Assembly (NCBI RefSeq): GCF_000402035.1
Contig: NC_021287.1
Coordinates: 744,001 to 808,000 of the forward strand
DNA: 64,000 nt
From: Caballeronia insecticola
GTDB taxonomy: Bacteria; Pseudomonadota; Gammaproteobacteria; Burkholderiales; Burkholderiaceae
Direction: 5' to 3'
The notes under the pieces: model-generated
Told to the model about the DNA's origin: nothing
Databases searched by the model: none
Seen by the model: the letters and a program-made list of their open reading frames with translations, nothing else
Position numbers and translations under genes: made by a program
In this document: positions 1-64,000 of the stretch, piece after piece
How the letters are laid out: every line of letters begins with the position of its first letter
Position numbering within the stretch: position 1 is the first letter of the stretch

Positions 1-313
1 AGACGCCCATCACGAGCAGCGACGCGACGAGCGTCGATTTGCGGCCAATGCGGTCGCCGAAATGGCCGAACAGAAACGAGCCGATCGGCCGGGCAAAGAA
101 CGCGATGCCGAACGTGACGAACGCGGAAAGCGCCTGCGCGGCGGGCGAGCCGTGCGGAAAGAACACCGGTCCGATGACGAGCGCGGCGGCGGTCGCGTAG
201 ACGTAGAAGTCGTAGAACTCGATCGCGGTGCCGATGAAGCTCGCGAAAATCACGCGAGAAGCGCTTTGTGATCCGTCGCCGGGCTGGGCGGCGGAAAGCG
301 AAGATGAGGACAT
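1..313 (-). CDS. MFS (metabolite:H+ symporter type) permease, 5' part
   Basis: This is the first 104 codons of a major facilitator permease; the rest lies beyond the left edge. The start is the ATG complementary to 311-313. After a short polar N-terminus the product reads FIGTAIEFYDFYVYAT, then GHFGDRIGRKS, the loop between helices 2 and 3 that marks the metabolite:H+ symporter branch (relatives of ShiA, KgtP and ProP). Family knowledge points to an inner-membrane importer of an organic acid or similar solute. The substrate cannot be read from this fragment. The 308 bases upstream (314-621) hold no gene I can support and probably contain the promoter. Confidence 0.85.
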   Translation of the reverse strand, partial: MSSSSLSAAQPGDGSQSASRVIFASFIGTAIEFYDFYVYATAAALVIGPVFFPHGSPAAQALSAFVTFGIAFFARPIGSFLFGHFGDRIGRKSTLVASLLVMGV

Positions 314-621
314 GGTGTCTCCGTTGTCGTGTTGCGTCGTGCTGGTTATGGCGAAGCATTGTCGCGCGCATCGCGGGACGAGGGGCGATCGAAGCGCGTC
401 AGCTTTCTGTAGGAATAGCGGCGGGTGTTGTGCGATGGCCGGGGCGGCGGGCGCGAGTAGCGCGCAAATCGCGGCGCAGTGGACTGCGCTCGGGCGCTTC
501 GCGCAGCGCGCGGGGTGGGCGCGAGGCGAAGGCCGTGCCGGAAGCGGGTCCGGCAGGGGTGCGGAAAATTATAACGATCGTGCGCGGCGAGCGCCAATCA
601 ACCGGTGCATCGATCGATGCA

Positions 622-1101
622 TCAGTCGATGGTCGTCGCCTGCGGCGAATGCGATGTCTGCAGCTGGAACTGGCCGTTGTCGTTGAACATCCAGCCTTCG
701 AAGAGTTCGATCTGGCCGTGGCCGTTGAGAAGCCGCGCGGGCGGCGCGGGCAGCGGCGACGCGCGGCGCAGCGAGGCGAGGGCGGTGGCTTCGGCTTCGT
801 CGTCGCCGTTGGTGCGATACACGGACGATTCGACGAGCCGCCCGCCACGGTCCACGGTGAACGACACGAGGACGAAGGAGCGCAGCATGGCCTGCGGCGT
901 GCCCTGGAGCACGAGCGACGGATTGCGCTCGAAGATGCGTTGCGCGATGCGTTTCTTGTAATCGTCGAGCGTCGGACCGGGCGCGGCGGGCGCAGCGGCC
1001 GTGCGCGCGGCCACGACGCTCGGCGGCGGCGTAATCGTGCAGGCGGTGATGGCGAGGGCGGCGGATGCGCCGAGGACGGCGTAGAGGGCGGAGCGTTGCA
1101 T
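622..1101 (-). CDS. Lipoprotein with TonB C-terminal-like domain
   Basis: Product of 159 aa, taking the ATG at 1101 because it places a lipoprotein signal at the N-terminus. A hydrophobic stretch ends in AITAC, a plausible lipobox, followed by a Pro/Ala-rich linker. The C-terminal half (FTVDRGGRLVESSVYRTNG, then an Ala-rich helix and PLPAPP) follows the pattern of TonB C-terminal domains. A longer start at 1134 would add 11 residues without improving the signal. It is probably an envelope lipoprotein. It lacks the N-terminal transmembrane anchor of a true energy transducer, so a TonB function should not be assumed. It stands alone. Confidence 0.6.
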   Translation of the reverse strand: MQRSALYAVLGASAALAITACTITPPPSVVAARTAAAPAAPGPTLDDYKKRIAQRIFERNPSLVLQGTPQAMLRSFVLVSFTVDRGGRLVESSVYRTNGDDEAEATALASLRRASPLPAPPARLLNGHGQIELFEGWMFNDNGQFQLQTSHSPQATTID

Positions 1102-1181
1102 GACAGCGGGACATCGAAGAGAGTGATGTTTCAATGGTAGTTCGTGCCGCGCGTTTCGGGCGCGGGATTTGCTGTTCCCTT

Positions 1182-1217
1182 GTCATCCGCGAAGTCATCC
1201 GCGACGTCATCCGCGAG
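1182..1217. repeat. Three tandem copies of a 12-bp repeat
   Basis: The unit GTCATCCGCGAN is present three times in a row, at 1182-1193, 1194-1205 and 1206-1217. It ends just before the ribosome binding site of the small gene at 1238. It lies in the leader of that gene and could be a slippage site or a protein-binding array. Confidence 0.6.
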
Positions 1218-1237
1218 GCAACCAGGAGGAGGGAATC

Positions 1238-1396
1238 ATGAACAGCGATACGAACGGCATCGAGAACGACAAGCCCGTCGAGCACAACGATAACGAGAAG
1301 AGCAAATTGCCCGAGCGTAACGACGAAAACCGCAAGCAGGGACCGAACGATCGGCCGGGCAAAGAGTCGGGGGAAGGCGAGGCGCCGGTCGGTTGA
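1238..1396 (+). CDS. Small charged hydrophilic protein
   Basis: A 52-residue protein with a strong ribosome binding site (AGGAGGA at 1224-1230). It is made almost entirely of polar and charged residues (Asn, Asp, Glu, Lys, Arg) with no hydrophobic core, signal or membrane segment, so it is probably disordered. Burkholderia genomes hold many such small stress-associated proteins, but I recognise no named family. A further small hydrophilic gene follows about 90 bases downstream. Function unknown. Confidence 0.55.
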   Translation: MNSDTNGIENDKPVEHNDNEKSKLPERNDENRKQGPNDRPGKESGEGEAPVG

Positions 1397-1488
1397 ACGC
1401 GCGGGCTTAATGCAGGTTTAAGTGTGCGGCGCCGGCGGCGCGGTGCTAAGGTAATCGAGGGGATGTCCCCGCTTTTCGGGAGAACACC

Positions 1489-1671
1489 ATGTCACGCAAA
1501 CATCAGCCTTCGTCATCGGGCGCGCCTGCACGGCACGCGCAGCCGCAGCCGGCTTCGGCGTCGGCGGGGCATTCGAAGGGCGAATCGAAACGGAATGCGC
1601 CCGAGCGGGATGCGGCCAAGGCCGAGCCGGTTCCGCATGTCCGCCCGCCCGTCAGATCCGATGACAATTGA
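1489..1671 (+). CDS. Small Ala/Pro/Ser-rich hydrophilic protein
   Basis: A 60-residue protein preceded by GGGAG at a good distance. The sequence is rich in Ser, Ala, Pro, His and Lys and has no predicted fold, signal or membrane span. It is one of two consecutive small disordered proteins and may be stress-related, but nothing in the sequence proves this. Confidence 0.45.
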   Translation: MSRKHQPSSSGAPARHAQPQPASASAGHSKGESKRNAPERDAAKAEPVPHVRPPVRSDDN

Positions 1672-1707
1672 GCAGAAGACGGCGCATCATCATTGCGCCG
1701 TTTTGGC

Positions 1708-2025
1708 TCAGTCGTTGTACGGTTTGACCAGTTCGGCGCAGTGGATCGGTGCCGTCGCTCTGACTGTGCCCGTGTCCGCCGCGCGCGTTTCGACGCAGCG
1801 ATACACGCTGTTCGTCTTCTGGACGATGTAGGTGTCTTCGGGCAGCCCCGTGCTGCGCGCGGCGACGCTCGTCACGGCGACGATGCCGTAGCCGTTCTGG
1901 ATCAAATCGAAGAGCGTTGTCTCCGACGCACGCCATTGCGCGTTGGCTTGAGGCTGGGCATGCGCCGGCAGGCTGGCAGCGACGATACAGCCGAAGACGA
2001 TGGGCATGATGCGGCCTGACTTCAT
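1708..2025 (-). CDS. Small exported protein of unknown function
   Basis: A 105-residue product with a clear Sec signal peptide: MKSGR, a hydrophobic core, and cleavage after PAHA. The start at 2025 has GGAG upstream. The mature part has two cysteines (in VYRCVE and IHCAEL) that could form a disulfide, as expected for a periplasmic protein. It carries YIVQKTNSVYRCVE and ends in LVKPYND. I know of no characterised homologue. It stands alone and reads towards the small hydrophilic gene at 1489. Confidence 0.65.
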   Translation of the reverse strand: MKSGRIMPIVFGCIVAASLPAHAQPQANAQWRASETTLFDLIQNGYGIVAVTSVAARSTGLPEDTYIVQKTNSVYRCVETRAADTGTVRATAPIHCAELVKPYND

Positions 2026-2430
2026 GGGCGGTTCTCCGCGTGGTGGTCGATGAGGGCGGTTAGATGGGGTTGGGGGCGTCGCGTTCCGTTTGCGATGAAC
2101 CGCACGGCGAATTGCTGCGCGCTCCAGAGGCGATAAAGCTCCGTAAGTCGATATTATTCTGGCACTGTCCGGCGTTCGCCAAGGGCTCGAGGATGCGGCA
2201 TGCGAAGTCCAATCGAAATCGGGCTAAACGCAGGTCGCGAATAACGTCGAAGCGGCATATCACCGTACGGACCTGCTTGAGCGGTGCTGCCCATTCATGG
2301 AAGCGTGGGCGCGGCATGCTCTTGCCGGTTGAGCCACTCGCTTTGCCAATCGTCACAAATCGAAACACCTCCGCGAATACGAGACTACCTCCGATTAGGA
2401 TTAGGAATCCTATGCAGTAAAGGAGGTGAC

Positions 2431-3426
2431 ATGCCGTTTCCCGAATGGGGATACTCGTATAACGCGCTTTACGTGCCGCTGAGCGGAGGTTGGCACTGTG
2501 CATTGATGCCGGTCAGCGAACTGCCAGCGGTTGATCGCGGATGGCAGTTATCCTACGACGAGCGGAAGCAGAAGAAAAAAGAACGAGAGGAGCAGATCGA
2601 ACAGGACAAGCAGGACTTCGACCGCCTGTTCAGATTGCGAATCGACGCAAGGGGCGCGCGCTTCTGTTCCGAGTTCCGCGAATATGTGGCGTTCATCAAC
2701 CGCCATTTGCGCGTATCGAATTGGGACTTGCAGGATGGCGCAGGCATCACACGCGCGCTGCGCTCAGCGGTGCGCGACGGCAACATCATTCCGGTGATCG
2801 CTCGAAACTGGCACGGCGGGCGGCGCGTGTTTAGACGCTACGCTCCACAACAATGGACGAGCGGCGGTGGTGGTTCCTTGGCTTTGGGCAGTGGCGGGTC
2901 GAATGCGCCGACAGGTCGATTCACAGGCCCGTTTGCTGCCGCTATGCATGTAGCTGACACGGTGATGAATAGCAGACTCGCCACCAGTAGTCGCGCCGTT
3001 AGCAGCGCGGGAGGTGGCGGACGCGGTGGTGGCGGCTTCGCTTGGCTCAGCGCGGTAGAGGCGGTGGGCGGCGCGGTTGCAGGTTCTGTATTCGGAGACT
3101 CGGACGACGACAGCAGCGGCGAGTCGATGCTCAAGAGCTTCGGGGATTCAGGCGGCGACGGTGGTTCGATGCTTGGTGATGCAGAGCCGTTTAAATACTC
3201 GCCGGACGAATTGAGCGACGATTCGTTCGATATCGCGGCCAGCACGAACAATCCAAGCTACGCAGCGAAGATGCTCGGATACGACCGCGACACGTTCGGC
3301 GACATGATCCATGCGATGAAATACAACCTCGACTTACGCGGTGACGATAATGTGATCTGGCATGACAACGGTGACGTTGAATTCAAGAAAAACATCATCG
3401 GCAATATGCACGATTACACGAACTGA
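2431..3426 (+). CDS. Putative polymorphic toxin with Gly-rich linker
   Basis: A 331-residue protein; the ATG at 2431 follows an excellent AGGAGGT (2421-2427), so the upstream ATG in the same frame is rejected. Residues about 1-140 form a domain with a charged Lys/Glu helix near 45-65. Residues 140-255 are Gly/Ser rich. An acidic stretch leads to a compact C-terminal region (about 275-331) that includes MLGYDRDTFGDMIHAMK and NVIWHDNGDVEF. This modular layout, followed 13 bases later by a DUF4279 gene, is typical of secreted or contact-delivered toxins with cognate immunity. The catalytic type is not evident and I do not recognise the toxin family. It has no signal peptide, so export by a type VI or similar route is an inference. 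Confidence 0.55.
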   Translation: MPFPEWGYSYNALYVPLSGGWHCALMPVSELPAVDRGWQLSYDERKQKKKEREEQIEQDKQDFDRLFRLRIDARGARFCSEFREYVAFINRHLRVSNWDLQDGAGITRALRSAVRDGNIIPVIARNWHGGRRVFRRYAPQQWTSGGGGSLALGSGGSNAPTGRFTGPFAAAMHVADTVMNSRLATSSRAVSSAGGGGRGGGGFAWLSAVEAVGGAVAGSVFGDSDDDSSGESMLKSFGDSGGDGGSMLGDAEPFKYSPDELSDDSFDIAASTNNPSYAAKMLGYDRDTFGDMIHAMKYNLDLRGDDNVIWHDNGDVEFKKNIIGNMHDYTN

Positions 3427-3439
3427 AAGGCCCGCATTT

Positions 3440-3856
3440 GTGGATACACATCAACTTGCTCACGCATCTTTTTTGATCGCAGGCGATACTCTCGTCCCTG
3501 AGTTCTGGACGTCATATTTCGGCGTGACGCCGGACACCACGATCGTTAAGGGCCAGCCGTTCACTACCCCGTCGGGCCGCCTGAGCAGCGTGCCGGGCCG
3601 CATCGGCTTGTGGGGTATCAAGAGTAAAGCAGCTGTACAGAGTGATACCTTAGAACCGCATCTGCGGTATCTGATCGCTCGATTGGGCTTTCCTCTCGCC
3701 GACCTCCGCGCGCAGCTTGAGCAGCAGAGAGCACGGGCTCGCTTTTTCTGCTACTGGAACAACCACGCGGGGAACCGCACACCTGATGTGCCGGAGGACA
3801 TTCGGCGGATGTGCGACGAAATGGGCGTCGCATTCGAGATTGACGAATACCGATAG
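3440..3856 (+). CDS. DUF4279 protein, probable immunity protein
   Basis: A 138-residue product; I choose the GTG at 3440, 13 bases after the toxin stop and preceded by GAAAGG. It matches the DUF4279 pattern: ASFLIAGDTLVPEFW, an FGVTPD turn, KGQPF, GLWGIKSK and the helix EPHLRYLIARLGFPL. Small DUF4279 proteins are commonly found as cytoplasmic immunity partners beside polymorphic toxins. The tight spacing to the gene at 2431 supports that role. Which toxin it neutralises is inferred only from adjacency. Confidence 0.65.
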   Translation: MDTHQLAHASFLIAGDTLVPEFWTSYFGVTPDTTIVKGQPFTTPSGRLSSVPGRIGLWGIKSKAAVQSDTLEPHLRYLIARLGFPLADLRAQLEQQRARARFFCYWNNHAGNRTPDVPEDIRRMCDEMGVAFEIDEYR

Positions 3857-4063
3857 GCGGCGAGGGGAGCGTGGCGGCGCGTGCCGGCGCTTTCCCGATG
3901 CGTTGCGTCCTGACAAGGTCCAGCCCCCTTAAAAATCACGACGGAAGGAGATGACAGGCGATAAATTCGAACAATTGGCGTTCGGAGATTTAGGCGGAGA
4001 GCCTTATCTGGCGGGCGTTTCCGCGAATATTTCAGACGGAATGGGCAAGCGGAGATAGGGGGT

Positions 4064-4078
4064 GTGGCGGAGGCGGTG
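4064..4078 (+). repeat. Left attachment-site core (attL-like)
   Basis: Exact 15-bp copy of the tRNA-Ser 3' end (complement of the CCA end, acceptor and start of the T-stem). The identity stops after 4078, where the island side would begin. Confidence 0.55.
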
Positions 4079-4130
4079 TCCGCCAAAGAGTGAGTAAATA
4101 TAAGGGTTGCAGCCCGATAGATGGAGATCA

Positions 4131-4149
4131 TCCACCATCCCATCCACCA
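4131..4149 (+). repeat. 19-bp direct repeat, left copy (possible integrase arm site)
   Basis: TCCACCATCCCATCCACCA occurs here and again at 52430-52448 in the same orientation. It is built from repeated CCACCA units, as arm-type integrase sites often are. It lies about 50 bases inside the left core. Confidence 0.5.
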
Positions 4150-4195
4150 AACCGGACAACGCCTTTTCAAACGTGATGCGCGCTCATTCTGCTAA

Positions 4196-4546
4196 ATGGC
4201 TGCTAACGAAACATGGTCGTCCGCCGCACTGACCTCTGTGCCGCTGAGCATGCGGATAACGGTTTCGTAGGCACTTCCTCCCAGCGCACTTTTCATGCTC
4301 TGGCTGTAGACTCGCACGCCGTTCAACGAATTCCGAGGACCACCTTCCGAGCCTCTTGCAATCAAGTATCTAAGGGACGATCCGGAGTGCTTCGAAGTCG
4401 CTCAGAAGATAGCGAGAGCGCCCAAGGCTGCAGGGTGGAGGATAACTGGCCCGGCGCCAATCCTGGTCTCAAAGTCGTACACCGACCCCAGCTCGATGTC
4501 CGTGGATGGTCAGCCTTCCGGCGAGACGATCGTCCAGCGGCGATGA
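4196..4546 (+). pseudogene. Small gene with two in-frame amber stops
   Basis: One frame runs from an ATG at 4196 to a TGA at 4544 and is interrupted by TAG at 4268-4270 and TAG at 4307-4309. The uninterrupted last part reads as real protein: FNEFRGPPSEPLAIKYL, then DDPECFEVAQKIARAPKAAG and DGQPSGETIVQRR. The section between the two stops is hydrophobic (ALPPSALFMLWL). Both stops could derive from CAG by a single change. I do not recognise the family. It is the first coding remnant inside the island. Confidence 0.45.
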
Positions 4547-5359
4547 CCGGAGCCGAACTGCAGGCCACGGAAATTCAGGCAATGACGGCAGCGGGCTGGA
4601 CTCACACGCCATTTACGGTTTTGATCTCGGCTGTACTTCGTGGTCTGGCTGCCGCTTCTTCGAGCGCAGTAGGTCTGAATGCTTCGAGCGCCGACACGTT
4701 GGGCGCGGTCTTTTGCGGCTATCTGAGTCGAGGGTAGCTGAACGACCGGTTTGCGCGATAGCTTATGGTGGAACGGGCCAGGCTGCGGCCGTCCGCTCTC
4801 CAGCCTTATCGCTGCAAAGCGGTCGATAAATTTGTACTGCCCAGAAGCGGTCGCTCGACAATGCGCACTCCTGACCCACTCTGATCAGACGGCCGTCTCC
4901 AAAGCGGTCAGTCAGCCGGATCCAAGTTTCGAGAAGTGGAGTGCCGATAAGCAGCCGTTGACGAACTCGCACGATCGGCCAACTTCTGCCACTCGGCTGA
5001 GCCATGGAGTGGTCGCTCGAACGGCTGATCCATCCGGAGATCCGCTCGATGCGGAACGCGCGCTTGTCGGCCTTAGCTGACGTTGATGCCAGTTCAGTCT
5101 AACGTCAGCAGCCAAGAGGATTGCTGACGTTGGCGGTGCCACGCCGCGGGACTGCAACTGCCCACATCAGAAAATCACACTCACGACTCTAAGCGGACAT
5201 TCGGTTCTCTGTTCGTTCCAAATCAACACTTCCTGACTTAACTCCCGTCTAGGAGCCGCCGAGAAGAGGCTTGGAAAGCAATTGTCGCGATTTGGCACTT
5301 GAGCCTGCGCGCTATACCATTCCGATTGTGCTTTGAGACCCTATAGCGCGACGCTACCA
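4547..5359. other. Gene-poor stretch with decayed repeat
   Basis: No gene can be supported here. It holds one copy of a dispersed degenerate repeat (4780-4880) and, at its right end, the leader of the large NTPase gene. Confidence 0.55.
4780..4880 (+). repeat. Dispersed degenerate repeat, copy 1
   Basis: This stretch (GGCTGCGGCCGTCCGCTCTC ... CTTATCGCTGCAAAGCGG ... ATGCGCACTCCTGACCC) aligns base for base over long parts with 9926-10000. Weaker relatives are near 36815-36905 and 43700-43745. Copies 1 and 2 lie in the same orientation on either side of the NTPase gene. Confidence 0.5.
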
Positions 5360-8300
5360 ATGACGACAATCCCGCTGAACCGGCAGTTTTACGAATGGAA
5401 AGAAAGTACAGACTGGGGGGCGTATTCAAGATATCGAGTGGCTGCGGGCTTTTCGGATGGTTTGTTAGGCTGGCCCGAGCTACTCGCCAGGCGCCGGGTT
5501 GTGATTCTCGCTGAGGCGGGTAGTGGCAAGACCGAAGAGTTGGCCGAGCAGGCGCGCCAGCAGGCAGCCGCAGGTCGGTTTGCTGTGTATGCGACTGTTC
5601 AGGATGTTGGACGAGACGGGCTCGACAAGGCTTTGCGGCCCGCTGACCGTCAGCGCTTGACTGCCTGGCGCAACAGCAGTGAACCGGGATGGTTTTTTAT
5701 TGACTCCATCGACGAGGCAAAGCTCGACAATGTCCGGCTGGAGCGAGCGCTGCGACAGATAGCCGAGGGGATTGCTGATGGAGAGGGGCGCGCACACATC
5801 GTCCTATCCGGCCGACACACCGATTGGGAATTCGCGCGGGATGCCCAGCGGCTGAAGGAAGAACTGCCACTCCCACGCGACAACCCCGCCGAGCCGCTTC
5901 CCACACTTGAAAATCTGGTACGCCAAGTCCTGCGTAACGAGAAGCGCCCCGAGCCGACTCCTGCGGAAACACCCTTGATCGTGGTGATGGCCCAGCTCAA
6001 TATAGGGCAGGTGCGGACCTATGCTGCTGCCAAAGGCGCTCCGGACCTCGATGGGCTGATGGCCGCTATTGAGGCGGGAAGCCTGTGGGGATTCGCCTGC
6101 CGCCCGCTCGATCTGGACTGGATCGTGCGCTACTGGCACCGCCACGGGCGGCTTGGCAATTTCAGCGTGATGATCGAAGTGGGGCTGCGCGAGCGACTAC
6201 AGGAAACCGACCCGGAGCGCAGTCGTCGCGATAGGCTCGACGCCGTGCGCGCCCAACACGGCCTGGAGCGGATCGGTGCGGCACTGGTGTTTGGACGGCA
6301 GTCAACCATCGCTATACCGGATAACGTAGCCGAACTCAGAAGCGAAGGAACTGCAGCCAAGATCGACGACGTGCTGCCGGACTGGTCTAGTGAGGACCGG
6401 ATAAGGCTGCTCACGCGGCCAGTGTTCGACCCAGCAACCTTTGGGCGCGCGAGGTTGCATAACGACAACGAAGGCGCAGTGCGGTCATATCTGACAGCAC
6501 GTTGGCTGCAGCGGTTACGTCGTGCCAATCTGCCGCAACGCCGACTGCATGATCTGCTGTTTTCACGGACCTATGAAGTTGAACTGGTCAGACCGTCGAT
6601 GTCGGAAGTGGCAGCCTGGCTTGCGCTGTGGGATGAAAGCGTAGCTGCCGAGGTTGTGCGTCGCGCGCCGTTTCTGCTGTTTACCGCAGGAGATCCTGCT
6701 CATCTCTCATTTGAAACCAGACGGACGTTGCTGACGGCGATGGTGGAACGGATGCGCCGGGACGAAGAAGTGCCGCTGCTGGATCTCAGCAGCCTCGCAC
6801 GATTCGCCCAGCCGGACATTGCTCCGGCGTTGCGGGACATCTGGGTAGCAGATAAGGGACATGGCGAAATTCGCCGTTTCGTGCTGCGGTTGATTTGGTT
6901 GGGCAAGATCGGAAATTGCACCGACCTCGCGATCTCTGCGTCATTCGGTCAATACGGAGATCTCTACACGGCCATGACCGCCGGCCGCGCGTTGCTCGCA
7001 ACTGGCGATGAAGGCACACGGAGGCGGTATGCCGAGTACATCAAGTTGCATTGCGCATCAATGTCGCCAACGCTCGTCTGGGAAGCCGTCGAAGACCTAT
7101 TCCCTCAACTTATCAGCGTCGATGACTTGGTGGCCATTCTGGCGATCGTTCAAATCGGCGACGCAGAGGGAGGGGGCTTCAATTTCGAATGGCACGGGGC
7201 GGAGCTGGTCGAGCGGTTATCAAGCGCCGCCGACCTGACCAGATTGATCGAAGGGCTCTTGAAACAGCTGGAAGCGGGCCCGCAACCGGATATTGGTGAA
7301 AGGTCGCCGCGGGATGAGCAATATGCTCCTGCACTCGGCGCGGCCGCACGGTGTCTGCTGGATGTGTCGCCCCCCCACCTCGCGCCGAATGCAGCGATCG
7401 ACGCATTGCTGCGTATCGGCGATCGGCGTCTGAATATGAGGAACCGGCGGAGTGAGGGTGAGTCCGGTGCAGTTGTCTTGCTGCTTCAAACGCCGGAGCG
7501 TCGTCGTGCCGCCTTCTGGCGGGCTGCGGATCGGCTGCGCAACCACCGAACGCTAATGGGACGCCCATTGCTCCATCGGTTCCAGATGGAGTTCCTCGGC
7601 TGGTCTTCAGGGCTGGTGCTCGACGACATTGACTGGCTTCTGCTCGATGGTGCATCTCGGACGCACGCGACTGAGCGGCAACTGGCCATCAATTCGGCGC
7701 TTAATCTTTGGTCCACATCGGGTGAGTCAGCGGCGCTGAAGGCGCGTATTGCCGGCGTTGCAGCGACGGACGCGGAGATGCGGGCCGCCTATGTTGAATG
7801 GATGACGCCGCGCATGAAGTCGGCGAAAGAAATCAAGAGCGAGGAAGAGCTGGCAGAGAGCGTGAGGGAAGCCGAGCGCAAACGGTCCGAGCAGGAGCTG
7901 TCCTGGATCGCTTTTATCGAGGATCTGCGTGCAAATCCCGAGCAACTGCGTCGACTGAACCCCACCACAACAACGAGTGTTGATGGCCGGATGTACAGTC
8001 TTTGGCAGTTGCTTAACCAGGCCACCCCTACTAACTCGCGTTACGCGATCGATAACGTCGAGCCCATTCGAGAGCTTGTCGGTCAGGAGGTGGCAACGGC
8101 GTTTGCTGCCGGGCTGCCGGGAATTTGGCGAGCCTGGAGACCGACACTGCGCAGCGCGCGCCCGCCCAGCGAGCGCAATCTCGTCAGCACCATTGATTGC
8201 CTAGGCCTCACGGGAATTTCGATTGAAGCAGCAGTGCGGAGCGATTGGGCGCAGCACCTGACTGAACAACAGGCGATCCGCGCCGCTGAATATGCGACGC

Positions 8301-9748
8301 TGGAACTCAACGGGTTTCCCGAGTGGATCGCAGCATTGGTATTAGCATGGCCCACCGCGGTAGAAGACGTGTTGGTGCGAGAGGTCGCGAGCAACCTAGA
8401 CGAGTCTACACCGGAAGGACATTACACGATACTTGACGCGATTAGCCGTAGCGATGATCGCCTTGTGCGCCTGATGTCACCGGCCCTGATGCGCGAACTG
8501 AACGCCCGACCTGACTTGAACAGGGCTGCACTGCGGCCGTTGCTGTTCATCCTAAAGCGTGGCCTGTCCGGTAACTGGAAGCAGGCGCTCTACGAGCTGG
8601 TGCTAGGCAGATTTCGGTCGTCTGCAGAGCCGCAGGTCAGTGCGCAATACCTAGGCGTTGCATATGCGATCAATGCGCAAGATGCGACGGACAGCCTGAA
8701 AACGAAGCTAGATGTGATGGGCGAAGCGGAGAAAAAGGCGCTCGTTGAGCGTGTACTGCCACAGATTTTCGGTTCTCGGTGGTCGCTCACTGCACCGTCT
8801 CAAGTGCATCTCGACGTAGCAACGCTGGAACGCCTGGTCCTGCTCGCATACAGCACTGTGCGAATGGAAGATGACCGGGACCGCACGAATAAGGGCGTAT
8901 ATTCGCCAGACGAACGTGACGAGGCGCAGGAGGCCCGCTCCGCCGCATTCAATGCTCTGGTTACCATGCCAGGGCATGCCACGTATTCCGCGATCCTGCG
9001 TCTAATGGAGGCGCCCAATTTTCCGGTGGCTCGATCGCGCCTGCTCGCGCTGGCACAGGAACGAGCAGCCAATGATGCGGAGCATACAGTCTGGCGCGGC
9101 GATGAGCCCTTCCAAGTTGAGCAGCAGTATGAGCGGCAGCCGGTGACCGGACAGGAACTGCAAGTTGTGGTGCTGCAGCGCCTGGAAGATCTGCAACACG
9201 ACCTCGTTCACGGTGATTTCCAGCAAGGCACCACCTTGAGCGCGCAGCCTGACGAAGCGGCTGTACAGAATTGGTTGGCAGATCGACTAAGACAGGCGCA
9301 GGGAACATCATATTCGATTGAGCGCGAGGTGCGAGTTGCGGACGAGAAGGAGCCAGACTTGCGATTCCGGGCGAAGGCCAGCGACGCGAATGTGGCTACT
9401 GAAATCAAGGTTGCGGAAAGCTGGACGATGCAGCAGCTTGAGGACGCGCTGATCAAGCAGCTATGCGGCCAGTATCTACGCGGAAAAGATGGTCGCGAGG
9501 GCATCCTCCTTCTGGTACACCAAAAGCCGCGTCCAAAAGGCTGGGAGCTTCCCGATGGCACTTTTCTGAACTTCGGGGCGGTGGTGGAGCGGTTGCGTGC
9601 TTTGGCCGCACGGATCCGAAGTGAATCAACCGCAGGCCCGCAGCCAGAACTCTGCACGATCGATGTTTCTAGTTGCGTTCATCTTGTCGAACGTCGCAAA
9701 TCCGTCCCTAAGAGGTCGGGGCGAGCGAGCAGAGACACTTCCGCTTAA
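5360..9748 (+). CDS. Giant P-loop NTPase with C-terminal PD-(D/E)xK-like nuclease
   Basis: A 1462-residue protein. I take the ATG at 5360; an upstream frame adds only nine residues. Near the N-terminus are Walker A (AEAGSGKTEE, residues 51-60), Walker B (GWFFIDSIDEAK, 110-121) and a following strand IVLSGRHTDWEF (147-158), as in NACHT/STAND-type ATPases. About 1100 residues of helical, Leu/Arg-rich sequence follow, probably alpha-solenoid repeats that sense a ligand. The last 170 residues carry EPDLRF (D1333) and VATEIKVAES (E1348, K1350), spaced like PD-(D/E)xK nucleases. The layout (ATPase, sensor-like repeats, nuclease) is that of antiviral STAND proteins, but the nuclease is at the C-terminus rather than the N-terminus as in Avs proteins. 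I cannot assign it to a named system. It is transcribed alone. Confidence 0.75.
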   Translation: MTTIPLNRQFYEWKESTDWGAYSRYRVAAGFSDGLLGWPELLARRRVVILAEAGSGKTEELAEQARQQAAAGRFAVYATVQDVGRDGLDKALRPADRQRLTAWRNSSEPGWFFIDSIDEAKLDNVRLERALRQIAEGIADGEGRAHIVLSGRHTDWEFARDAQRLKEELPLPRDNPAEPLPTLENLVRQVLRNEKRPEPTPAETPLIVVMAQLNIGQVRTYAAAKGAPDLDGLMAAIEAGSLWGFACRPLDLDWIVRYWHRHGRLGNFSVMIEVGLRERLQETDPERSRRDRLDAVRAQHGLERIGAALVFGRQSTIAIPDNVAELRSEGTAAKIDDVLPDWSSEDRIRLLTRPVFDPATFGRARLHNDNEGAVRSYLTARWLQRLRRANLPQRRLHDLLFSRTYEVELVRPSMSEVAAWLALWDESVAAEVVRRAPFLLFTAGDPAHLSFETRRTLLTAMVERMRRDEEVPLLDLSSLARFAQPDIAPALRDIWVADKGHGEIRRFVLRLIWLGKIGNCTDLAISASFGQYGDLYTAMTAGRALLATGDEGTRRRYAEYIKLHCASMSPTLVWEAVEDLFPQLISVDDLVAILAIVQIGDAEGGGFNFEWHGAELVERLSSAADLTRLIEGLLKQLEAGPQPDIGERSPRDEQYAPALGAAARCLLDVSPPHLAPNAAIDALLRIGDRRLNMRNRRSEGESGAVVLLLQTPERRRAAFWRAADRLRNHRTLMGRPLLHRFQMEFLGWSSGLVLDDIDWLLLDGASRTHATERQLAINSALNLWSTSGESAALKARIAGVAATDAEMRAAYVEWMTPRMKSAKEIKSEEELAESVREAERKRSEQELSWIAFIEDLRANPEQLRRLNPTTTTSVDGRMYSLWQLLNQATPTNSRYAIDNVEPIRELVGQEVATAFAAGLPGIWRAWRPTLRSARPPSERNLVSTIDCLGLTGISIEAAVRSDWAQHLTEQQAIRAAEYATLELNGFPEWIAALVLAWPTAVEDVLVREVASNLDESTPEGHYTILDAISRSDDRLVRLMSPALMRELNARPDLNRAALRPLLFILKRGLSGNWKQALYELVLGRFRSSAEPQVSAQYLGVAYAINAQDATDSLKTKLDVMGEAEKKALVERVLPQIFGSRWSLTAPSQVHLDVATLERLVLLAYSTVRMEDDRDRTNKGVYSPDERDEAQEARSAAFNALVTMPGHATYSAILRLMEAPNFPVARSRLLALAQERAANDAEHTVWRGDEPFQVEQQYERQPVTGQELQVVVLQRLEDLQHDLVHGDFQQGTTLSAQPDEAAVQNWLADRLRQAQGTSYSIEREVRVADEKEPDLRFRAKASDANVATEIKVAESWTMQQLEDALIKQLCGQYLRGKDGREGILLLVHQKPRPKGWELPDGTFLNFGAVVERLRALAARIRSESTAGPQPELCTIDVSSCVHLVERRKSVPKRSGRASRDTSA

Positions 9749-10134
9749 GGGCGGAAGGACTTATTCATTGACGGTGAGAAGTGGTGAACTTGCAGCCGAC
9801 GCATCGCCCCGTATCGCCGAACGTCGGCAATGGTCAACACGAGCCCAATGCTTAAGGTGCGGCCCGGCCGCTCCACTTTGTTACCGACCGTTCGGACCAT
9901 GAGAGCCCGACCGGCGGCAATGGGTCGGGCTGCGGCAGTCCGCTCTTCGAACTTATAGCTGGAAAGCGGCCAGTCGGCAGTGCGTACTCCCGACCCGTGG
10001 CGGTCGTTAACAACTTGTGAGCGAGCGTCCGCACGTAGTCGCATAGCGGTCATCGAAGTCGTCTTGCTGAAATGCGGCCGTGATTCTTCGGCAGGCAGCG
10101 GAGACCGTCGAGTGGCGCCGCGCCTGCCCGGTGC
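9749..10134. other. Gap with dispersed repeat
   Basis: Between the convergent NTPase gene and the CusF-like remnant I see only the second copy of the dispersed repeat and no gene. Confidence 0.5.
9926..10000 (+). repeat. Dispersed degenerate repeat, copy 2
   Basis: GGCTGCGGCAGTCCGCTCTT ... CTTATAGCTGGAAAGCGG ... GTGCGTACTCCCGACCC closely matches copy 1 at 4780-4880 in the same orientation. The two copies bracket the NTPase gene. Confidence 0.5.
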
Positions 10135-10383
10135 TTACTGCTTTGCCATCTTCACAAGGATCTGCGTCCCGTCCACGTTTTCGACACGCACTTTGACGTT
10201 GTCGCCTTCCTTGATGCTGTTGACCATCACCGACTCTTTCGTCTTGAAGGGCCATCGCCATGGCCGGCATGCCGACATTGGTGGGCACCCGTGCTTTAGC
10301 GTCACCATGCCGCTTATCGAACCGCTATGCTTGTCCGCAGCCGTCGGTTCGAGGTTCTTGATCCGGCCGCATCGGCACAGCAT
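10135..10383 (-). pseudogene. CusF-like copper-binding protein, frame-shifted
   Basis: The frame ends in FKTKESVMVNSIKEGDNVKV and VRVENVDGTQILVKMAKQ and earlier has SGMVTLKHG, both typical of CusF/CopK-like periplasmic copper chaperones. Between these parts the frame reads nonsense (CPPMSACRPWRWP). A neighbouring frame there gives VPTNVGMPAMAMA, the Met-rich metal site expected at that point. Two compensating frameshifts have therefore replaced the metal site. The upstream end runs into the DUF6602 stop codon, so the signal peptide is also missing. It is most likely a dead remnant of a copper-efflux operon. Confidence 0.6.
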
Positions 10384-10385
10384 GT

Positions 10386-11552
10386 CTACTTGAGGGGCTC
10401 CCAATCCGCAGCGTTCAGACTACCCATAGCCAGCGCATACAGGTCACCGTCAATCGTCACGTCCAGTACGTTTAGCAGGGTCGAAAAATGGTCTGTCGGC
10501 ATGTTTTCCTCTGTTGACGGATTGGCTTGAATTTTGTCAATTCCCAGAAAATTGTCTGGATTGTACAGATAGAGTAATGCATTCATCCCGGTTGAATTTT
10601 CGGCTACGCCCAACGGCAGTTTTCCGAATTGCTTCTTAAGTAAATCGGAATGGCGTATTTTTTTGGTCTTCGCGCACCAAGCCACGATCTTTTCTAGAGT
10701 TGATTCTTTGAGGCGGGCCGGAACTGGTAATTTTCCGTCGAACGCCACTTGCGCCTCCGTAATTCGACCGAATACCGAAAAACGACCGATCTTAACTCCA
10801 GGGGAAAAATAGCGCTCCAATTCAACCGGCCCGAGCTTCATGCGTGAGCACATATCGTGTATAGCGCAATAAAATTTGAACAGACTGTCGTTGCCATACT
10901 TCAGCGGAACCGAGATGCATTTATTTGTTATAGTCTCACTGTCTAAGCAGGTTTCAAACAGATGCTGATGATGAATGCATCCCTCATTCAGGACGCATAT
11001 GTGATTTGGCCAAGTTGTGGGAGAATTTTTTGACTCCCACTCTTTCAGGTTTTCGTACAGGGAATCTATTGAGTTCCCATCTAGTGAGTAAGCAAAAACG
11101 ACGCCAAACGGTCTAGGCCTAGGGCGGACGATGGTGAACCCACTCCCCATAGGCTCCGCAATTGCACCGCCGACAGTCATCTCTTTGAAGACTTTTATTT
11201 TTTCCAGGGCGTCAAGTAACTCGGCTTTGGAAAGGCCTGACTTGACCTCAATAATTCCGTAGACGGAATCAATGGGGTAGATTTGATTATCTTCGTCATA
11301 GTGCAGCGAGAGGCCGTACATTGAGTCATAAACAACGATGTCGCACTGCCTAGATACGTCGCGTACATGTCCTACCACTTCCCCTGCGCCTAAGCCATAC
11401 TTGGCGGGCAGGCGGCCTTTTGCTAGAAAGTCACGAAGCGTGTTTTCGCGGGCAGTGCCACGAGTGCCTTTATGTACGAACTGCGCGGCCAGCTCAAAAT
11501 CACTGCGCATTTTGTCGCTGACCGCGCGGAACAATTGCTTGGCGTCCATCAT
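10386..11552 (-). CDS. DUF6602 family protein, PD-(D/E)xK nuclease-like
   Basis: A 388-residue protein starting at 11552, with GGGGAG upstream. Residues 30-110 show the DUF6602 pattern: KGTRGTAREN, a Leu-Pro-x-x-Tyr-Gly-Leu-Gly-x-Gly turn, then CDIVVYD (D71) and VYGIIEVKSGLSK (E102, K104). The last two elements match the D...ExK active site of restriction-type nucleases. The C-terminal 250 residues show no motif I know. DUF6602 genes are often found in defence islands and near restriction systems. Here the gene converges on the giant NTPase-nuclease with only remnants between. The DNA is visibly richer in AT than the core genes, which suggests transfer. Nuclease activity is inferred from motif spacing. 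Confidence 0.7.
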   Translation of the reverse strand: MMDAKQLFRAVSDKMRSDFELAAQFVHKGTRGTARENTLRDFLAKGRLPAKYGLGAGEVVGHVRDVSRQCDIVVYDSMYGLSLHYDEDNQIYPIDSVYGIIEVKSGLSKAELLDALEKIKVFKEMTVGGAIAEPMGSGFTIVRPRPRPFGVVFAYSLDGNSIDSLYENLKEWESKNSPTTWPNHICVLNEGCIHHQHLFETCLDSETITNKCISVPLKYGNDSLFKFYCAIHDMCSRMKLGPVELERYFSPGVKIGRFSVFGRITEAQVAFDGKLPVPARLKESTLEKIVAWCAKTKKIRHSDLLKKQFGKLPLGVAENSTGMNALLYLYNPDNFLGIDKIQANPSTEENMPTDHFSTLLNVLDVTIDGDLYALAMGSLNAADWEPLK

Positions 11553-12138
11553 TTTTGCTCCCCTTGACGCGCTTTAATTGACCGCGTCGCGTTTGTCGAT
11601 AACTTCTCTTATCTTGGCAGGAAGTGTCCCATAGATCACGTCGACGAACCGCTCGCTATCGGGCGAGTTTCGCGACTGCTGCGACTTGCGTCCGATAGCG
11701 CTCAAACCAACCAGCGACAGACGACCTGTCGCAGACAGTCTCCGCGCTTGTTGGATATCTCGTGTTTAGGCAAATGCGGACGTTCAGGATGACGACCCGA
11801 ATGGCTCTTCATGGCAGCGTTGAGGCAATGCCACCTGCGACCTGCTCGCCGAAGACCGGCCGTTGAGCGTGGGCGGACGAAACCTTGCATATCCGCATTG
11901 GATGTTGACCCGACCCGACCGCTTGTTGCCGGGTTGAAGCGGTACCAGTCACGAATTGTTCGCCTAATCGGTCTTGAATAGTTCTGGATGACTCCGCGTG
12001 CATTCGGGCCGGACGGCGACCTCGACCTTCCCTTCATGGCCAATTCGTGCTGCACTGGCGGGCAGTCGCCGAACCTATGACAGCGCCAAGCCGGCGGCGG
12101 GTGAGCGTAGCGTACGAATTTCCGTTGCCGAGACTCCC
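11553..12138. other. Intergenic region, no gene supported
   Basis: About 590 bases between the DUF6602 start and the end of the MFS exporter gene. It includes GC-rich decayed sequence faintly like the dispersed repeat (around 11835-11875) but no convincing coding frame. The DUF6602 promoter should lie at the left end. Confidence 0.45.
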
Positions 12139-13398
12139 TCATATTGCGATAGAACGCTCATCCTCGCGGCATTGATGCGACAGTCTGCCGATCACCCGAC
12201 GGTGCAACGTCCAGACGACGAGGCCGGCCGCCGCGCAAGCCCACCACAGATTGCAGCCGCCCAGCGTGCCGTATATTAGTGTGCCCGCGGCTGGGCCGTA
12301 CAGCGAATGGCCAAGCCAGGCGGCGGTGAATATCCCCAAATAGCGGCCGCGGTCGCGACCGTCGCTGTGGTTCATGACGGCTAGCGTCCACGCAGGCGTT
12401 AGTAGGATTTCGGCCGCTGTGATGCAGGCCATCGTCGCGATGGCCTGCGCGGGGCCGTGGCCGACATTCAGCAACGGAAACGCGACCGCGAGCAGTAATG
12501 TGCCCCACCGACTCGCGGCGACTAAGCCGATGCGATCGATCAGCACCATAGCCGGCGCTTGAGCGACTACGATTAGGAGCGCGTTGAATGAGAACAGATA
12601 GCCGATCCAGCGTGCGTCAAGCCGATAATCTTCGGAAAGGAACAAACCAAACGCACCGTACATCTGGTCGAAGATGCCAAGTGCGATCAATTGGCCGAGC
12701 ACGAAAAGTAGGAACGCGCGATCGGCCCACGGAGATGCGGCCGCAGATGAGGATCCGCAGGCGACCGCGCGGGCGTCGACTAAATCGCGGCTCAATCGCG
12801 AGTCAGTCACTCTGGCGCGGTTGCTCGCGTGACAAATCACCAGGCCCCCGCCAAGAACATTCGCTATGCCGGCAGCGGCAAACAATATTGGGTAGCCGAT
12901 GCCTGACAGCGCGGCAGCGGCGACGCTGGCGAGCGCCACGCCGAGGTTAAAGCAGATCCTGTGCAGGCCTTGCATCCAGCTCGCATTGTCTGACGTGGCG
13001 GCTTCCATCACGAGCCGCAGATTCGCGGGCCGGAACGCGCCGTCCGCGATACCGATTGCAGGCACGATGACTAGCAGCCAGGTCACTGCGGGCAATTGCG
13101 ACAGGCCGGCGGACAAGGCACCGCTTGCGCAGAGACAGACTGCGGTGAGCTTGCGCGAGTCCACTCGGTCCGTCAAAGCCCCGCCAGCATAGGCACCAGC
13201 GACGCAACCCGCTCCGTAGGCGGCCATCAGCATTCCAATTGTTCCAAACCCGAGCGTGTAGCTGCCTCGAAAGAGCAACGGCATGAACAGCTTGACGATG
13301 ACGCTTGCGCTATTGAGCATGGTTGCGCAGAGCTGGGCGCGTACCGCGACGGGAAGCGCTAGGAAGCGGGACAACGAAGCACGAGGCTGTGTGGCCAT
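12139..13398 (-). CDS. MFS exporter of the PLP/ATP-grasp operon
   Basis: A 419-residue major facilitator protein with about 12 hydrophobic segments. The loop GGALTDRVDSRKL near residue 80 is the family's motif A, and the overall pattern resembles drug or metabolite efflux proteins. It is the last gene of the minus-strand operon 18330-12139, 61 bases after the ATP-grasp gene. An exporter at this point would be expected to secrete, and give resistance to, the product of the three enzymes upstream. The substrate is not known. The nearer family alternative is a YfcJ/YhhS-like sugar or amino-acid effluxer. Confidence 0.75.
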   Translation of the reverse strand: MATQPRASLSRFLALPVAVRAQLCATMLNSASVIVKLFMPLLFRGSYTLGFGTIGMLMAAYGAGCVAGAYAGGALTDRVDSRKLTAVCLCASGALSAGLSQLPAVTWLLVIVPAIGIADGAFRPANLRLVMEAATSDNASWMQGLHRICFNLGVALASVAAAALSGIGYPILFAAAGIANVLGGGLVICHASNRARVTDSRLSRDLVDARAVACGSSSAAASPWADRAFLLFVLGQLIALGIFDQMYGAFGLFLSEDYRLDARWIGYLFSFNALLIVVAQAPAMVLIDRIGLVAASRWGTLLLAVAFPLLNVGHGPAQAIATMACITAAEILLTPAWTLAVMNHSDGRDRGRYLGIFTAAWLGHSLYGPAAGTLIYGTLGGCNLWWACAAAGLVVWTLHRRVIGRLSHQCREDERSIAI

Positions 13399-13459
13399 AG
13401 GTCTCGAGAACGAAAGAATGGGCGATTGGCCGCAAATGCGGCCGAGCCGCTAGTCTGGG

Positions 13460-14707
13460 TTAGAGTGTGACGCGGATCTTCGCGTCGGCGGCTAGACGGG
13501 TCGCGAGCGTCATAGCTTCATTGGCCGAAGGCTGCGAAACTATGATCGAGCCGACGACGCCTTGATTCGACTCAGCCGTTTCAATCCACTGCCCGCGCGC
13601 GCGTAACTCGTTCACGAACTCCACGCCGTCGTGCGCCGCCAGCTCCGCGCCATTGGAAATGCCGTCGAAATAGCCGGAGCGAGGCATCGTCAGTCGATGA
13701 ATTGCCACGCCTCGGCTGCGCGTGGGCTGCCAGAGAAGCGGTAGACCGCACGCGACGTCGACGATCGCATGCGCGGGGTTCTGGCCGGTTGCGATCTCGA
13801 TCATGTGGCTGCCCATTTGATCGCCGACCAGACGTGGATTCATTTCAAGAATTTTGACCTGGTCGCCGTCGACGATCTTGCAGTCGATATTGATCGCGCC
13901 CACTTCGAAGCCGAGCGCATCGACGACCGGCGCGATCGCGTCGACGAGTTGCTCGGTGTTGCGGAGGTCGGCCGGGAAGCTCGCGCCTATTTTTATGAAA
14001 TGGCCGATATCACGCCCGGAGATCTTCTTGCTGAAGGCACCGATTGAAATAAGGTTGCCGCCGGGCGCGCGCAGCAGGTCGAGACAATACTCGTCACCAC
14101 CGATCGCCTCCTCGAGCAGCACACCATGTGCGAACTCCTGCCCTGACACGTCGCGCCCCCAGCGCTTGCGCGCGTCGAAGTACGCATGAAGAGCATCAGG
14201 ATGCTCGATCAGTTTGACGTATAGGCTGTCGTTGCCTGTCAGCGGCTTCGCGACAAGCGGATATCCGGCCGACGCCCCAAACTGCAGCGCATCGTCGACC
14301 GTGTGCGCTTGCGTGTAGGCAGGATTGAGCCCCGGCGCGATCCGCGCGATCGCTTCGCGCATCTTGAACTTGTCTTTGATGGTATCTACAACGTCGGGGC
14401 TATTGCCGGGCAGGTCGAGTTGCGCGGCGAGCGTCGCCGTCTGGACGACGTGAAAATCGCTTGTCGTTACGACTCCAACGATCGAATGCTTGCGCGCGAC
14501 GATGTCGGCGTGGGCGATCAGCGCGGCCGCGGACGTCGTGTCGACTACCCTCACGATGTCGCAATGCGCCAAGATCCGCTCTCCGTAGCGCTGGGGATCC
14601 GCGCTCATCAGGACGACGATGAGACCGGCGCGCTTGGCGTGCGCACACGCAACCTCGCCTGCGCCTGTGATACTTGCCTCGATGAATAGGATGCAGTTCA
14701 ACGTCAT
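13460..14707 (-). CDS. ATP-grasp carboxylate-amine ligase
   Basis: A 415-residue protein starting at the ATG at 14707, with AAAGGGAAC upstream; this ATG overlaps the previous stop as ATGA. The N-terminus (CILFIEASITGAGE) is a preATP-grasp fold. The centre has GYPLVAKPLTGNDS (ATP-binding lysine) and GVLLEEAIGGDEYCLD. Later comes VKILEMNPRLVGDQMGSHMIE, whose Glu and Asn bind Mg-ATP. This is the layout of BacD/CARNS-type L-amino-acid ligases, which join an amino acid to another amine through an acyl phosphate. With the neighbouring enzymes it probably conjugates an unusual amino acid into a dipeptide or amide. The partner substrates cannot be told from sequence. Confidence 0.8.
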   Translation of the reverse strand: MTLNCILFIEASITGAGEVACAHAKRAGLIVVLMSADPQRYGERILAHCDIVRVVDTTSAAALIAHADIVARKHSIVGVVTTSDFHVVQTATLAAQLDLPGNSPDVVDTIKDKFKMREAIARIAPGLNPAYTQAHTVDDALQFGASAGYPLVAKPLTGNDSLYVKLIEHPDALHAYFDARKRWGRDVSGQEFAHGVLLEEAIGGDEYCLDLLRAPGGNLISIGAFSKKISGRDIGHFIKIGASFPADLRNTEQLVDAIAPVVDALGFEVGAINIDCKIVDGDQVKILEMNPRLVGDQMGSHMIEIATGQNPAHAIVDVACGLPLLWQPTRSRGVAIHRLTMPRSGYFDGISNGAELAAHDGVEFVNELRARGQWIETAESNQGVVGSIIVSQPSANEAMTLATRLAADAKIRVTL

Positions 14708-15771
14708 GTTCCCTTTCGTGTAGAACGACGCGGCGCGGTCAGCTCGGCAAGCATCGCGTCCCAGTATCTTTCCGCCACGCATTCGCGCAAACGAACGCCT
14801 GTTGCGATATCACGGCTCGTTTGCGCGCCGTTTTCGTAAATCGCAGGCAGGATGATGTTGTGAAGCCAGCCTTGGGCATGCTGGGTGTCCAGTACGCTAT
14901 GCTCGGCGTAATAGTCCAACAACGACTCGTCGACGCCGAGACGGGCGCCGCCGCGGGCGATGGAGCCGAAGCGGGCTGGCGTAATTGCCTCGAGACACCC
15001 GAGATAGCCAACGCAATATAGGTAGAAGTCGCGGAAGTGCGCGAGAAACATCATGTAGCTGCCGCAAGCAAGCGCTTCCCACGGCAACGCGTCACGAGAA
15101 ATTGAACGAATGCCAAGCCCCTCAACAAGCCGCTCGAACATCGTTAGATGAAACTTGTCCGGATTCGTGCTGCCAACCTCGTCTTGTAGGTTGTGGAAGA
15201 ACTCGCTTTTGGGCGCGCCGCGGACGCCGACCTGGGCGAGCGCTAGCACGTCGTCAAACGATACGTGCACGCCAGCTTCAACCTCGATAAATCGGCGAAA
15301 CTGCGCCTCGTTCGCCTGCGTTTGGATGAAATCGAAGAGCCGGTGGGGTGTACGGCCGTCTAATCTCGAACGCGCGTCGTACCAGTGCTCGAATGCGTCG
15401 GCCGACTGAGGAAGCGACTCTTCTTTGAATGATTGCAGATCCGCATCGAGCTGCGCCTCGATGATGCGCTGCTGCACTTCGAACATGAGCGGCGAGCGCT
15501 CCACGTGATCCCGCGTGCGATTGAAGCGCCGGAACAGGATCTCGTTCAGACTCGCGTGGAGTGCATGCAAGCTGTCCTCCCGGCGCATGTCATAGGCGGC
15601 GCGCAACTGCTCGTTGAGCAAGTCCCGCAATTGCTCGCGCTCGTCGCCCGACTCCGGGCGCCGCAGACATCTTTTGAAACTGGCCGCATACGCGCTGGCT
15701 CGCACGCAACTGTAGGTAAGCGAACGGTGGTTTCCGATGTCGACAAGGTCGTATCCTTGCTGATTTAGCAT
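14704..15771 (-). CDS. Heme-oxygenase-like diiron oxidase (iron-containing redox enzyme)
   Basis: A 355-residue protein of the Haem_oxygenas_2/TenA-like fold. I use the ATG at 15771; a GTG lies one codon upstream. The metal-site pattern is intact: a helix with EAQFRRFIEVEAG, then FFHNLQDEVGS followed by FHLTMFERLVEGLG (Glu and His ligands), and DYYAEHSVLDTQHAQGW, which supplies His, Asp and His. This HxxxDxxH element marks the HDO superfamily (SznF, UndA, BesC), enzymes that use diiron-peroxo chemistry for N-oxygenation or C-C bond cleavage of amino or fatty acids. The N-terminal 140 residues are helical with no motif I know. The gene sits between PLP and ATP-grasp genes with a 15-base gap and an ATGA overlap, so all are co-transcribed. 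Confidence 0.8.
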   Translation of the reverse strand: MLNQQGYDLVDIGNHRSLTYSCVRASAYAASFKRCLRRPESGDEREQLRDLLNEQLRAAYDMRREDSLHALHASLNEILFRRFNRTRDHVERSPLMFEVQQRIIEAQLDADLQSFKEESLPQSADAFEHWYDARSRLDGRTPHRLFDFIQTQANEAQFRRFIEVEAGVHVSFDDVLALAQVGVRGAPKSEFFHNLQDEVGSTNPDKFHLTMFERLVEGLGIRSISRDALPWEALACGSYMMFLAHFRDFYLYCVGYLGCLEAITPARFGSIARGGARLGVDESLLDYYAEHSVLDTQHAQGWLHNIILPAIYENGAQTSRDIATGVRLRECVAERYWDAMLAELTAPRRSTRKGT

Positions 15772-15786
15772 CACCTTTTTGCCCTC

Positions 15787-18330
15787 TCAAGACAATAATG
15801 CTGCGCCGGCCCTGACGAATTCTGCGATCGTCCTGACGATGACCTCGGTCAGCTTCGCCATCTCCTCCGGGGTCTCCTCGCCGACTGAGAAGCGGAGGAA
15901 AGGCGGCATGTTGTCTGCCATCGCCGCGGCCGCGGAGACTCGGGTCGTGGAAAATCCGAAGCTCACGCCTTTAGTCAGCGCAACGCGCGCGCGTCGGCAT
16001 TCTTCGAGCAACTGATCTATCAGGGCATCGAGACATGCATGGTTGTTCAGCCCAGTCTTCCGCAAGCGGACCGCGACCACGCCGCCGCCGTGCGCCCAGC
16101 CAAGATTGCCCCAGTTGCTCGGGTATCCGGGGTCCAGGTGTTCGCTCAGCTCTGCATCGTCCTTAAGGCGCGCAAAGAGAGCTTCCGCGTTGCGGGTCAA
16201 CAGCGCCATCCGAGTCAGATAGATGCGGCGGTCGTAGTCGGGGAAGCGGCTGATCGAGCTCTGGTACATTACGGCGCCCAGGTTCCGACGGGCGATCGCC
16301 AGCTTGTCGGAGACCGACTTACGGCAGACCACCACGCCTGCCATCTGGAGGTCGAGTCCGAGCTGCAGATACTTGCTGCCGCTCTCGTAATAGAGAAGTT
16401 TGGGATGCTCGGGCTTGTTGAAGATCGAGAAGACGTTGATGCCGCCTGACACCATCGTGCCGTCGATTACGAACCATCGGTTGGACCAATCCCGGCCCGA
16501 TAGACGCACTGCGAAAGCTTGCAGGTCGATCGAGTTCATTGTGCCGAGGTTCGCGAGCGGATCCAGGAAGACGACCCGCGCGTCTTCTCTCTCGACGAGC
16601 TCAATAAGCGAATTTGGATGCCACGAAGGCGCACGGTGCAGATAGACGTGGCGTAGCCGCTGCAACTGCTCAAGCGCCTCGAAATAAATGTAGGGACTCG
16701 TCGCGATCACCGTCCCGGCATGCAGCACCTCTGACAGCAGGAAGCTCTCGATCACCCCATACGCGGCCTGTCCCGACGAGACAAGCAACAGGTCGTTCTG
16801 GGCCACGTCGAACCCGAGGCTCTGCAGCAACGAAATCTCCTTCTTGCGCAGCAGCATCGAGCCATACCTGTCGTAGTTCACGGTCGCGCCCGAGTTCTCC
16901 TGCGGATCGAAGAACATAACGCAGCGACTCTGATCACTGCTCGCGCTGCTCCACGACAGACTATTTCTCAAGAAGCTGTATTCCTGAATCATCAACCGAT
17001 AGGTGGCGCGCCGGTCGGCGTCGGAGTGCGGCGTGCGCAGTGTTGCGTCGAGCCGCTCGATCGCGGACCGGGTTGCGTCGACCACGTGGCGCGCGACGTG
17101 CGCATGGGCGTCGAGCCTGTGATGGTCGACATACTCGGCGTGCTGCTGTAGTTCGTCGAACAGCGTGGCGAATTTCCTCGACAGCGTGGCGAGAAGCGTC
17201 GCCCATATGCTCGAGACGTTGAGTGACAGCGGAGTTATCGCGCCGCGTGCGTCGGTTTCGGAGCACCTGTCTTTGCGGACCGTTTCGCTCGCGAGGCGGG
17301 CCGACCGGTGTCCGAGCAAGGCGGATACGCGCGGATCGTCAACACTCGTCATAAGGCACTTCGTGACCGATGCGCTCGCGATATTCCCGCCGCTGACGAT
17401 CACAACGACATTGCCGCGAAACTGCTTTGCGTCAAGATCCCGGATCAGCGGAACGAGCGCGATGGCGCCGGCACCTTCGGCTAGGACGCTCTCGTTGTGG
17501 AGCATCGCGATCACCGCGTTTCCGATGTCGGCCTCGCTGGCCAGTTCGAAACCGTCAAGCGCGCCGCGCACGCGCGCCTCCAACTCGCCGTCGAGCACAT
17601 CGTGCTGCACCGCGAGGCCATCCGCCAGCGTCGGGCGCACCGGTTTCGATAGTGCCGCATCACCAGGGCTCAACAATCTGCGCTGAAACACTTCCGGGTG
17701 CACGCCGATCACCCGTGTCTGCAGATCATGCGTCTTGAACACGGGGCTAATGCCGGCGATTAGCCCGCCCCCGCCGAGCGGCGCGATCACGGTGTCGATC
17801 GGGGCGTCGATGTCCTCAAGCACCTCGAGCGCGAGGCTACCCTGGCCGCCGATCACGTCCTCATGCGAGAAAGGCGAGATAAACGCCCCTCCGGTCGCCA
17901 CTGCATGTTCCTTTGCAACTTCGGCGGCCTCGTGCAGATCGCGCCCGACCTGCTCGACGCTCGCACCGTGTTGGATAAGCCTGCGCAGCTTGAGTTCGGA
18001 CGCGTTGACGGGCACATAGACCACACACGGAAATCCGAGCGTCTGCGCAACATGCGCAATCGCAATGCCGTGATTGCCCGCGGACGCGGTGTACACGCGC
18101 TGGCCCAGTGGCAGCTTACGAACTGCGTTGAACGCGCCGCGGACCTTGAAAGAATTGGTGATCTGATGGCATTCGAGCTTGGCCCAGACCGTCCTAGTAG
18201 GAGTGCTCAGCCATGAGAGGCGAATGAGCGGGGTGCGCAATACAAATTGACTAATATGCACGGCATCCTGTCGAATCCGTTGCACGCGGACCGTTTCGTC
18301 CATATCAAAACGATTTTCTGCCGTATTCAT
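15787..18330 (-). CDS. PLP fusion enzyme: threonine dehydratase-like + Cys/Met-metabolism-like
   Basis: An 847-residue protein with two different PLP folds. Residues 1-335 are a fold-II threonine dehydratase/serine racemase domain: SFKVRGA with PLP lysine K62, SAGNHG at 83-88 and the glycine loop PLGGGGLIAG at 184-193. A helical linker covers about 345-470. Residues 480-847 are a fold-I domain of the cystathionine gamma-synthase/methionine gamma-lyase type: WFVIDGTMVSGG, then ESGSKYLQLG (PLP lysine K653), with a C-terminal substrate motif ending in FLRFSVGEE. Both active-site lysines are present, so each half may be active. A dehydratase joined to a gamma-lyase-type enzyme could pass a reactive enamine or keto acid between sites. 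It heads the operon 18330-12139. The ribosome binding site is weak; an alternative start is Met10. Confidence 0.85.
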   Translation of the reverse strand: MNTAENRFDMDETVRVQRIRQDAVHISQFVLRTPLIRLSWLSTPTRTVWAKLECHQITNSFKVRGAFNAVRKLPLGQRVYTASAGNHGIAIAHVAQTLGFPCVVYVPVNASELKLRRLIQHGASVEQVGRDLHEAAEVAKEHAVATGGAFISPFSHEDVIGGQGSLALEVLEDIDAPIDTVIAPLGGGGLIAGISPVFKTHDLQTRVIGVHPEVFQRRLLSPGDAALSKPVRPTLADGLAVQHDVLDGELEARVRGALDGFELASEADIGNAVIAMLHNESVLAEGAGAIALVPLIRDLDAKQFRGNVVVIVSGGNIASASVTKCLMTSVDDPRVSALLGHRSARLASETVRKDRCSETDARGAITPLSLNVSSIWATLLATLSRKFATLFDELQQHAEYVDHHRLDAHAHVARHVVDATRSAIERLDATLRTPHSDADRRATYRLMIQEYSFLRNSLSWSSASSDQSRCVMFFDPQENSGATVNYDRYGSMLLRKKEISLLQSLGFDVAQNDLLLVSSGQAAYGVIESFLLSEVLHAGTVIATSPYIYFEALEQLQRLRHVYLHRAPSWHPNSLIELVEREDARVVFLDPLANLGTMNSIDLQAFAVRLSGRDWSNRWFVIDGTMVSGGINVFSIFNKPEHPKLLYYESGSKYLQLGLDLQMAGVVVCRKSVSDKLAIARRNLGAVMYQSSISRFPDYDRRIYLTRMALLTRNAEALFARLKDDAELSEHLDPGYPSNWGNLGWAHGGGVVAVRLRKTGLNNHACLDALIDQLLEECRRARVALTKGVSFGFSTTRVSAAAAMADNMPPFLRFSVGEETPEEMAKLTEVIVRTIAEFVRAGAALLS

Positions 18331-18974
18331 CTCTGATTATTTCTTTCTACCTGCGGTTACTGCTTCGCGAGGTGTTGGCGAGGCTCATCAGACGTGATAT
18401 CTAAGAGGTTAATCAACTGTTTCAGAACATTATCGATTAAGTTAATGCGCCTACGCTTTTAACCAACAGCAGCAATCAATATGTCAATCTACGCCCGCTG
18501 TAAGCCATGCGTGAGATGACCTTAAATCGAGACGGAGCGCCTGAATGAATCTCCGTCATCGTCGATTTTTAATTTCTTAACGACCCAACTTAAAATTTAA
18601 GATCTCTTAAAATTGGCAATTGCGCGCAAGCGAAGTCATAATGAACTGATCGCTTAAGCACAAAGCTATCACAAGGATCATCCAAGACGGTATCTTTGCA
18701 AACCGTTTGGGCTGAGTTTTGAGTCGCTTGGTATCGGTTGGTTGTTTACGAGTGCAAATCTCGTACGAAGCACTGACAGGGTGCTGCTGGCCTTCATGTG
18801 AGCTACAGTCCAGCTGCAAACGTCGGTCGCAGCTAGCGATGCCGAAGGTGCTTGAACCATGTTGTTGTATGGGCAAAATGCGGCGGTTCCGAAAAGAATA
18901 TCTACGGGTGCATACATCACGTGATCGGTCGAGCGGGGCGATTCCGTTACCAATGAAGTCGGAGTTAGCTTCCC
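18331..18974. other. AT-rich upstream region of the PLP operon
   Basis: About 640 bases with no supported gene. The part nearest the operon (18331-18610) is AT-rich, with TTAATCAACTG and TTATCGATTAAGTTAA stretches, and should hold the operon promoter. No terminator or riboswitch is evident. Confidence 0.45.
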
Positions 18975-19319
18975 GTGATCGATCGGTGGACACTCGTTCA
19001 AAGCAACCCGCTTGACGGTGTTTCAGCGGAAGTTTGGATCGTATGTTCCGATTCCGCCGTATCAAACGTAATAGTCTTGAGTGCCCGCAGAAAACGAAAC
19101 GACCAAGTGATAGATATCATGCAGCAAGCATTTAAAGCGGGCATAGCTGTTAATTTTTCGAAAGGTGGCGAGGCGAAGCGGCGACGGCGGCTTCGTGACT
19201 GTGCCATGGTCGAGGACTTCTCTTCACAGCTTCTGCCAAACATTTGCTCAAAACCTATTTTCGATATGCGTGAATTCGACAGTCTTACAACGATGGTGAT
19301 CGTCGATCAAGCTAGGTAA
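18975..19319 (+). CDS. Hypothetical protein upstream of HTH regulator
   Basis: A 114-codon frame ending 9 bases before the XRE gene. The first part reads WIVCSDSAVSNVIVLSARRK and the later part is basic, then EFDSLTTMVIVDQAR. I recognise no family, and the start is uncertain because no good ribosome binding site precedes it. Its support is the close spacing to the next gene; it could be a chance frame. Confidence 0.3.
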   Translation: MIDRWTLVQSNPLDGVSAEVWIVCSDSAVSNVIVLSARRKRNDQVIDIMQQAFKAGIAVNFSKGGEAKRRRRLRDCAMVEDFSSQLLPNICSKPIFDMREFDSLTTMVIVDQAR

Positions 19320-19328
19320 GAAACACGA

Positions 19329-19658
19329 ATGAAAAGCAGATTGGAAGCTTTCCGGATTCGATTACGCCGCGCGCGCAATGAACTTGGCGAGTCGCAGCGT
19401 GAATTTGCAGCACGAGGCGGCGTTACAGCAAAAACTCAATCCAACTATGAGAATGGCTCGCGAGAGCCAGATTTGCTTTACTTATACAACCTCGGGTTGT
19501 CGGGTGTGAATTTAAGCTACTTAATCCTTGGAGAGGAATTCGAGTGCCAGCTTAATCCAAATGAGCAGGCGCTCATCCGAGAGCTTCGGAAGCATCAGCA
19601 CGAGAAGCGAGACGATATCGCAGTGGGGATAATGTCCTTGCTGAGGGCTTCACGCTAG
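19329..19658 (+). CDS. XRE-family helix-turn-helix regulator
   Basis: A 109-residue protein with a Cro/C1-type HTH at residues about 10-65: RRARNELGESQREFAARGG, then a recognition helix beginning VTAKTQSNYENG and REPDLLYLYNLGLSG. The tail from ECQLNPNEQAL to the C-terminus is helical and may dimerise. The size and layout fit a phage-type or toxin-antitoxin-type repressor. It is the only regulator near the biosynthetic operon, which begins 1 kb away on the other strand, so control of that operon is possible but not shown. Confidence 0.7.
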   Translation: MKSRLEAFRIRLRRARNELGESQREFAARGGVTAKTQSNYENGSREPDLLYLYNLGLSGVNLSYLILGEEFECQLNPNEQALIRELRKHQHEKRDDIAVGIMSLLRASR

Positions 19659-20589
19659 TAGCACACGCATACCCTGAACCCGGGGCAGTGCGCTTTGGTG
19701 ACGGATCGCCTGCCGCGATCGTCGTTCATCGGAAAGGGAGGATTGAGAAAAGATTTCGACACTAGAGTTCGCGCGTGTGCGCATGCAATCTCTGAGACGA
19801 TCCATATCGCAGGCTGCGGGTGAATCAACCGGACGCGTACGGCGAATACTGTTCAGCGCGTTCGGCAGGCTAGGAGGACGAGCGGCGATCACCCAGCTTA
19901 CCGATGCGAAAGACCGCTACGAGATGGATCGACTGCCAGCATCACCCCGAGCGTCGCGGTACGGCTCGGTGCCTTCACTGACAAACTGATCGCATTGTGG
20001 CATGGAAGCGGCAAGCTGATGGGGAGGGGGTGTAAAAGTCTGGAGCGATTTGCGTTGGGACCGACCGTTCCGTCAAATTTCTACACCCGCGAAATTAAAA
20101 ATTGAGGAGTTGGCCGATTAGTGGAATCGCCGCGGCGCTGGCCTGCTGCTAGAGCACCACTTTGATGCGGGAAAAATCGCTGCTGGCAATCCGGTAATCG
20201 TCCTCTGCGCAAGGATTGCCCGACTTCGGCGTCGTTACGAACGTCGACCCGCAGGAGTGGACATTGCCCCAAGCTCAGCTTGATGCAAGCACACGCGCGT
20301 TGCAGATCGATCCTTCAATCAGGATCGCACTTATCGGTATAGAGCAATAAGAGCGATGTAAGTGACGATGCGAGCCGCTCGCGAAGGCGAACCGAACTCA
20401 TGGCTTGCTAGACGACGCGGGACGACCGACCTGCACCGATCAAGTGGCTAGAAGCTTTGCCTTGTCGAAATCGGCCCGCCGAATGTACGTGCGAGGAGGC
20501 GTAAGCCAAGTCGGTCAGATAGTCTGATAGAGCGTGTTCGTGCGTACCTTGACCGGCGCGGGTCCTAGGATGTCCGTGTAGATTAGACG
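19659..20589. other. Decayed region, no gene supported
   Basis: Over 900 bases without a credible reading frame on either strand. Short frames exist but have no ribosome binding site and no family resemblance. Codon use is patchy, as in sequence that has lost function. Confidence 0.4.
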
Positions 20590-21351
20590 CTAGGAACGAG
20601 CGCGCCGCCGGATCGCGCTGATGTCGTCGAAGAGTGGAACCAGTGTGAGCATCAAGAGCAAGCTTGCTAGAGGAAGCGTCGCGAGGAAGCCGATATGCGA
20701 GAAACTGATCGCGCCAGCGAAGCCGCCCAGCACAAACATGCCCAGTAGAGAACCCAGCAAGGAAAGGCGCGCGCGATTGGCACGAACATAGCCCGATCCA
20801 TCGGAGAAACTGCCTCGATTCCAATACAACCCTTTTCCTATCTCTATGCCGATATCGGTGATGAGTCCAGTCACGTGCGTCGTACGGATTTCTGCCTTCG
20901 AGATTTTCGTAATCATCGCGTTTTGCAGTCCCATGACGTAACAGAGGAGCGCTACGGTGAGCGGAGTGTCCAGGAGCCTGTGCGTCACAAGATGCGACCC
21001 CAGCAGCCCAAAAACTAAGAGAAGCGCAGCCTCGAGCAGCAGCGGCGTCGCGTAGATGCTACGTGCCAGACGTTGGCGTCCCCAATTGATAAGGATCGCC
21101 GATGTCGCCGCGCCCAAGATAAAAGCCGTCACAGCGCACCCAGCTGAAAGGACGAGCGTGGTTTGTCCCAGCACGGCGTTGTCGGAGATCGAGGACACTA
21201 GACCAGACATATGAGACGTGTACTGTCCAACGGCTAGGAAGCCACCCGCATTCGCCGCACCGGCAACAAAGCATAGGGTACAGCCAAGCCGCCGATTGCC
21301 TTGGTCAGTTCGGTCGGGCGAAGTAAGGCCACGAAGTAAAGCGATTGGCAT
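20590..21351 (-). CDS. DUF1275 (YoaK-like) membrane protein
   Basis: A 253-residue integral membrane protein. I choose the ATG at 21351, preceded by GGAAG, over the longer frame. It shows the DUF1275 layout: GCTLCFVAGAANAGGF in the first helix, GQYTSHMSGLVSS, then ALLCYVMGLQNAMITKIS and RTTHVTGLITDIGIE. About six to seven hydrophobic segments follow the family pattern. The function of DUF1275 proteins is unknown; some are grouped with SLC26-like or FNT-like transporters. It stands alone among decayed sequence. Confidence 0.8.
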   Translation of the reverse strand: MPIALLRGLTSPDRTDQGNRRLGCTLCFVAGAANAGGFLAVGQYTSHMSGLVSSISDNAVLGQTTLVLSAGCAVTAFILGAATSAILINWGRQRLARSIYATPLLLEAALLLVFGLLGSHLVTHRLLDTPLTVALLCYVMGLQNAMITKISKAEIRTTHVTGLITDIGIEIGKGLYWNRGSFSDGSGYVRANRARLSLLGSLLGMFVLGGFAGAISFSHIGFLATLPLASLLLMLTLVPLFDDISAIRRRARS

Positions 21352-22754
21352 AGGGCTTCCTGGTTTTTGAGCGTGGTGCGATAAATTAGCACGTGCCAAT
21401 ACGTATCTTCGTGGCAGGACGCTCTCCCATACCGCGCACATTGACGATGCTACGCCCAATCATGGGGAGAGCGCGAACCGCTGTAACAGGTGCCGACGGA
21501 ACTTTCGGTTCGCTCGGATTTTGTGCTTGAGAAGCTAAAAATTTGACCTGCTGGTGACATTAGACAATCGGCTCCGAGCATTAACATCTTTAACATGTTT
21601 TAACATCGCTTTAACATGTGCCGAATTGCCTCAAAGCCCCGCCAGTAAAGGATTCAGGGTAATTAGGGCCATGTTAAAGCCTTTAACATTTAATGTTAAA
21701 GGGGGATTTTTTCTGCGCGTGAGAGAACGCTCTGTGTCCGGGTCAAAAAGCTGCCAAGTCTCAGATACCCCCTCCCCCTAGGGTCCCAGCGTCTCGTCGT
21801 ACAACTCGACAGTCCTTGCACGGTGCATTGCAAAACTGCCGCTGTTGGCAATGGGTCGACGTCTCCATGAAGGTGTACGCGCTCACTTTGGCGACGACGC
21901 GGCATGTCCTAAATCTTTTCGGCGAGATTCTGCACGGATGACCCACAGGAATTTGCAAACTCAGTAACGACGCGGGTTTGCGGGGTGCACTTCGCCACTT
22001 TCTCGCCACTAACTTCAGGCTTTGGTACTTCGACCAACCACACCTTCTTGCTCAATTGTGCGTGGGCATCGACAACCGAGCCGAGGCCTGCCTCCAGGTG
22101 CACTAACGTTGCGCGCACAAACTCTTGGAGCATGACGCACCTGATGGTTTGGAAAGGAATTTCTTGCGTCTTGCGTCAACTACAAACGACGACGGCTATG
22201 GTACTCGTCGACCCTGACAGAGTTCGGCATGTCGCCTACCGATCGATATAACTTTTTCGGTGGAGGAAAGAATATGGTTGGAAACATGATTGAGCACGAG
22301 CCGTCGATTAAGGTCGTCGTGTTATTTAGATAGCCGAGCTCCCGCGCGCGCTTACTTCGTCGCCGGCTTGCGGCGAGCTAATTTTGCGGAGGTCCTGTCT
22401 CAGACCGGCCATCAACCGCCGTTTGCTAATGCAGGGGCGGCGTCGTTCGGATGACCGTTAATGTCGCAAGATCCGACTCTCGCGCGGCGTTATTTGGCCT
22501 GCGGCGACTTTGCATTAAAGCGCGCAGCGATCTCAAGCGCGTCGATGAGCTCGTTATAAAGGAAAATTATCTACGTCGTTTCGCCCTTATTGACGAGCAC
22601 ACTATGCAAGTTTGAATGATCAAGCTGAGCTCGCGCGGGTACCGGCCCCTGCGCTTGGCACGGGCTGCAACATGACGCCCATAAGTAGACGCGGGACGGG
22701 CACTCTTGCTCGTTCGTGAGGGGCTGCGAGTCGCCCTGATGATTCATCGGTTCA
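21352..22754. other. Long gene-poor stretch with iterons
   Basis: About 1.4 kb. It contains the TTAACAT iteron cluster (21581-21701) and a 74-codon minus-strand frame at 21909-22133 (with ATLVHLEAGLGSVVDAHAQL) that might be a small protein but has a poor ribosome binding site. I see nothing else. Confidence 0.4.
21581..21701. repeat. TTAACAT iteron cluster with palindrome
   Basis: TTAACAT occurs directly at 21581, 21590, 21600 and 21611 (steps of 9-11 bases), so the copies face nearly the same side of the helix. It occurs again as ATGTTAA at 21671, TTAACAT at 21683 and ATGTTAA at 21693. The last two form a near-perfect palindrome at 21681-21701. This looks like a replication-initiator or repressor binding array, but no initiator gene is nearby. 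Confidence 0.55.
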
Positions 22755-23050
22755 TCAACGCGATCGCTGGAAGGAATTCCGGGGCTTCGAGAATTCCGCG
22801 TCGGCGTTTGCTGCGCCCCAGACAAGTACGCCTGACGACAAGACAACCATAAAAGGCTTGCGGATGGCAGGGGAACGGTAGAAGAAGAAGCGTGCCGCCG
22901 CGCAAAGTCCAGCGACAGCGCCGGGGATAAGATAAAACTACGGGTCGCCGAAATCGAACATCTTCAAGAAATCTTCCTGGAAGTAGGGAAAGAAGCGGAT
23001 CACGAAGGACGAACGAGAAATGAGCAACCGAGTAACCCAAACTAAAGGCT
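22755..23050 (-). pseudogene. Remnant of a small membrane protein
   Basis: A minus-strand frame reads VIRFFPYFQEDFLKMFDFGDP, a TAG stop, then FYLIPGAVAGLCAAARFFFY and PFMVVLSSGVLVWGAANADAEF, ending at a TGA at 22757-22755. The protein-like sequence on both sides of the stop suggests a broken gene with two membrane segments. I do not recognise the family. It lies next to the sulfur genes. The upstream limit is approximate. Confidence 0.35.
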
Positions 23051-23207
23051 TGTGAAGATCGCCTTTTGAATACTCGCGTCACCGCGACCTAAGAATTGCG
23101 CGACACTTAACGCTACCGCGACACTGAATATAAATAATCAGCGGATGCAGGGGTAAAGCGAGAGGCCTCACGTTCATGACGGTCCCATACTTTTGCCATC
23201 TACAGTT

Positions 23208-23704
23208 CTACAGTGGCATCAAGCTATATCCATCATGTTCCAAAACGGTAAGGGTCGTGAGCGCCAAGAGCGATCGCGTGTCTCCGGGCAGAAGTGCGTC
23301 AATCGCGAAGCCGTTTGCGATCAACGCCTGCGCACAGGCGGACGCTTCCACTTCTGCGCGCTGGATTGCGGCGATCAGATTCGCATTAGGGTTCGGTGTT
23401 CCGTCGTACGCCTGATGGTGCGTATCCTGGAAGATGCTCGCTGTGGACTCACCATGAAATTTCTGTCCATCGACGAGCTTGCCTATTGTCGACCCCAACG
23501 TTGCCTCGAGCACGCCGGTCGCAGCGAACGCAAAGGCGGGGCCCAAGCGTACGTGTCCGGCACGCGCGTGAGCATGTTGATGTAGACGCTTGCTGCTACG
23601 ACGAGAATTGAACCATTTCCCCCGACAAGTCCCAAAGAAAAGCTGACAAATCCACCGCATGCTGCCTCAGCAATACCCTGGGTCAAAACAGTCGAGGCGT
23701 ACAT
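23208..23704 (-). pseudogene. TauE/SafE-family exporter, frameshifted
   Basis: The gene starts at an ATG at 23704, 19 bases after the persulfide dioxygenase stop, with AAGG upstream. Its first part reads GGFVSFSLGLVGGNGSILVV, the first TauE/SafE repeat motif. The frame then shifts; the next frame gives HAHARAGHVRLGPAFAFAAT and LGSTIGKLVDGQKF, again typical of the family. After that the similarity fades and the second half expected of a 250-residue protein is absent. TauE/SafE proteins export sulfite or organosulfonates, which fits the neighbours. This copy should be inactive. Confidence 0.6.
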
Positions 23705-23723
23705 GTTAATTAGCCTTGACGCT

Positions 23724-24428
23724 TCAAAGTGTTGGTGGCTGGCCGCACGCGAGATTCGCCGGGATCGCAACGTCCATCATTTTCGGGTTGGGAAGATGCA
23801 AGTTGTTCATGATGTCGACGTATTCGCTTTCCGTCTTGCCGGCAAGCCGTGGATTAAAGTGCTTCTCCTCGCCGATACTGGATGCCGTCCAGCCCTTGTA
23901 GTCGTGGGCAGGATAAAGCGTTGTCATGTCAGGTAGCCTGAAGAGCTTATTGACAATCGAGTCCCACGACCGATGTGCGTCTCCACCCTGGAAGTCTGTA
24001 CGTCCGCTTCCACGAATAAGCAGCACGTCGCCTGTGAAGACCGCTTGCGGAGCATTCGGGTTCAAAACAAAACTGAATGATTCGTCTGTATGCCCCGGTG
24101 TGTATATGGCTCTGAGCTCGATGCCGTCAACGCGCACGACCTCGTCTTCGTGCACGTGCTGCGAGACGCAATGGGCCTGCGATAATTCGCCCATGATGGT
24201 TGTGCAATGCGTGATGTCTCGAAGGTCTCCTAGCGCGATAATGTGATCCGCGTGTGTGTGAGTGTCGATGGCATGGACCAGCTTCAGATCCAGCTCTTCG
24301 ATGACCTTCAGATACTGTTCAAGTTGGTCCCTGACCGGATCGATGATGAGGGCTTCTCCCCCTACTCGAGAGGCAAGTACATAGGTGTACGTACTTGATG
24401 TGCTGTCGAAGAGCTGTCGGAAAAGCAT
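23724..24428 (-). CDS. Persulfide dioxygenase (ETHE1/SdoA-type MBL-fold hydrolase)
   Basis: A 234-residue metallo-beta-lactamase-fold enzyme of the ETHE1/SdoA type. It carries THTHADHI (iron-binding His and Asp), YTPGHTDESFSFVL, TGDVLLIRGSGRTDFQGGD and LYPAHDYKGW. The RGSGRTDFQGGD stretch separates persulfide dioxygenases from glyoxalase II. The enzyme oxidises glutathione persulfide to sulfite and glutathione in the cytoplasm, downstream of sulfide:quinone oxidoreductase. It is divergent from the broken quinone-oxidoreductase gene across about 100 bases. A TauE/SafE sulfite-exporter remnant follows. Confidence 0.85.
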   Translation of the reverse strand: MLFRQLFDSTSSTYTYVLASRVGGEALIIDPVRDQLEQYLKVIEELDLKLVHAIDTHTHADHIIALGDLRDITHCTTIMGELSQAHCVSQHVHEDEVVRVDGIELRAIYTPGHTDESFSFVLNPNAPQAVFTGDVLLIRGSGRTDFQGGDAHRSWDSIVNKLFRLPDMTTLYPAHDYKGWTASSIGEEKHFNPRLAGKTESEYVDIMNNLHLPNPKMMDVAIPANLACGQPPTL

Positions 24429-24529
24429 CGCCCTATAACCCCATAAAAAAACGCTATACCGCTTTTTCGTATAAGCTTATATCTTTATAGAATATAGTGT
24501 CGAGGGCGCCAACGTCAACTGGAGGAAGC
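24429..24529. promoter_or_regulatory. Divergent promoter with palindromic operator candidate
   Basis: An AT-rich stretch between the divergent persulfide dioxygenase and quinone oxidoreductase genes. It holds the perfect 12-bp palindrome TATAAGCTTATA (24470-24481), followed by TTTATAGAATATAG. Persulfide-sensing ArsR-type repressors (BigR/SqrR/YgaV) bind AT-rich dyads at such positions. No regulator gene of that type is in the window, so the assignment is tentative. Confidence 0.45.
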
Positions 24530-24976
24530 GTGGTGGCTTTAAATACAAATGTCTCCATTACCTATAGCGCTGTGATTGTCGGGGGAGGCGTGGGAGGGGT
24601 AAGTGTTGCCGCACGCCTGAAACACATAAGTAAGAATCTCGACATTGTCGTGGTGGATCCGTCTGAATTTCACTACTACCAACCAGCGTGGACATTGGTT
24701 GGCGGTGGCCAGTTTGACGTCGACAAGACGCGTCAGTCGATGCGCGACTGTATGCCCGCAAGTGTTGAACTTGTTCCCGGGCGCGTAACGGCATTTGAGC
24801 CGGAGCACAGTGCGGTGGTGCTGGAACGGGGCGCCAGAATCGGCTACAAGTTGCCTCGTCCAAAGATTGAAATTCGTAGTGCCGGACAGGTCGTCCTCGT
24901 GGGCACTCATGTGCCTGTGCATCAACGCGCAGTCATTGCAGGCGAAATGCGGCGGTGCGTCGCGCGGCTCGCCTAA
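24530..24976 (+). pseudogene. Sulfide:quinone oxidoreductase, truncated
   Basis: A GTG start at 24530 follows GGAGG. The N-terminal region is a good sulfide:quinone oxidoreductase: YSAVIVGGGVGGVSVAARL (FAD-binding) and FHYYQPAWTLVGGGQ, the family signature. After about 110 residues the similarity ends, and the remaining 40 residues (KIEIRSAGQVVLVGTHVPVH and on) do not fit. A normal enzyme has about 390 residues, including two redox cysteines that are missing here. An internal deletion has probably removed most of the gene. Sulfide oxidation would need another copy elsewhere. Confidence 0.7.
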
Positions 24977-25027
24977 ATTAATTTGAACTTCCGACATTGG
25001 CAAGCCGTACGGTTAACTGGAGCTGCT

Positions 25028-26626
25028 ATGAGTACCACCACGCACGATCATGTAGTTGGCCACGACGCAGGCCACGCCATCCCAAACGGATGGCGGCGCT
25101 GGGTCTTTGCGACAAACCACAAAGACATCGGGACGATGTATCTGCTGTTCTCGTTCGTGATGTTTTTATCGGGTGGGATAATGGCGTTGGCAATTCGCGC
25201 CGAGCTGTTCGAACCAGGCATGCAACTGATGCGCCCGGAATTCTTCAATCAGCTCACGACCATGCATGGACTCGAGATGATTTTCGGCGCGATCATGCCG
25301 GCATTCGTCGGATTTGCGAACTGGATGGTGCCGCTTGAGATCGGCGCATCCGACATGGCGTTTGCACGAATGAACAACTTCAGTTTTTGGTTGCTGCCCG
25401 TTGCAGCCATCATGCTGACGGCCACTTTTTTTATGCCCGGTGGCGCACCCGCAGGCGGGTGGACAATGTATGCCCCGTTGTCTACGCAGATGGGCCCGGG
25501 CATGGATATGACGATCTTTGCCATCCACCTAATGGGAGCGTCATCGATCATGGGTGGAATCAACATTGTCGTCACCATCCTGAACATGCGCGCGCCAGGT
25601 ATGACGATGATGAAGATGCCCATGTTCTGCTGGACCTGGTTAATCACCGCTTTCTTGTTGATCGCGGTCATGCCGGTGCTGGCTGGCGCGGTCACCATGC
25701 TCCTGTTCGACCGGCATTTCGGCACATCATTTTTTAACGCCGCTGGCGGCGGAGACCCAGTGCTTTACCAGCACGTCTTCTGGTTCTTCGGCCATCCCGA
25801 GGTGTACATCATGATTTTGCCAGGGTTTGGCGTGGTGTCGCAGGTTATTCCGGCATTCGCTCGCAAACCTCTTTTCGGCTACGCGTCGATGGTCTATGCG
25901 ACCGCGTCAATTGCGATTCTGTCGTTCATGGTCTGGGCGCACCACATGTTTGCGACCGGAATGCCGGTTACCGGGCAGCTGTTCTTCATGTACTCAACCA
26001 TGCTCATCGCGATTCCGACTGGCGTGAAAGTGTTCAACTGGGTCGCCACCATGTGGCGGGGATCGCTGTCCTTTGAGACCCCGATGCTGTTCGCCATCGG
26101 CTTTATCTTCGTGTTCACCGTCGGCGGCTTTACGGGACTGATTCTTTCCCTCGCACCGTTGGATATCCAGATGCATGGGACCTACTACGTTGTGGCGCAC
26201 TTTCATTACGTACTGGTCGCGGGGTCGCTGTTCTCGCTGTTCGCCGGATGGTATTTCTGGGCGCCCAAGTGGACGGGCAAGATGTATAACGAGACGCGTG
26301 GAAAGATTCACTTCTGGGTGTCCATGGTGGCCTTCAATGTCACGTTCTTTCCGATGCATTTTTTGGGGCTTGCCGGCATGCCGCGACGGTACGCCGACTA
26401 TCCGGCGCAGTTTACCGATTTCAACCAGATCGCGACCATTGGCGCCTTTTTCTTCGGGCTGGCGCAGGTGTATTTTCTCTTTGCGGTGGCGCTGCCCTGC
26501 TACGCCCGTTCGAAAGAGTTGTTAGACGCCCCGGACAAACCATGGGACGGAGCTGAGGGACTTGAATGGACGGTGCCAAGCCCAGCGCCGTTCCACACCT
26601 TTGAGAAGCCGCCCGAAGTTGTTTGA
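25028..26626 (+). CDS. ctaD: Cytochrome c oxidase subunit I, orphan copy
   Basis: A 532-residue heme-copper oxidase subunit starting at 25028 with GGAG upstream; the longer frame from 24983 is not needed. Motifs are complete: TNHKDIGTMYLLF at the N-terminus, HGLEMIFG with a heme a ligand His, FWFFGHPEVYIMILPGFG (Cu ligand His, D-channel Glu and cross-linked Tyr), VWAHHMFATGMP (two Cu ligand His) and MHGTYYVVAHFHYVL (heme ligands). About 12 helices are present. Subunits II and III, heme-insertion and assembly genes are absent here, so it must borrow partners or act as a spare subunit. It follows the broken quinone-oxidoreductase gene by about 50 bases and precedes a DUF442 gene, so it may belong to the sulfide-oxidation operon. 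Confidence 0.9.
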   Translation: MSTTTHDHVVGHDAGHAIPNGWRRWVFATNHKDIGTMYLLFSFVMFLSGGIMALAIRAELFEPGMQLMRPEFFNQLTTMHGLEMIFGAIMPAFVGFANWMVPLEIGASDMAFARMNNFSFWLLPVAAIMLTATFFMPGGAPAGGWTMYAPLSTQMGPGMDMTIFAIHLMGASSIMGGINIVVTILNMRAPGMTMMKMPMFCWTWLITAFLLIAVMPVLAGAVTMLLFDRHFGTSFFNAAGGGDPVLYQHVFWFFGHPEVYIMILPGFGVVSQVIPAFARKPLFGYASMVYATASIAILSFMVWAHHMFATGMPVTGQLFFMYSTMLIAIPTGVKVFNWVATMWRGSLSFETPMLFAIGFIFVFTVGGFTGLILSLAPLDIQMHGTYYVVAHFHYVLVAGSLFSLFAGWYFWAPKWTGKMYNETRGKIHFWVSMVAFNVTFFPMHFLGLAGMPRRYADYPAQFTDFNQIATIGAFFFGLAQVYFLFAVALPCYARSKELLDAPDKPWDGAEGLEWTVPSPAPFHTFEKPPEVV

Positions 26627-26668
26627 TGGCAATAAGCACAGAAACCCTTAACTACTGCGTATTAGACA

Positions 26669-27103
26669 ATGAGCGACCTCATACCGAATTTCAAACAACC
26701 AACGGCTGACATTGCTACCGGGGGACAACCGTCCCTCGATCAGTTGGCCCGCGTGAGCGACTATGGCTTTCGGTCCATCTTAAATCTAAGACCGGCCACC
26801 GAAAATGCGGGACTCGACGAACACGCGGAGGTTGTAAGGCTGGGAATGAAATATCACCATCTCCCTGTCGCGACTGCCAACGATCTCACACGAAGCGCGG
26901 CAGTCGAACTTGGTCGAATACTCGGCGATAAGGCCAATCTGCCAATACTGGTGCACTGCGGATCCGGAAATCGGGTGGGGGCCTTGTTTGCACTTCGTGC
27001 TGCATGGATAGACGGTTCGTCCACGGACGATGCGATTAAAGTTGGCCAGCAGTACGGGCTGACGAAAATGGAAGAAGACGTACGTCGGATCCTCGCAAAA
27101 TAG
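26669..27103 (+). CDS. DUF442 (Blh-type) phosphatase/sulfurtransferase-like protein
   Basis: A 144-residue protein of the DUF442 family, the N-terminal module of bacterial beta-lactamase-hydrolase-like proteins. It shows GGQPSLDQLARVSDYGFRSI, LNLRPATEN and the P-loop VHCGSGNRVG, a CX5R active site as in dual-specificity phosphatases; the cysteine may instead carry sulfur. In many bacteria this module is fused to a persulfide dioxygenase domain. Here it is a separate gene in the same locus as one. It is 42 bases after the oxidase gene and precedes the YeeE pair, consistent with one operon. Confidence 0.8.
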   Translation: MSDLIPNFKQPTADIATGGQPSLDQLARVSDYGFRSILNLRPATENAGLDEHAEVVRLGMKYHHLPVATANDLTRSAAVELGRILGDKANLPILVHCGSGNRVGALFALRAAWIDGSSTDDAIKVGQQYGLTKMEEDVRRILAK

Positions 27104-27144
27104 CGCGCGTATTTAGACATGCATACGATCAAGGGTTGCCAATC

Positions 27145-27579
27145 ATGGTGATCGACTGGATAAATTTCACGCCGTTTCGATCGCTGGCCGGGGGTGCGAT
27201 GATCGGGCTGTCTGCAGCACTTTTTATGCTGCTTAACGGACGGATCGCGGGCATCAGCGGTCTACTTGGTGGCCTTCTTACTGCTGACGGTTGGCGGGAA
27301 GGATGGCGAGTTTACTTTGTTGCAGGGTTGCTTGTTGCCGCGACGCTTTTTATGGTGGTAGCTCCGCTGCCGCCTATCGTCATTCGGTCAAGCACCTGGA
27401 CCTTGATCGTCGGCGGCCTGTTAGTCGGATTTGGCACGAGGGCGGCAAGCGGATGTACGAGCGGCCACGGGGTATGCGGCCTTTCACGTGGGTCAATTCG
27501 CTCGCTGGCCGCGACGTCGACGTTTATGGTCGCGGGCTTTGCAACGGTATGGATCGTGCGGCATGGGTGGGGTGCATAG
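27145..27579 (+). CDS. YeeE/YedE-family membrane protein (PmpA-like)
   Basis: A 144-residue membrane protein; the ATG at 27145 follows AAGGG (27131-27135). It has the family motifs GGAMIGLSAALFMLLNGRIAGISG and GLLVGFGTRAASGCTSGHGVCG, whose conserved cysteine relays thiosulfate or sulfur species through the membrane. This is the first half of the split YeeE/PmpA-PmpB pair; the second half follows one base after the stop codon. It is probably a sulfur-compound transporter serving the persulfide pathway. Confidence 0.8.
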   Translation: MVIDWINFTPFRSLAGGAMIGLSAALFMLLNGRIAGISGLLGGLLTADGWREGWRVYFVAGLLVAATLFMVVAPLPPIVIRSSTWTLIVGGLLVGFGTRAASGCTSGHGVCGLSRGSIRSLAATSTFMVAGFATVWIVRHGWGA

Positions 27580-27580
27580 G

Positions 27581-28027
27581 ATGCGAAAGGTAAGTTCTTT
27601 CTTACTCGGGACGTTGTTTGGGCTAGGGTTGATTATTTCGGGCATGACCAATCCGGAAAAAGTGCTTGGTTTTCTCGACATTGCGGGCCAATGGGATCCG
27701 TCACTAGCTTTCGTGATGATTGGTGCGATCGCCACTGCTTCGATCGGATTTTATGTCAGTCGGCGGATTGAGAAACCACTCCTTGAAGTGCGGAAGTACC
27801 TGCCCACCAAACAACGGATTGACGGTCAACTGCTCATTGGAAGCGCAATATTTGGCCTTGGATGGGGCGTGGCTGGATTTTGCCCGGGACCTGCAGTTGT
27901 TGCCATTGGCACGGCCAAGAGCGGGGCCATCATCTTTTTTGTCGCAATGCTTGCTGGTATGTTGGTTTTTAAACAGGTGAGCGCATTGCGAGAGCGGGCG
28001 AATCGCTGCAAAGTTGCAGGAGGCTGA
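27581..28027 (+). CDS. DUF6691/YeeE second-half membrane protein (PmpB-like)
   Basis: A 148-residue membrane protein starting one base after the YeeE stop. It reads LGLIISGMTNPEKVLGFLDI, WDPSLAFVMIGAI and GLGWGVAGFCPGPAVVAIG, the second YeeE repeat with its conserved Cys-Pro-Gly-Pro. With the preceding gene it should form one channel-like transporter. The tail is basic. This is the last intact gene of the presumed sulfide-oxidation operon on this strand. Confidence 0.8.
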   Translation: MRKVSSFLLGTLFGLGLIISGMTNPEKVLGFLDIAGQWDPSLAFVMIGAIATASIGFYVSRRIEKPLLEVRKYLPTKQRIDGQLLIGSAIFGLGWGVAGFCPGPAVVAIGTAKSGAIIFFVAMLAGMLVFKQVSALRERANRCKVAGG

Positions 28028-28232
28028 TGACTGCCGGAAACCGCTGTACTTCAGAAAGAGTGGCGTCAATCGCGGTCCCGCGTCTCACCCTTTGAGCAAA
28101 GTACGACCGATACCGCGACCTAATCCTAGCAGGACTTTCGCGTTGTCGCCGGTAAGAACATCATGTCAAATCGAGCGAAGTAGACGACTCCCTTAGTCAA
28201 CGTCGCAAGCGCCTCGGTCGATTGCTTGGAGC

Positions 28233-28460
28233 TCAGCAACGGCAATGGTCGGCGATCATGCTGATAAGTAAGTCCTTGCCATCTGCGCGAAGAACAGTCT
28301 CATCTCCGGTAATCAGCGCTGCAGTCCATGTGCCGTCATCGTGTTGTTCCCATTTGCCACAGTCGTCGCCATCGATTTCGATCGACCCACGCATCCGCAA
28401 GGACGGGTCCGACGGATCGATGACTTCGGGATCGTTATGCAACAGGTTGATCTTCTTCAT
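28233..28460 (-). CDS. Hypothetical 75-residue protein
   Basis: The ATG at 28460 has GGAGC seven bases upstream. The product begins MKKINLLHNDPEVIDPSDPS and includes DDCGKWEQHDDGTWTAALIT, an acidic, compact small protein without signal or membrane segment. I recognise no family. It is followed on the same strand by no gene and faces the YeeE pair end to end. The good ribosome binding site and protein-like composition support it. Confidence 0.55.
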   Translation of the reverse strand: MKKINLLHNDPEVIDPSDPSLRMRGSIEIDGDDCGKWEQHDDGTWTAALITGDETVLRADGKDLLISMIADHCRC

Positions 28461-28536
28461 GGGCAAGCTCCGTTGATTCAAGATCGTATTTTCACTTGAG
28501 AAACTTCGGCGATAACTAAGCAACGCAAAACCGACA

Positions 28537-28926
28537 TTAATCGAGTCCCAAGCCGTGGTCGTCGATTACTTCGCATGGGAGCAGAAGCACGCGCGCCAAT
28601 GCCAGTTGTTGCCGATGCGTCTTGCAGAATGCGCGCAGCGTAGCTTCCGTGTCGATAAGTTCGAGGCATTGCGGCAGATTGCGGTGCGAGTGCTCCACAT
28701 GTCAATGACGAATTCTCGTATCTCCGTGCAGATAGCCTGCATCGACGTGGTGCACTAGGGCCTGGTCGACGCCGTCTTTTTTCTTTGCAAGATGGAGCAG
28801 GTGGTTCGCTAGTGACGGCCGGCTCAGGTGGTGCCACAACCGGCTATGGGCGACGCGCGCCGCGTGCGGAAAATAAAGACGGAGCACCATTATGTTGCGC
28901 TTACCCGCTTGAAGGTCTGGTGTCAT
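28537..28926 (-). pseudogene. DUF190 protein with premature stop
   Basis: The ATG at 28926 overlaps the ClC stop (ATGA). The frame reads KRNIMVLRLYFPHAARVAHS, LVHHVDAGYLHGDTRIRH, then a TGA at 28704-28702, and goes on in the same frame with HVEHSHRNLPQCLELIDTEA and VLLLPCEVIDDHGLGLD to a TAA at 28539-28537. This is the DUF190 pattern, a GlnK-like small protein commonly paired with ClC or CrcB-type ion channels. A single stop codon interrupts it. Read-through or a recent mutation is possible. Confidence 0.65.
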
Positions 28927-30227
28927 TTGTTCTTCGTGTTGGCGGTTGATTTTTGTCGGCGAAGTGCGGCGAGTTCAGATAGTCGGATACCGCGTGGCAG
29001 ATCAGCATGTTTGCTGTGCTCGACGCGTTGGGCCCGGTAAATCCCCGTGTGCCCGGAGAACAAATAGGCCACCACGCATGCAAGCCCTGCATACACACCA
29101 ATATCGACCCCAAATAACTCGATGGCCATGACCGTGGAGGCGATAGGCGTATTCGCGGCGCCGGCAAATACGGCGACGAAACCGAGCCCGGCGAGGACCG
29201 GAAAGGGCAGGGCCAGAACGTGAGAGAGCGCGTTGCCGAGCGTCGCGCCGATGTAAAAGAGTGGCGTGACTTCGCCCCCCTTGAAGCCTGACGCTAACGT
29301 GATCACGGTAAAGCCAAATTTTCCGACTGACGTGTAAAGGGGAAGCTGCCGGTGAAAAGCTTCCACGATTGTCGGTATGCCGAGCCCGAGAAACGGCGAT
29401 GTTCCCGGTACCAACGAAGCAAGCGCGACGGCGATGCCACCCACGAACGGACGGGCCGGCGCGTACTTGACGATTCGCTTGATCAACCCCGACAAACCAT
29501 GCGTTGCGTCGGCGAACAGCATCCCCGTAATCCCGAAAATCATCCCCGCCACGATCACGTATCCCAATCCGCTCAGGCTGACCGGTGGAATGAACGGGAT
29601 CGAATAAACGGTGTGATGAATTCCCCAAGCGCGTGTAACCAGATCGGCGGAAATCGACGCAATAAAGCAGCTGAGCAAGGCGTCGTATCGCAAACGCCCA
29701 ATCGCCAAGACCTCGAGGCCGAACAGGGCGCCTGCGAGCGGGGTGCCGAACACTGACGAGAATCCTGCTGCGATGCCACCCATCAGCAGTATCCGGCGGT
29801 CCTCGCGGCTAAGACCGAAGCGGTGTGTCACCTGATCGGCGAGTGCGCCGCCCATCTGTACAGCCGTACCTTCGCGCCCGGCCGAGCCACCAAATAGATG
29901 AGTGATCACCGTTGCGATCAACACCAGCGGCGCCATGCGCTTTGGAACGATTTTCTTCGGATCGTGGATCTCGTCGATCAGCAGATTATTTCCGCCTTCG
30001 ACACTGGCCCCGATCCCCAAATAAACGCAGCCGACACAAAAGCCGGCGACGGGCAGCAGCCCGATGAGCCAGGGGTTCGCCACGCGAGTGTTCGTGGCGA
30101 TATCGAGCGCCCAAAGAAACAAGGCTGAGGCGCTTCCCGCCAGGGCACCGACGAGACCCGACAGCAAAAGCCAGCGCGCCACATGCGGCAGCATAGGGAA
30201 CTGCTCGGGAAACACAAAACGTTTCAT
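28923..30227 (-). CDS. ClC-type chloride channel/antiporter
   Basis: A 434-residue voltage-gated chloride-channel family protein with about ten hydrophobic helices. Motifs seen: GGSAGREGTAVQMGGALADQ (selectivity-filter GxExx, here with Thr where many have Pro), FSSVFGTPLAGALFGLE, SGFKGGEVTPLFYIGATLG and FAGAANTPIASTVMAIELFG. The gating glutamate in GREGT is present. Such proteins move chloride, sometimes fluoride, across the inner membrane. It is followed by a DUF190 gene with a four-base overlap. The start at 30227 is the first Met. Its role inside the sulfur block is unclear; it may balance charge. Confidence 0.85.
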   Translation of the reverse strand: MKRFVFPEQFPMLPHVARWLLLSGLVGALAGSASALFLWALDIATNTRVANPWLIGLLPVAGFCVGCVYLGIGASVEGGNNLLIDEIHDPKKIVPKRMAPLVLIATVITHLFGGSAGREGTAVQMGGALADQVTHRFGLSREDRRILLMGGIAAGFSSVFGTPLAGALFGLEVLAIGRLRYDALLSCFIASISADLVTRAWGIHHTVYSIPFIPPVSLSGLGYVIVAGMIFGITGMLFADATHGLSGLIKRIVKYAPARPFVGGIAVALASLVPGTSPFLGLGIPTIVEAFHRQLPLYTSVGKFGFTVITLASGFKGGEVTPLFYIGATLGNALSHVLALPFPVLAGLGFVAVFAGAANTPIASTVMAIELFGVDIGVYAGLACVVAYLFSGHTGIYRAQRVEHSKHADLPRGIRLSELAALRRQKSTANTKNK

Positions 30228-30551
30228 GAATTTCCAAGTTTGAAGAACTCAAACCTGGGCAGCGAAAGCCGCGAGGGAAGTGCGCCGAACGCGCGTGCCT
30301 ACGGATTCCTGACCCAGGAACGCGTAGGCATCATTAGCTGGCTTAATTAGGCGACTCAATCGGGTAAGTCAGCTACGTAATCAATCCAGCGGTTTGCGAT
30401 GATCTGCGGGAGGCATGCCATCTCCGTGAGCGATTGTAAAAGAATTCGGCGTGGGCTGTCGAGCTGGAATTCCGAACCGGGCGCGCTTCCTGCACTGCGG
30501 AGAGGACCGTAACGCCTCTTCCCAAACGCAGACTCAACGCCGGAGATACGA
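30228..30551. other. Divergent region between ClC and sulfite-oxidase-like genes
   Basis: No gene. It holds a long nested inverted repeat (30296-30330) and should contain both promoters. Confidence 0.5.
30296..30330. promoter_or_regulatory. Nested inverted repeat upstream of ClC gene
   Basis: TGCCTACG (30296-30303) pairs with CGTAGGCA (30323-30330), and between them TTCCTG pairs with CAGGAA. As RNA on the minus strand it would form an extended hairpin about 70 bases before the ClC start. It does not match the fluoride riboswitch consensus. It could be an attenuator or a protein-binding dyad. Confidence 0.4.
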
Positions 30552-31634
30552 ATGACACCAGCTGCGCTCGACAAGCGGATCCATTCCACATCGCCGCTCA
30601 ACGCAGAGCCAGAACTCAAGCGCTTGATCGCCGGCATGCACACGACTCAAGACGACTTCTACGTTCGCAACCACGGCAATGTGCCGGTGATTGACGAGAC
30701 GCTCCACCGGATTTCGGTCTCAGGCCAGGTAAGCCGTCCGATCAGCCTCTCACTGAACGATCTCAAAAGCCGCTTTGAGCGCGTTTCCGTCAGTGCGGTC
30801 ATGCAATGCGCTGGAAACCGGCGTGCTGATTTGTTCTCGGTGAAACCCGTCTCGGGTGACCCATGGGCGCCGGGGGCGATCGGCAATGCGGTTTGGACCG
30901 GCGTTAGGCTCAAGGACGTGCTCGAATCGGCTGGCATCATGTGCGTTGGAGAAACGCACGTGGTATTTGCAGCGTGCGATGACTGCGAAGCAGAAGGCAA
31001 ACGCTTCCGCTATGGTGTTTCAATTCCTGCGAGCAAAGCGCTATCAGGCGATGTGCTGCTTGCCTATGAAATGAACGGCGAAGTGTTGAGCCCGGAGCAT
31101 GGGTATCCATTGCGCGTAGTGGTTCCAGGATACGCGGGCGTGCGTAGTCCGAAGTGGCTGGCATCGATTGAGGTGCGCGACAAACCTTCGGACAATCACA
31201 TGCAGCAACGCGAGTACAAATTGTTCCCCGCTTCCGTCGATGAAGCCAGCGCGGATTGGGAGAACGGGACGACGATCAACGATATGCCGCTGAACTCGGC
31301 CATTTGCGAACCGAACGACGGAGCGACATTGTGCGCAGGTCCTGTCCGGGTCGCCGGATACGCTGTGGCGACGGGAACATCAGTAGCGCGCGTGGAAGTG
31401 TCGTCAGATGACGGTGTGACGTGGACACAAGCCGCACTCAACGTCGAGCCTAGCACCCCGTGGAGCTGGACGCTCTGGACCGTCGAACTGGCGCTGCCGG
31501 AGGGCACGCATGAACTCTCAGTGCGCGCATGGGACTCGGCGGGACAGACTCAGGTATCGCAAGTAGCCGATGTATGGAATTTCAAAGGCTATCTAAGTAC
31601 AGCGTGGCATCGGATTACCGTCACCGCACAATAA
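30552..31634 (+). CDS. Sulfite-oxidase-type molybdopterin enzyme
   Basis: A 360-residue member of the sulfite oxidase family. The N-terminal domain has DDFYVRNHGNVPVIDE, SAVMQCAGNRRADLF, in which the Cys binds molybdenum, and SPEHGYPLRVVVPGYAGVRSPKWL. The C-terminal Mo-co dimerisation domain runs from about residue 240 (VEVSSDDGVTWTQAAL). No signal peptide, heme domain or twin-arginine motif is seen, so it should be cytoplasmic, or it has lost an export signal. Oxidation of sulfite to sulfate would complete the pathway from persulfide dioxygenase. Its 3' end overlaps the convergent LysR gene by 14 bases. Confidence 0.8.
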   Translation: MTPAALDKRIHSTSPLNAEPELKRLIAGMHTTQDDFYVRNHGNVPVIDETLHRISVSGQVSRPISLSLNDLKSRFERVSVSAVMQCAGNRRADLFSVKPVSGDPWAPGAIGNAVWTGVRLKDVLESAGIMCVGETHVVFAACDDCEAEGKRFRYGVSIPASKALSGDVLLAYEMNGEVLSPEHGYPLRVVVPGYAGVRSPKWLASIEVRDKPSDNHMQQREYKLFPASVDEASADWENGTTINDMPLNSAICEPNDGATLCAGPVRVAGYAVATGTSVARVEVSSDDGVTWTQAALNVEPSTPWSWTLWTVELALPEGTHELSVRAWDSAGQTQVSQVADVWNFKGYLSTAWHRITVTAQ

Positions 31635-32529
31635 CAGAGCTGAAGCGGGGGGGAAATTGTTCATCAAATAGTTTGACGAAAGCCTCCGTGCTGGGCGCAA
31701 ACGATCTGCCTTTCAACCACACGACGTGCAGCAAGCGCGTGATATCGACGCCGATGACCTTTAGCCTGACAAGATCTCCGCGCGCGATTTCTTCGGCGAC
31801 GCTCAGTGAGGAAACATAGGCGATGGCTTGGCCTGATAACAGCATCCGCTTGATGGCCTCGGTATGGCTGACCGACATGAGTGGCGTCATCGACAAGCCT
31901 GCTCGTTTATACGCGTCTTCCACGGCAGCCCGCGTTCCGGAGCCCGGTTCGCGCAGGATCACGGCTTTGTCGGCCAGTTCGCGTGCGGCAAATCTGCGCT
32001 TCGCCAATGGATGCCCGACTGCAGCCACCGCAATGATTTCATCTGCACCGATGACGTTGGCATCGAAAACGGCGGCATCGTAGGGACCTTCGATGAAACC
32101 CAGTCCGAAAGCGTGTGCCAGGAGTCCCTGTTCGACCTGTTCGGTATTAGCCACCGTCAGCTCCACGGTTACCTTGGGAAAAAGGACATTAAACTGCGCG
32201 ATCACTGCGGGCACCAGATAAACACCGACGGTCGCACTCGCCCCGATCAACAACTGACCCGCAGTTAATCCCGCCAGTTCGGTCAACTCGCGTTCCGCTG
32301 CTTCCGACAACGCGAATATCCGGGTCGCATATTCCAGCAGCGTATTGCCCACTTGAGTGAGCGCAACGCCTCGTGGCAACCGGTCGAATAGGGTCACGCC
32401 CAGACGCTCCTCGAGCTCCCTGATCTCGCGAGTTACAGCTGGCTGACTGACGTGCAGACGTTGTGCGCCAGCGCTGATTGAGCCTGCGCGCGCGACTTCG
32501 TAAAAGGCCAGTAAGTGGGTGAAATTCAT
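31621..32529 (-). CDS. LysR-family transcriptional regulator
   Basis: A 302-residue LysR regulator: a winged helix at residues 1-60 (FYEVARAGSISAGAQRLHVS and QPAVTREIRELEERLGV) and a substrate-binding domain from about residue 90 (LIGASATVGVYLVPAVIAQF, later REPGSGTRAAVEDAYK). The ligand region resembles the CysB/CbbR branch. It is divergent from the TDT exporter across 95 bases and convergent with the sulfite-oxidase-like gene. Control of the exporter, perhaps in response to sulfite, is the natural inference. Confidence 0.85.
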   Translation of the reverse strand: MNFTHLLAFYEVARAGSISAGAQRLHVSQPAVTREIRELEERLGVTLFDRLPRGVALTQVGNTLLEYATRIFALSEAAERELTELAGLTAGQLLIGASATVGVYLVPAVIAQFNVLFPKVTVELTVANTEQVEQGLLAHAFGLGFIEGPYDAAVFDANVIGADEIIAVAAVGHPLAKRRFAARELADKAVILREPGSGTRAAVEDAYKRAGLSMTPLMSVSHTEAIKRMLLSGQAIAYVSSLSVAEEIARGDLVRLKVIGVDITRLLHVVWLKGRSFAPSTEAFVKLFDEQFPPRFSSVIVR

Positions 32530-32624
32530 GCCTATTTGATATGGAGAAGATGCTTTATATGTATTTTAAGTATATCTGCAATTTTGTTATTCTTGACATA
32601 CAGATTAACGAGGAGTCAACCAAG
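32530..32624. promoter_or_regulatory. Divergent LysR/TDT promoter region
   Basis: An AT-rich 95-base stretch, with ATATGTATTTTAAGTATAT near its centre, an imperfect dyad of the size LysR proteins bind. TTGACA at 32593-32598 could be a -35 box. The assignment rests on position. Confidence 0.4.
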
Positions 32625-33791
32625 ATGGACGAAACGCAGGTGAAAACACCGGAAATAGCACGATTTGATGCTCTCAAACCGTTCAAGCACGTCACTCGCC
32701 ACCGTGAAATAGTTCGCCAATTCACGCCTAACTGGTTCGCGTTGACGATGGGAACCGGGATCGTCTTTCTTGTCCTTCTCGCCGCGCCATTTCGTTTGGC
32801 CGGTCAACACACGGTTGCGGAGGCGTTGTGGATGATCGACATCGTGTTCTTCACTGTTTTTTCGATTCTTTTTATGGCGCGCCTGGTCCGGTTTCCGGAA
32901 ACGTTCAAGCCCATGCTCGACCATCCGGTGCAATCGATGTTCTTGGGCGCGATCCCGATGGGGCTGATTCCCATCGTGAATGGTCTAAGCGTGTTTGGCC
33001 CCGAGCTTTTCGGCCCGGCAGCACTGAGCGTAGCGCACGCGTTGTGGTGGATCGACGCAGGCTTGGCGGTATCGATTGCGTGTCTCGTGCCGTATCGCAT
33101 GTTCACGACACAGCAGCATTCGACCGAACAGATGACTGCCGTCTGGCTGTTGCCAATCGTTGCACCTGAGGTGACTGCGTCCAGTGCCGGCGTGCTCGCA
33201 CCGCATCTTTCGCACAGTGCCGCGCAGTTGCTTGTCGGAACGGGTTATGTGCTTTGGGCGATTTCCGTACCTCTTGCATTTTCGATCCTGACAATCGTGT
33301 TTTTGCGCCTCGCGCTTCACAAGCTTCCGCATCGTGACATGGCGGCGTCGTCGTGGCTCACGCTGGGTCCGATCGGGACCGGAAGCCTTGGTCTGCTGCT
33401 GCTCGGTCAAGCTGCGCCTGCCGCATTCGCCGGCACGGTGCTCGAACAAGTGGCAATCGTGGCTAGGGACTTCGGACTGCTGGGCGGCCTGCTTCTGTGG
33501 GGCGTGGGCGTGTGGTGGCTCGTGATCGCTGTCATCCTGACTGTGCGGTATCAGCGCGAAGGCATGACGTTCAACATGGGATGGTGGGGGTTCACGTTTC
33601 CGATCGGCGTGTACACCGCTACGACCTTCGCGCTGTATCGGCTCACGCAGTTCTTTCCATTTGCAGTCATCGGTACGGCGCTTACAGTCGCGCTGATCGG
33701 GTTCTGGCTGATCGTGGTGAGCAAGACGCTCAAGGGAATGTGGCACGGCAACCTCTTTCAAGCACCTTGCCTTGCTACGCCCAGGAAATGA
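32625..33791 (+). CDS. TDT-family transporter (sulfite exporter/TehA-like)
   Basis: A 388-residue protein with about ten membrane segments; the start at 32625 follows GAGGAG. Motifs include FTPNWFALTMGTGIVFLVLL, LGAIPMGLIPIVNGL, LPIVAPEVTASSAGVLAPHL and WWGFTFPIGVYTAT, the pattern of the tellurite-resistance/dicarboxylate transporter family that includes fungal Ssu1 and TehA. Given the sulfite-oxidase-like and persulfide-dioxygenase genes around it, sulfite export is the best guess. The divergent LysR is its probable regulator. It overlaps the next start codon by four bases. Confidence 0.8.
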   Translation: MDETQVKTPEIARFDALKPFKHVTRHREIVRQFTPNWFALTMGTGIVFLVLLAAPFRLAGQHTVAEALWMIDIVFFTVFSILFMARLVRFPETFKPMLDHPVQSMFLGAIPMGLIPIVNGLSVFGPELFGPAALSVAHALWWIDAGLAVSIACLVPYRMFTTQQHSTEQMTAVWLLPIVAPEVTASSAGVLAPHLSHSAAQLLVGTGYVLWAISVPLAFSILTIVFLRLALHKLPHRDMAASSWLTLGPIGTGSLGLLLLGQAAPAAFAGTVLEQVAIVARDFGLLGGLLLWGVGVWWLVIAVILTVRYQREGMTFNMGWWGFTFPIGVYTATTFALYRLTQFFPFAVIGTALTVALIGFWLIVVSKTLKGMWHGNLFQAPCLATPRK

Positions 33792-34522
33792 AACGGTTGT
33801 CCCGGGTGGATCAGAGTGAGCCGGAGCAGGGCGATGATCTTCAACGACTCGGTTTACTCCATGACTCCAGCACCCATTGGCGCTCCATGAACGATTCCGA
33901 CGAAGGATCTAAGGCGCTTTCAGAAGCATGCGATCTGCTCCGAGACTCGGAGGCGCTTCAGCGACGGATCGCGCTCCTCGATCAACCGCATATCAAACCC
34001 TTGACCCGATTCGCCGAAGAGCTGTCCGCGCGAAGCAGTGAAGTCCCTTATATCGATCCGCTTGACGGCGGCTGCCAGGCCAAGGTGCTTGTGCTTCTCG
34101 AGTCTCCGGCAAGACTTGCATCCCGGCCGCGGTTTGTATCGCTGGACAATCCGGTGCCCGCGCAACGGAACCTCAAGCGCTTCTTCGATGAAGCGGGATT
34201 GGCTCGTCGCCAGAGTGTGTTGTGGAACGTGTTCCCATGGCTACCGGCGTCAGACGGGCCACGCGCAACTTTGACGATCGGTGAGATTGAGCGGGGAATC
34301 GGCGAATTGCCATCGTTGGTCGGACTGTTGCCTGATTTGCGCGTGATCGTATTGGCAGGTCGCAAAGCTCAACGTGCGTTCTCTATGCTCAAACAGTTGC
34401 CGGGCTCTCCTGTGATTCTTACGATGCCTCATCCAAGTCCTCTCGCCGTGTGCCGGTTCCGGAACGTTGCAACAAACATAGTCGAAACGCTCGAGCGGGC
34501 CGCGCGCGTAGCCGCGTCCTGA
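33788..34522 (+). CDS. Uracil-DNA-glycosylase-family protein
   Basis: A 244-residue protein whose ATG at 33788 overlaps the TDT stop (ATGA). Residues about 85-230 fit the uracil-DNA glycosylase fold: KVLVLLESPARLAS in place of the usual GEAPG loop, QRNLKRFFDEAGLARRQSVL, WNVFPWLPAS, IVLAGRKAQRAF and MPHPSPLA. The N-terminal 60 residues are polar. An inner Met at 33887 is possible. The motifs differ from classic UDG, so the substrate may not be uracil in DNA. Coupling to a transporter by overlap is odd and may mark a shared stress response to sulfite, which deaminates cytosine to uracil; that link is inferred. Confidence 0.7.
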   Translation: MKRLSRVDQSEPEQGDDLQRLGLLHDSSTHWRSMNDSDEGSKALSEACDLLRDSEALQRRIALLDQPHIKPLTRFAEELSARSSEVPYIDPLDGGCQAKVLVLLESPARLASRPRFVSLDNPVPAQRNLKRFFDEAGLARRQSVLWNVFPWLPASDGPRATLTIGEIERGIGELPSLVGLLPDLRVIVLAGRKAQRAFSMLKQLPGSPVILTMPHPSPLAVCRFRNVATNIVETLERAARVAAS

Positions 34523-34657
34523 TAATGCTGCAAGCGGTGCTGGCGCAGACGTTTGTCTTGCCACAAGTGGTAAACCCTTTGTTTGAAAATATCCGGGAAT
34601 AAACGGCCCATAAACGGCGTTCGCCCGTTGCCACTTACCTAATCAGGAACATGCACG

Positions 34658-35149
34658 ATGGCTTCGAATTCCCCGGACTGGCTAGCCGCCACACTGTCGT
34701 TAGCTGGCGCCCTCATTTTTCTGCCCGCAAGCGTTGTCGCTTTTGCGGGCGACGCACCGTCGGATGCTTCATCCGCGGAGGCTTCATTTCTATCCGAAAA
34801 CGATACGGCGATGTCGACCATGATGGCGAACATGGCAGTCAAGCCGAGTGGGAATATCGACAATGATTTCGTGGCGATGATGGCGCCGCACCACCAGGGC
34901 GCTATCGATATGGCGCGCGCCGAACTGCAATATGGAAAGAACGAGCAGTTGCGCCGCATCGCGCAAGAGATTGTGGTTGAGCAGCAGCAAGAGATCGTTG
35001 CGATGCATCTGGCGATCGGTTCGAGCGTATCAACTTCAGCGACTGGCACAGCTGGTAGCGCAGACCGGGCGTCCGATATTGCACAAGGAAAAATGCAGTC
35101 CCCTAAACATGACAGCATGTCCATGAAAATGAACCAGGAGTCACAATGA
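34658..35149 (+). CDS. DUF305 periplasmic protein
   Basis: A 163-residue protein with a signal-like N-terminus (LAATLSLAGALIFLPASVVAFA) and the DUF305 core: IDNDFVAMMAPHHQGAIDMA and LRRIAQEIVVEQQQEIVAMH. The Met/His-rich core and the tail (KHDSMSMKMNQ) suggest metal binding, as in CopM. DUF305 proteins are frequent in copper-resistance loci. It overlaps the next gene by four bases, so the two are co-translated. The leader 34523-34657 holds no gene. Confidence 0.8.
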   Translation: MASNSPDWLAATLSLAGALIFLPASVVAFAGDAPSDASSAEASFLSENDTAMSTMMANMAVKPSGNIDNDFVAMMAPHHQGAIDMARAELQYGKNEQLRRIAQEIVVEQQQEIVAMHLAIGSSVSTSATGTAGSADRASDIAQGKMQSPKHDSMSMKMNQESQ

Positions 35150-36624
35150 ACCGCATGCCCGCAGTCTCGACGCTTTCAGCCCTGGTCGCGCTCGTCTTTG
35201 CGCCGGTTGCCCTCGCAGGGCAGGCACCTGGAAAGGCTTCTGCCGCCGACATACCCATCAGCCATCAGGATCGCGTCTACGCCGCCGAGCAGTTTTCTAA
35301 TACCGTCTCCGTCATCGATCCTGCCAGTAATACGCTAGTCGGCTTGATCAAGCTCGGCGATCCGTCGCCCGGCAATTTCAGCCCGCTCTACAAAGGCCAG
35401 GTGCTGGTTCATGGCATGGGCTTTTCGCCGGACCACAAGACGATCGCGGTGGTCTCGATCGGCTCCAATTCAGTCTCGTTCATCGATACCGAGACCAACG
35501 CGCTCAAGCATGTGACGTATGTCGGACGGTCCCCGCACGAGGCGTTCTTCACGCCCAACGGCAAGGAGGTTTGGGTTACGGTGCGAGGTGAAAATTACAT
35601 CGCCGTGCTGGATGGTTCGACCTACGAAGAGAAATCTCGCATTGTCGTGCCAGCAGGACCCGGCATGCAGATCTTCTCGACTGACGGGAAATACGGGTAT
35701 GTCTGCTCGTCGTTTAATCCGCAGACCGTCGTGATCGATGTCGCGAGTCATAAGATAGTCGGCCACGTTACGCAGGCCAGTCCATTTTGTCCGAACATCG
35801 CGGCCACACCTGATGGCAAGCAGGTGTGGTTCACTTTGAAGGATACTGGCAAGACGCAGGTATTTAACGCCAGACCACCGTTCAATATCCTCAAGACGAT
35901 CGATACCGGTCCGATCAGCAATCACGTCAACTTCGCACACAATAGCAACGGCTCTTTTGCCTACGTGACGATTGGCGGTACCAATGAAGTCAAGGTGTTT
36001 AAAACTGATGACTTCTCCCAGGTCGCGACGATCTCCGTCGGAAAACTTCCGCACGGCATCTGGCCATCAGGCGACGGCACACGCATGTACGTCGGTCTTG
36101 AAAACGCCGATGCGATGACTGCGATCGACACGTTGACGAACCAGGTGATTGCCACTGTGCCAATCGGACAAGCGCCACAAGCGGTTACCTATGTACCGAA
36201 TGCCGTTCGAATGGGTGATGGCACCCAGAATACGCAGCCACTCGGTGTGGCAGGCAAAGCGGCACATCTGACGATGATGGCGGTGGGAGATTCGTCTACG
36301 TCAGCAAGCACAACCGAGCCAACGAGCGTGTCACTGTTTGATCAGGGCTTAGTTCAGGTATTGCAAGCGTCGGTCACGGGGTTGGAGCCAAAGAAACCCT
36401 ATGTTATTGCGCTTTCAGACCACCCTGATGGAAGCGGCGAGTTGGAACCGTTGGCGAACTTCATGAGCAACCCGGCGGGTTCAGCGATCGTCAACGCGAT
36501 CGGGCAAATCCGTCAGATCGTCCGGCCAGAAGCGAACAGTGCCACGAGCACGCAAAGATATCTGGTCGTTGCCCCGCGCGGCGCAGAAAAAATCGGCACC
36601 GCCGTTCAAGTGCAGTCGAATTAA
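35146..36624 (+). CDS. Exported YVTN-type beta-propeller protein
   Basis: A 492-residue protein with a signal peptide (VALVFAPVALAG). From about residue 40 to 340 it is a seven-bladed YncE-like propeller with repeated segments such as VYAAEQFSNTVSVIDPASNT, VAVVSIGSNSVSFIDTETN and ITVPAGPG-type turns ending in VTYVPNAVR. The C-terminal 120 residues form an extra domain (LVQVLQASVTGLEPKKPYVIAL) of unknown type. YncE-like proteins bind DNA or small ligands in the periplasm; in metal loci they accompany DUF305 and multicopper oxidases. It is translationally coupled to the DUF305 gene. Confidence 0.8.
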   Translation: MNRMPAVSTLSALVALVFAPVALAGQAPGKASAADIPISHQDRVYAAEQFSNTVSVIDPASNTLVGLIKLGDPSPGNFSPLYKGQVLVHGMGFSPDHKTIAVVSIGSNSVSFIDTETNALKHVTYVGRSPHEAFFTPNGKEVWVTVRGENYIAVLDGSTYEEKSRIVVPAGPGMQIFSTDGKYGYVCSSFNPQTVVIDVASHKIVGHVTQASPFCPNIAATPDGKQVWFTLKDTGKTQVFNARPPFNILKTIDTGPISNHVNFAHNSNGSFAYVTIGGTNEVKVFKTDDFSQVATISVGKLPHGIWPSGDGTRMYVGLENADAMTAIDTLTNQVIATVPIGQAPQAVTYVPNAVRMGDGTQNTQPLGVAGKAAHLTMMAVGDSSTSASTTEPTSVSLFDQGLVQVLQASVTGLEPKKPYVIALSDHPDGSGELEPLANFMSNPAGSAIVNAIGQIRQIVRPEANSATSTQRYLVVAPRGAEKIGTAVQVQSN

Positions 36625-37308
36625 AAGTCGAAGCTATTCGGATCAAGCAAATGCAGGCGGTGCAACAACCGCTATCGTCATTAATGGTAGCGCGCCAGCG
36701 CGCCAGCCCTGCGTAAATGGTGTTCAAAATCATCCCGGCAACTATGGGAATGGCCGTTGCACCTTGAAAACCGCCAGACATACTACGGCTCATTGATCGT
36801 CCGCTTCGGGTCGGGGTGAGCCAATCCGAGCTCCGAACTCATCGCCGTAAAGCGGCCACTAATATTTGGCTGCCCGGTAACGGCTGGTCGTCAACGCGAA
36901 CTCTCGACCCTCAACCGCCGTTGGACCTGACATGAAGTCAACGGCGGCTTCCGATGTCCGACGGCCATCCATGACATCACGGGGGTCGAACGCACTCGGC
37001 CTTTGCAGACGCGCATCCGACGACCGCTCAACAGCCGCTATAGTCCTCCGGACTGTCACTGGCCCGTACCAGCTCGAACGATCAGGTTCAACGTGCAAGA
37101 GTCGACATACAGAGCATCACGGCTTCACGCGCTCGTTCACTGACTCCCGGTTCAGATTGATGCGCGGTGGACGCGGCCCTCATCGCTGGCGATATTTTCG
37201 CTACCGCGCAAGCTCGGAATCGCTATCTCGAGACGGGTAGGATTTGCGGCAGGATGCTTCTATACGCAGGTTCGGCGCGTACTGTCGTTAATTCATGTCC
37301 GCGGCCGC
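36625..37308. other. Gap with decayed repeat and transporter scrap
   Basis: No intact gene. A minus-strand scrap near 36690-36790 reads GGFQGATAIPIVAGMILNTI, like a membrane helix of a lost transporter. At 36815-36905 there is a weak relative of the dispersed repeat (ACTCATCGCCGTAAAGCGG). Nothing else is seen. Confidence 0.4.
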
Positions 37309-37867
37309 CTAGACCGGCTGTCGCACCGGGCACTTGCCGCCGAACGGCGGACCGACCGCGTTCTGTACGAAGAACCCGTTTTTCCCTTGCATATCGATCG
37401 CGTAGATCGAGCCCAACATCGCAGCGACGATCGAGCTAATTTCATCCTCGTTTTTGATGACAACACCGCCAGCGCCGACTTCGACATCAGGCTTGAAGAT
37501 CTGGTTGTCAATCTGGCCAATCAGCCGAACGTCGCCGTCGGAATCGGGTGGTGTTGACATGCTCAAACTCTGCCAGTGAGTAACCATCGCTCTCGGGGGA
37601 GACGATGGCCCAAGTCTTGAAATGAAGGCGGTTGGCAGCGAAACAAACTCAGTTAACCGCGCCTTCCCACGTACAACGACCGCAGCATTGTTAAGAACAT
37701 TCAGCGCCACTCCGCCATCGGCACTGTTAAATCGTGTGTAAGAGCAGCTTAGCTCGACCGAACTGTCGGATATGATGTCTTCGGCAAACAAAACGCCTAG
37801 ATCCTTTTTAGGGAGGAAGTCGCAAATGCTGGATACAGCGCAACGTTCAATCGCCGACACTATCTCT
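37309..37867 (-). pseudogene. 3' part of exported protein gene split by IS21 element
   Basis: These 559 bases code the last 185 or so residues of the gene that begins at 41540. When the insertion sequence and one 6-bp target copy are removed, ...LELRAYR joins KEIVSAIERC in frame, and the whole gene has 554 codons. This part contains AAVVVRGKARLTEFVSLPTA, DVRLIGQIDNQIFKPDVEVG and IYAIDMQGKNGFFVQNAVGP. The function is unknown; it may form the C-terminal part of a secreted protein. It is not expressed as one chain while the insertion sequence is present. Confidence 0.75.
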
Positions 37868-37873
37868 TTTCGG
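37868..37873 (+). repeat. 6-bp target duplication, left copy
   Basis: TTTCGG immediately left of the IS21-family element matches TTTCGG at 40438-40443 immediately right of it. The length is within the 4-8 bp usual for this family. Confidence 0.75.
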
Positions 37874-38041
37874 TGCGTATTTCGGACGAAGGTGACCGGC
37901 GGTTTCGGGATCGTGACCGGCGATTTCGGCAACGTGACCGGCCGTTTCGGGAACGTGACCGAACGGACCGTACGACAGGACTGGCGTTGCGCATGACATC
38001 AACCACGCGAGCTATGCTCGCCGGCTTTGGCCGGAGAAAGC

Positions 38042-39565
38042 ATGCCCGCGCACCGGATGAACATGCGCATGATCAAGGACGTTTTACGACTTAAGTTCGA
38101 CGGCGGTTTCTCGCATGATCGAATCGCCGCGTCGCTGGGTATTTCCAAGGGCGTGGTCACGAAGTACGTCGGACTGGCGGGTGCCGCCGGGCTGGATTGG
38201 GCGATCGCCTGTGATATGGACGAAGGCGAGCTCGAGCGACGGCTTCTTGGCAAGCCCACCGGACCCGCGGCCTATGCACAGCCCGACTACGGTCGCATTC
38301 ATCAAGAGCTGCGCCGCAAGGGCGTGACGCTGACGTTGTTGTGGGAGGAATATCAGGCGGAGTTCGCGAATCGGAAGACTTACCGTTACACGCAGTTCTG
38401 CGAGCACTATAAGGCGTTCGCGAAACGGCTGAAGCGCTCCATGCGGCAGATCCACCGAGCTGGCGAGAAGCTATTCGTCGACTTCGCCGGTCCCACGTTG
38501 CCGTTGACCACAGGGCGCCGCGCGCACATCTTCGTGGCCGCCATGGGCGCATCGAGCTATACATTCGCATGCGCCACGCCGGCCGAGACGATGGAGGATT
38601 GGCTGAGTGGTATCGCCCGCGCGCTGACCTTCTACGGCGGCGTTCCCCAGCTGATCGTGCCGGACAACCCGCGCGCGATGATCGCCGATCCCGATCGCTA
38701 TGAGCCTCGCGCCGGCGACACCGTGCTGGACTTCGCGCGTCACTATGGCACCTCATTTCTGCCTGCACGCGTTTATCGCCCGCAGGATAAGCCGAAGGTT
38801 GAAGTGGCGGTTCAGGTGGTCGAACGTTGGATCATGGCGCGCCTACGTCATCATCAGTTCGAGTCGGTCCAGTCGGTGGACGACGCGATCCGTCCGCTAC
38901 TGAAGAACTTGAACGAGCGCTCGTTCCAGAAGCTGCCGGGATGCCGCGCAAGCGCGTTCACCGAACTGGACGCGCCGGCCCTGCAACCGCTGCCGGCGCA
39001 GCCGTATGAGCTCGCGCGGTTCAAGGCAGTGACGGTTCACATCGACTATCACATCGAGATCGATAAACATCGCTACAGCGTTCCGCACGCGCTTGTCGGA
39101 CTCAAGCTCGATGCGCGCATCACAGCGGGTGCCGTCGAATTGTTGCATCGCGGTCGCCGTGTGGCCAGCCATGCGCGCAATGATCGCGTGGGAGGCTACA
39201 CCACCGTCGTCGAGCACATGCCGGCGGCACACCGCGCCCATCTCGAATGGACTCCGCAGCGGCTTATCCACTGGGGTCAGCAGATTGGCGGCGCCACCGG
39301 CGCGCTCGTCGCGCGGCTTCTGCAGGAACAGCGCCATCCCGAGCACGGCTATCGGGCATGCCTTGGCTTGCTTTCGCTCTCACGTCGCTATGGTCGCGAC
39401 CGTCTCGAAGCGGCATGTGCATTGGCGCTCGAATTGGGTGTGCATCGTTACCGCCACGTGCGCGACATCTTGGTCAACAAGCGCGACCGCGCGGCAGCGA
39501 CCACGCCTGCCGAATGGGTCAGTCCGAGTCACGCGCATGTACGCGGCCCCAGCTACTATCAATAA
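38042..39565 (+). CDS. istA: IS21-family transposase IstA
   Basis: A 507-residue transposase; the ATG at 38042 has GGAGAAAG upstream, and the earlier in-frame TTG is not needed. An N-terminal helix-turn-helix (FSHDRIAASLGISKGVVTKY) precedes a DDE integrase core with FVDFAGPTLPL (first Asp), LIVPDNPRAMI (second Asp) and RPQDKPKVEVAVQVVERW (Glu). A C-terminal Mu-type domain follows. It ends 12 bases before istB, the standard IS21 arrangement. It cuts and joins the element's ends with help from IstB. Confidence 0.92.
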   Translation: MPAHRMNMRMIKDVLRLKFDGGFSHDRIAASLGISKGVVTKYVGLAGAAGLDWAIACDMDEGELERRLLGKPTGPAAYAQPDYGRIHQELRRKGVTLTLLWEEYQAEFANRKTYRYTQFCEHYKAFAKRLKRSMRQIHRAGEKLFVDFAGPTLPLTTGRRAHIFVAAMGASSYTFACATPAETMEDWLSGIARALTFYGGVPQLIVPDNPRAMIADPDRYEPRAGDTVLDFARHYGTSFLPARVYRPQDKPKVEVAVQVVERWIMARLRHHQFESVQSVDDAIRPLLKNLNERSFQKLPGCRASAFTELDAPALQPLPAQPYELARFKAVTVHIDYHIEIDKHRYSVPHALVGLKLDARITAGAVELLHRGRRVASHARNDRVGGYTTVVEHMPAAHRAHLEWTPQRLIHWGQQIGGATGALVARLLQEQRHPEHGYRACLGLLSLSRRYGRDRLEAACALALELGVHRYRHVRDILVNKRDRAAATTPAEWVSPSHAHVRGPSYYQ

Positions 39566-39577
39566 GGAGAATCGGTC

Positions 39578-40345
39578 ATGATGATGCACCAAACCTTGAC
39601 GCAACTACGCACCCTGAAGCTGGACGGATTCGCCAACGGATTGGAAGAGCAACTGACGCAGCCCGGCACGGCGACTCTGAGCTTCGAGGAACGCCTGTCG
39701 TTGCTGGTCGACAGGGAAGCAAGTTGGCGCGATGATCGTCGCCGCACCCGACTGCTCAAGCAAGCGCGCCTGAAGTATCCGCAGGCCACCATCGAAGATC
39801 TCGACACCCGCGCTGGTCGAGGCGTGGACCCGCGTTCTCTCACAAGCCTGGCTCTCGGCGACTGGGTCGAGGCGGGATACAGCCTGCTCATTAGCGGCCC
39901 AACCGGTGCCGGTAAGTCATGGCTCGCTTGTGCCCTCGCGCAGTATGCATGCCGACGCGGGCACTCCGCGTTGTACCTGCGCGTGCCGCGTCTCAGCGAG
40001 GAACTGCGTGTCCTCCACGGCAACGGCGGCTTCACCAAATGGCTGCTGCAGGTTGCTCGCGTTGATGTTCTTCTGCTGGACGATTGGGGAATGGCTCCGC
40101 TCGACTCGATGGTCCGAAACGATTTGCTCGAGATGATTGATGACCGATCTGCCGGAAAAGCCACGATCGTCACCAGTCAGCTACCAATCGAACACTGGCA
40201 TGGCTGGATAGGCGACGAGTCGATCGCCGACGCAATGCTCGATCGCCTTATGCAGCGACATCACCGCATCAAACTGACGGGCGAATCTCTTAGAAAACCA
40301 TCTCCGAAACCAAGCGTGCTCGAACCAGAACTCGACCAGAACTAG
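39578..40345 (+). CDS. istB: IS21-family helper ATPase IstB
   Basis: A 255-residue AAA+ protein with AAGGAG before the start at 39578. It has Walker A (SGPTGAGKSWLACAL), Walker B (DVLLLDDWGMAPL), sensor-type VTSQLPIEHWH and the C-terminal LDRLMQRHHRIKLTGESLR, typical of IstB/DnaC-like helpers. It assembles on target DNA and stimulates IstA. Intact. Confidence 0.92.
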   Translation: MMMHQTLTQLRTLKLDGFANGLEEQLTQPGTATLSFEERLSLLVDREASWRDDRRRTRLLKQARLKYPQATIEDLDTRAGRGVDPRSLTSLALGDWVEAGYSLLISGPTGAGKSWLACALAQYACRRGHSALYLRVPRLSEELRVLHGNGGFTKWLLQVARVDVLLLDDWGMAPLDSMVRNDLLEMIDDRSAGKATIVTSQLPIEHWHGWIGDESIADAMLDRLMQRHHRIKLTGESLRKPSPKPSVLEPELDQN

Positions 40346-40437
40346 CAAGGAAATCTACAATCGACACCGCGCAACGCCCGACCTTGCCGAATCGGTCACG
40401 TTCCCGAAATCGGCGGTCACGTTCGCCGAAATACGCA

Positions 40438-40443
40438 TTTCGG
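40438..40443 (+). repeat. 6-bp target duplication, right copy
   Basis: TTTCGG directly after the right end of the insertion sequence, equal to 37868-37873. Confidence 0.75.
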
Positions 40444-41540
40444 TATGCTCGCAGCTCTAACATCTGGGGGGACGACTGATACTTGACGGCTAGATCTGGG
40501 AAAGAGACGTTGTAGCCATCGACCCGTGAGATGGCGTAGTCAACTCTAGTAAGTTGAAGATAATAGTTATTGAGAGCTTCCAGCTTCGCCGGATCGCTCA
40601 CCTTTTCCTTTACGCCGAAAACTGTGTTGGGCACCAGCAGATATCCGACGGGCGCCGAAGTAGTTTGAGTGAACGACGTCCCAATAGTCGTTAATGTTGA
40701 CAAGATCGAATTGATGTTTTCGGGGTCAGCGGAAACAGCGACTTTGAGCGCATCGGAAATCCCAGCTCCTCCGCGAGATTCAAAGTCGATCTTTATTTTT
40801 CCAAGACGCTCTGCAGTCTCAACGATCGTCTTCCAGCGCGTTCCCATCTCAACGTTTCCGGAAACTCCGACTGCGTTTATGGTAGCTTTTCCTTCAAATG
40901 CGGTTTTATAGGTGGCTTCGATGCTCTTCTTGGACGCTGCTGACGAAGCTGAAATGAGCAGGACTACTGCGACCATGGATTGATTGTGCTGCGCTACGAC
41001 GGTATGAGTCCCACATGCTGTGCGAAACTCATCAAACTTCTTGTCATCGATAAGGTGTCTAAATTTTTCATCGAGTGAATATTGAGTCAAGCCTCGTCTT
41101 CCGTAGTCGCTGAAAGCTTTCACAACAATTGCGAGGTTTCGATTTTCATCTTTCGCAAACGAGTCATACTTGATGTTGAGCGACGAACTGGCACCCGCTT
41201 TTAGCGCGGCAAAATTAACATCTGCCTTTGATTTGTAATCGACCTCAAGATTCAATGTCTTTGCAAGTGACGTGTAATCACTTACCAATTCGATGGTTGC
41301 GTTGGTCTGCACTGCACCTGCGCCGTCCAGCCACGCTACATCCGAGTCCTTATAATTTAGGCATGCGGATCTTTGTTGATTTACTAGGTCAACGTCGATG
41401 CCCGACCCGATTGTTATTGCGTTGTTGTTGCTTCGGGGGATGGAGAGCGATCTGTAGTCGTCCGTGCCATGCGCGAGTGGCACTAGCAGACAACAAGCTA
41501 TGACCATGAAAAGGCGCCGTGCTACGCAGTGCGGGTACAC
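40438..41540 (-). pseudogene. 5' part of exported protein gene split by IS21; possible MACPF-like
   Basis: A GTG start at 41540 lies eight bases after GGAGG and just past the stop of the preceding gene. The product opens with a basic n-region and the hydrophobic segment LFMVIACCLLVPLAHG, a signal peptide. Around residue 180 it has FDEFRTACGTHTVVAQHNQS, which resembles the GTH signature of membrane-attack-complex/perforin domains, followed by an amphipathic run. Other parts include LNIKYDSFAKDENRNLAIVV and RVDGYNVSFPDLAVKY. The gene is cut at 40437 by the insertion sequence; the rest is at 37867-37309. The perforin likeness is a guess from one motif. While interrupted, the frame runs 49 codons into the insertion sequence. 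Confidence 0.65.
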
Positions 41541-41541
41541 T

Positions 41542-42738
41542 TCAGTGACCTCCCTTTTCCACGACAAAGCCGATGTTCCAGTCACCGGGACGGCCGGGGT
41601 CGCCGTCTCGCCCCCATTTTCCGGTCGGCCCCGGTTCGCCATCTCTACCATCTTTGCCGTGGGGCCCTTGGCCCGCGCATGCCCCGCTAGGGTGAAATAC
41701 GATCGGACCTAAGTTCGATCCATTGCCTCCGCACCCGCCGAAGCCACCTTTTGCACCTATCCCTTTTGCTCCCGGCGCCCCTCCTATTCCTGGTTCTCCG
41801 CCTCCGCCACCATTAAGCGTGTATTTGAAATCGGACGGGGGGTTCCCTTTATGTTCTGCGTCTTCCGCAATGATGTACACGTTCAAGTCGCCGCCTCTTC
41901 CGCCGTTTCCGCCGTCGCCGCCCGGCCCTCCCCAACCTCCGTTTCCACCATCTCCGCCAGCACCGCCGACGCCTCCAGTTGCAGCAGTGCGTCCAACAGC
42001 CGCATCTCCCCCCTTACCGCCAGTTCCGCCCGTTCCGCCGTCTCCGCCGTCAATGCCGCGGCCTCCATGACCGCCTGCACCGCCTTTCCCTCCAATGGCA
42101 CTCAGCACTACCGTCGTTGCAGGGCTGTAAGTACGCGCTTTCAGAGTAATCGCGGCGGCGGCAGAACCGTCACGCCCGTCGGAGGCATCGCTTCCACGCC
42201 CTCCATCTTGCCCACGGATGCCGTTGCCCCCTGCGTGACCGGTTTCTGCATTGCGCCCAAGCGGATACTTAATCGAAGTATCTTCAGCATCGTCTCCATT
42301 TTGTCCCGGTGGACCATCCGGACCGTTCGGCGCTCTTCTAACGACGTCCGCGTTTGGATCGAATAGGCCATCAGCGCCCTGCGCCCCGCGGCGATTCTCT
42401 ATGTTGATGGCACCGCCAATTGATGTCTCGCCCCTTATATACAGCGCCGCCATGGTGACCACCTTCGAATTTGGCGCGAACATAATCTTGTCACAATCGA
42501 TAAATATCTCGGGCGGAGGAGACAATCCAGGCTTATCATCAGGATGCACAAGTTCTATTGTTCCCTGGATCAAAATCAACTGCACATTATTTTCTTTGCA
42601 ATCGTAGCTACCAATTTTATACGGTGACTTTTCCGGGCCCCAGCTTACCAACGCATTTTGCGAACTTGCCGTGCCAATCGCAAAACAAAAGATCAGTGTC
42701 AAGATCAGGAGCCTTCCTTTCGAACTGAATAATCTCAT
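41542..42738 (-). CDS. Exported collagen-like Gly-rich protein
   Basis: A 398-residue protein from the ATG at 42738, chosen because it begins a signal peptide (GRLLILTLIFCFAIGTASSQ). Residues 25-115 form a beta-rich domain with four-strand patterns. From about 120 to the end the chain is Gly-rich, with many G-x-y runs such as GPDGPPGQNGDD, GGTGGTGGKGGD and GKDGRDGEPGPTGKWG, like collagen repeats and bacterial triple helices. It is the middle gene of three exported proteins (43122-37309) and ends two bases from the next start. It may be a surface fibre or adhesin; the sequence gives no ligand. Confidence 0.7.
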   Translation of the reverse strand: MRLFSSKGRLLILTLIFCFAIGTASSQNALVSWGPEKSPYKIGSYDCKENNVQLILIQGTIELVHPDDKPGLSPPPEIFIDCDKIMFAPNSKVVTMAALYIRGETSIGGAINIENRRGAQGADGLFDPNADVVRRAPNGPDGPPGQNGDDAEDTSIKYPLGRNAETGHAGGNGIRGQDGGRGSDASDGRDGSAAAAITLKARTYSPATTVVLSAIGGKGGAGGHGGRGIDGGDGGTGGTGGKGGDAAVGRTAATGGVGGAGGDGGNGGWGGPGGDGGNGGRGGDLNVYIIAEDAEHKGNPPSDFKYTLNGGGGGEPGIGGAPGAKGIGAKGGFGGCGGNGSNLGPIVFHPSGACAGQGPHGKDGRDGEPGPTGKWGRDGDPGRPGDWNIGFVVEKGGH

Positions 42739-42765
42739 TCCAAGCTCCGACTGTGGCAAGCTAAC

Positions 42766-43122
42766 CTATTGTTGAGGGAAATATCTTGCTTCCATCAGCG
42801 CGCCTGTGTCGCATTCCACATCAACGTTAATGAGTGCGTTCACGGCACCGACGTGGGAGAAGAGGACAATCCACGGCCCCCAAGCTTGCGGAGGCGCAGC
42901 GTACGCAATTGTATTTCCTTCGCCAGTGACCATAACGCTGCAAAACCCTAGGCCGATAGATTTTCCTCGAACATCGACATTCGCAATAGAGTCGCTCGTT
43001 TTGATAGAGACGCCGTCAACTAGTGGGATGATTTGTTTTTTTTCTGCATGAACGTCTGTTGCCAATAACGTAAAAGCGACGATTGCGCGGTATACCAAAT
43101 GGAGGCAAGTCTGAGAAGCCAC
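42766..43122 (-). CDS. Small exported protein, first of three-gene operon
   Basis: A 118-residue product from a GTG at 43122 with GGGGG seven bases upstream. The signal peptide runs to TLLATDVHA. The mature part (KQIIPLVDGVSIKTSDSIAN and SIGLGFCSVMVTGEGN) looks like a small beta-rich protein with two cysteines. It ends 27 bases before the collagen-like gene. It has no named family known to me. Its promoter region contains the CCGAT tandem repeat. Confidence 0.6.
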   Translation of the reverse strand: MASQTCLHLVYRAIVAFTLLATDVHAEKKQIIPLVDGVSIKTSDSIANVDVRGKSIGLGFCSVMVTGEGNTIAYAAPPQAWGPWIVLFSHVGAVNALINVDVECDTGALMEARYFPQQ

Positions 43123-44119
43123 AGTTTAACCCCCGCTTGATATTCGGTGATTGCCAGCAGCGTTCCGATCCGATCCGATCCGATCCGATCCGATCCGATC
43201 CGATCAAATATAGGTATTAATGAAGGGATGTAAAAATCATCGTTTACCCCCGGCGAGAGGTTGTGTGCCTCCATTGAAGTAATTCCGACTGTCGAAACCG
43301 CACGTAAGCTTTCGGTTCTCGCAGCGTCTTCATTAATCACATGTTAGAAACGGCCACCATTCTTCCCATTGAATCTGTCGGCACAAACCGACGTTTTGGC
43401 GTCCGACAAATAAGACGCGCGAGCGATACGTATCGCGACCGGCTGTCGCTTGATGCGTTCTACATTAACCAAGTGGCATCGACGTAGGTGTCGAGCGCCC
43501 GACTGAGCGCGACACCTAACGGCCGGTTCAGCAGAAATTGCTGGGACGGCAGCCGTCGGATGCGTGTCGGTAGTGAACATCTGCAATGGCCGATAACCGC
43601 GTGTTGAGCGTCGGGCGGATTTCGGATGTAGACCAGCCGTTCGGGTGACCGCCCTATGACTCAGGCGAGCGGCAGAAACTGGCCGGATTGAGGCTGTGCC
43701 CTCGGTGATTTGCTCGCCGCAAAGCGGCCATTGAGCGACAGGAAACGAGAGCTTGGCTAGTCGAACTGGATGTCGACCTCGACCGGCGGCTCCTGGCCGA
43801 TCAGGTGAGGTCGCCAACGACCGCTTTATGGCACTGCAACTCGCGCAACGTCGATCCGACTGACCACTTCAGAGGCGACCGTGTGACCGCAGGGTCGACT
43901 TGAGATATTTGAAGGGTACAAAATCAATAGAAGTTGCGGCTTATGCGGTATGCCCGTTGAGACGATGCGGAATATCAGAATATCTACGAGCCGCTGGGCG
44001 ACCATCTAAATGCATGGAGCGCGTCATTAGCCGTATTTTCAATAAGTTCCAGCCACGCCGTGACTGCATAAGCTTTCCGCTTACACCGACTCGCACGGGA
44101 TTAAGCGTTCAACATCCCA
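43123..44119. other. Upstream region of exported-protein operon and decayed repeat
   Basis: It holds the pentanucleotide array (43165-43205), decayed sequence with a weak copy of the dispersed repeat near 43700-43745 (GCTCGCCGCAAAGCGGCCAT), and no gene that I can support. The frames in 43344-43817 and 43900-44217 have no ribosome binding site and match repeat sequence. Confidence 0.45.
43165..43205. repeat. Pentanucleotide tandem repeat (CCGAT) about 8 copies
   Basis: CCGAT is repeated without interruption for 41 bases. It lies 43-83 bases upstream of the first gene of the exported-protein operon, where a change in copy number would alter promoter spacing. Such arrays drive phase variation of surface genes in many pathogens. 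Confidence 0.85.
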
Positions 44120-44785
44120 CTAAGCCGTCGATTGCAATACTCTGTCATGGAGGATGCAGACATCCTCTTCTGAGAATAAGCGAAAAAGTTCAGCGGTCGA
44201 TGCCACGCCAAGCTTAAGCATCGCGTTCGTTTTGTGGGTGCAGATGGTGTGCTTCGAGCGGTGGCGCGCTAACGCGATCTCCTTCAGCGACTGACCGGCT
44301 AGCGTCGCCTTGAGAACGTCGATTTCGCACGCGCTTAGAGGCTGAAAACTCTGGCCGCGTCTAGGCAGCGTCGCCGCGTACTTGGCAAGCGTGGACGATA
44401 CAAATTTTTGGCGGGCGTACGCGGCATCGATCGCTGACTTCAGATGCTCGCCGACTTCATCCCGGTCCAGCACTGCGTGAACGGCGCTCAGGGCCGACAG
44501 CGTGGCGAGGTAAGCGGGATTCTTGATACACGAATGCAGCACCAAACCCACGTCAATATGTCCCGCCCGTATGCGGGTCAACAAAGGTTCGCGAGCGGAG
44601 TTTTGCCTCGACGAGACGCTCTGCAGGTCCGCGACAATCACATCACACTCACTCGCGAGCTTGGCCAGCGTATCACCGCAGCAGGTCGTGGCCACGGTTG
44701 TGACCCCTGCGCATTGCCTGACGGCCGCCTCGGTACCCAGTGCGCTTATGAGATGGCTACCAGCACAAACAACCCTTAACGACAT
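44120..44785 (-). CDS. LuxR-type response regulator
   Basis: A 221-residue regulator. The N-terminal half resembles a receiver domain: MSLRVVCAGSHLISAL, a DVIVADLQSVSS strand where the Asp would be phosphorylated, and HAVLDRDEVGEHL. The C-terminal half is a LuxR helix-turn-helix: LSACEIDVLKATLAGQSLKE and HRSKHTICTHKTNAMLKLGV. The layout is that of RcsB/FimZ-like regulators. No sensor kinase is nearby. It lies between the exported-protein operon and the satellite module and could control either. Confidence 0.75.
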   Translation of the reverse strand: MSLRVVCAGSHLISALGTEAAVRQCAGVTTVATTCCGDTLAKLASECDVIVADLQSVSSRQNSAREPLLTRIRAGHIDVGLVLHSCIKNPAYLATLSALSAVHAVLDRDEVGEHLKSAIDAAYARQKFVSSTLAKYAATLPRRGQSFQPLSACEIDVLKATLAGQSLKEIALARHRSKHTICTHKTNAMLKLGVASTAELFRLFSEEDVCILHDRVLQSTA

Positions 44786-44952
44786 CGTGACCTCGCAGAT
44801 AGATACGAAGCAACGAGCCTACCGAGGGCGTGGGCCTCGGACAATCGGATGGATACGAACAGGCGATCTTCAGACAGCCGTCGCAATTGCTTTCAATAAG
44901 CTGTCGTCGATATCGAGTCGAGTTTTCCCCCACTCTATAGGTACACAAAACT

Positions 44953-45189
44953 CACTGCCAACACTGCCAAACTGCCAACAGCGGCCTCAAACCCTTACTG
45001 GGTAAGGGTTTCGCTGTTGGCAGTGGGCAGCGCTTTGATGCCAATTGTTGGCAGTCGACTGCCCACACCCCGCTATCAGGGATTCCGTCATGCGAAACAC
45101 TGCCAACACTGCCAACACACTGCCAACAGCAAAAGCTATATAACATAAGGGTTTGAATAGGGTAGTTGGCAGTTGGCAGTGTTGGCAGT
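44953..45189. repeat. ACTGCCAA/TTGGCAGT iterons with hairpin: candidate origin
   Basis: About eleven copies of ACTGCCAA or its complement lie in this stretch: three direct copies at the left, two inverted near 45015 and 45048, three direct at 45099-45128, and three inverted at 45165-45189. Between them AAACCCTTAC (44989-44998) pairs perfectly with GTAAGGGTTT (45002-45011). The array sits just beyond the 3' end of the P4-type primase gene, where P4-like satellites keep ori or crr sites. Binding by the primase is inferred. Confidence 0.65.
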
Positions 45190-45303
45190 GAGATTTCCCT
45201 ACACGGGAATTTTGTGAAGGCAGAGAAATCAGTCGAAAGCCATTAGAAAGCGTTTAACGTGATCCTGACAAAGCTTTCATGTTCATGTGTTCCGTTTGGC
45301 CAT

Positions 45304-45328
45304 AAAAAAACCTCGCGCGGTGGCGAGG
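45304..45328 (-). terminator. Rho-independent terminator of the primase operon
   Basis: Read on the minus strand, CCTCGC-CACCGC-GCGAGG is followed by seven T, just after the primase stop codon. Confidence 0.85.
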
Positions 45329-45354
45329 TCAAAAGATAGAAGCGCGACGTGCTG

Positions 45355-48147
45355 CTACTGATCGTCGTCAGCTTTCCAATCAGCGTGATTTTTACGTGGG
45401 TAGAGCACGTAGACCTGCCCCAAGCCACGCCCACCGTTTCTCGTCCAGCCCTTGCGTCCTGTGGGACGCAATAGGATGCGAGCTTTGTGAAGGGCCTTGC
45501 AGGCGTGCTTCAGGTCATAACCGACGACGAACACCCCCTTGAAGGTTGCGGGCGGCACGTACACGGTGATCTTGCCGTCGGCGTCGGCCCGGATGAAGCC
45601 CAGCGAGTTGTGCACCACGGGCATGTTTTCAGTAAGCGGCAGGCGAACGAATCTCGAGTGCTCATGCTGCTCGATGAGACCTTCGACCTGCTCGATCAAA
45701 CGCTCATCGTCGCGGTCGCCCGTCCCGAACACATCAAGCCACCGCCGCCAGACGGTATCGACCGCCTGCTGCGATTCTTCGGCGGTCCACCCCGTCAAGC
45801 CCGCCTGCGTTGCCATCACCAAGGCAGCGGCTAGCAGGGCGAACTTGCGTGTCGCGCGCCGCACGGGTGGCGCGGCATCCGGCGGCACCATCGACGCCAT
45901 ACGGATACGCTCGCGCCCGATCTGCTCGCGCGCGTCACTCCACCTTGGCAGAAGCCATTCCACGAACGCGGGCCCAAGCGTGCCATGCTGTGCGCGACCA
46001 GCAGCCGTCAGTGCGTCAGAGAAAGCTTCGGCGCTCGCGTAGCCGTGCAGTTCGTCAAATGCGCGATGCAGGCCCGCGTCGGCGGGCACATCAAGCAAGC
46101 GCACCTCCTGCCCGCCACGCGGCTTTAGACCGCCTTCGGCGAGATACTGACTCATCGCGACTTCGCCCGTCGAAATGAGCGTCAACCTCCACGACCGAGA
46201 AGCGACGGTGCCGCCGTCACGCGCTCCTTGTACCTTCGAAATGCCATTGAGCATCTGGTAGATCGCCGGGCCGATTTTGCGCGCATCGCCCGAGCCGATC
46301 TCGTCCAGATACAACAATCGATCGTTGGCTGACTCCGACATCAGCGCCAGACCTAGGGACGTACCATTCCAGCTCGCCTTGCTGCGGTCTGGGTCTCCCC
46401 AGACGCTAGCAGCCACATCGCCGCAGGTGCTCTTACCCGCTGTCGAGTTGGTATAGAGATGCAAACCAATGCCGTCCTTCTCTCCGGCGATGGAAAGCAG
46501 CGGCCCGGCCAGCGCGCATGCCACGCTCGTCATAGCGAGGGCATTGCCTTGCGTTAGGCGACCTACCTGCTCTCGCCAATCGCCAAGCGTGCCACGCGCC
46601 TTATAGGCGCTCGGATTGTCCGGTTTGCCGTTGAAGTGCATACGAGCATTGGGTTGCCCAACGACTTCCCCGGTCGGCAATACGAAAGCGCCGTGCTGCC
46701 AACCGGTCATGCTGACGATCTCATACCACGCGTCGCGGTTCTCGGTCTGAAGCCAGTACGCAAGTCGCTCACGAGCCGCGCGATCGGTTGCGACCGCCAG
46801 CCCGCCGCTACGCAATCGCGCCCAACCGTCGCGCTCACCAATCTCTGCATTGGGCATGGCTTCGATTACCTCTTCGCCGCAACCCGCGCGCCGCCAGCGC
46901 AACACGCGCATCTGACGGCCTGAGCTGTCGCGGCCGCTTCCCAACGCCTCCAGCGAGTCACAGAGCCATCGAGGCGCGAGATAAACCGTCTTGCCGCTGT
47001 CGCGATCGACTTTCACGCCCACAAAGTACAAGCCGTCTTGACGGCGCTCGTAATACGCTTCTAGTTCGCCTCCGCTGGCAGTTGTCGCTCCTGCGCCGCT
47101 ACGGTCCGGCTCATCGCCGCCATCGGGCTTCGCAGCCTTCCTGATCTGCCTGGCCACCGCGGCCGCTCCAAAACGTGTGTGCATGTCGTTGAAGTCCGTT
47201 TCGTCGTCACCACGCTTGTCGCCGAACTCCGGGAGGGCAACGGCGCCACCGACGGATCGCGCCGCCTCCACCGCCTTCTGCTGTCCGTTACCGAGGTCAG
47301 CCAGTACAGTGATTTCGGCATCGGGATAGGCCGCGCGCATCGTCTGTGCAACCTTCGTGAGGTTGCCCGCCGAGAGCGCCGCCACTGCCGCATCACCCGT
47401 ACAGAGGTGAGCCGACAGCGCTGTAGCGACACCTTCGGCGATGAGGATGCGTTTGCACTCTTCGGGCGCGGCGGCGAACCAGCAGCCGCCCGCCTTCTCC
47501 CCATTGGCCAAGGCCGACTTGCGCCCGAGTTCATCGATCATCTCGATGGTGGTCACAGCGCCCCCGACCTGCACAGGTGCGATGAGAACGCGCCCCTCGA
47601 GCTGCGCGCCGCCCGATTGCGGCCGGTAGCCGATCAGCTTCTGAAGCTTCGCGGCGTCCATTTCGCGCAGGGTGTCAACCGCACTGACACCCTTGCGCAT
47701 CAGGTACGGATGATCGTCGCGAGCGGGGTGAGCTTTCTCAATGACGGCGATGGCAAGCGAGGCCGCGTGCTTACGGGCCTTCGTTCGTTTCTGCGCCTCT
47801 TGTTCCGTGCGTGCGTCGCGCTCGACACGACGGCGCTCGACCTCTGCCGGGTCGATAACCGTTGCGGCGGTCGAACGCGGCTTGTAGCCGTACTTCTTCG
47901 CGATCGCGAACAGCGTGCCGATGGTGATACCGGCGTCGGGACGAATTGAGCGCCACGTATCCCGAACGTCAGCCGCCACGTAGTTCGGGCTTCCCTGACT
48001 CCAGTTGTCAAACATCACAAAGCCAGCTTCGCCCTCGCTATGCTTGAGCGATGCAGCGACACGAAACCATACGTCGCGCTCAACGTCCGGCGGAATGTAC
48101 GAGAGTGCTTCAAGGATCCGCTGATGATCATCAAAGACGGTGCTCAT
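45355..48147 (-). CDS. P4-type primase-helicase (PriCT, toprim, DUF927)
   Basis: A 930-residue satellite replication protein. Residues 10-90 fit the PriCT_2 module (ALSYIPPDVERDVWFRVAAS). Residues about 200-320 form a toprim-like domain (RILIAEGVATALSAHL and EITVLADLGNGQQKAVEAAR). Residues 390-720 form a DUF927 helicase with Walker A (YTNSTAGKSTCGDVA) and Walker B (LLYLDEIGSGDA). The C-terminal 200 residues may bind the origin. It starts at 48147, overlapping the previous stop as ATGA. It would prime and unwind the satellite genome. The iteron cluster beyond its stop is the likely origin. Confidence 0.88.
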   Translation of the reverse strand: MSTVFDDHQRILEALSYIPPDVERDVWFRVAASLKHSEGEAGFVMFDNWSQGSPNYVAADVRDTWRSIRPDAGITIGTLFAIAKKYGYKPRSTAATVIDPAEVERRRVERDARTEQEAQKRTKARKHAASLAIAVIEKAHPARDDHPYLMRKGVSAVDTLREMDAAKLQKLIGYRPQSGGAQLEGRVLIAPVQVGGAVTTIEMIDELGRKSALANGEKAGGCWFAAAPEECKRILIAEGVATALSAHLCTGDAAVAALSAGNLTKVAQTMRAAYPDAEITVLADLGNGQQKAVEAARSVGGAVALPEFGDKRGDDETDFNDMHTRFGAAAVARQIRKAAKPDGGDEPDRSGAGATTASGGELEAYYERRQDGLYFVGVKVDRDSGKTVYLAPRWLCDSLEALGSGRDSSGRQMRVLRWRRAGCGEEVIEAMPNAEIGERDGWARLRSGGLAVATDRAARERLAYWLQTENRDAWYEIVSMTGWQHGAFVLPTGEVVGQPNARMHFNGKPDNPSAYKARGTLGDWREQVGRLTQGNALAMTSVACALAGPLLSIAGEKDGIGLHLYTNSTAGKSTCGDVAASVWGDPDRSKASWNGTSLGLALMSESANDRLLYLDEIGSGDARKIGPAIYQMLNGISKVQGARDGGTVASRSWRLTLISTGEVAMSQYLAEGGLKPRGGQEVRLLDVPADAGLHRAFDELHGYASAEAFSDALTAAGRAQHGTLGPAFVEWLLPRWSDAREQIGRERIRMASMVPPDAAPPVRRATRKFALLAAALVMATQAGLTGWTAEESQQAVDTVWRRWLDVFGTGDRDDERLIEQVEGLIEQHEHSRFVRLPLTENMPVVHNSLGFIRADADGKITVYVPPATFKGVFVVGYDLKHACKALHKARILLRPTGRKGWTRNGGRGLGQVYVLYPRKNHADWKADDDQ

Positions 48148-48479
48148 TGCTTACCTCCTGCAATCGAGCCTGCTCGGGCAATCACACGAGCGAAGGCAAG
48201 GTTGTCGCCGATCGCCGCCGTCGCTTGCCCCGCGAGAACGCGCATGCGCGGCGATGGTTCACGCTTGGACATCATGGTTTCAAGCAGATCGGCGCGGCGA
48301 AATCCTTTCTCGGCCGCTGCGGCGAACACCACGTCGAGCACGCGGCGCGCGAACTGGCGCACATCGGGATCAGCCTTCTTTGCATGAAACACAAGGAAGC
48401 CGCACATGAGAACGCACTCAGTCGGGCTCGCGTACTCGCCTTCAGCGATTGGGATGCCGAGTTTGTAGTTCTCGTTCAT
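48144..48479 (-). CDS. Satellite small protein A, hypothetical
   Basis: A 111-residue protein overlapping both neighbours by four bases (ATGA at each end), which supports translation in one chain. It reads GEYASPTECVLMCGFLVFHA and ADPDVRQFARRVLDVVFAAA, a small helical protein. I recognise no named family. It lies between the PC4-like gene and the primase. Confidence 0.65.
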   Translation of the reverse strand: MNENYKLGIPIAEGEYASPTECVLMCGFLVFHAKKADPDVRQFARRVLDVVFAAAAEKGFRRADLLETMMSKREPSPRMRVLAGQATAAIGDNLAFARVIARAGSIAGGKQ

Positions 48480-48706
48480 ACGACCTCCCGCGCGGCCAGC
48501 GTCAGCCCCTGAATGATCTGCGGCAGTAGTTCCGGGCGCAGCATGATGCCCTTCTGCGTCGGCACGAACTCACCCGCTGCATTGGCGACCACAAGCCGGA
48601 CATCGACGTACTCGCGGCCTTTGTACCAACGATGAATGATCCGGATGCGCTGCGTCGCGCTCTTCTGGATATCCATCACCACCTTGTCCTGATCGACCGT
48701 ACTCAT
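48476..48706 (-). CDS. PC4/p15-like transcriptional coactivator fold protein
   Basis: A 76-residue protein; the ATG at 48706 follows AAGGAGG. RIRIIHRWYKGREYVDVRLV, a Lys-Gly turn and GIMLRPELLPQIIQGLTLAA fit the PC4 (transcriptional coactivator p15) fold, a single-stranded nucleic-acid binder also found in phages. It lies in the overlapping gene chain upstream of the primase and may bind single-stranded DNA at replication forks or regulate late transcription. Confidence 0.6.
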   Translation of the reverse strand: MSTVDQDKVVMDIQKSATQRIRIIHRWYKGREYVDVRLVVANAAGEFVPTQKGIMLRPELLPQIIQGLTLAAREVV

Positions 48707-48933
48707 ACATCCTCCTTCGAACCGATCGCGCACTGACCGTGGCGTACGCAATCTGCGTCCACGTATTCATGCAACTGTTCTGCGACGCCAGCAGACTGAT
48801 CGATCAACATGCGAACGACACCGTATACAGGGTGGTCGTCGCTCACAGGAAGGTCTGCAATGGCGATCAGCAACATCTGCAAGACATCGTGGAACTGCTG
48901 AACCTTCGCCGCCATCTCGAGGTGCCTAACCAT
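48703..48933 (-). CDS. Satellite small protein B, hypothetical
   Basis: A 76-residue protein; the ATG at 48933 follows AGGAGGG. It is helical, with EMAAKVQQFHDVLQMLLIAI and VYGVVRMLIDQSAGVAEQLH. Its stop overlaps the PC4-like start. I recognise no family. Confidence 0.6.
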   Translation of the reverse strand: MVRHLEMAAKVQQFHDVLQMLLIAIADLPVSDDHPVYGVVRMLIDQSAGVAEQLHEYVDADCVRHGQCAIGSKEDV

Positions 48934-49354
48934 GGTTTCCCTCCTGTAAGGAGTACTCATCGCTGTGAGCACGACTAGAGCGCTCTAATTTGAGACGGTC
49001 GATCAATCGCTGTCGAAGGACGCACTCGGCCTCAGACGCGGTCTCGACGATCTGACCGATGAGCTCGATTTCACTGGCGATGCGATAGAGCAAAAGAGGG
49101 TGTTCGGCTTCCTGTAACGCGCCGGAGCGCACTGGTTTGAGTTCAGGGCTTCGGTCATTGGTGATCAAGCATCCGATGGCTGATACGACGGTGGCTAACG
49201 ACGACGCGGAATCGCCCGCCACGGTTAGGCAGTCCGCGAGGAATTGCAGTTCGCTGTCCGAGGCGTTCGCCATGTCGAAGCGCTCTGCGAAAAACGCGAG
49301 CAGGCTTGCTGCCGAAGGTATTTGCTGGATAGCGGTGCGTGTTGTCTTAGTCAT
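48926..49354 (-). CDS. Satellite protein C, hypothetical
   Basis: A 142-residue protein from the ATG at 49354. It begins TKTTRTAIQQIPSAASLLAF, then has EIELIGQIVETASEAECVLR near the C-terminus. It is helical without a known motif. It overlaps the genes before and after it, in keeping with the compact chain of small satellite genes. The longer frame upstream overlaps the Ash-like gene and is rejected. Confidence 0.6.
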   Translation of the reverse strand: MTKTTRTAIQQIPSAASLLAFFAERFDMANASDSELQFLADCLTVAGDSASSLATVVSAIGCLITNDRSPELKPVRSGALQEAEHPLLLYRIASEIELIGQIVETASEAECVLRQRLIDRLKLERSSRAHSDEYSLQEGNHG

Positions 49355-49880
49355 GGCGCACCTCCGCACGGGCGAGCTCGGCAAGCTCGAGGAGTGCATC
49401 TGCGCAGCAGTCAAGCGCGTCGTTCGCGCTCGGCGCGAGCGCTGCGTCGCGCAGGGCGCGATTGATGATCTGAAGTTGAAGCGGAGATTGCGTTTGCTCA
49501 GGACGAGCGAGAGTAGTGCCATGCATGGCTTTGCTCCTTGTAGTGAGACTAGGCCCGTTTTTGAGACGGGTGGGCAGGAGCTCAAAACCGCTACAAGACG
49601 GCGGGCATATTCCCCTTGCGGGTCTTTTATTAGCCGCACTCCCGCCCATAGGCGCAAAACCAATAGGCGAAACAAAAGCCACAGACTGACGGGGTGGCTT
49701 GACCGCTTGTAGAGGTGTTTTGAGCACCGTTCCCGGAGGATAGTCGAGCAATTCGCCGTCCGTCAAGTTGTTCGCGAAATCGTACCTAACCGATGGCGCC
49801 TGTAAGCGCTCCGATCTAGCATCTCTATTTGGGTTGTTTGATTGACTGGCCTTCGAGCCAGCTATTTTCTTATCTGTCAT
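49347..49880 (-). CDS. Ash/Icd-like satellite protein
   Basis: A 177-residue frame whose ATG at 49880 overlaps the AlpA stop (ATGA). Its middle reads KPPRQSVAFVSPIGFAPMGG, followed by RPARGICPPSCSGFELL, which I associate with Ash/Icd-like proteins of P4-type satellites that lie over the immunity region. An inner ATG at 49526 has a better ribosome binding site (AAGGAGC) and would give a separate 59-residue protein. Both may be made, as in P4. Icd-like proteins can inhibit host cell division; that role is inferred. Confidence 0.5.
   Translation of the reverse strand: MTDKKIAGSKASQSNNPNRDARSERLQAPSVRYDFANNLTDGELLDYPPGTVLKTPLQAVKPPRQSVAFVSPIGFAPMGGSAANKRPARGICPPSCSGFELLPTRLKNGPSLTTRSKAMHGTTLARPEQTQSPLQLQIINRALRDAALAPSANDALDCCADALLELAELARAEVRHD
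49535..49725 (-). ncRNA. Possible P4-type antisense immunity RNA region
   Basis: Three short elements pair in the way P4 seqA/B/C do. On the plus strand, CTTGTAG (49706-49712) with GTTTTGAGC (49717-49725), and CTTGTAG at 49538-49544, are both complementary to GCTCAAAAC (49581-49589) and CTACAAG (49592-49598). The third element overlaps the ribosome binding site of the inner start at 49526. A hairpin CCCGT-TTTTGAG-ACGGG (49556-49572) lies between. A processed RNA from the middle could silence its own operon. This is inferred from sequence pairing. Confidence 0.4.
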
Positions 49881-50086
49881 GCGGACTCTCCGAGCAGGAC
49901 CGCACGCAGCTCGCCGACGTTCCACAAGGCGTGGCCGCCGATGTTGCGGGGTTTCGGGAGGTCGCCGCGCTTGGAACGATTCCAGACGGCAGAGACGCTG
50001 CAGGAGCAGAGCGCAGCAACGGTTTGAACTCTGACGCCTGCCGCAGCGGGCAGGCTGTCGAAGTTGCGGACTTCAATGTTGAGCAT
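49877..50086 (-). CDS. AlpA-family excision/transcription regulator
   Basis: A 69-residue protein, taking the ATG at 50086. It shows the AlpA/MerR-like helix-turn-helix: QTVAALCSCSVSAVWNRSKR, then GDLPKPRNIGGHALWNVGEL. AlpA-type proteins in P4-like elements activate the integrase gene and excision. Its stop overlaps the Ash-like start. The longer frame from 50212 adds unrelated residues. Confidence 0.75.
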   Translation of the reverse strand: MLNIEVRNFDSLPAAAGVRVQTVAALCSCSVSAVWNRSKRGDLPKPRNIGGHALWNVGELRAVLLGESA

Positions 50087-50221
50087 CGTATCGACTCGAA
50101 AGCGTGCGGAATTGCACGGGTCGGTACGGATTAAATACCCCAAGAGTCTAAGAAAATAGCCGCCCGCCGACTGCGCGTAACCGCGTAGTCGCTCGTCGTA
50201 TACGCCTGCCAAGCAAACCTA

Positions 50222-51007
50222 CTAGGCAGACCTTTCTTTACGCAGATCGAGGACCCATTCATAAATGGTCGTGGATGCTCTGTCTTCGCTCAGGCCGCAT
50301 CGGTGTCGAAGGTTAATTTCTAGTGCGCAGGCCTCGAGAGCTTTTGCCGTTTGTCGAGAAGACTTGCCGTCCCACGCGCCCGTATCGAGTTGGTCACGGA
50401 GCCAATTCTTGATTGGCTGGTAACGCTCTGCGCGGGCAAATCCCCCATTCGACGAACGCTCCAGCAGATCTACCCGGGCTGCTTCGCGTGCCTTTTGGGC
50501 GGCATACTCGCGCCCAGCCGCCTCACTCGCGACCACGAGGCTGCTATTCGAATTCGATAGATGCTTAAGCGCTTTCGTGACTTCGCCTTGTCGGAGACAT
50601 GCGCCGGCACGGTCTATCTCTGATAATGCCTGCGCGGCCAGCATCATCAAAACAGCCGGCTGATGAAGGAAGGCCGTCACTGGATCGGTGCAGCCTCTGA
50701 ATGGAGACGGAAGCTCGTCTAGATCGCCTTCCCTGATCTGAGATAGCAAGAGGGAAGTGACGCCATGCTCTGGCGTATATGTCCAGCCGTGCTCCACGGC
50801 TTCTTGTTGGCCCAAGGAATTCCATCGATCCTCGACCGTTTCCACCACTTTCGAGAGCGCGAATATCTCGCTTACGTTCGCGGCGCCCGCATACCCGTGC
50901 CAGCGCGGAAAACACCATTTCCTCGCGTTCTCAACGAAACCGGTTAGCCCAAGATCTGCGGCCCGACGATCGTCTGGGTCGTCGAACTCCCCGATGATTT
51001 CAAACAT
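50222..51007 (-). CDS. Hypothetical satellite protein, 261 aa
   Basis: A helical protein with no motif I recognise. It reads WCFPRWHGYAGAANVSEIFA early, then AAGREYAAQKAREAARVDLL and YQPIKNWLRDQLDTGAWDGK. It lies between the integrase and AlpA, a place where P4-like elements carry accessory genes such as defence or anti-phage factors. There is no signal or membrane segment. Function unknown. Confidence 0.6.
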   Translation of the reverse strand: MFEIIGEFDDPDDRRAADLGLTGFVENARKWCFPRWHGYAGAANVSEIFALSKVVETVEDRWNSLGQQEAVEHGWTYTPEHGVTSLLLSQIREGDLDELPSPFRGCTDPVTAFLHQPAVLMMLAAQALSEIDRAGACLRQGEVTKALKHLSNSNSSLVVASEAAGREYAAQKAREAARVDLLERSSNGGFARAERYQPIKNWLRDQLDTGAWDGKSSRQTAKALEACALEINLRHRCGLSEDRASTTIYEWVLDLRKERSA

Positions 51008-51098
51008 TGCTCGCCCTGTTGCAGAGCCCTATTTGGGAGACGTGCCAGCCGGGAAGGGCACCCGGTTTTCGCCTCGTCGGGCTAGGCACGGCAAACTT

Positions 51099-52343
51099 TC
51101 ACGCCTGATTGTTCATCGGGATGACTGTCCCTTCATCAATGACCTTGTCACAGAACGCGGCCCAGTCATCCATCAGCCGTCGGCGCTTTTGCAGCACGTC
51201 GGAGCGCCAGTAGGCCGCCTCGGTCGCATCGCCCTTGATATGTGCGAGCGCTACCTCGGCCAGCTCGCGAGGATAGTTTGTGTACTCGCTCGCCCAATCC
51301 CTGAACGTCGATCGGAAGCCGTGCGGCGTGGCCTCCAAACCTTGCCGGCGCATGATCGCAAGCAGAGACATATCAGACAGCGCGCCGCTCGCCCGCGGGC
51401 TGGGAAACACGAGACAGACATCGTCTTGGCGCTTGATTGCCTTCAGCAGCCGCACGGCCGCCGTGGGCAGGGGCACGCGATGTTCCTTCCGTGCCTTCAT
51501 CTTCTCGGCCGGCACCGTCCAAATACGTTTTTCGAGGTCTATCTCGCGCCAGTCAGCAGCCCGCGCTTCCCCGGATCGCGCCGCGGTCAATATCGAGAAC
51601 TCCAGGCACCGCGCGCTAATGCCTTCAATGGCGCGCAACCTTTTCATAAACGCGCCCATCTGTGCGATCGACAAGGCGGGGTGATTGCGAACGCGCTTGG
51701 TCTTCTTCGGGGCGCTCAATAGCTTGTCGAGGTTGCCCCGCCACGCGGCCGGGTTGACACCTTCATCCCGGAAACCCTTCACGCGCGCATAGTCGAGAAT
51801 GGCCTCAATCCGGCCGCGCAGGCGGCTAGCAGTTTCGGTCTTGGACTGCCAAATGGGTTCAAGGATCTCTAGTACGTGAGAGCGCGTCACATGGCGGATT
51901 TGCATTTTGCCGATGACCGGGTGAGCGTACTCGGCGAGGGTATATGTCCACTGCGCGCCGTGCTTAAGGTTGCGCCACTCGACTTCCTTCGCAGCGATGT
52001 ACCGCTCTGCGGTCTTCTCGAAGGTCATCTCCAGCGCGTGGCCCGCGCGCAGTCGGCTCGCCGCTTCCTTCCGCTGCATCACAGGGTCGATACCGCGCTT
52101 GATGTCCTCCCGGAGGGCGAGGGCCTTCTCGCGCGCTTCGGCGACGCCCATCCCCTTCTGCGAGTAGGCCTCGATGCCAATCTCGCGACGCTTGCCGGCG
52201 ACAACCACGCGAAGCACCCAGTAGCCCGCCCCAGTGTCCGAGACGTCAAGGTACAAGCCAGCGACGCCCCCCACCGCGTATCGGCCTGGTTCCTTCAGTC
52301 TGCTGACCGCCAACGGTCCAAGTTCCTTCGCTTTCTTTGGCAT
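51099..52343 (-). CDS. P4-type tyrosine integrase
   Basis: A 414-residue integrase from the ATG at 52343. The N-terminal DUF4102 domain has GGVAGLYLDVSDTGAGYWVL, followed by a core-binding domain and the catalytic domain: SILTAARSGEARAADWREID (Arg), ATPHGFRSTFRDWASEY (His-x-x-Arg), and EVALAHIKGDATEAAYWRSD (His and the nucleophilic Tyr). All catalytic residues are present. It lies 242 bases from the tRNA-Ser gene, reading away from it, as in P4-like islands that integrate at tRNA 3' ends. It should act on the 15-bp core at 52584-52598. Confidence 0.9.
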   Translation of the reverse strand: MPKKAKELGPLAVSRLKEPGRYAVGGVAGLYLDVSDTGAGYWVLRVVVAGKRREIGIEAYSQKGMGVAEAREKALALREDIKRGIDPVMQRKEAASRLRAGHALEMTFEKTAERYIAAKEVEWRNLKHGAQWTYTLAEYAHPVIGKMQIRHVTRSHVLEILEPIWQSKTETASRLRGRIEAILDYARVKGFRDEGVNPAAWRGNLDKLLSAPKKTKRVRNHPALSIAQMGAFMKRLRAIEGISARCLEFSILTAARSGEARAADWREIDLEKRIWTVPAEKMKARKEHRVPLPTAAVRLLKAIKRQDDVCLVFPSPRASGALSDMSLLAIMRRQGLEATPHGFRSTFRDWASEYTNYPRELAEVALAHIKGDATEAAYWRSDVLQKRRRLMDDWAAFCDKVIDEGTVIPMNNQA

Positions 52344-52584
52344 CGCCGATCGTCGAAGTTTCCACAAGCTGTGAGAGCCTTAGATGGAGCCGCGAGCAAT
52401 CTACCCACCAGCCCCTCCACCATCAGCCCTCCACCATCCCATCCACCATAAAATTTACGACTGAACGCGTCGAAACGCAATGAGTCGAGACGCTCCGACG
52501 GAGCTGAATTGGGCTGGAAGTCTTGCTGGACGGGGATTTGCGCGATCAAGCGCGACGAAACGAGACGAGAAAAAACAGGCGGGG
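52344..52584. promoter_or_regulatory. Integrase upstream region with arm-type repeats
   Basis: Contains several CCACCAT/CCACCA units between 52404 and 52449, including the 19-bp repeat shared with 4131-4149, then the core at 52584. It should hold the integrase promoter and arm sites. There is no gene. Confidence 0.5.
52430..52448 (+). repeat. 19-bp direct repeat, right copy
   Basis: Exact copy of 4131-4149, in the same orientation, about 140 bases inside the right end of the island. Confidence 0.55.
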
Positions 52585-52674
52585 TGGCGGAGGCGGTGAG
52601 ATTCGAACTCACGGAAGGATCGCTCCTTCGCCGGTTTTCAAGACCGGTGCCTTAAACCGCTCGGCCACACCTCC
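52585..52674 (-). tRNA. tRNA-Ser(UGA)
   Basis: A 90-base class II tRNA with an encoded CCA. The acceptor GGAGGTG pairs with CGCCTCC, the anticodon stem is CCGGT/ACCGG with loop CTTGAAA (anticodon TGA), there is a long variable arm, and the T-arm is GTGAG-TTCGAAT-CTCAC. Its 3' end is the island integration site. Confidence 0.97.
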
Positions 52675-52719
52675 AGCAAGGCGCGTATTGTAGCGCAAGT
52701 CATCGGCGCGAAGTTGCGC

Positions 52720-53928
52720 TCAGCCGTCGAGCGATTTCGTCGCCCGGAGCGCGGGAAAAAGGCGCATCCACAGCAACGCGACGACGATCGTCCCGACGCC
52801 GCCAATCAGCACCGCCGGCACCGCGCCGAACAACCCCGCCGTCATCCCCGACTCGAATTCGCCAAGCTGATTCGACGTCCCGATGAACAGCGAGTTGATG
52901 GCCCCGACGCGCCCGCGCATCTCGTCGGGCGTCTGCAACTGCACGAGCGACGAGCGCACGACCACGCTGATCACATCCGATGCGCCCAGCGCCGCAAGCG
53001 CAATCAGCGACAGCACGATATTGCGCGACAACCCGAAGCAGATCGTCGCGATGCCGAACGCGATCACGCCGCCGAACAGCGCCGTGCCCGCGCGCTGCCG
53101 CAACGGAAAGTGTGCGAGGTAAACGGAGCCGGTGAGCGCGCCCACGGCAGGCGCCGCGCGCAACACGCCGAGTCCCCACGGACCGGTATGCAGGATGTCG
53201 CGCGCGTACACCGGCAGAAGCGCGGTCGCGCCGCCGAGCAGCACGGCGAACAGATCGAGCGACAGCGCGCCGAAAATCACCGGCTTGCTCTTGATGAACC
53301 CGATGCCCGAGAACAGCGCCGCGAACGACAACGGCGCGCGCATGCGCACGGCTTCATCGATCTTGATGGCCGCGACCGAGAACGCCGCCGCCAGAAACGC
53401 AATCGTCACCGCGCCGTACACCGTCAGCGCGCCCAGGCCGTACAAGAGGCCGCCCATCGCGGGGCCGAGAATCATCGCGGTCTGGTTCGCGGATGTCGAC
53501 CACGCCGTCGCCTGCTGCAATTGCGAGCGCGCGACGAGATTCGGCAGGAGCGCCGCCATCGACGGCGATTCGAATGCGCGCGCAGCGCCCGTGATCATCG
53601 CGATGACGTAGATCGGGCCGACGTTGCCCCAGCCATGCCACGCGCCGAGACACAAGGCGAGCGCGCCGACGCCCTCGATCGAATGGCAGATGTACGCGAT
53701 CGTGCGCCGGTCGTAACGATCCGCGACATGGCCGACGACGAGCGTCAGCACGAACATCGGCACGAACTGCGCGAGGCCGACGAGACCCAGCGCGTACGCG
53801 CTATGCGTGATCGAATAGACCTGCCAGCCGATCGCGACCGACATCATCTGAAACGCCACCGAAGACATCACCCGCCCGGCCCAGAAAAGCGCGAACGGGC
53901 GATTTCGCATGACGGAGCCGGGCGCCAT
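52720..53928 (-). CDS. MFS transporter (DUF894/enterobactin-exporter-like)
   Basis: A 402-residue permease starting at the ATG at 53928; the long upstream extension is an opposite-phase shadow of hemW. About 12 helices are seen, with RNRPFALFWAGRVMSSVAFQ at the start and GHVADRYDRRTIAYICHSIE as the motif A loop. It lies 11 bases after hemW and is the last gene of the rph-rdgB-hemW run. It resembles the EntS/DUF894 branch of exporters; the substrate is unknown. Between this gene and the tRNA there is no other gene. Confidence 0.8.
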   Translation of the reverse strand: MAPGSVMRNRPFALFWAGRVMSSVAFQMMSVAIGWQVYSITHSAYALGLVGLAQFVPMFVLTLVVGHVADRYDRRTIAYICHSIEGVGALALCLGAWHGWGNVGPIYVIAMITGAARAFESPSMAALLPNLVARSQLQQATAWSTSANQTAMILGPAMGGLLYGLGALTVYGAVTIAFLAAAFSVAAIKIDEAVRMRAPLSFAALFSGIGFIKSKPVIFGALSLDLFAVLLGGATALLPVYARDILHTGPWGLGVLRAAPAVGALTGSVYLAHFPLRQRAGTALFGGVIAFGIATICFGLSRNIVLSLIALAALGASDVISVVVRSSLVQLQTPDEMRGRVGAINSLFIGTSNQLGEFESGMTAGLFGAVPAVLIGGVGTIVVALLWMRLFPALRATKSLDG

Positions 53929-53939
53929 CGTGGGCGCGC

Positions 53940-55166
53940 TCAATTTTTCACGTCCTTCAAGAACAGCTCCTGCAGATCGTTGAGAAAACGCTGGCCGAGT
54001 TCCGTCGGCGCAATCCGTTCGATGCTGCGCGTGATGAGTCCGCGCTTCTCCGCCTCGACAAGCGCGGGTTCGATCGCCGACAGCGCGAGACCCGTGCGCT
54101 CGACGAACGCATGCACCGGAAAGCCTTCGACGAGACGCAGCGTGTTCAGCATGAATTCGAACGGCAGATCGCGCGGGCCGACGTCGCGCTCTTCTTGAAT
54201 CGCGCTTCCGGCTGCCGAAGAAAGCGCCTGGTCCATGTAGCTCGCGGGATGCTTGAAGCGCGCCTGACGCAAGATCTTCGACGGAAACGACAGCTTCGTG
54301 TGCGCGCCCGCGCCGATGCCGAGGTAATCGCCGAAGCGCCAGTAATTGAGGTTGTGGCGGCTTTTGTGATGCGGCTTCGCATACGCCGAGACTTCGTAGC
54401 GTTCGTAGCCCGCCGCGCGCGTGCGGTCGTGAATCCAGTCCTGCATGTCGGCGGCGGCATCGTCGTCGGGAAGGGCGGGCGGATACTTGGCGAAGAGCGT
54501 GTTCGGCTCCATCGTCAGGTGATACAGCGACAGATGCGGCGGCGCGAACGACAGCGCCGTCTCGATGTCCCGGCCGCATTCCTCGAGCGACTGCTGCGGC
54601 AGCGCGAACATGAGATCGAGATTGAAGTTGTCGAAATGCTTCGCCGCAATCTCGACGGCTTTGCGCGCCTGCGTGGCATCGTGGATGCGGCCGAGCGCCT
54701 TCAGATGCGCTTCGTCGAAACTCTGGATGCCGATCGACAAACGGTTCACGCCGCTCGCACGAAACGACGCGAACTTCGCGGCCTCGAACGTGCCGGGATT
54801 GGCTTCGAGCGTGATCTCGGCATCGGCATCGATGGGCAGCAGCGCGCGCGCATCGGACAGCAGCCGGTCGAGCCCTTTCGCCGACAGCAGCGAAGGCGTG
54901 CCCCCGCCGATGAAGATCGTATGCACCTGCCGTCCCCACACGAGCGGCAACGCGCTTTCCAGATCGGCGCGCAATGCGTCGAGATAGCGTTCTTCAGGGA
55001 AGGCGTCGTCTTTCCATTCGTGCGAGTTGAAATCGCAATACGGACACTTGCGCACGCACCACGGGAAATGCACGTACAGCGAGAGCGGCGGCAGCGACGT
55101 CAGCCGGATGCTGCCCGGCGACGTGAACGCCTGCACGACGTTGATTGTCTTCGGTCCGGCGCTCAC
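53940..55166 (-). CDS. hemW: HemW, radical-SAM heme chaperone
   Basis: A 408-residue protein with the iron-sulfur cluster motif HFPWCVRKCPYCDFNSHEW (Cys-x3-Cys-x2-Cys) near residue 35, then IFIGGGTPSLLS and LEANPGTF, and ends with the HemN C-terminal region (LPFEFMLNTLRLVEGFP). It lacks the extra N-terminal cysteine motif of true HemN, so it is the heme-inserting chaperone HemW. It overlaps the rdgB stop by four bases. The length is usual. Confidence 0.9.
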   Translation of the reverse strand: MSAGPKTINVVQAFTSPGSIRLTSLPPLSLYVHFPWCVRKCPYCDFNSHEWKDDAFPEERYLDALRADLESALPLVWGRQVHTIFIGGGTPSLLSAKGLDRLLSDARALLPIDADAEITLEANPGTFEAAKFASFRASGVNRLSIGIQSFDEAHLKALGRIHDATQARKAVEIAAKHFDNFNLDLMFALPQQSLEECGRDIETALSFAPPHLSLYHLTMEPNTLFAKYPPALPDDDAAADMQDWIHDRTRAAGYERYEVSAYAKPHHKSRHNLNYWRFGDYLGIGAGAHTKLSFPSKILRQARFKHPASYMDQALSSAAGSAIQEERDVGPRDLPFEFMLNTLRLVEGFPVHAFVERTGLALSAIEPALVEAEKRGLITRSIERIAPTELGQRFLNDLQELFLKDVKN

Positions 55167-55789
55167 GCAAGTTCCCTCAGTCGTTGCAACAGGTCGCGCA
55201 AGGCGAGCGCGCGATGGCTCAGCGCGTTCTTGCGCGCGGGATCGAGTTCGGCGGCGCTCGCACCGAGCGGCGGCAGATAGAAATACGGGTCGTAACCGAA
55301 GCCGTTCTCGCCGCGCGGCGCGTCGAGCACTTCGCCGTGCCAGCGGCCTTCCGCGATGAGCGGCTCGGGGTCGTCCGCGTGACGCACGAGCACCAGCACG
55401 CAGAAGTAATACGCGCGGCGCTCGGCGACGCCCGCCAGCGCGGCGACGAGGCGCGCGTTGTTCGCGGCATCGCTCTTCTCGCCGCCGTCCATCGACGCAT
55501 AGCGCGCCGAATACACGCCCGGCGCGCCGTTCAGCGCGCGCACGCAGAGGCCGGAATCGTCGGCGAGTGCGGGCAGGCCGGTGAGCGCCGACGCGTGCCG
55601 CGCCTTCGCGAGCGCGTTCTCGACGAAGGTCGCGTGCGGCTCGGGCGCCTCGGGCACGCCGAGTTCGCCCTGCGCGATCAGTTCGATGCCCGCCGCATCC
55701 AGCAGCGACGCAAATTCGCGCAGCTTGCCCGCATTGTTCGATGCGAGCACGACCCGCCCGAGCCCTCCGGGAGATTGCGCGTCAGACAC
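55163..55789 (-). CDS. rdgB: RdgB, XTP/dITP pyrophosphatase
   Basis: A 208-residue Ham1-family enzyme that removes non-canonical purine nucleoside triphosphates. It shows [57 protein letters not shown] and [13 protein letters not shown], the substrate and metal sites of the family. The start overlaps rph by eight bases. Confidence 0.92.
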
Positions 55790-56540
55790 CTTGAATCCCC
55801 AGCGCTTCTTTTTGTTTCAGGACGAGCGCCTTGATGCCGCCGTCGGCAAGCGCGATGAGTTCGTTCATCTCTTCGCGCGAGAACGGCGCGCCTTCCGCCG
55901 TGCCCTGCACCTCGACGAAACCGCCCGATCCCGTCATCACGACGTTCATGTCGGTGTCGCACTGCGAGTCTTCGTCGTAGTCGAGATCGAGCACCGGAGA
56001 ACCTTCGAAAACGCCGACCGAAATCGCCGCGACGAAATCTTTCACCGGCGATTTCGCGATCTTGCCGGTGGCGAGCAGTTTGCCGACCGCATCGTGTGCG
56101 GCGACGAACGCGCCCGTGATGCTTGCCGTGCGCGTGCCGCCGTCGGCCTGGATGACGTCGCAATCGATATGCAGCGTGCGCGCGCCGAGCGCGTTGAGAT
56201 CGAACACCGAACGCAGCGCGCGGCCGATCAGGCGCTGAATCTCCTGGGTGCGGCCCGTCTGTTTGCCGCGCGCGGCTTCGCGGTCGCTGCGCGTATGCGT
56301 GGCGCGCGGCAGCATACCGTATTCCGCGGTGAGCCAGCCTTGCTCGCGTCCGCGCAGGAATTCGGGCACGCGTTCGGCGATGCTCGCCGTGCAGATCACC
56401 TTGGTATCGCCGAATTCGACGAGCACCGAGCCTTCCGCGTGCCTCGTGTAATTCCGCGTGATGCGCACGTCGCGCAACTGATTCGCGCGGCGGCCGCTCG
56501 GGCGCGGGGGAGAAGACTTGAGCAGGGGAGAGTCGGTCAT
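55782..56540 (-). CDS. rph: Ribonuclease PH
   Basis: A 252-residue phosphorolytic exoribonuclease that trims tRNA 3' ends. The ATG at 56540 is chosen because the conserved start [20 protein letters not shown] follows at once; an upstream extension is not conserved. It has [38 protein letters not shown] with the phosphate-binding arginines, and [16 protein letters not shown]. It leads the rph-rdgB-hemW-MFS operon. Confidence 0.92.
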
Positions 56541-56826
56541 GGATGTCGAAGGATGAGATGGAAGGCGCGCCGTTGAAGCGGAATCCGCGCGACAACGCAG
56601 GATTTTATCGCCAATCCCATGGGGGCGTTGCGCGCGCGGTGCAGGATCGCCGCAGCCGCAAGCAGCGGGAACCGCCGCATGGGCGGGCCTCGCGCCAAAA
56701 ATGGGATAATGCGGATTCCACGTCCGGCGGCCAAACGCGTGCCACTCCCAAGGCACTTTCGAGAGCGCCGGGCGCTCCGTATCGAACAGGCCTTCGCAAC
56801 GAAGGCTTCATATCGCGAGACGTACC

Positions 56827-57780
56827 ATGATCTACAGCATGACAGGCTATGCCAGCGCGACGCGCGAAGTCGTCGCGGCGGGCGCCGGACCCAATGGCGC
56901 GGGCGGTTCGGGCGTCGGTGTATCGGTTGAATTGCGCACGGTGAATTCGCGCTTTCTCGACCTGAATTTCCGCATGCCCGAAGACGTGCGCGCAACAGAG
57001 CCGCAATTGCGCGAAATGCTGATGAACAAGCTCTCGCGCGGCAAGGTCGATATCCGCATCAACCTGAATCGCGTCGAGCAGACGGCCAACGCGGGCGCGC
57101 TCAATCGCGAGGCGCTCACGCAACTCGCCACGCTCGAGCGCGCCGTGCTCGACGTATTCCCCGACTCCGAACGCATGCGCACCGGCGAAATCCTGCGCTG
57201 GCCGGGCGTGCTCGCGGAAAGCTCGGTGTCGCAGGACACGCTGCGCGAAGCCGTGCTCGCGTGCGGCAAGCAGGCGATCGCGGATCTCATCGATGTGCGC
57301 GCGCGTGAAGGCGCGGCGCTCGGCGCGGTGCTCATCAACAACGTGACGGAGATGGAAACCATCGTCGCGCGCATCACGCCGCTTGTGCCGGAACTGATCG
57401 CGAAGCATCAGCAGAAGATCGTCGAGCGCCTGCAGGACGCACTCGGCATCGCGACGTCCGACGGCGCCCATACAACGATCGCGACCAGCGTGCCGCGCGA
57501 GGAAATCGCCGAGCGCATCCGCCAGGAAGTGACGATGTACGGTATCCGCATCGATATCGCCGAGGAATTGCAACGTCTCACCGCGCATCTGACCGAGACG
57601 CGCCACGTGCTGCAAAAGGGCGGCAAGGTCGGCAAGCGGCTCGACTTCATGATGCAGGAGCTCAACCGCGAAGCCAACACGCTCGGCTCGAAGGCCGCCG
57701 CGAAGGAACTCGCCGATGCCTCGATGACGCTCAAGCTGCTCATCGAGCAGATGCGCGAACAAGTTCAGAATCTGGAGTAA
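56827..57780 (+). CDS. yicC: YicC-family endoribonuclease
   Basis: A 317-residue YicC/YloC protein. It opens IYSMTGYASATRE, includes SVELRTVNSRFLDLNFRMPE, and closes with GKRLDFMMQELNREANTLGS and the helix LKLLIEQMREQVQNLE, all family hallmarks. It is divergent from rph and followed by gmk nine bases on, as in most proteobacteria. YicC proteins cut specific RNAs. Confidence 0.92.
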   Translation: MIYSMTGYASATREVVAAGAGPNGAGGSGVGVSVELRTVNSRFLDLNFRMPEDVRATEPQLREMLMNKLSRGKVDIRINLNRVEQTANAGALNREALTQLATLERAVLDVFPDSERMRTGEILRWPGVLAESSVSQDTLREAVLACGKQAIADLIDVRAREGAALGAVLINNVTEMETIVARITPLVPELIAKHQQKIVERLQDALGIATSDGAHTTIATSVPREEIAERIRQEVTMYGIRIDIAEELQRLTAHLTETRHVLQKGGKVGKRLDFMMQELNREANTLGSKAAAKELADASMTLKLLIEQMREQVQNLE

Positions 57781-57789
57781 CGCAACATC

Positions 57790-58464
57790 ATGCCGAACAC
57801 TACGCACCGCTCGCACAGCCACTACACGGGCATTTATCCGGGCAATCTGTTCATGGTGGTCGCGCCGTCGGGCGCGGGCAAGTCCACGCTCGTGAACGCG
57901 CTGCTCGCCGAGGACGAAGCCATTCGCCTGTCGGTTTCGTACACGACGCGCGAGGCGCGCTCGAAGGAAACCAACGGCGTGCAGTATCACTTCGTATCCG
58001 TCGACGAGTTCATGGAGCGGCACAAGAAAGGCGAGTTCCTCGAAAGCGCCGAAGTGCACGGCAACTACTACGCGACCTCGAAGGTGTGGATCGAGGACCA
58101 GATGACGAACGGCCATGACGTGCTGCTCGAAATCGACTGGCAAGGCGCGCAGCAGGTGAAGAAACAGTTCCGCAATGCGGTGGAGATTTTCATTCTGCCG
58201 CCGTCGCTGGATGCGCTCGAAGACCGCCTGAAGAAACGCGGCCAGGATTCCGAAAAGGTCATCGTGCGGCGTCTGCTCGCGGCGGGTAGCGAGATGGCGC
58301 ATGCATCGGAAGCGGAGTATGTCGTGATCAACGAGAACTTCGATCGCGCGCTCACGGAGTTGCGCTGTCTCGTGGCCGCGACGCGTTTGCGCTTCACGTC
58401 GCAATACGCACGCAACACGCAGCTTTTCGTGGACCTGGGAATTCACTCCACGCCGCAGGCATGA
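57790..58464 (+). CDS. gmk: Guanylate kinase
   Basis: A 224-residue enzyme that makes GDP from GMP. The P-loop is [16 protein letters not shown], the GMP site has [20 protein letters not shown] and [15 protein letters not shown], and the lid region has [18 protein letters not shown] short N-terminal extension rich in His and Ser precedes the domain. It lies in the yicC-gmk-rpoZ-spoT order usual for this group. Confidence 0.93.
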
Positions 58465-58501
58465 CGCACCGCCGTGGCCGGGTCATAGCGGTCACATAAG
58501 G

Positions 58502-58507
58502 TAGAAT
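58502..58507 (+). promoter_or_regulatory. Possible -10 box of rpoZ
   Basis: TAGAAT lies 28 bases before the rpoZ start in the short gmk-rpoZ gap. No convincing -35 box is seen, so this is a weak proposal. Confidence 0.25.
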
Positions 58508-58534
58508 AAAACCCATATCGAGAAGGAAACAAAC

Positions 58535-58738
58535 ATGGCCCGCATCACTGTCGAAGACTGCCTGAAACAAATCCCGAATCGCTTCGAGCTCGCGCTCGCG
58601 GCAACGTACCGTGCGCGCCAGCTCGCGCAAGGCCATACGCCGAAGATCGAAAGCCGTGACAAGCCCACCGTCGTCGCGCTGCGCGAGATCGCGGCCGGTC
58701 AGGTTGGCATCGAAATGTTGAAGAAGGTGCCCGTCTAA
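58535..58738 (+). CDS. rpoZ: RNA polymerase omega subunit
   Basis: A 67-residue omega subunit: [40 protein letters not shown] and [30 protein letters not shown] precedes the start. It stabilises the beta-prime subunit and forms part of a ppGpp site, and here lies next to spoT. Confidence 0.95.
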
Positions 58739-58817
58739 CGGCGCCGTTTTTTATCGTCTACCCGTTTCACTTTTTGCAACCGACGTATCAGCGCGTCGCA
58801 CCAACACGGAGGCGAGG

Positions 58818-61208
58818 ATGAGTCAGACACCATTGCCCATCTCCGCTTCCGTGGATCCGGACATCGAAATCGATCAGGATTCGATGCTCGATGCGGACAA
58901 GCCGCACGCGGCGCGCAAATATATCGACGCGGTCCTCGAACAGTCGTTTCGACATTTGTTCGGCCCGACCGCAACGCCTGAACAGCCGCGCAAGCACGAC
59001 GTCGTTTCCATCGCGAAGCTCACCAACGGGCTCGCGAACTACATCTCCGCCGAGGAGATCAAGGAAGTCAAGTCGGCGTTCCACTTCAGCGACGAAGCGC
59101 ATCTCGGGCAATATCGCCAGAGCGGCGAGCCGTACATCACGCATCCGGTGGCCGTCGCGGAAATTTGCGCGGGCTGGAAACTGGATGCGCAATCGATCAT
59201 GGCGGCGCTGCTGCACGACGTGATCGAGGACCAGGGCGTCACCAAGGCCGAGATCGCGGAGCGCTTCGGCGCGAAGGTCGCGGAACTCGTCGACGGCCTG
59301 TCCAAGCTGGACAAGATGGAATTCCGCAATCGCGAGGAAGCGCAGGCGGAAAACTTCCGCAAGATGCTGCTCGCGATGGCGCGCGACGTGCGCGTCATTC
59401 TCGTCAAGCTGGCCGACCGGCTGCACAACATGCGCACGCTCGGCGCGGTGCCGCCGGAGAAACGCCGGCGTGTCGCGCGCGAGACGCTCGACATTTACGC
59501 GCCGATCGCGCATCGGCTCGGTCTGAACAATACCTATCGCGAACTGCAGGATCTGAGCTTCGCGAATTTCAATCCGACCCGTTACGCCACGCTCGAAAAG
59601 GCGGTGAAGGCGGCGCGCGGCAACCGGCGCGAAGTGGTCGGCAAGATTCTCGAAGCAGTGCAGCGCACCATTGCAGATGCGAAGATCAACGCCGAAGTCA
59701 CCGGCCGCGAGAAAACCATCTACAGCATCTATAAAAAGATGCGCGACAAACAGTTGTCGTTCTCGCAGGTGCTCGACGTGTACGGGTTCCGTGTCGTCGT
59801 CGAGAGCGCGCTCGAATGCTATACGTGTATCGGCGCGCTGCATGCGCTCTATAAGCCGGTGCCGGGCAAGTTCAAGGATTACATCGCGATTCCGAAGGTC
59901 AACGGCTATCAGTCGTTGCACACCACGCTGGTCGGCCCGTTCGGTGCGCCGATCGAGTTCCAGATCCGCACGCGCAAGATGCACGAGATCGCCGAGGCCG
60001 GCGTCGCGGCGCATTGGCTCTACAAGAACGGCGGCGCGGATCTGAACGACGTGCAGAAGCGCGCGCATCAATGGCTCAAGTCGCTGCTCGACATTCAAAG
60101 CGAAGCGGGCGATTCGAGCGAATTCCTCGAACACGTCAAGATCGACCTGTTCCCGGACGCGGTCTACGTTTTCACGCCGAAGTCGAAGATCATGCCGCTG
60201 CCGCGCGGCGCAACCGCGCTCGACTTCGCGTATTCGATCCACAGCGACCTGGGCAACCAGTGCGTCGCGGTGAAGATCAACAACGAGCTTCTGCCGCTGC
60301 GCACGGAGCTGAAGAGCGGCGATATCGTCGAAGTGATCACCGCGCCGTATTCGAAGCCGAATCCCGCGTGGCTCGGTTTCGTGCGCACCGGCAAGGCGCG
60401 CTCGGCCATCCGTCACTATCTGAAGACGATGCGCCTGAACGAGTCCGTGCAACTGGGCGAGCGGCTCGTCGACCAGAGTCTGAAGGGCTACGGCCTCGCG
60501 CTGTCGGAGGTTACGCCGGAAGTGTGGGAAAAGCTCGTGCAGTGGACCGGCAACAAGACGCGTCAGGAAATTTTCGCGGACATCGGTCTCGGCCGGCGCG
60601 TGGCGGCGGTCATGGCCAAGCGCATCGAAGTGCTGATGAACGGCCGCGACGACGAAGACCATCCGCGCGAGCACACGAACACCAATACCGCGCCGCCGGT
60701 GGTCATCACGGGCACGGAAGGCATGTCGGTGCAGTTGTCGCCGTGCTGCCGTCCCATTCCCGGCGACGACATCATGGGCTATATCGGCATCGGGCTCGGC
60801 ATGGCGATTCACACCACCGAGTGCCGCGTCGCGCAACGCATTCACCGGCGCGATCCGGGCCGCTGGATCGACGTCGCGTGGGCGCCGCAGCCGGGCCGCC
60901 TGTTCGATGTCGCCGTGAAGGTGCTCGTCAAGAACACCAAGGGCGTGTTCGCGCGCGTGGCGGCGGACATCACGTCGGCGGACGCGAACATCGTGCATAT
61001 CGCGATGGACGAAGACGTATCGCAGGAAGCGAAGCTGCTGCGCTTCGTCATTCAGGTGAGCGACCGCGTGCATCTCGCCAACGTCATGCGCCGCGTAAGA
61101 ACCAATCCGGACGTGATGCGCATTGCGCGCGAGCGTCCGAGTGACGAACCGCATCATCGCAATCAGGACGGCGGCATGCGCATCGACCGGGAACGCGCCG
61201 ACTACTGA
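58818..61208 (+). CDS. spoT: Bifunctional (p)ppGpp synthetase/hydrolase
   Basis: A 796-residue RelA/SpoT protein. Hydrolase domain: YRQSGEPYITHPVAVAEICA and ALLHDVIEDQG (HD motif), at residues about 95-140. Synthetase domain: VTGREKTIYSIYKKM and YGFRVVVESALECYTCIG, with IPKVNGYQSLHTTLVGP. TGS domain: VYVFTPKSKIMPLPRGATAL. The C-terminal zinc-finger and ACT regions include LSPCCRPIPGDDIMGYIG. All sites look intact, so it should both make and break (p)ppGpp. The length is usual for the family. Confidence 0.95.
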   Translation: MSQTPLPISASVDPDIEIDQDSMLDADKPHAARKYIDAVLEQSFRHLFGPTATPEQPRKHDVVSIAKLTNGLANYISAEEIKEVKSAFHFSDEAHLGQYRQSGEPYITHPVAVAEICAGWKLDAQSIMAALLHDVIEDQGVTKAEIAERFGAKVAELVDGLSKLDKMEFRNREEAQAENFRKMLLAMARDVRVILVKLADRLHNMRTLGAVPPEKRRRVARETLDIYAPIAHRLGLNNTYRELQDLSFANFNPTRYATLEKAVKAARGNRREVVGKILEAVQRTIADAKINAEVTGREKTIYSIYKKMRDKQLSFSQVLDVYGFRVVVESALECYTCIGALHALYKPVPGKFKDYIAIPKVNGYQSLHTTLVGPFGAPIEFQIRTRKMHEIAEAGVAAHWLYKNGGADLNDVQKRAHQWLKSLLDIQSEAGDSSEFLEHVKIDLFPDAVYVFTPKSKIMPLPRGATALDFAYSIHSDLGNQCVAVKINNELLPLRTELKSGDIVEVITAPYSKPNPAWLGFVRTGKARSAIRHYLKTMRLNESVQLGERLVDQSLKGYGLALSEVTPEVWEKLVQWTGNKTRQEIFADIGLGRRVAAVMAKRIEVLMNGRDDEDHPREHTNTNTAPPVVITGTEGMSVQLSPCCRPIPGDDIMGYIGIGLGMAIHTTECRVAQRIHRRDPGRWIDVAWAPQPGRLFDVAVKVLVKNTKGVFARVAADITSADANIVHIAMDEDVSQEAKLLRFVIQVSDRVHLANVMRRVRTNPDVMRIARERPSDEPHHRNQDGGMRIDRERADY

Positions 61209-61265
61209 TCCGGCGCGGGAACGCGGCGTGCATGGCCGTCGTCAATCGACGAGGAGAGCGCCGCA

Positions 61266-61757
61266 ATGAACACATCTGATCTCGAAGGTCCCACGCTCGA
61301 CTACTGGGTCGCGCGCGGGCTGCACGACTTCGTCCGCGAAATCCACTTCACCGACAGCGGAGAGACGCTCTCCATCCGCGGCAACGACCGCGGCAAGCCT
61401 TGGGATGGACGGTTCCTGCCGTCGACGTCATGGGAGGCGGCCGCCGTCGTGCTGGAGCGCGCCTGCAAGCTCGAAATGCACGATCACGGGCGCGGCGAGG
61501 TGGTGTGCAGCGTGAGCTTCGGCAAGGACGGCGCGGCTGTGGAAGGGCGCGGGCCGTCGCTGCGCATCGCGCTGTTGCGGGCGTTCGTGCGGCAGGCGTT
61601 TGGCGACACCGTGGAAGAGGAATTCCTGCGCCGTCCGCAATCGCTGCTGGGCGTGCGCGCCGAAGCGATCGGGGAATCGAGCGCGGTGACGTCGGTGGAG
61701 GATATGCCGACGCCCGACCAGCATATTGGCGACATCGGCTCTACGCCGCGGGTATAG
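61266..61757 (+). CDS. DUF2591-like hypothetical protein
   Basis: A 163-residue protein. The start LEGPTLDYWVARGLHDFVRE, the middle WDGRFLPSTSWEAAAVVLER and GPSLRIALLRAFVRQAFGDT follow the plan of the DUF2591 (phage NinX-like) family, often kept as a chromosomal gene. It follows spoT by 57 bases with GAGGAGAG upstream. No function is known. Confidence 0.65.
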   Translation: MNTSDLEGPTLDYWVARGLHDFVREIHFTDSGETLSIRGNDRGKPWDGRFLPSTSWEAAAVVLERACKLEMHDHGRGEVVCSVSFGKDGAAVEGRGPSLRIALLRAFVRQAFGDTVEEEFLRRPQSLLGVRAEAIGESSAVTSVEDMPTPDQHIGDIGSTPRV

Positions 61758-61788
61758 ACGCGAAACGGGCGAAGAAGTTGAGGACAAA

Positions 61789-61816
61789 CAAAAAGGGCCT
61801 TCCGTATGGAAGGCCC
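61789..61816 (-). terminator. Terminator after tRNA-Arg genes
   Basis: GGGCCTTCC (61795-61803) pairs with GGAAGGCCC (61808-61816). On the minus strand the stem is followed by T5, ending the tRNA-Arg transcript. Confidence 0.85.
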
Positions 61817-61825
61817 TTCGAAAGA

Positions 61826-61902
61826 TGGCGCGGCTGGCAGGATTCGAACCCACGACCCCTTGGTTCGTAGCCAAGTACTCTATCCAACTGAGCTACAGCC
61901 GC
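61826..61902 (-). tRNA. tRNA-Arg(ACG), copy 1
   Basis: A 77-base cloverleaf with encoded CCA: acceptor GCGGCTG/CAGCCGC, anticodon stem CTTGG/CCAAG with loop CTACGAA (anticodon ACG), T-arm GTGGG-TTCGAAT-CCTGC. The A34 would be edited to inosine. Confidence 0.97.
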
Positions 61903-61986
61903 ACGCAAACTGGTACTGCTTTGTGACGTCATGCGCTTATGGTTAAGCGCGGCGACATTGTCATGTTTGACAACATCGCGAAGAAG

Positions 61987-62063
61987 TGGCGCGGCTGGCA
62001 GGATTCGAACCCACGACCCCTTGGTTCGTAGCCAAGTACTCTATCCAACTGAGCTACAGCCGC
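61987..62063 (-). tRNA. tRNA-Arg(ACG), copy 2
   Basis: Identical in sequence to copy 1 and 84 bases upstream of it on the same strand. The pair is a tandem duplication, probably transcribed together. Confidence 0.97.
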
Positions 62064-62213
62064 ACGCAGAAGCGGAATTATAGCCAAGCCTGTTCCAAAA
62101 AGGAAGGGTTTTCGGTCGAATTCTCGATGCTTCTTCGACGAAGACAGCGTCCGGCGTGGTAACTTGATGTTTTGAAAGCGTGACTTTCCGGAAATTCCAA
62201 GAAGATTCGCATC

Positions 62214-62768
62214 ATGAATAAGGCATTTGTCAAAGAGTCGGACGACAGCGACGACGACCTCGAACTCGGCCAGCCTGATGTCCCGGCAGGAACGAAAAAC
62301 TACATCACGCCGGCCGGTCATCAGCGCCTGCGTGACGAACTCCTGCAACTGCTCGACAACGAGCGGCCGGAGGTGGTCAGGCTCGTTTCGTGGGCGGCAT
62401 CGAACGGGGATCGATCGGAGAATGGCGACTATATCTACGGCAAGCGGCGGCTGCGCGAAATCGACCGGCGCATCCGCTTTCTCGGCAAGCGCCTGGATCT
62501 CGCGGAAGTGGTGGACAGCAGCAAGCAGGAGAACGTCGATCAGGTCTTCTTCGGTGCGACGGTGGACTATGCCGCCGACGATGGCGACGTGAAGACGGTG
62601 ACGATCGTGGGCGTCGACGAGGTGGATCTCGATCGCGGCTTCGTGAGCTGGATCTCGCCGGTCGCGCGGGCGCTGCTGAAGGCGAAGATCGGCGATACCG
62701 TCGCGCTGCATACGCCCGCGGGCGTGCAGCAGATCGATATCCTCGATGTGCGGTATCCGCCGCATTGA
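62214..62768 (+). CDS. greB: Transcript cleavage factor GreB
   Basis: A 184-residue Gre factor. The coiled-coil N-terminus has ITPAGHQRLRDELLQLLDNE, DRSENGDYIYGKRRLREIDR (acidic tip Asp and Glu-like residues) and RIRFLGKRLDLAEVV. The C-terminal FKBP-like domain has VDYAADDGDVKTVTIVGVDE and VSWISPVARALLKAKIGDTV. The basic patch and ENGDYIYGKR distinguish GreB from GreA. It rescues backtracked RNA polymerase. An acidic N-terminal extension of about 30 residues is usual in this group. Confidence 0.92.
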   Translation: MNKAFVKESDDSDDDLELGQPDVPAGTKNYITPAGHQRLRDELLQLLDNERPEVVRLVSWAASNGDRSENGDYIYGKRRLREIDRRIRFLGKRLDLAEVVDSSKQENVDQVFFGATVDYAADDGDVKTVTIVGVDEVDLDRGFVSWISPVARALLKAKIGDTVALHTPAGVQQIDILDVRYPPH

Positions 62769-62793
62769 GCTAGTCGCAACGCATCGCGCAGAC

Positions 62794-62824
62794 GAAAAAA
62801 AGCCGCTCCGAAGAGCGGCTTTTC
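62794..62824. terminator. Bidirectional terminator between greB and porin
   Basis: AGCCGCTC (62801-62808) pairs with GAGCGGCT (62813-62820) around CGAA. A run of A precedes it and a run of T follows it, so it can stop transcription from both the convergent greB and porin genes. Confidence 0.9.
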
Positions 62825-62859
62825 TACAACTGAACTGCCTGTAAAGCTCGAAGCCAGTC

Positions 62860-64000
62860 TTAGAAGCGGTGACGCACGCCAACCGTTGCCGAAACCTGGT
62901 TCGACGACGACGACATACCCACGCCGTTGATCGTCGCGCCGATCGGCAGATTGTCGTCGTCCGTCATGTGCTGATATTCGCCTTGCAGGTACACGTCGGT
63001 ACGCTTCGACAGCGCGTACGCCGTTTGCAGGCTGACCTGGTGGAACTTCGGCTTTTCGCCTGCGATACGGCTGTCGGTGTAGGTGTAAGCCCCTGCGATC
63101 GACAGAGCCGGCGTCAGGTTGTAACGGCCGTTGACTTCGTAGTTCGTGAAGCGAACGTGGCTGTCGCCCAGGTTGATGTTGCCTGCGTTCGTTGCCACGT
63201 TGTTCAGCGACGTAGCGTCGTCCAGCATCGTCTGCGTGAAGACGAAGCCGACCGTCGCCGGGCCGAACGCGTAGTTGATGCCGCCGCCGAAGATGCGCTG
63301 ACGGCCAGCCGAGAACGGCGTGTTGTCGGTCGTGACCGCGCCGTTGACGTTGTTGGTCGGCGAGCCGACGTTGTTCAGTTGCATGTACGCGCCTGCAATG
63401 TTCAACGGGCCGTAGTTGTACGATGCGCCGATGCTGTAAGCACGGTTATCCGCAAAGCCGCCTGCTTCGTTCGAGAAGCCGTACATCGCGCCCAGCTTGA
63501 AGCCAGCGTAGTTCGCGCTCGTGTACTTGATCGAGTTGTTGACGCGGAACGTGTTGTCCAGGTTGTCGTTGTCGAACGGGTGGGCGAACTGCGTGCCGCC
63601 GTATTGCGTGCCGGTCAGGGCCAGCGGGCCGATGAAGTCCACCACGGAGTCATACTGACGGCCGAGGGTCACGGCACCGAACTGCGTGCTCGACAGACCG
63701 ACGAACGCCTGACGGCCGAACTCGCGACCACCTTGGCCGTTCGTGCCGTTCATGATGTTGAAGCCGTTTTCCAACGTGAAGATTGCCTTCAGGCCGCCGC
63801 CGAGGTCTTCAGCGCCGCGCAGGCCCCAACGGCTGCCGTTGACGGAACCGCTCGTCGCCTTCCAGTTGCTGTGACCGTCGCCGCCTGCGACCGCCACGTT
63901 GTTGTTCGTGTACGTGATGCCTGCATCGATCAGGCCGTACAGCGTGACGCTGCTTTGTGCATGGGCTGCGGTGGCAAAAACGCCCGTCAGGGCTGCGACC
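62860..64000 (-). CDS. Gram-negative general porin, start outside window
   Basis: An outer-membrane porin of the OmpC/Omp38 type common in Burkholderia. The visible part includes the end of a signal peptide (TGVFATAAHAQ), then SSVTLYGLIDAGITYTNNN, GSRWGLRGAEDLGGGLKAIF, GRQAFVGLSSTQFGAVTLGR and, at the end, SNQVSATVGVRHRF with the C-terminal Phe needed for barrel insertion. It forms a 16-strand trimeric channel. The first few codons and the promoter lie beyond the right edge. Confidence 0.93.
   Translation of the reverse strand, partial: VAALTGVFATAAHAQSSVTLYGLIDAGITYTNNNVAVAGGDGHSNWKATSGSVNGSRWGLRGAEDLGGGLKAIFTLENGFNIMNGTNGQGGREFGRQAFVGLSSTQFGAVTLGRQYDSVVDFIGPLALTGTQYGGTQFAHPFDNDNLDNTFRVNNSIKYTSANYAGFKLGAMYGFSNEAGGFADNRAYSIGASYNYGPLNIAGAYMQLNNVGSPTNNVNGAVTTDNTPFSAGRQRIFGGGINYAFGPATVGFVFTQTMLDDATSLNNVATNAGNINLGDSHVRFTNYEVNGRYNLTPALSIAGAYTYTDSRIAGEKPKFHQVSLQTAYALSKRTDVYLQGEYQHMTDDDNLPIGATINGVGMSSSSNQVSATVGVRHRF

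Follow-up and report, generated by a model that had tools for sequence, protein, structure and literature searches.

What does Caballeronia insecticola make with four tightly packed genes that appear to encode a double PLP enzyme, a diiron oxidase, an ATP-grasp ligase and an exporter? The genes lie on the minus strand of a 64,000-nucleotide stretch of contig NC_021287.1, referred to below as the window. All four open reading frames were located where a preliminary description of this DNA had put them (Table 1), and the spacing given there (gaps of 15, -4 and 61 bases) holds if the oxidase starts at ATG 15771 and the ligase at ATG 14707, with the ligase frame overlapping the oxidase gene by 4 bases. 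ATG 15771 is the likely oxidase start since the second methionine is the one that opens most relatives of this protein. That the small regulator gene upstream is tied to the operon is a guess; scans of positions 11500-19400 for promoters and terminators returned sites no commoner than in shuffled sequences.

Table 1. Positions in the window of the operon, its active-site codons and the surrounding island
Feature	Position	Strand	Basis or remark
FUS, double PLP enzyme, 847 aa	15787..18330	-	threonine-dehydratase-like half and cystathionine-gamma-synthase-like half
FUS N half, residues 1-330	17341..18330	-	fold type II, serine/threonine dehydratase kind; family matches, predicted fold, K62
K62 codon, first PLP lysine	18145..18147	-	FUS alignment
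FUS C half, residues 440-847	15790..17013	-	fold type I, Cys/Met-metabolism kind; hhalign, predicted fold
K653 codon, second PLP lysine	16372..16374	-	FUS alignment
HDO, heme-oxygenase-like diiron oxidase, nearest HrmI	14704..15771	-	ATG start; frame listed from GTG 15774
HxxxDxxH motif (H292, D296, H299, numbered from GTG)	14878..14901	-	HDO alignment
ATP-grasp L-amino-acid ligase, 415 aa	13460..14707	-	LAL_C2, ATPgrasp_N, ATP-grasp_4; BL00235 match
MFS exporter (predicted)	12139..13398	-	MFS_1, 81.5 bits
Small HTH_3 (Xre-like) regulator	19329..19658	+	PF01381
Genomic island carrying the operon, ~48.5 kb	4057..52598	.	between two attachment-like repeats; left edge maybe out to ~2087
Tyrosine integrase of the island	51099..52367	-	Phage_int_M, Arm-DNA-bind_3, Phage_integrase
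tRNA-Ser (tga), insertion site	52585..52674	-	ARAGORN

The four proteins

The first gene product, FUS, shares predicted folds and catalytic lysines with the TdcB/IlvA and cystathionine gamma-synthase (CGS) families but, unlike either, joins both kinds of enzyme in one 847-aa chain. Its N half matches PALP (Pfam, residues 26-314, 212 bits) and has the PLP lysine and fold type II of that family. The C half, which the preliminary description had called gamma-lyase-like, misses the PF01053 cut-off of Pfam (20.3 bits versus 27), yet profile-profile comparison and the predicted fold confirm the assignment and rule out the Pfam miss as a sign of a non-CGS-like protein. Compared by hhalign with four Cys/Met enzymes of the same genome, it scored a probability of 97.3 (E 2e-11, 320 columns), it combines a PLP lysine with fold type I as CGS-like enzymes do, and PF01053 is annotated on many of its relatives in precomputed data. 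A nine-sequence profile of this half returned only a chance match among PDB sequences, and its identity to the CGS 7swh is just 19%. Both lysines remarked on earlier, K62 and K653, are present and invariant in 32 aligned FUS rows, and the catalytic residues of the CGS-like half are conserved. Structure prediction of the two active sites, proposed at the outset as a check, gave the expected fold for each half, with the placement of the halves relative to each other unsure (pTM 0.59). FUS probably makes an amino acid, to judge by the families to which its halves belong, and a good deal of confidence can be attached to this part.

The oxidase (HDO) matches Haem_oxygenas_2 (PF14518, 104 bits), and its predicted fold, helical and heme-oxygenase-like, matches those of solved HDOs. 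The HxxxDxxH ligand motif that had been spotted in the translation is found as H292-x3-D296-x2-H299 in each of 24 aligned HDO rows, where E199 and H209 are likewise invariant and E166 nearly so. These six residues align with HrmI, and we take them to be the three-histidine, three-carboxylate ligand set. By sequence as well as predicted structure, HDO is closest to HrmI, then to SznF, RohS and FlcD, with BesC far behind, and it stands nearer to HrmI than to the carbon-oxidising HDOs. HrmI and BelK are lysine side-chain N-oxygenases of the hormaomycin and belactosin pathways; SznF and RohS are N-oxygenases too, while FlcD is a methine-excising HDO. In structural similarity FlcD is level with SznF and RohS, in a ranking that covers the listed HDOs, so that low-ranked or unlisted ones may still be relatives. 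The identity to HrmI is 28-32%, and R185 and H170, invariant among the relatives of this oxidase, are not matched in HrmI, so that the substrate pocket may differ. According to PMC13108848, HrmI turns the side-chain amine of lysine into a nitro group, with the free amino acid as substrate, and HrmI and BesC give different outcomes on near-identical substrates, which makes inference from the nearest relative unsafe among HDOs. The nearest relatives nevertheless tilt the balance modestly towards N-oxygenation by this enzyme. Among the products first envisaged for the operon, namely an alkene-, alkyne- or N-oxygenated amino-acid conjugate, the N-oxygenated one has gained from the closeness to HrmI, and the other two have lost ground with BesC so distant.

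The ATP-grasp motifs and MFS protein of the preliminary description agree with Pfam matches of the last two gene products. The third protein, with an ATP-grasp fold and a LAL C-terminal domain, matches LAL_C2 (39.8 bits, cut-off 29.4) besides ATPgrasp_N and ATP-grasp_4, and resembles the L-amino acid ligase BL00235 (E 8.5e-12). We therefore regard it as quite likely that it joins amino acids by a peptide bond. Its best NCBIfam match, the argininosuccinate-lyase model PRK02186, reached 157.7 of 625 bits, far under the cut-off, so that the exact reaction may be another one. The fourth protein, from its family membership, likely exports the product.

Conservation and mobility of the operon

A profile scan of genome contigs with the FUS alignment yielded 17 loci. 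Relatives of HDO and of the ligase follow FUS in three: L015 of Spirobacillus cienkowskii, and L018 and L019, both of Pseudomonas. An MFS relative completes the four-gene order in L018 and L019, and three ABC-transporter genes take its place in L015. This neighborhood search, also proposed in the preliminary description, shows that the four-gene arrangement is more than chance. No HDO of this type was found near FUS in the other 14 loci, and when 12 of the 17 genomes were searched whole it turned up in three, each time at the FUS locus. The L018 and L019 regions (22 kb each) have a single block of 6,230 bp in common, 82.6% identical, which begins just upstream of FUS and stops where the MFS gene ends, with no common flanking DNA beyond it; the four genes therefore seem to be the whole transferable unit. 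Linkage among more distant relatives was gauged by a proxy, equal-sized source contigs being read as the same contig. By this measure, 15 of 24 HDO relatives have a ligase relative on the same contig and 11 of 24 a FUS relative. A twelfth HDO-FUS pairing (4248 bases) was judged accidental, the sources being different and the FUS row, P0073, lying outside the HDO-linked clade (see below). Two FUS rows outside that clade, P0017 and P0020, pair by the same proxy with ligase relatives but have no HDO match. This suggests that FUS and the ligase may form the older core, with the proviso that a more distant HDO beside these two would escape notice.

The operon is rare around its host and it is mobile. 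HDO was detected in one of 398 sampled genomes of the host's family (E ≤ 1e-40) and FUS in one of 58 genomes of its genus (E ≤ 1e-60), the window's own in both cases. Other carriers exist, since named relatives of FUS occur in Paraburkholderia and Cupriavidus. Of 101 related genomes, another 4 have a distant relative of HDO (E 5e-27 to 4e-4). Similarly, FUS is present in 3 of 398 genomes of L018's genus, with an adjacent HDO only in L018's own. The island that holds the operon is bounded by a direct repeat (22 bases at 4057-4078, matched 91% at 52577-52598) whose right copy overlaps the end of the tRNA-Ser gene. In the window, 50,593 bases separate the two flanks (positions 1801-2086, and 52680 onwards); the distance is 355-2,142 bases in ten relatives with a near-empty site, chosen from the flank matches. 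The same flanks lie about 22 kb apart in genome G049 and about 12, 8 and 8 kb apart in G036, G057 and G039, implying that other DNA inserts at this tRNA-Ser site too.

The family of the double enzyme

FUS is a member of a large unnamed family that spans several bacterial phyla and fungi and whose partner genes vary. Among 7,995 candidates scored, at least 158 are related to its C half at E ≤ 0.001. The 120 matches listed include Paraburkholderia, Cupriavidus, Pseudomonas, Rhizobium, Xanthomonas, Paracidovorax, Streptomyces and Catellatospora, as well as the fungi Pyricularia, Aspergillus and Monosporascus; the nearest named ones among them are from Paraburkholderia aspalathi (69%) and Cupriavidus necator (64%), both for the C half. 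In a 129-row tree, all 15 rows taken as HDO-linked fall in one 30-row clade with a support of 100. Four of these (the window, L015, L018 and L019) were read directly and 11 come from the same-contig proxy, two of the latter being the L018 and L019 genes themselves or near copies. The clade also has 7 rows without visible neighbors and 8 short rows labelled as C half only, 7 of them in one sub-clade; one such row, P0010, could be a fragment, as its contig is 1,962 bases long. This sub-clade lies inside the HDO-linked clade, so some settings do without the dehydratase half, and the case for channelling between the halves is the weaker for it.

The family has been seen with at least five partner sets. 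A GNAT-like protein follows FUS in L022, L032 (annotated so) and L038, and a similar stretch follows it in L021. In L025, L026 and L027 a carbamoyltransferase gene lies upstream and one for an unknown protein of ~417 aa downstream. The C half stands alone in L020 and L023, with aminotransferase, 2-hydroxyacid dehydrogenase and ABC genes, and in L024, with a radical SAM protein and a leucyl-tRNA synthetase. Another full-length leucyl-tRNA synthetase is encoded on a different contig of the L024 genome; as a lead, this hints that some products of the family mimic leucine and that the extra synthetase affords self-protection. The unknown partner proteins of the other loci gave nothing above Pfam cut-offs in searches to E 10, and one of them had no match among PDB sequences.

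A candidate pathway and its alternatives

From the observed gene content and order, conserved active-site residues, predicted folds, nearest relatives, conservation and mobility we infer the reactions and the product; the order of steps is a guess. Our preferred, still tentative, reading is that the operon encodes a mobile and self-contained pathway which, without an NRPS, makes a small peptide for export, with an N-oxygenated non-protein amino acid in it. The dehydratase half of FUS would remove the beta-hydroxyl from serine, threonine or a derivative to give a reactive enamine, the gamma-synthase half would form a gamma-substituted amino acid, and the fusion would hold the short-lived intermediate inside the enzyme. 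The HrmI-like HDO would then use O2 to convert an amine nitrogen of the FUS product to a hydroxylamine, oxime or nitro group, the ligase would couple the oxidised amino acid to a second one, and the MFS protein would export the conjugate. Counting against this sequence of events are the modest identity to HrmI, the tie with FlcD, the invariant R185 and H170, the confinement of HDO to a quarter of the FUS-bearing genomes searched whole, the C-half-only sub-clade, and the PRK02186 match of the ligase. A more specific version, that a 2-aminoacrylate or 2-aminocrotonate enamine passes to the gamma-synthase half and attacks a vinylglycine-type intermediate to form a new C-C bond, the N-oxygenase then yielding a dipeptide antimetabolite, is unlikely. 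Were it true, FUS would be a new kind of double PLP enzyme, a module for generating unusual amino acids that is deployed in several bacterial phyla and fungi with different tailoring genes.

The strongest rival orders are those in which HDO modifies a peptide or acts before FUS. The ligase might work first, on ordinary or FUS-made amino acids, and HDO then desaturate or N-oxygenate a peptide side chain. According to PMC13185094, mangotoxin (mbo) is an NRPS-free peptide made with an HDO and an ATP-grasp amino-acid ligase, as may be the case here, and MboA, an HDO from an ATP-grasp cluster, works on a tripeptide. The mangotoxin set of two ATP-grasp ligases, redox partner MboB and deiminase MboE is, however, not found among the four genes, which comprise one ligase, no counterpart of MboB or MboE, and the additional double PLP enzyme; moreover, the present HDO is nearest to HrmI, whose substrate is a free amino acid. 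We consider this order improbable, if less so than those that follow. The second, a doubtful one, has HDO act first. The gamma-synthase half of FUS would then attach the N-hydroxylated amine, by its N or its O, to an activated homoserine, and the result would be an amino acid similar to canaline or canavanine, with an N-O or N-C link. CGS-type enzymes take many nucleophiles, and the carbamoyltransferases and GNAT-like proteins near FUS relatives may be hydroxyl activators; against this, the operon has no activating transferase and FUS is its first gene.

The bes pathway, with BesB (a CGS-like PLP enzyme), BesC (an HDO) and BesA (an ATP-grasp ligase), was the original point of comparison. On this model HDO would break a C-C bond or desaturate the side chain, elimination by the gamma-lyase-like half, with its conserved catalytic residues, would leave an amino acid with an alkene, allene or alkyne group, and the ligase would conjugate it. 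All three enzyme kinds are matched. The lack of BesD noted earlier also stands: no radical halogenase is found among the four genes or in the block common to L018 and L019. Bes homology does not survive as a guiding model: with no halogenase, and an HDO far from BesC (a lysine-fragmenting enzyme, PMC13108848), this is not a bes cluster, and we think bes-like chemistry quite unlikely. Finally, a catabolic or balancing role for FUS (threonine/serine or cystathionine-type breakdown) in a nutrient or detoxification module would suit the many catabolic members of both parent families, but is very improbable for a mobile, patchily distributed operon with an amino-acid ligase and an exporter.

The operon had been called undescribed, which may apply to one part of it. 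Clusters of HDO and ATP-grasp genes are a recognised class: PMC13185094 counts 1,447 HDOs in the vicinity of an ATP-grasp ligase and distinguishes at least 25 unique clusters, and this cluster may be among the kinds surveyed there; we found no description of the FUS fusion in the literature searched. We place the operon in that class as a variant form, set apart by its double PLP enzyme, the least known part. The HrmI and BelK pathways differ in having NRPS or cyclopropane-forming genes, absent from the four here. Being small, complete-looking and mobile, the operon could allow a whole pathway to be rebuilt from four proteins, and it would serve as a test case of what directs HrmI-like oxidases to nitrogen rather than carbon. 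Since FUS belongs to a large family with several partner sets, learning what it catalyses would give access to a whole range of unknown amino-acid pathways together, some of them in fungi and plant-associated bacteria.

The tRNA-Ser island and its cargo

The operon is carried by a tRNA-Ser genomic island (see table below). Flank comparison showed the insertion site to be almost empty in ten relatives checked; in some other relatives, the site is occupied by other DNA. The island's 1471-aa protein, whose P-loop-like motif was spotted by eye, had no match in Pfam or PADLOC. The product of the adjoining DUF6602 gene was matched in PADLOC by the PD_DExK and NucC-like nuclease models, and the two genes are a possible defence pair carried by the island. 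The Mu-transpos_C_2 transposase gene is followed by a 255-aa ORF, an arrangement resembling the layout of an IS21-type element.

Features of the island and of loci with relatives of the double PLP enzyme (FUS)
Feature	Location	Position
tRNA-Ser genomic island, ~48.5 kb	window	4057-52598
1471-aa protein, P-loop-like motif GSGKT	window	5333-9748
DUF6602 gene	window	10386-11552
Transposase, Mu-transpos_C_2, followed by 255-aa ORF	window	38027-40345
DUF927/PriCT-2/Toprim protein of island	window	45355-48147
Tyrosine integrase of island	window	51099-52367
C-half-only FUS relative flanked by radical SAM and leucyl-tRNA synthetase genes	L024, Alphaproteobacteria MAG	8598-14045
FUS + GNAT pair, Pseudomonas amygdali plasmid	L032	11950-15203
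FUS + GNAT pair, Pseudomonas amygdali plasmid	L033	11950-15311

Relatives of FUS and of the diiron oxidase

In a genome of the same genus (G040, loci L012/L014), a distant relative of the operon's diiron oxidase is broken into two parts, of which one contains an in-frame TGA, and is likely a pseudogene. Elsewhere, FUS has other partners. Three loci (L025, L026 and L027) have a carbamoyltransferase gene upstream of FUS and, downstream, a shared ~417-aa protein with no Pfam match. L017 encodes a further relative of that protein, and the L026 locus continues with a condensation domain and then a PhyH protein. The FUS-GNAT pair of the P. amygdali plasmids recurs on a P. syringae plasmid, where its annotation is split into several pieces and the copy looks broken. 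Among the matches listed, the dehydratase/gamma-synthase fusion also occurs in at least six fungus-named records (P0108, P0112, P0114, P0116, P0117 and P0120; Pyrenochaeta, Monosporascus, Variospora, Lecanosticta, Aspergillus and Pyricularia), perhaps having been acquired from bacteria by transfer.

Relatives limited to the gamma-synthase-like half

At L020 and L023, C-half-only relatives of FUS are accompanied by aminotransferase, 2-hydroxyacid dehydrogenase and ABC genes and by a shared 474-498-aa protein that gave no Pfam match. Because the genome of L024 has a second full-length leucyl-tRNA synthetase, the synthetase gene at this locus suggests, as a lead, that the pathway product is a leucine mimic and the neighbouring enzyme a protected version.
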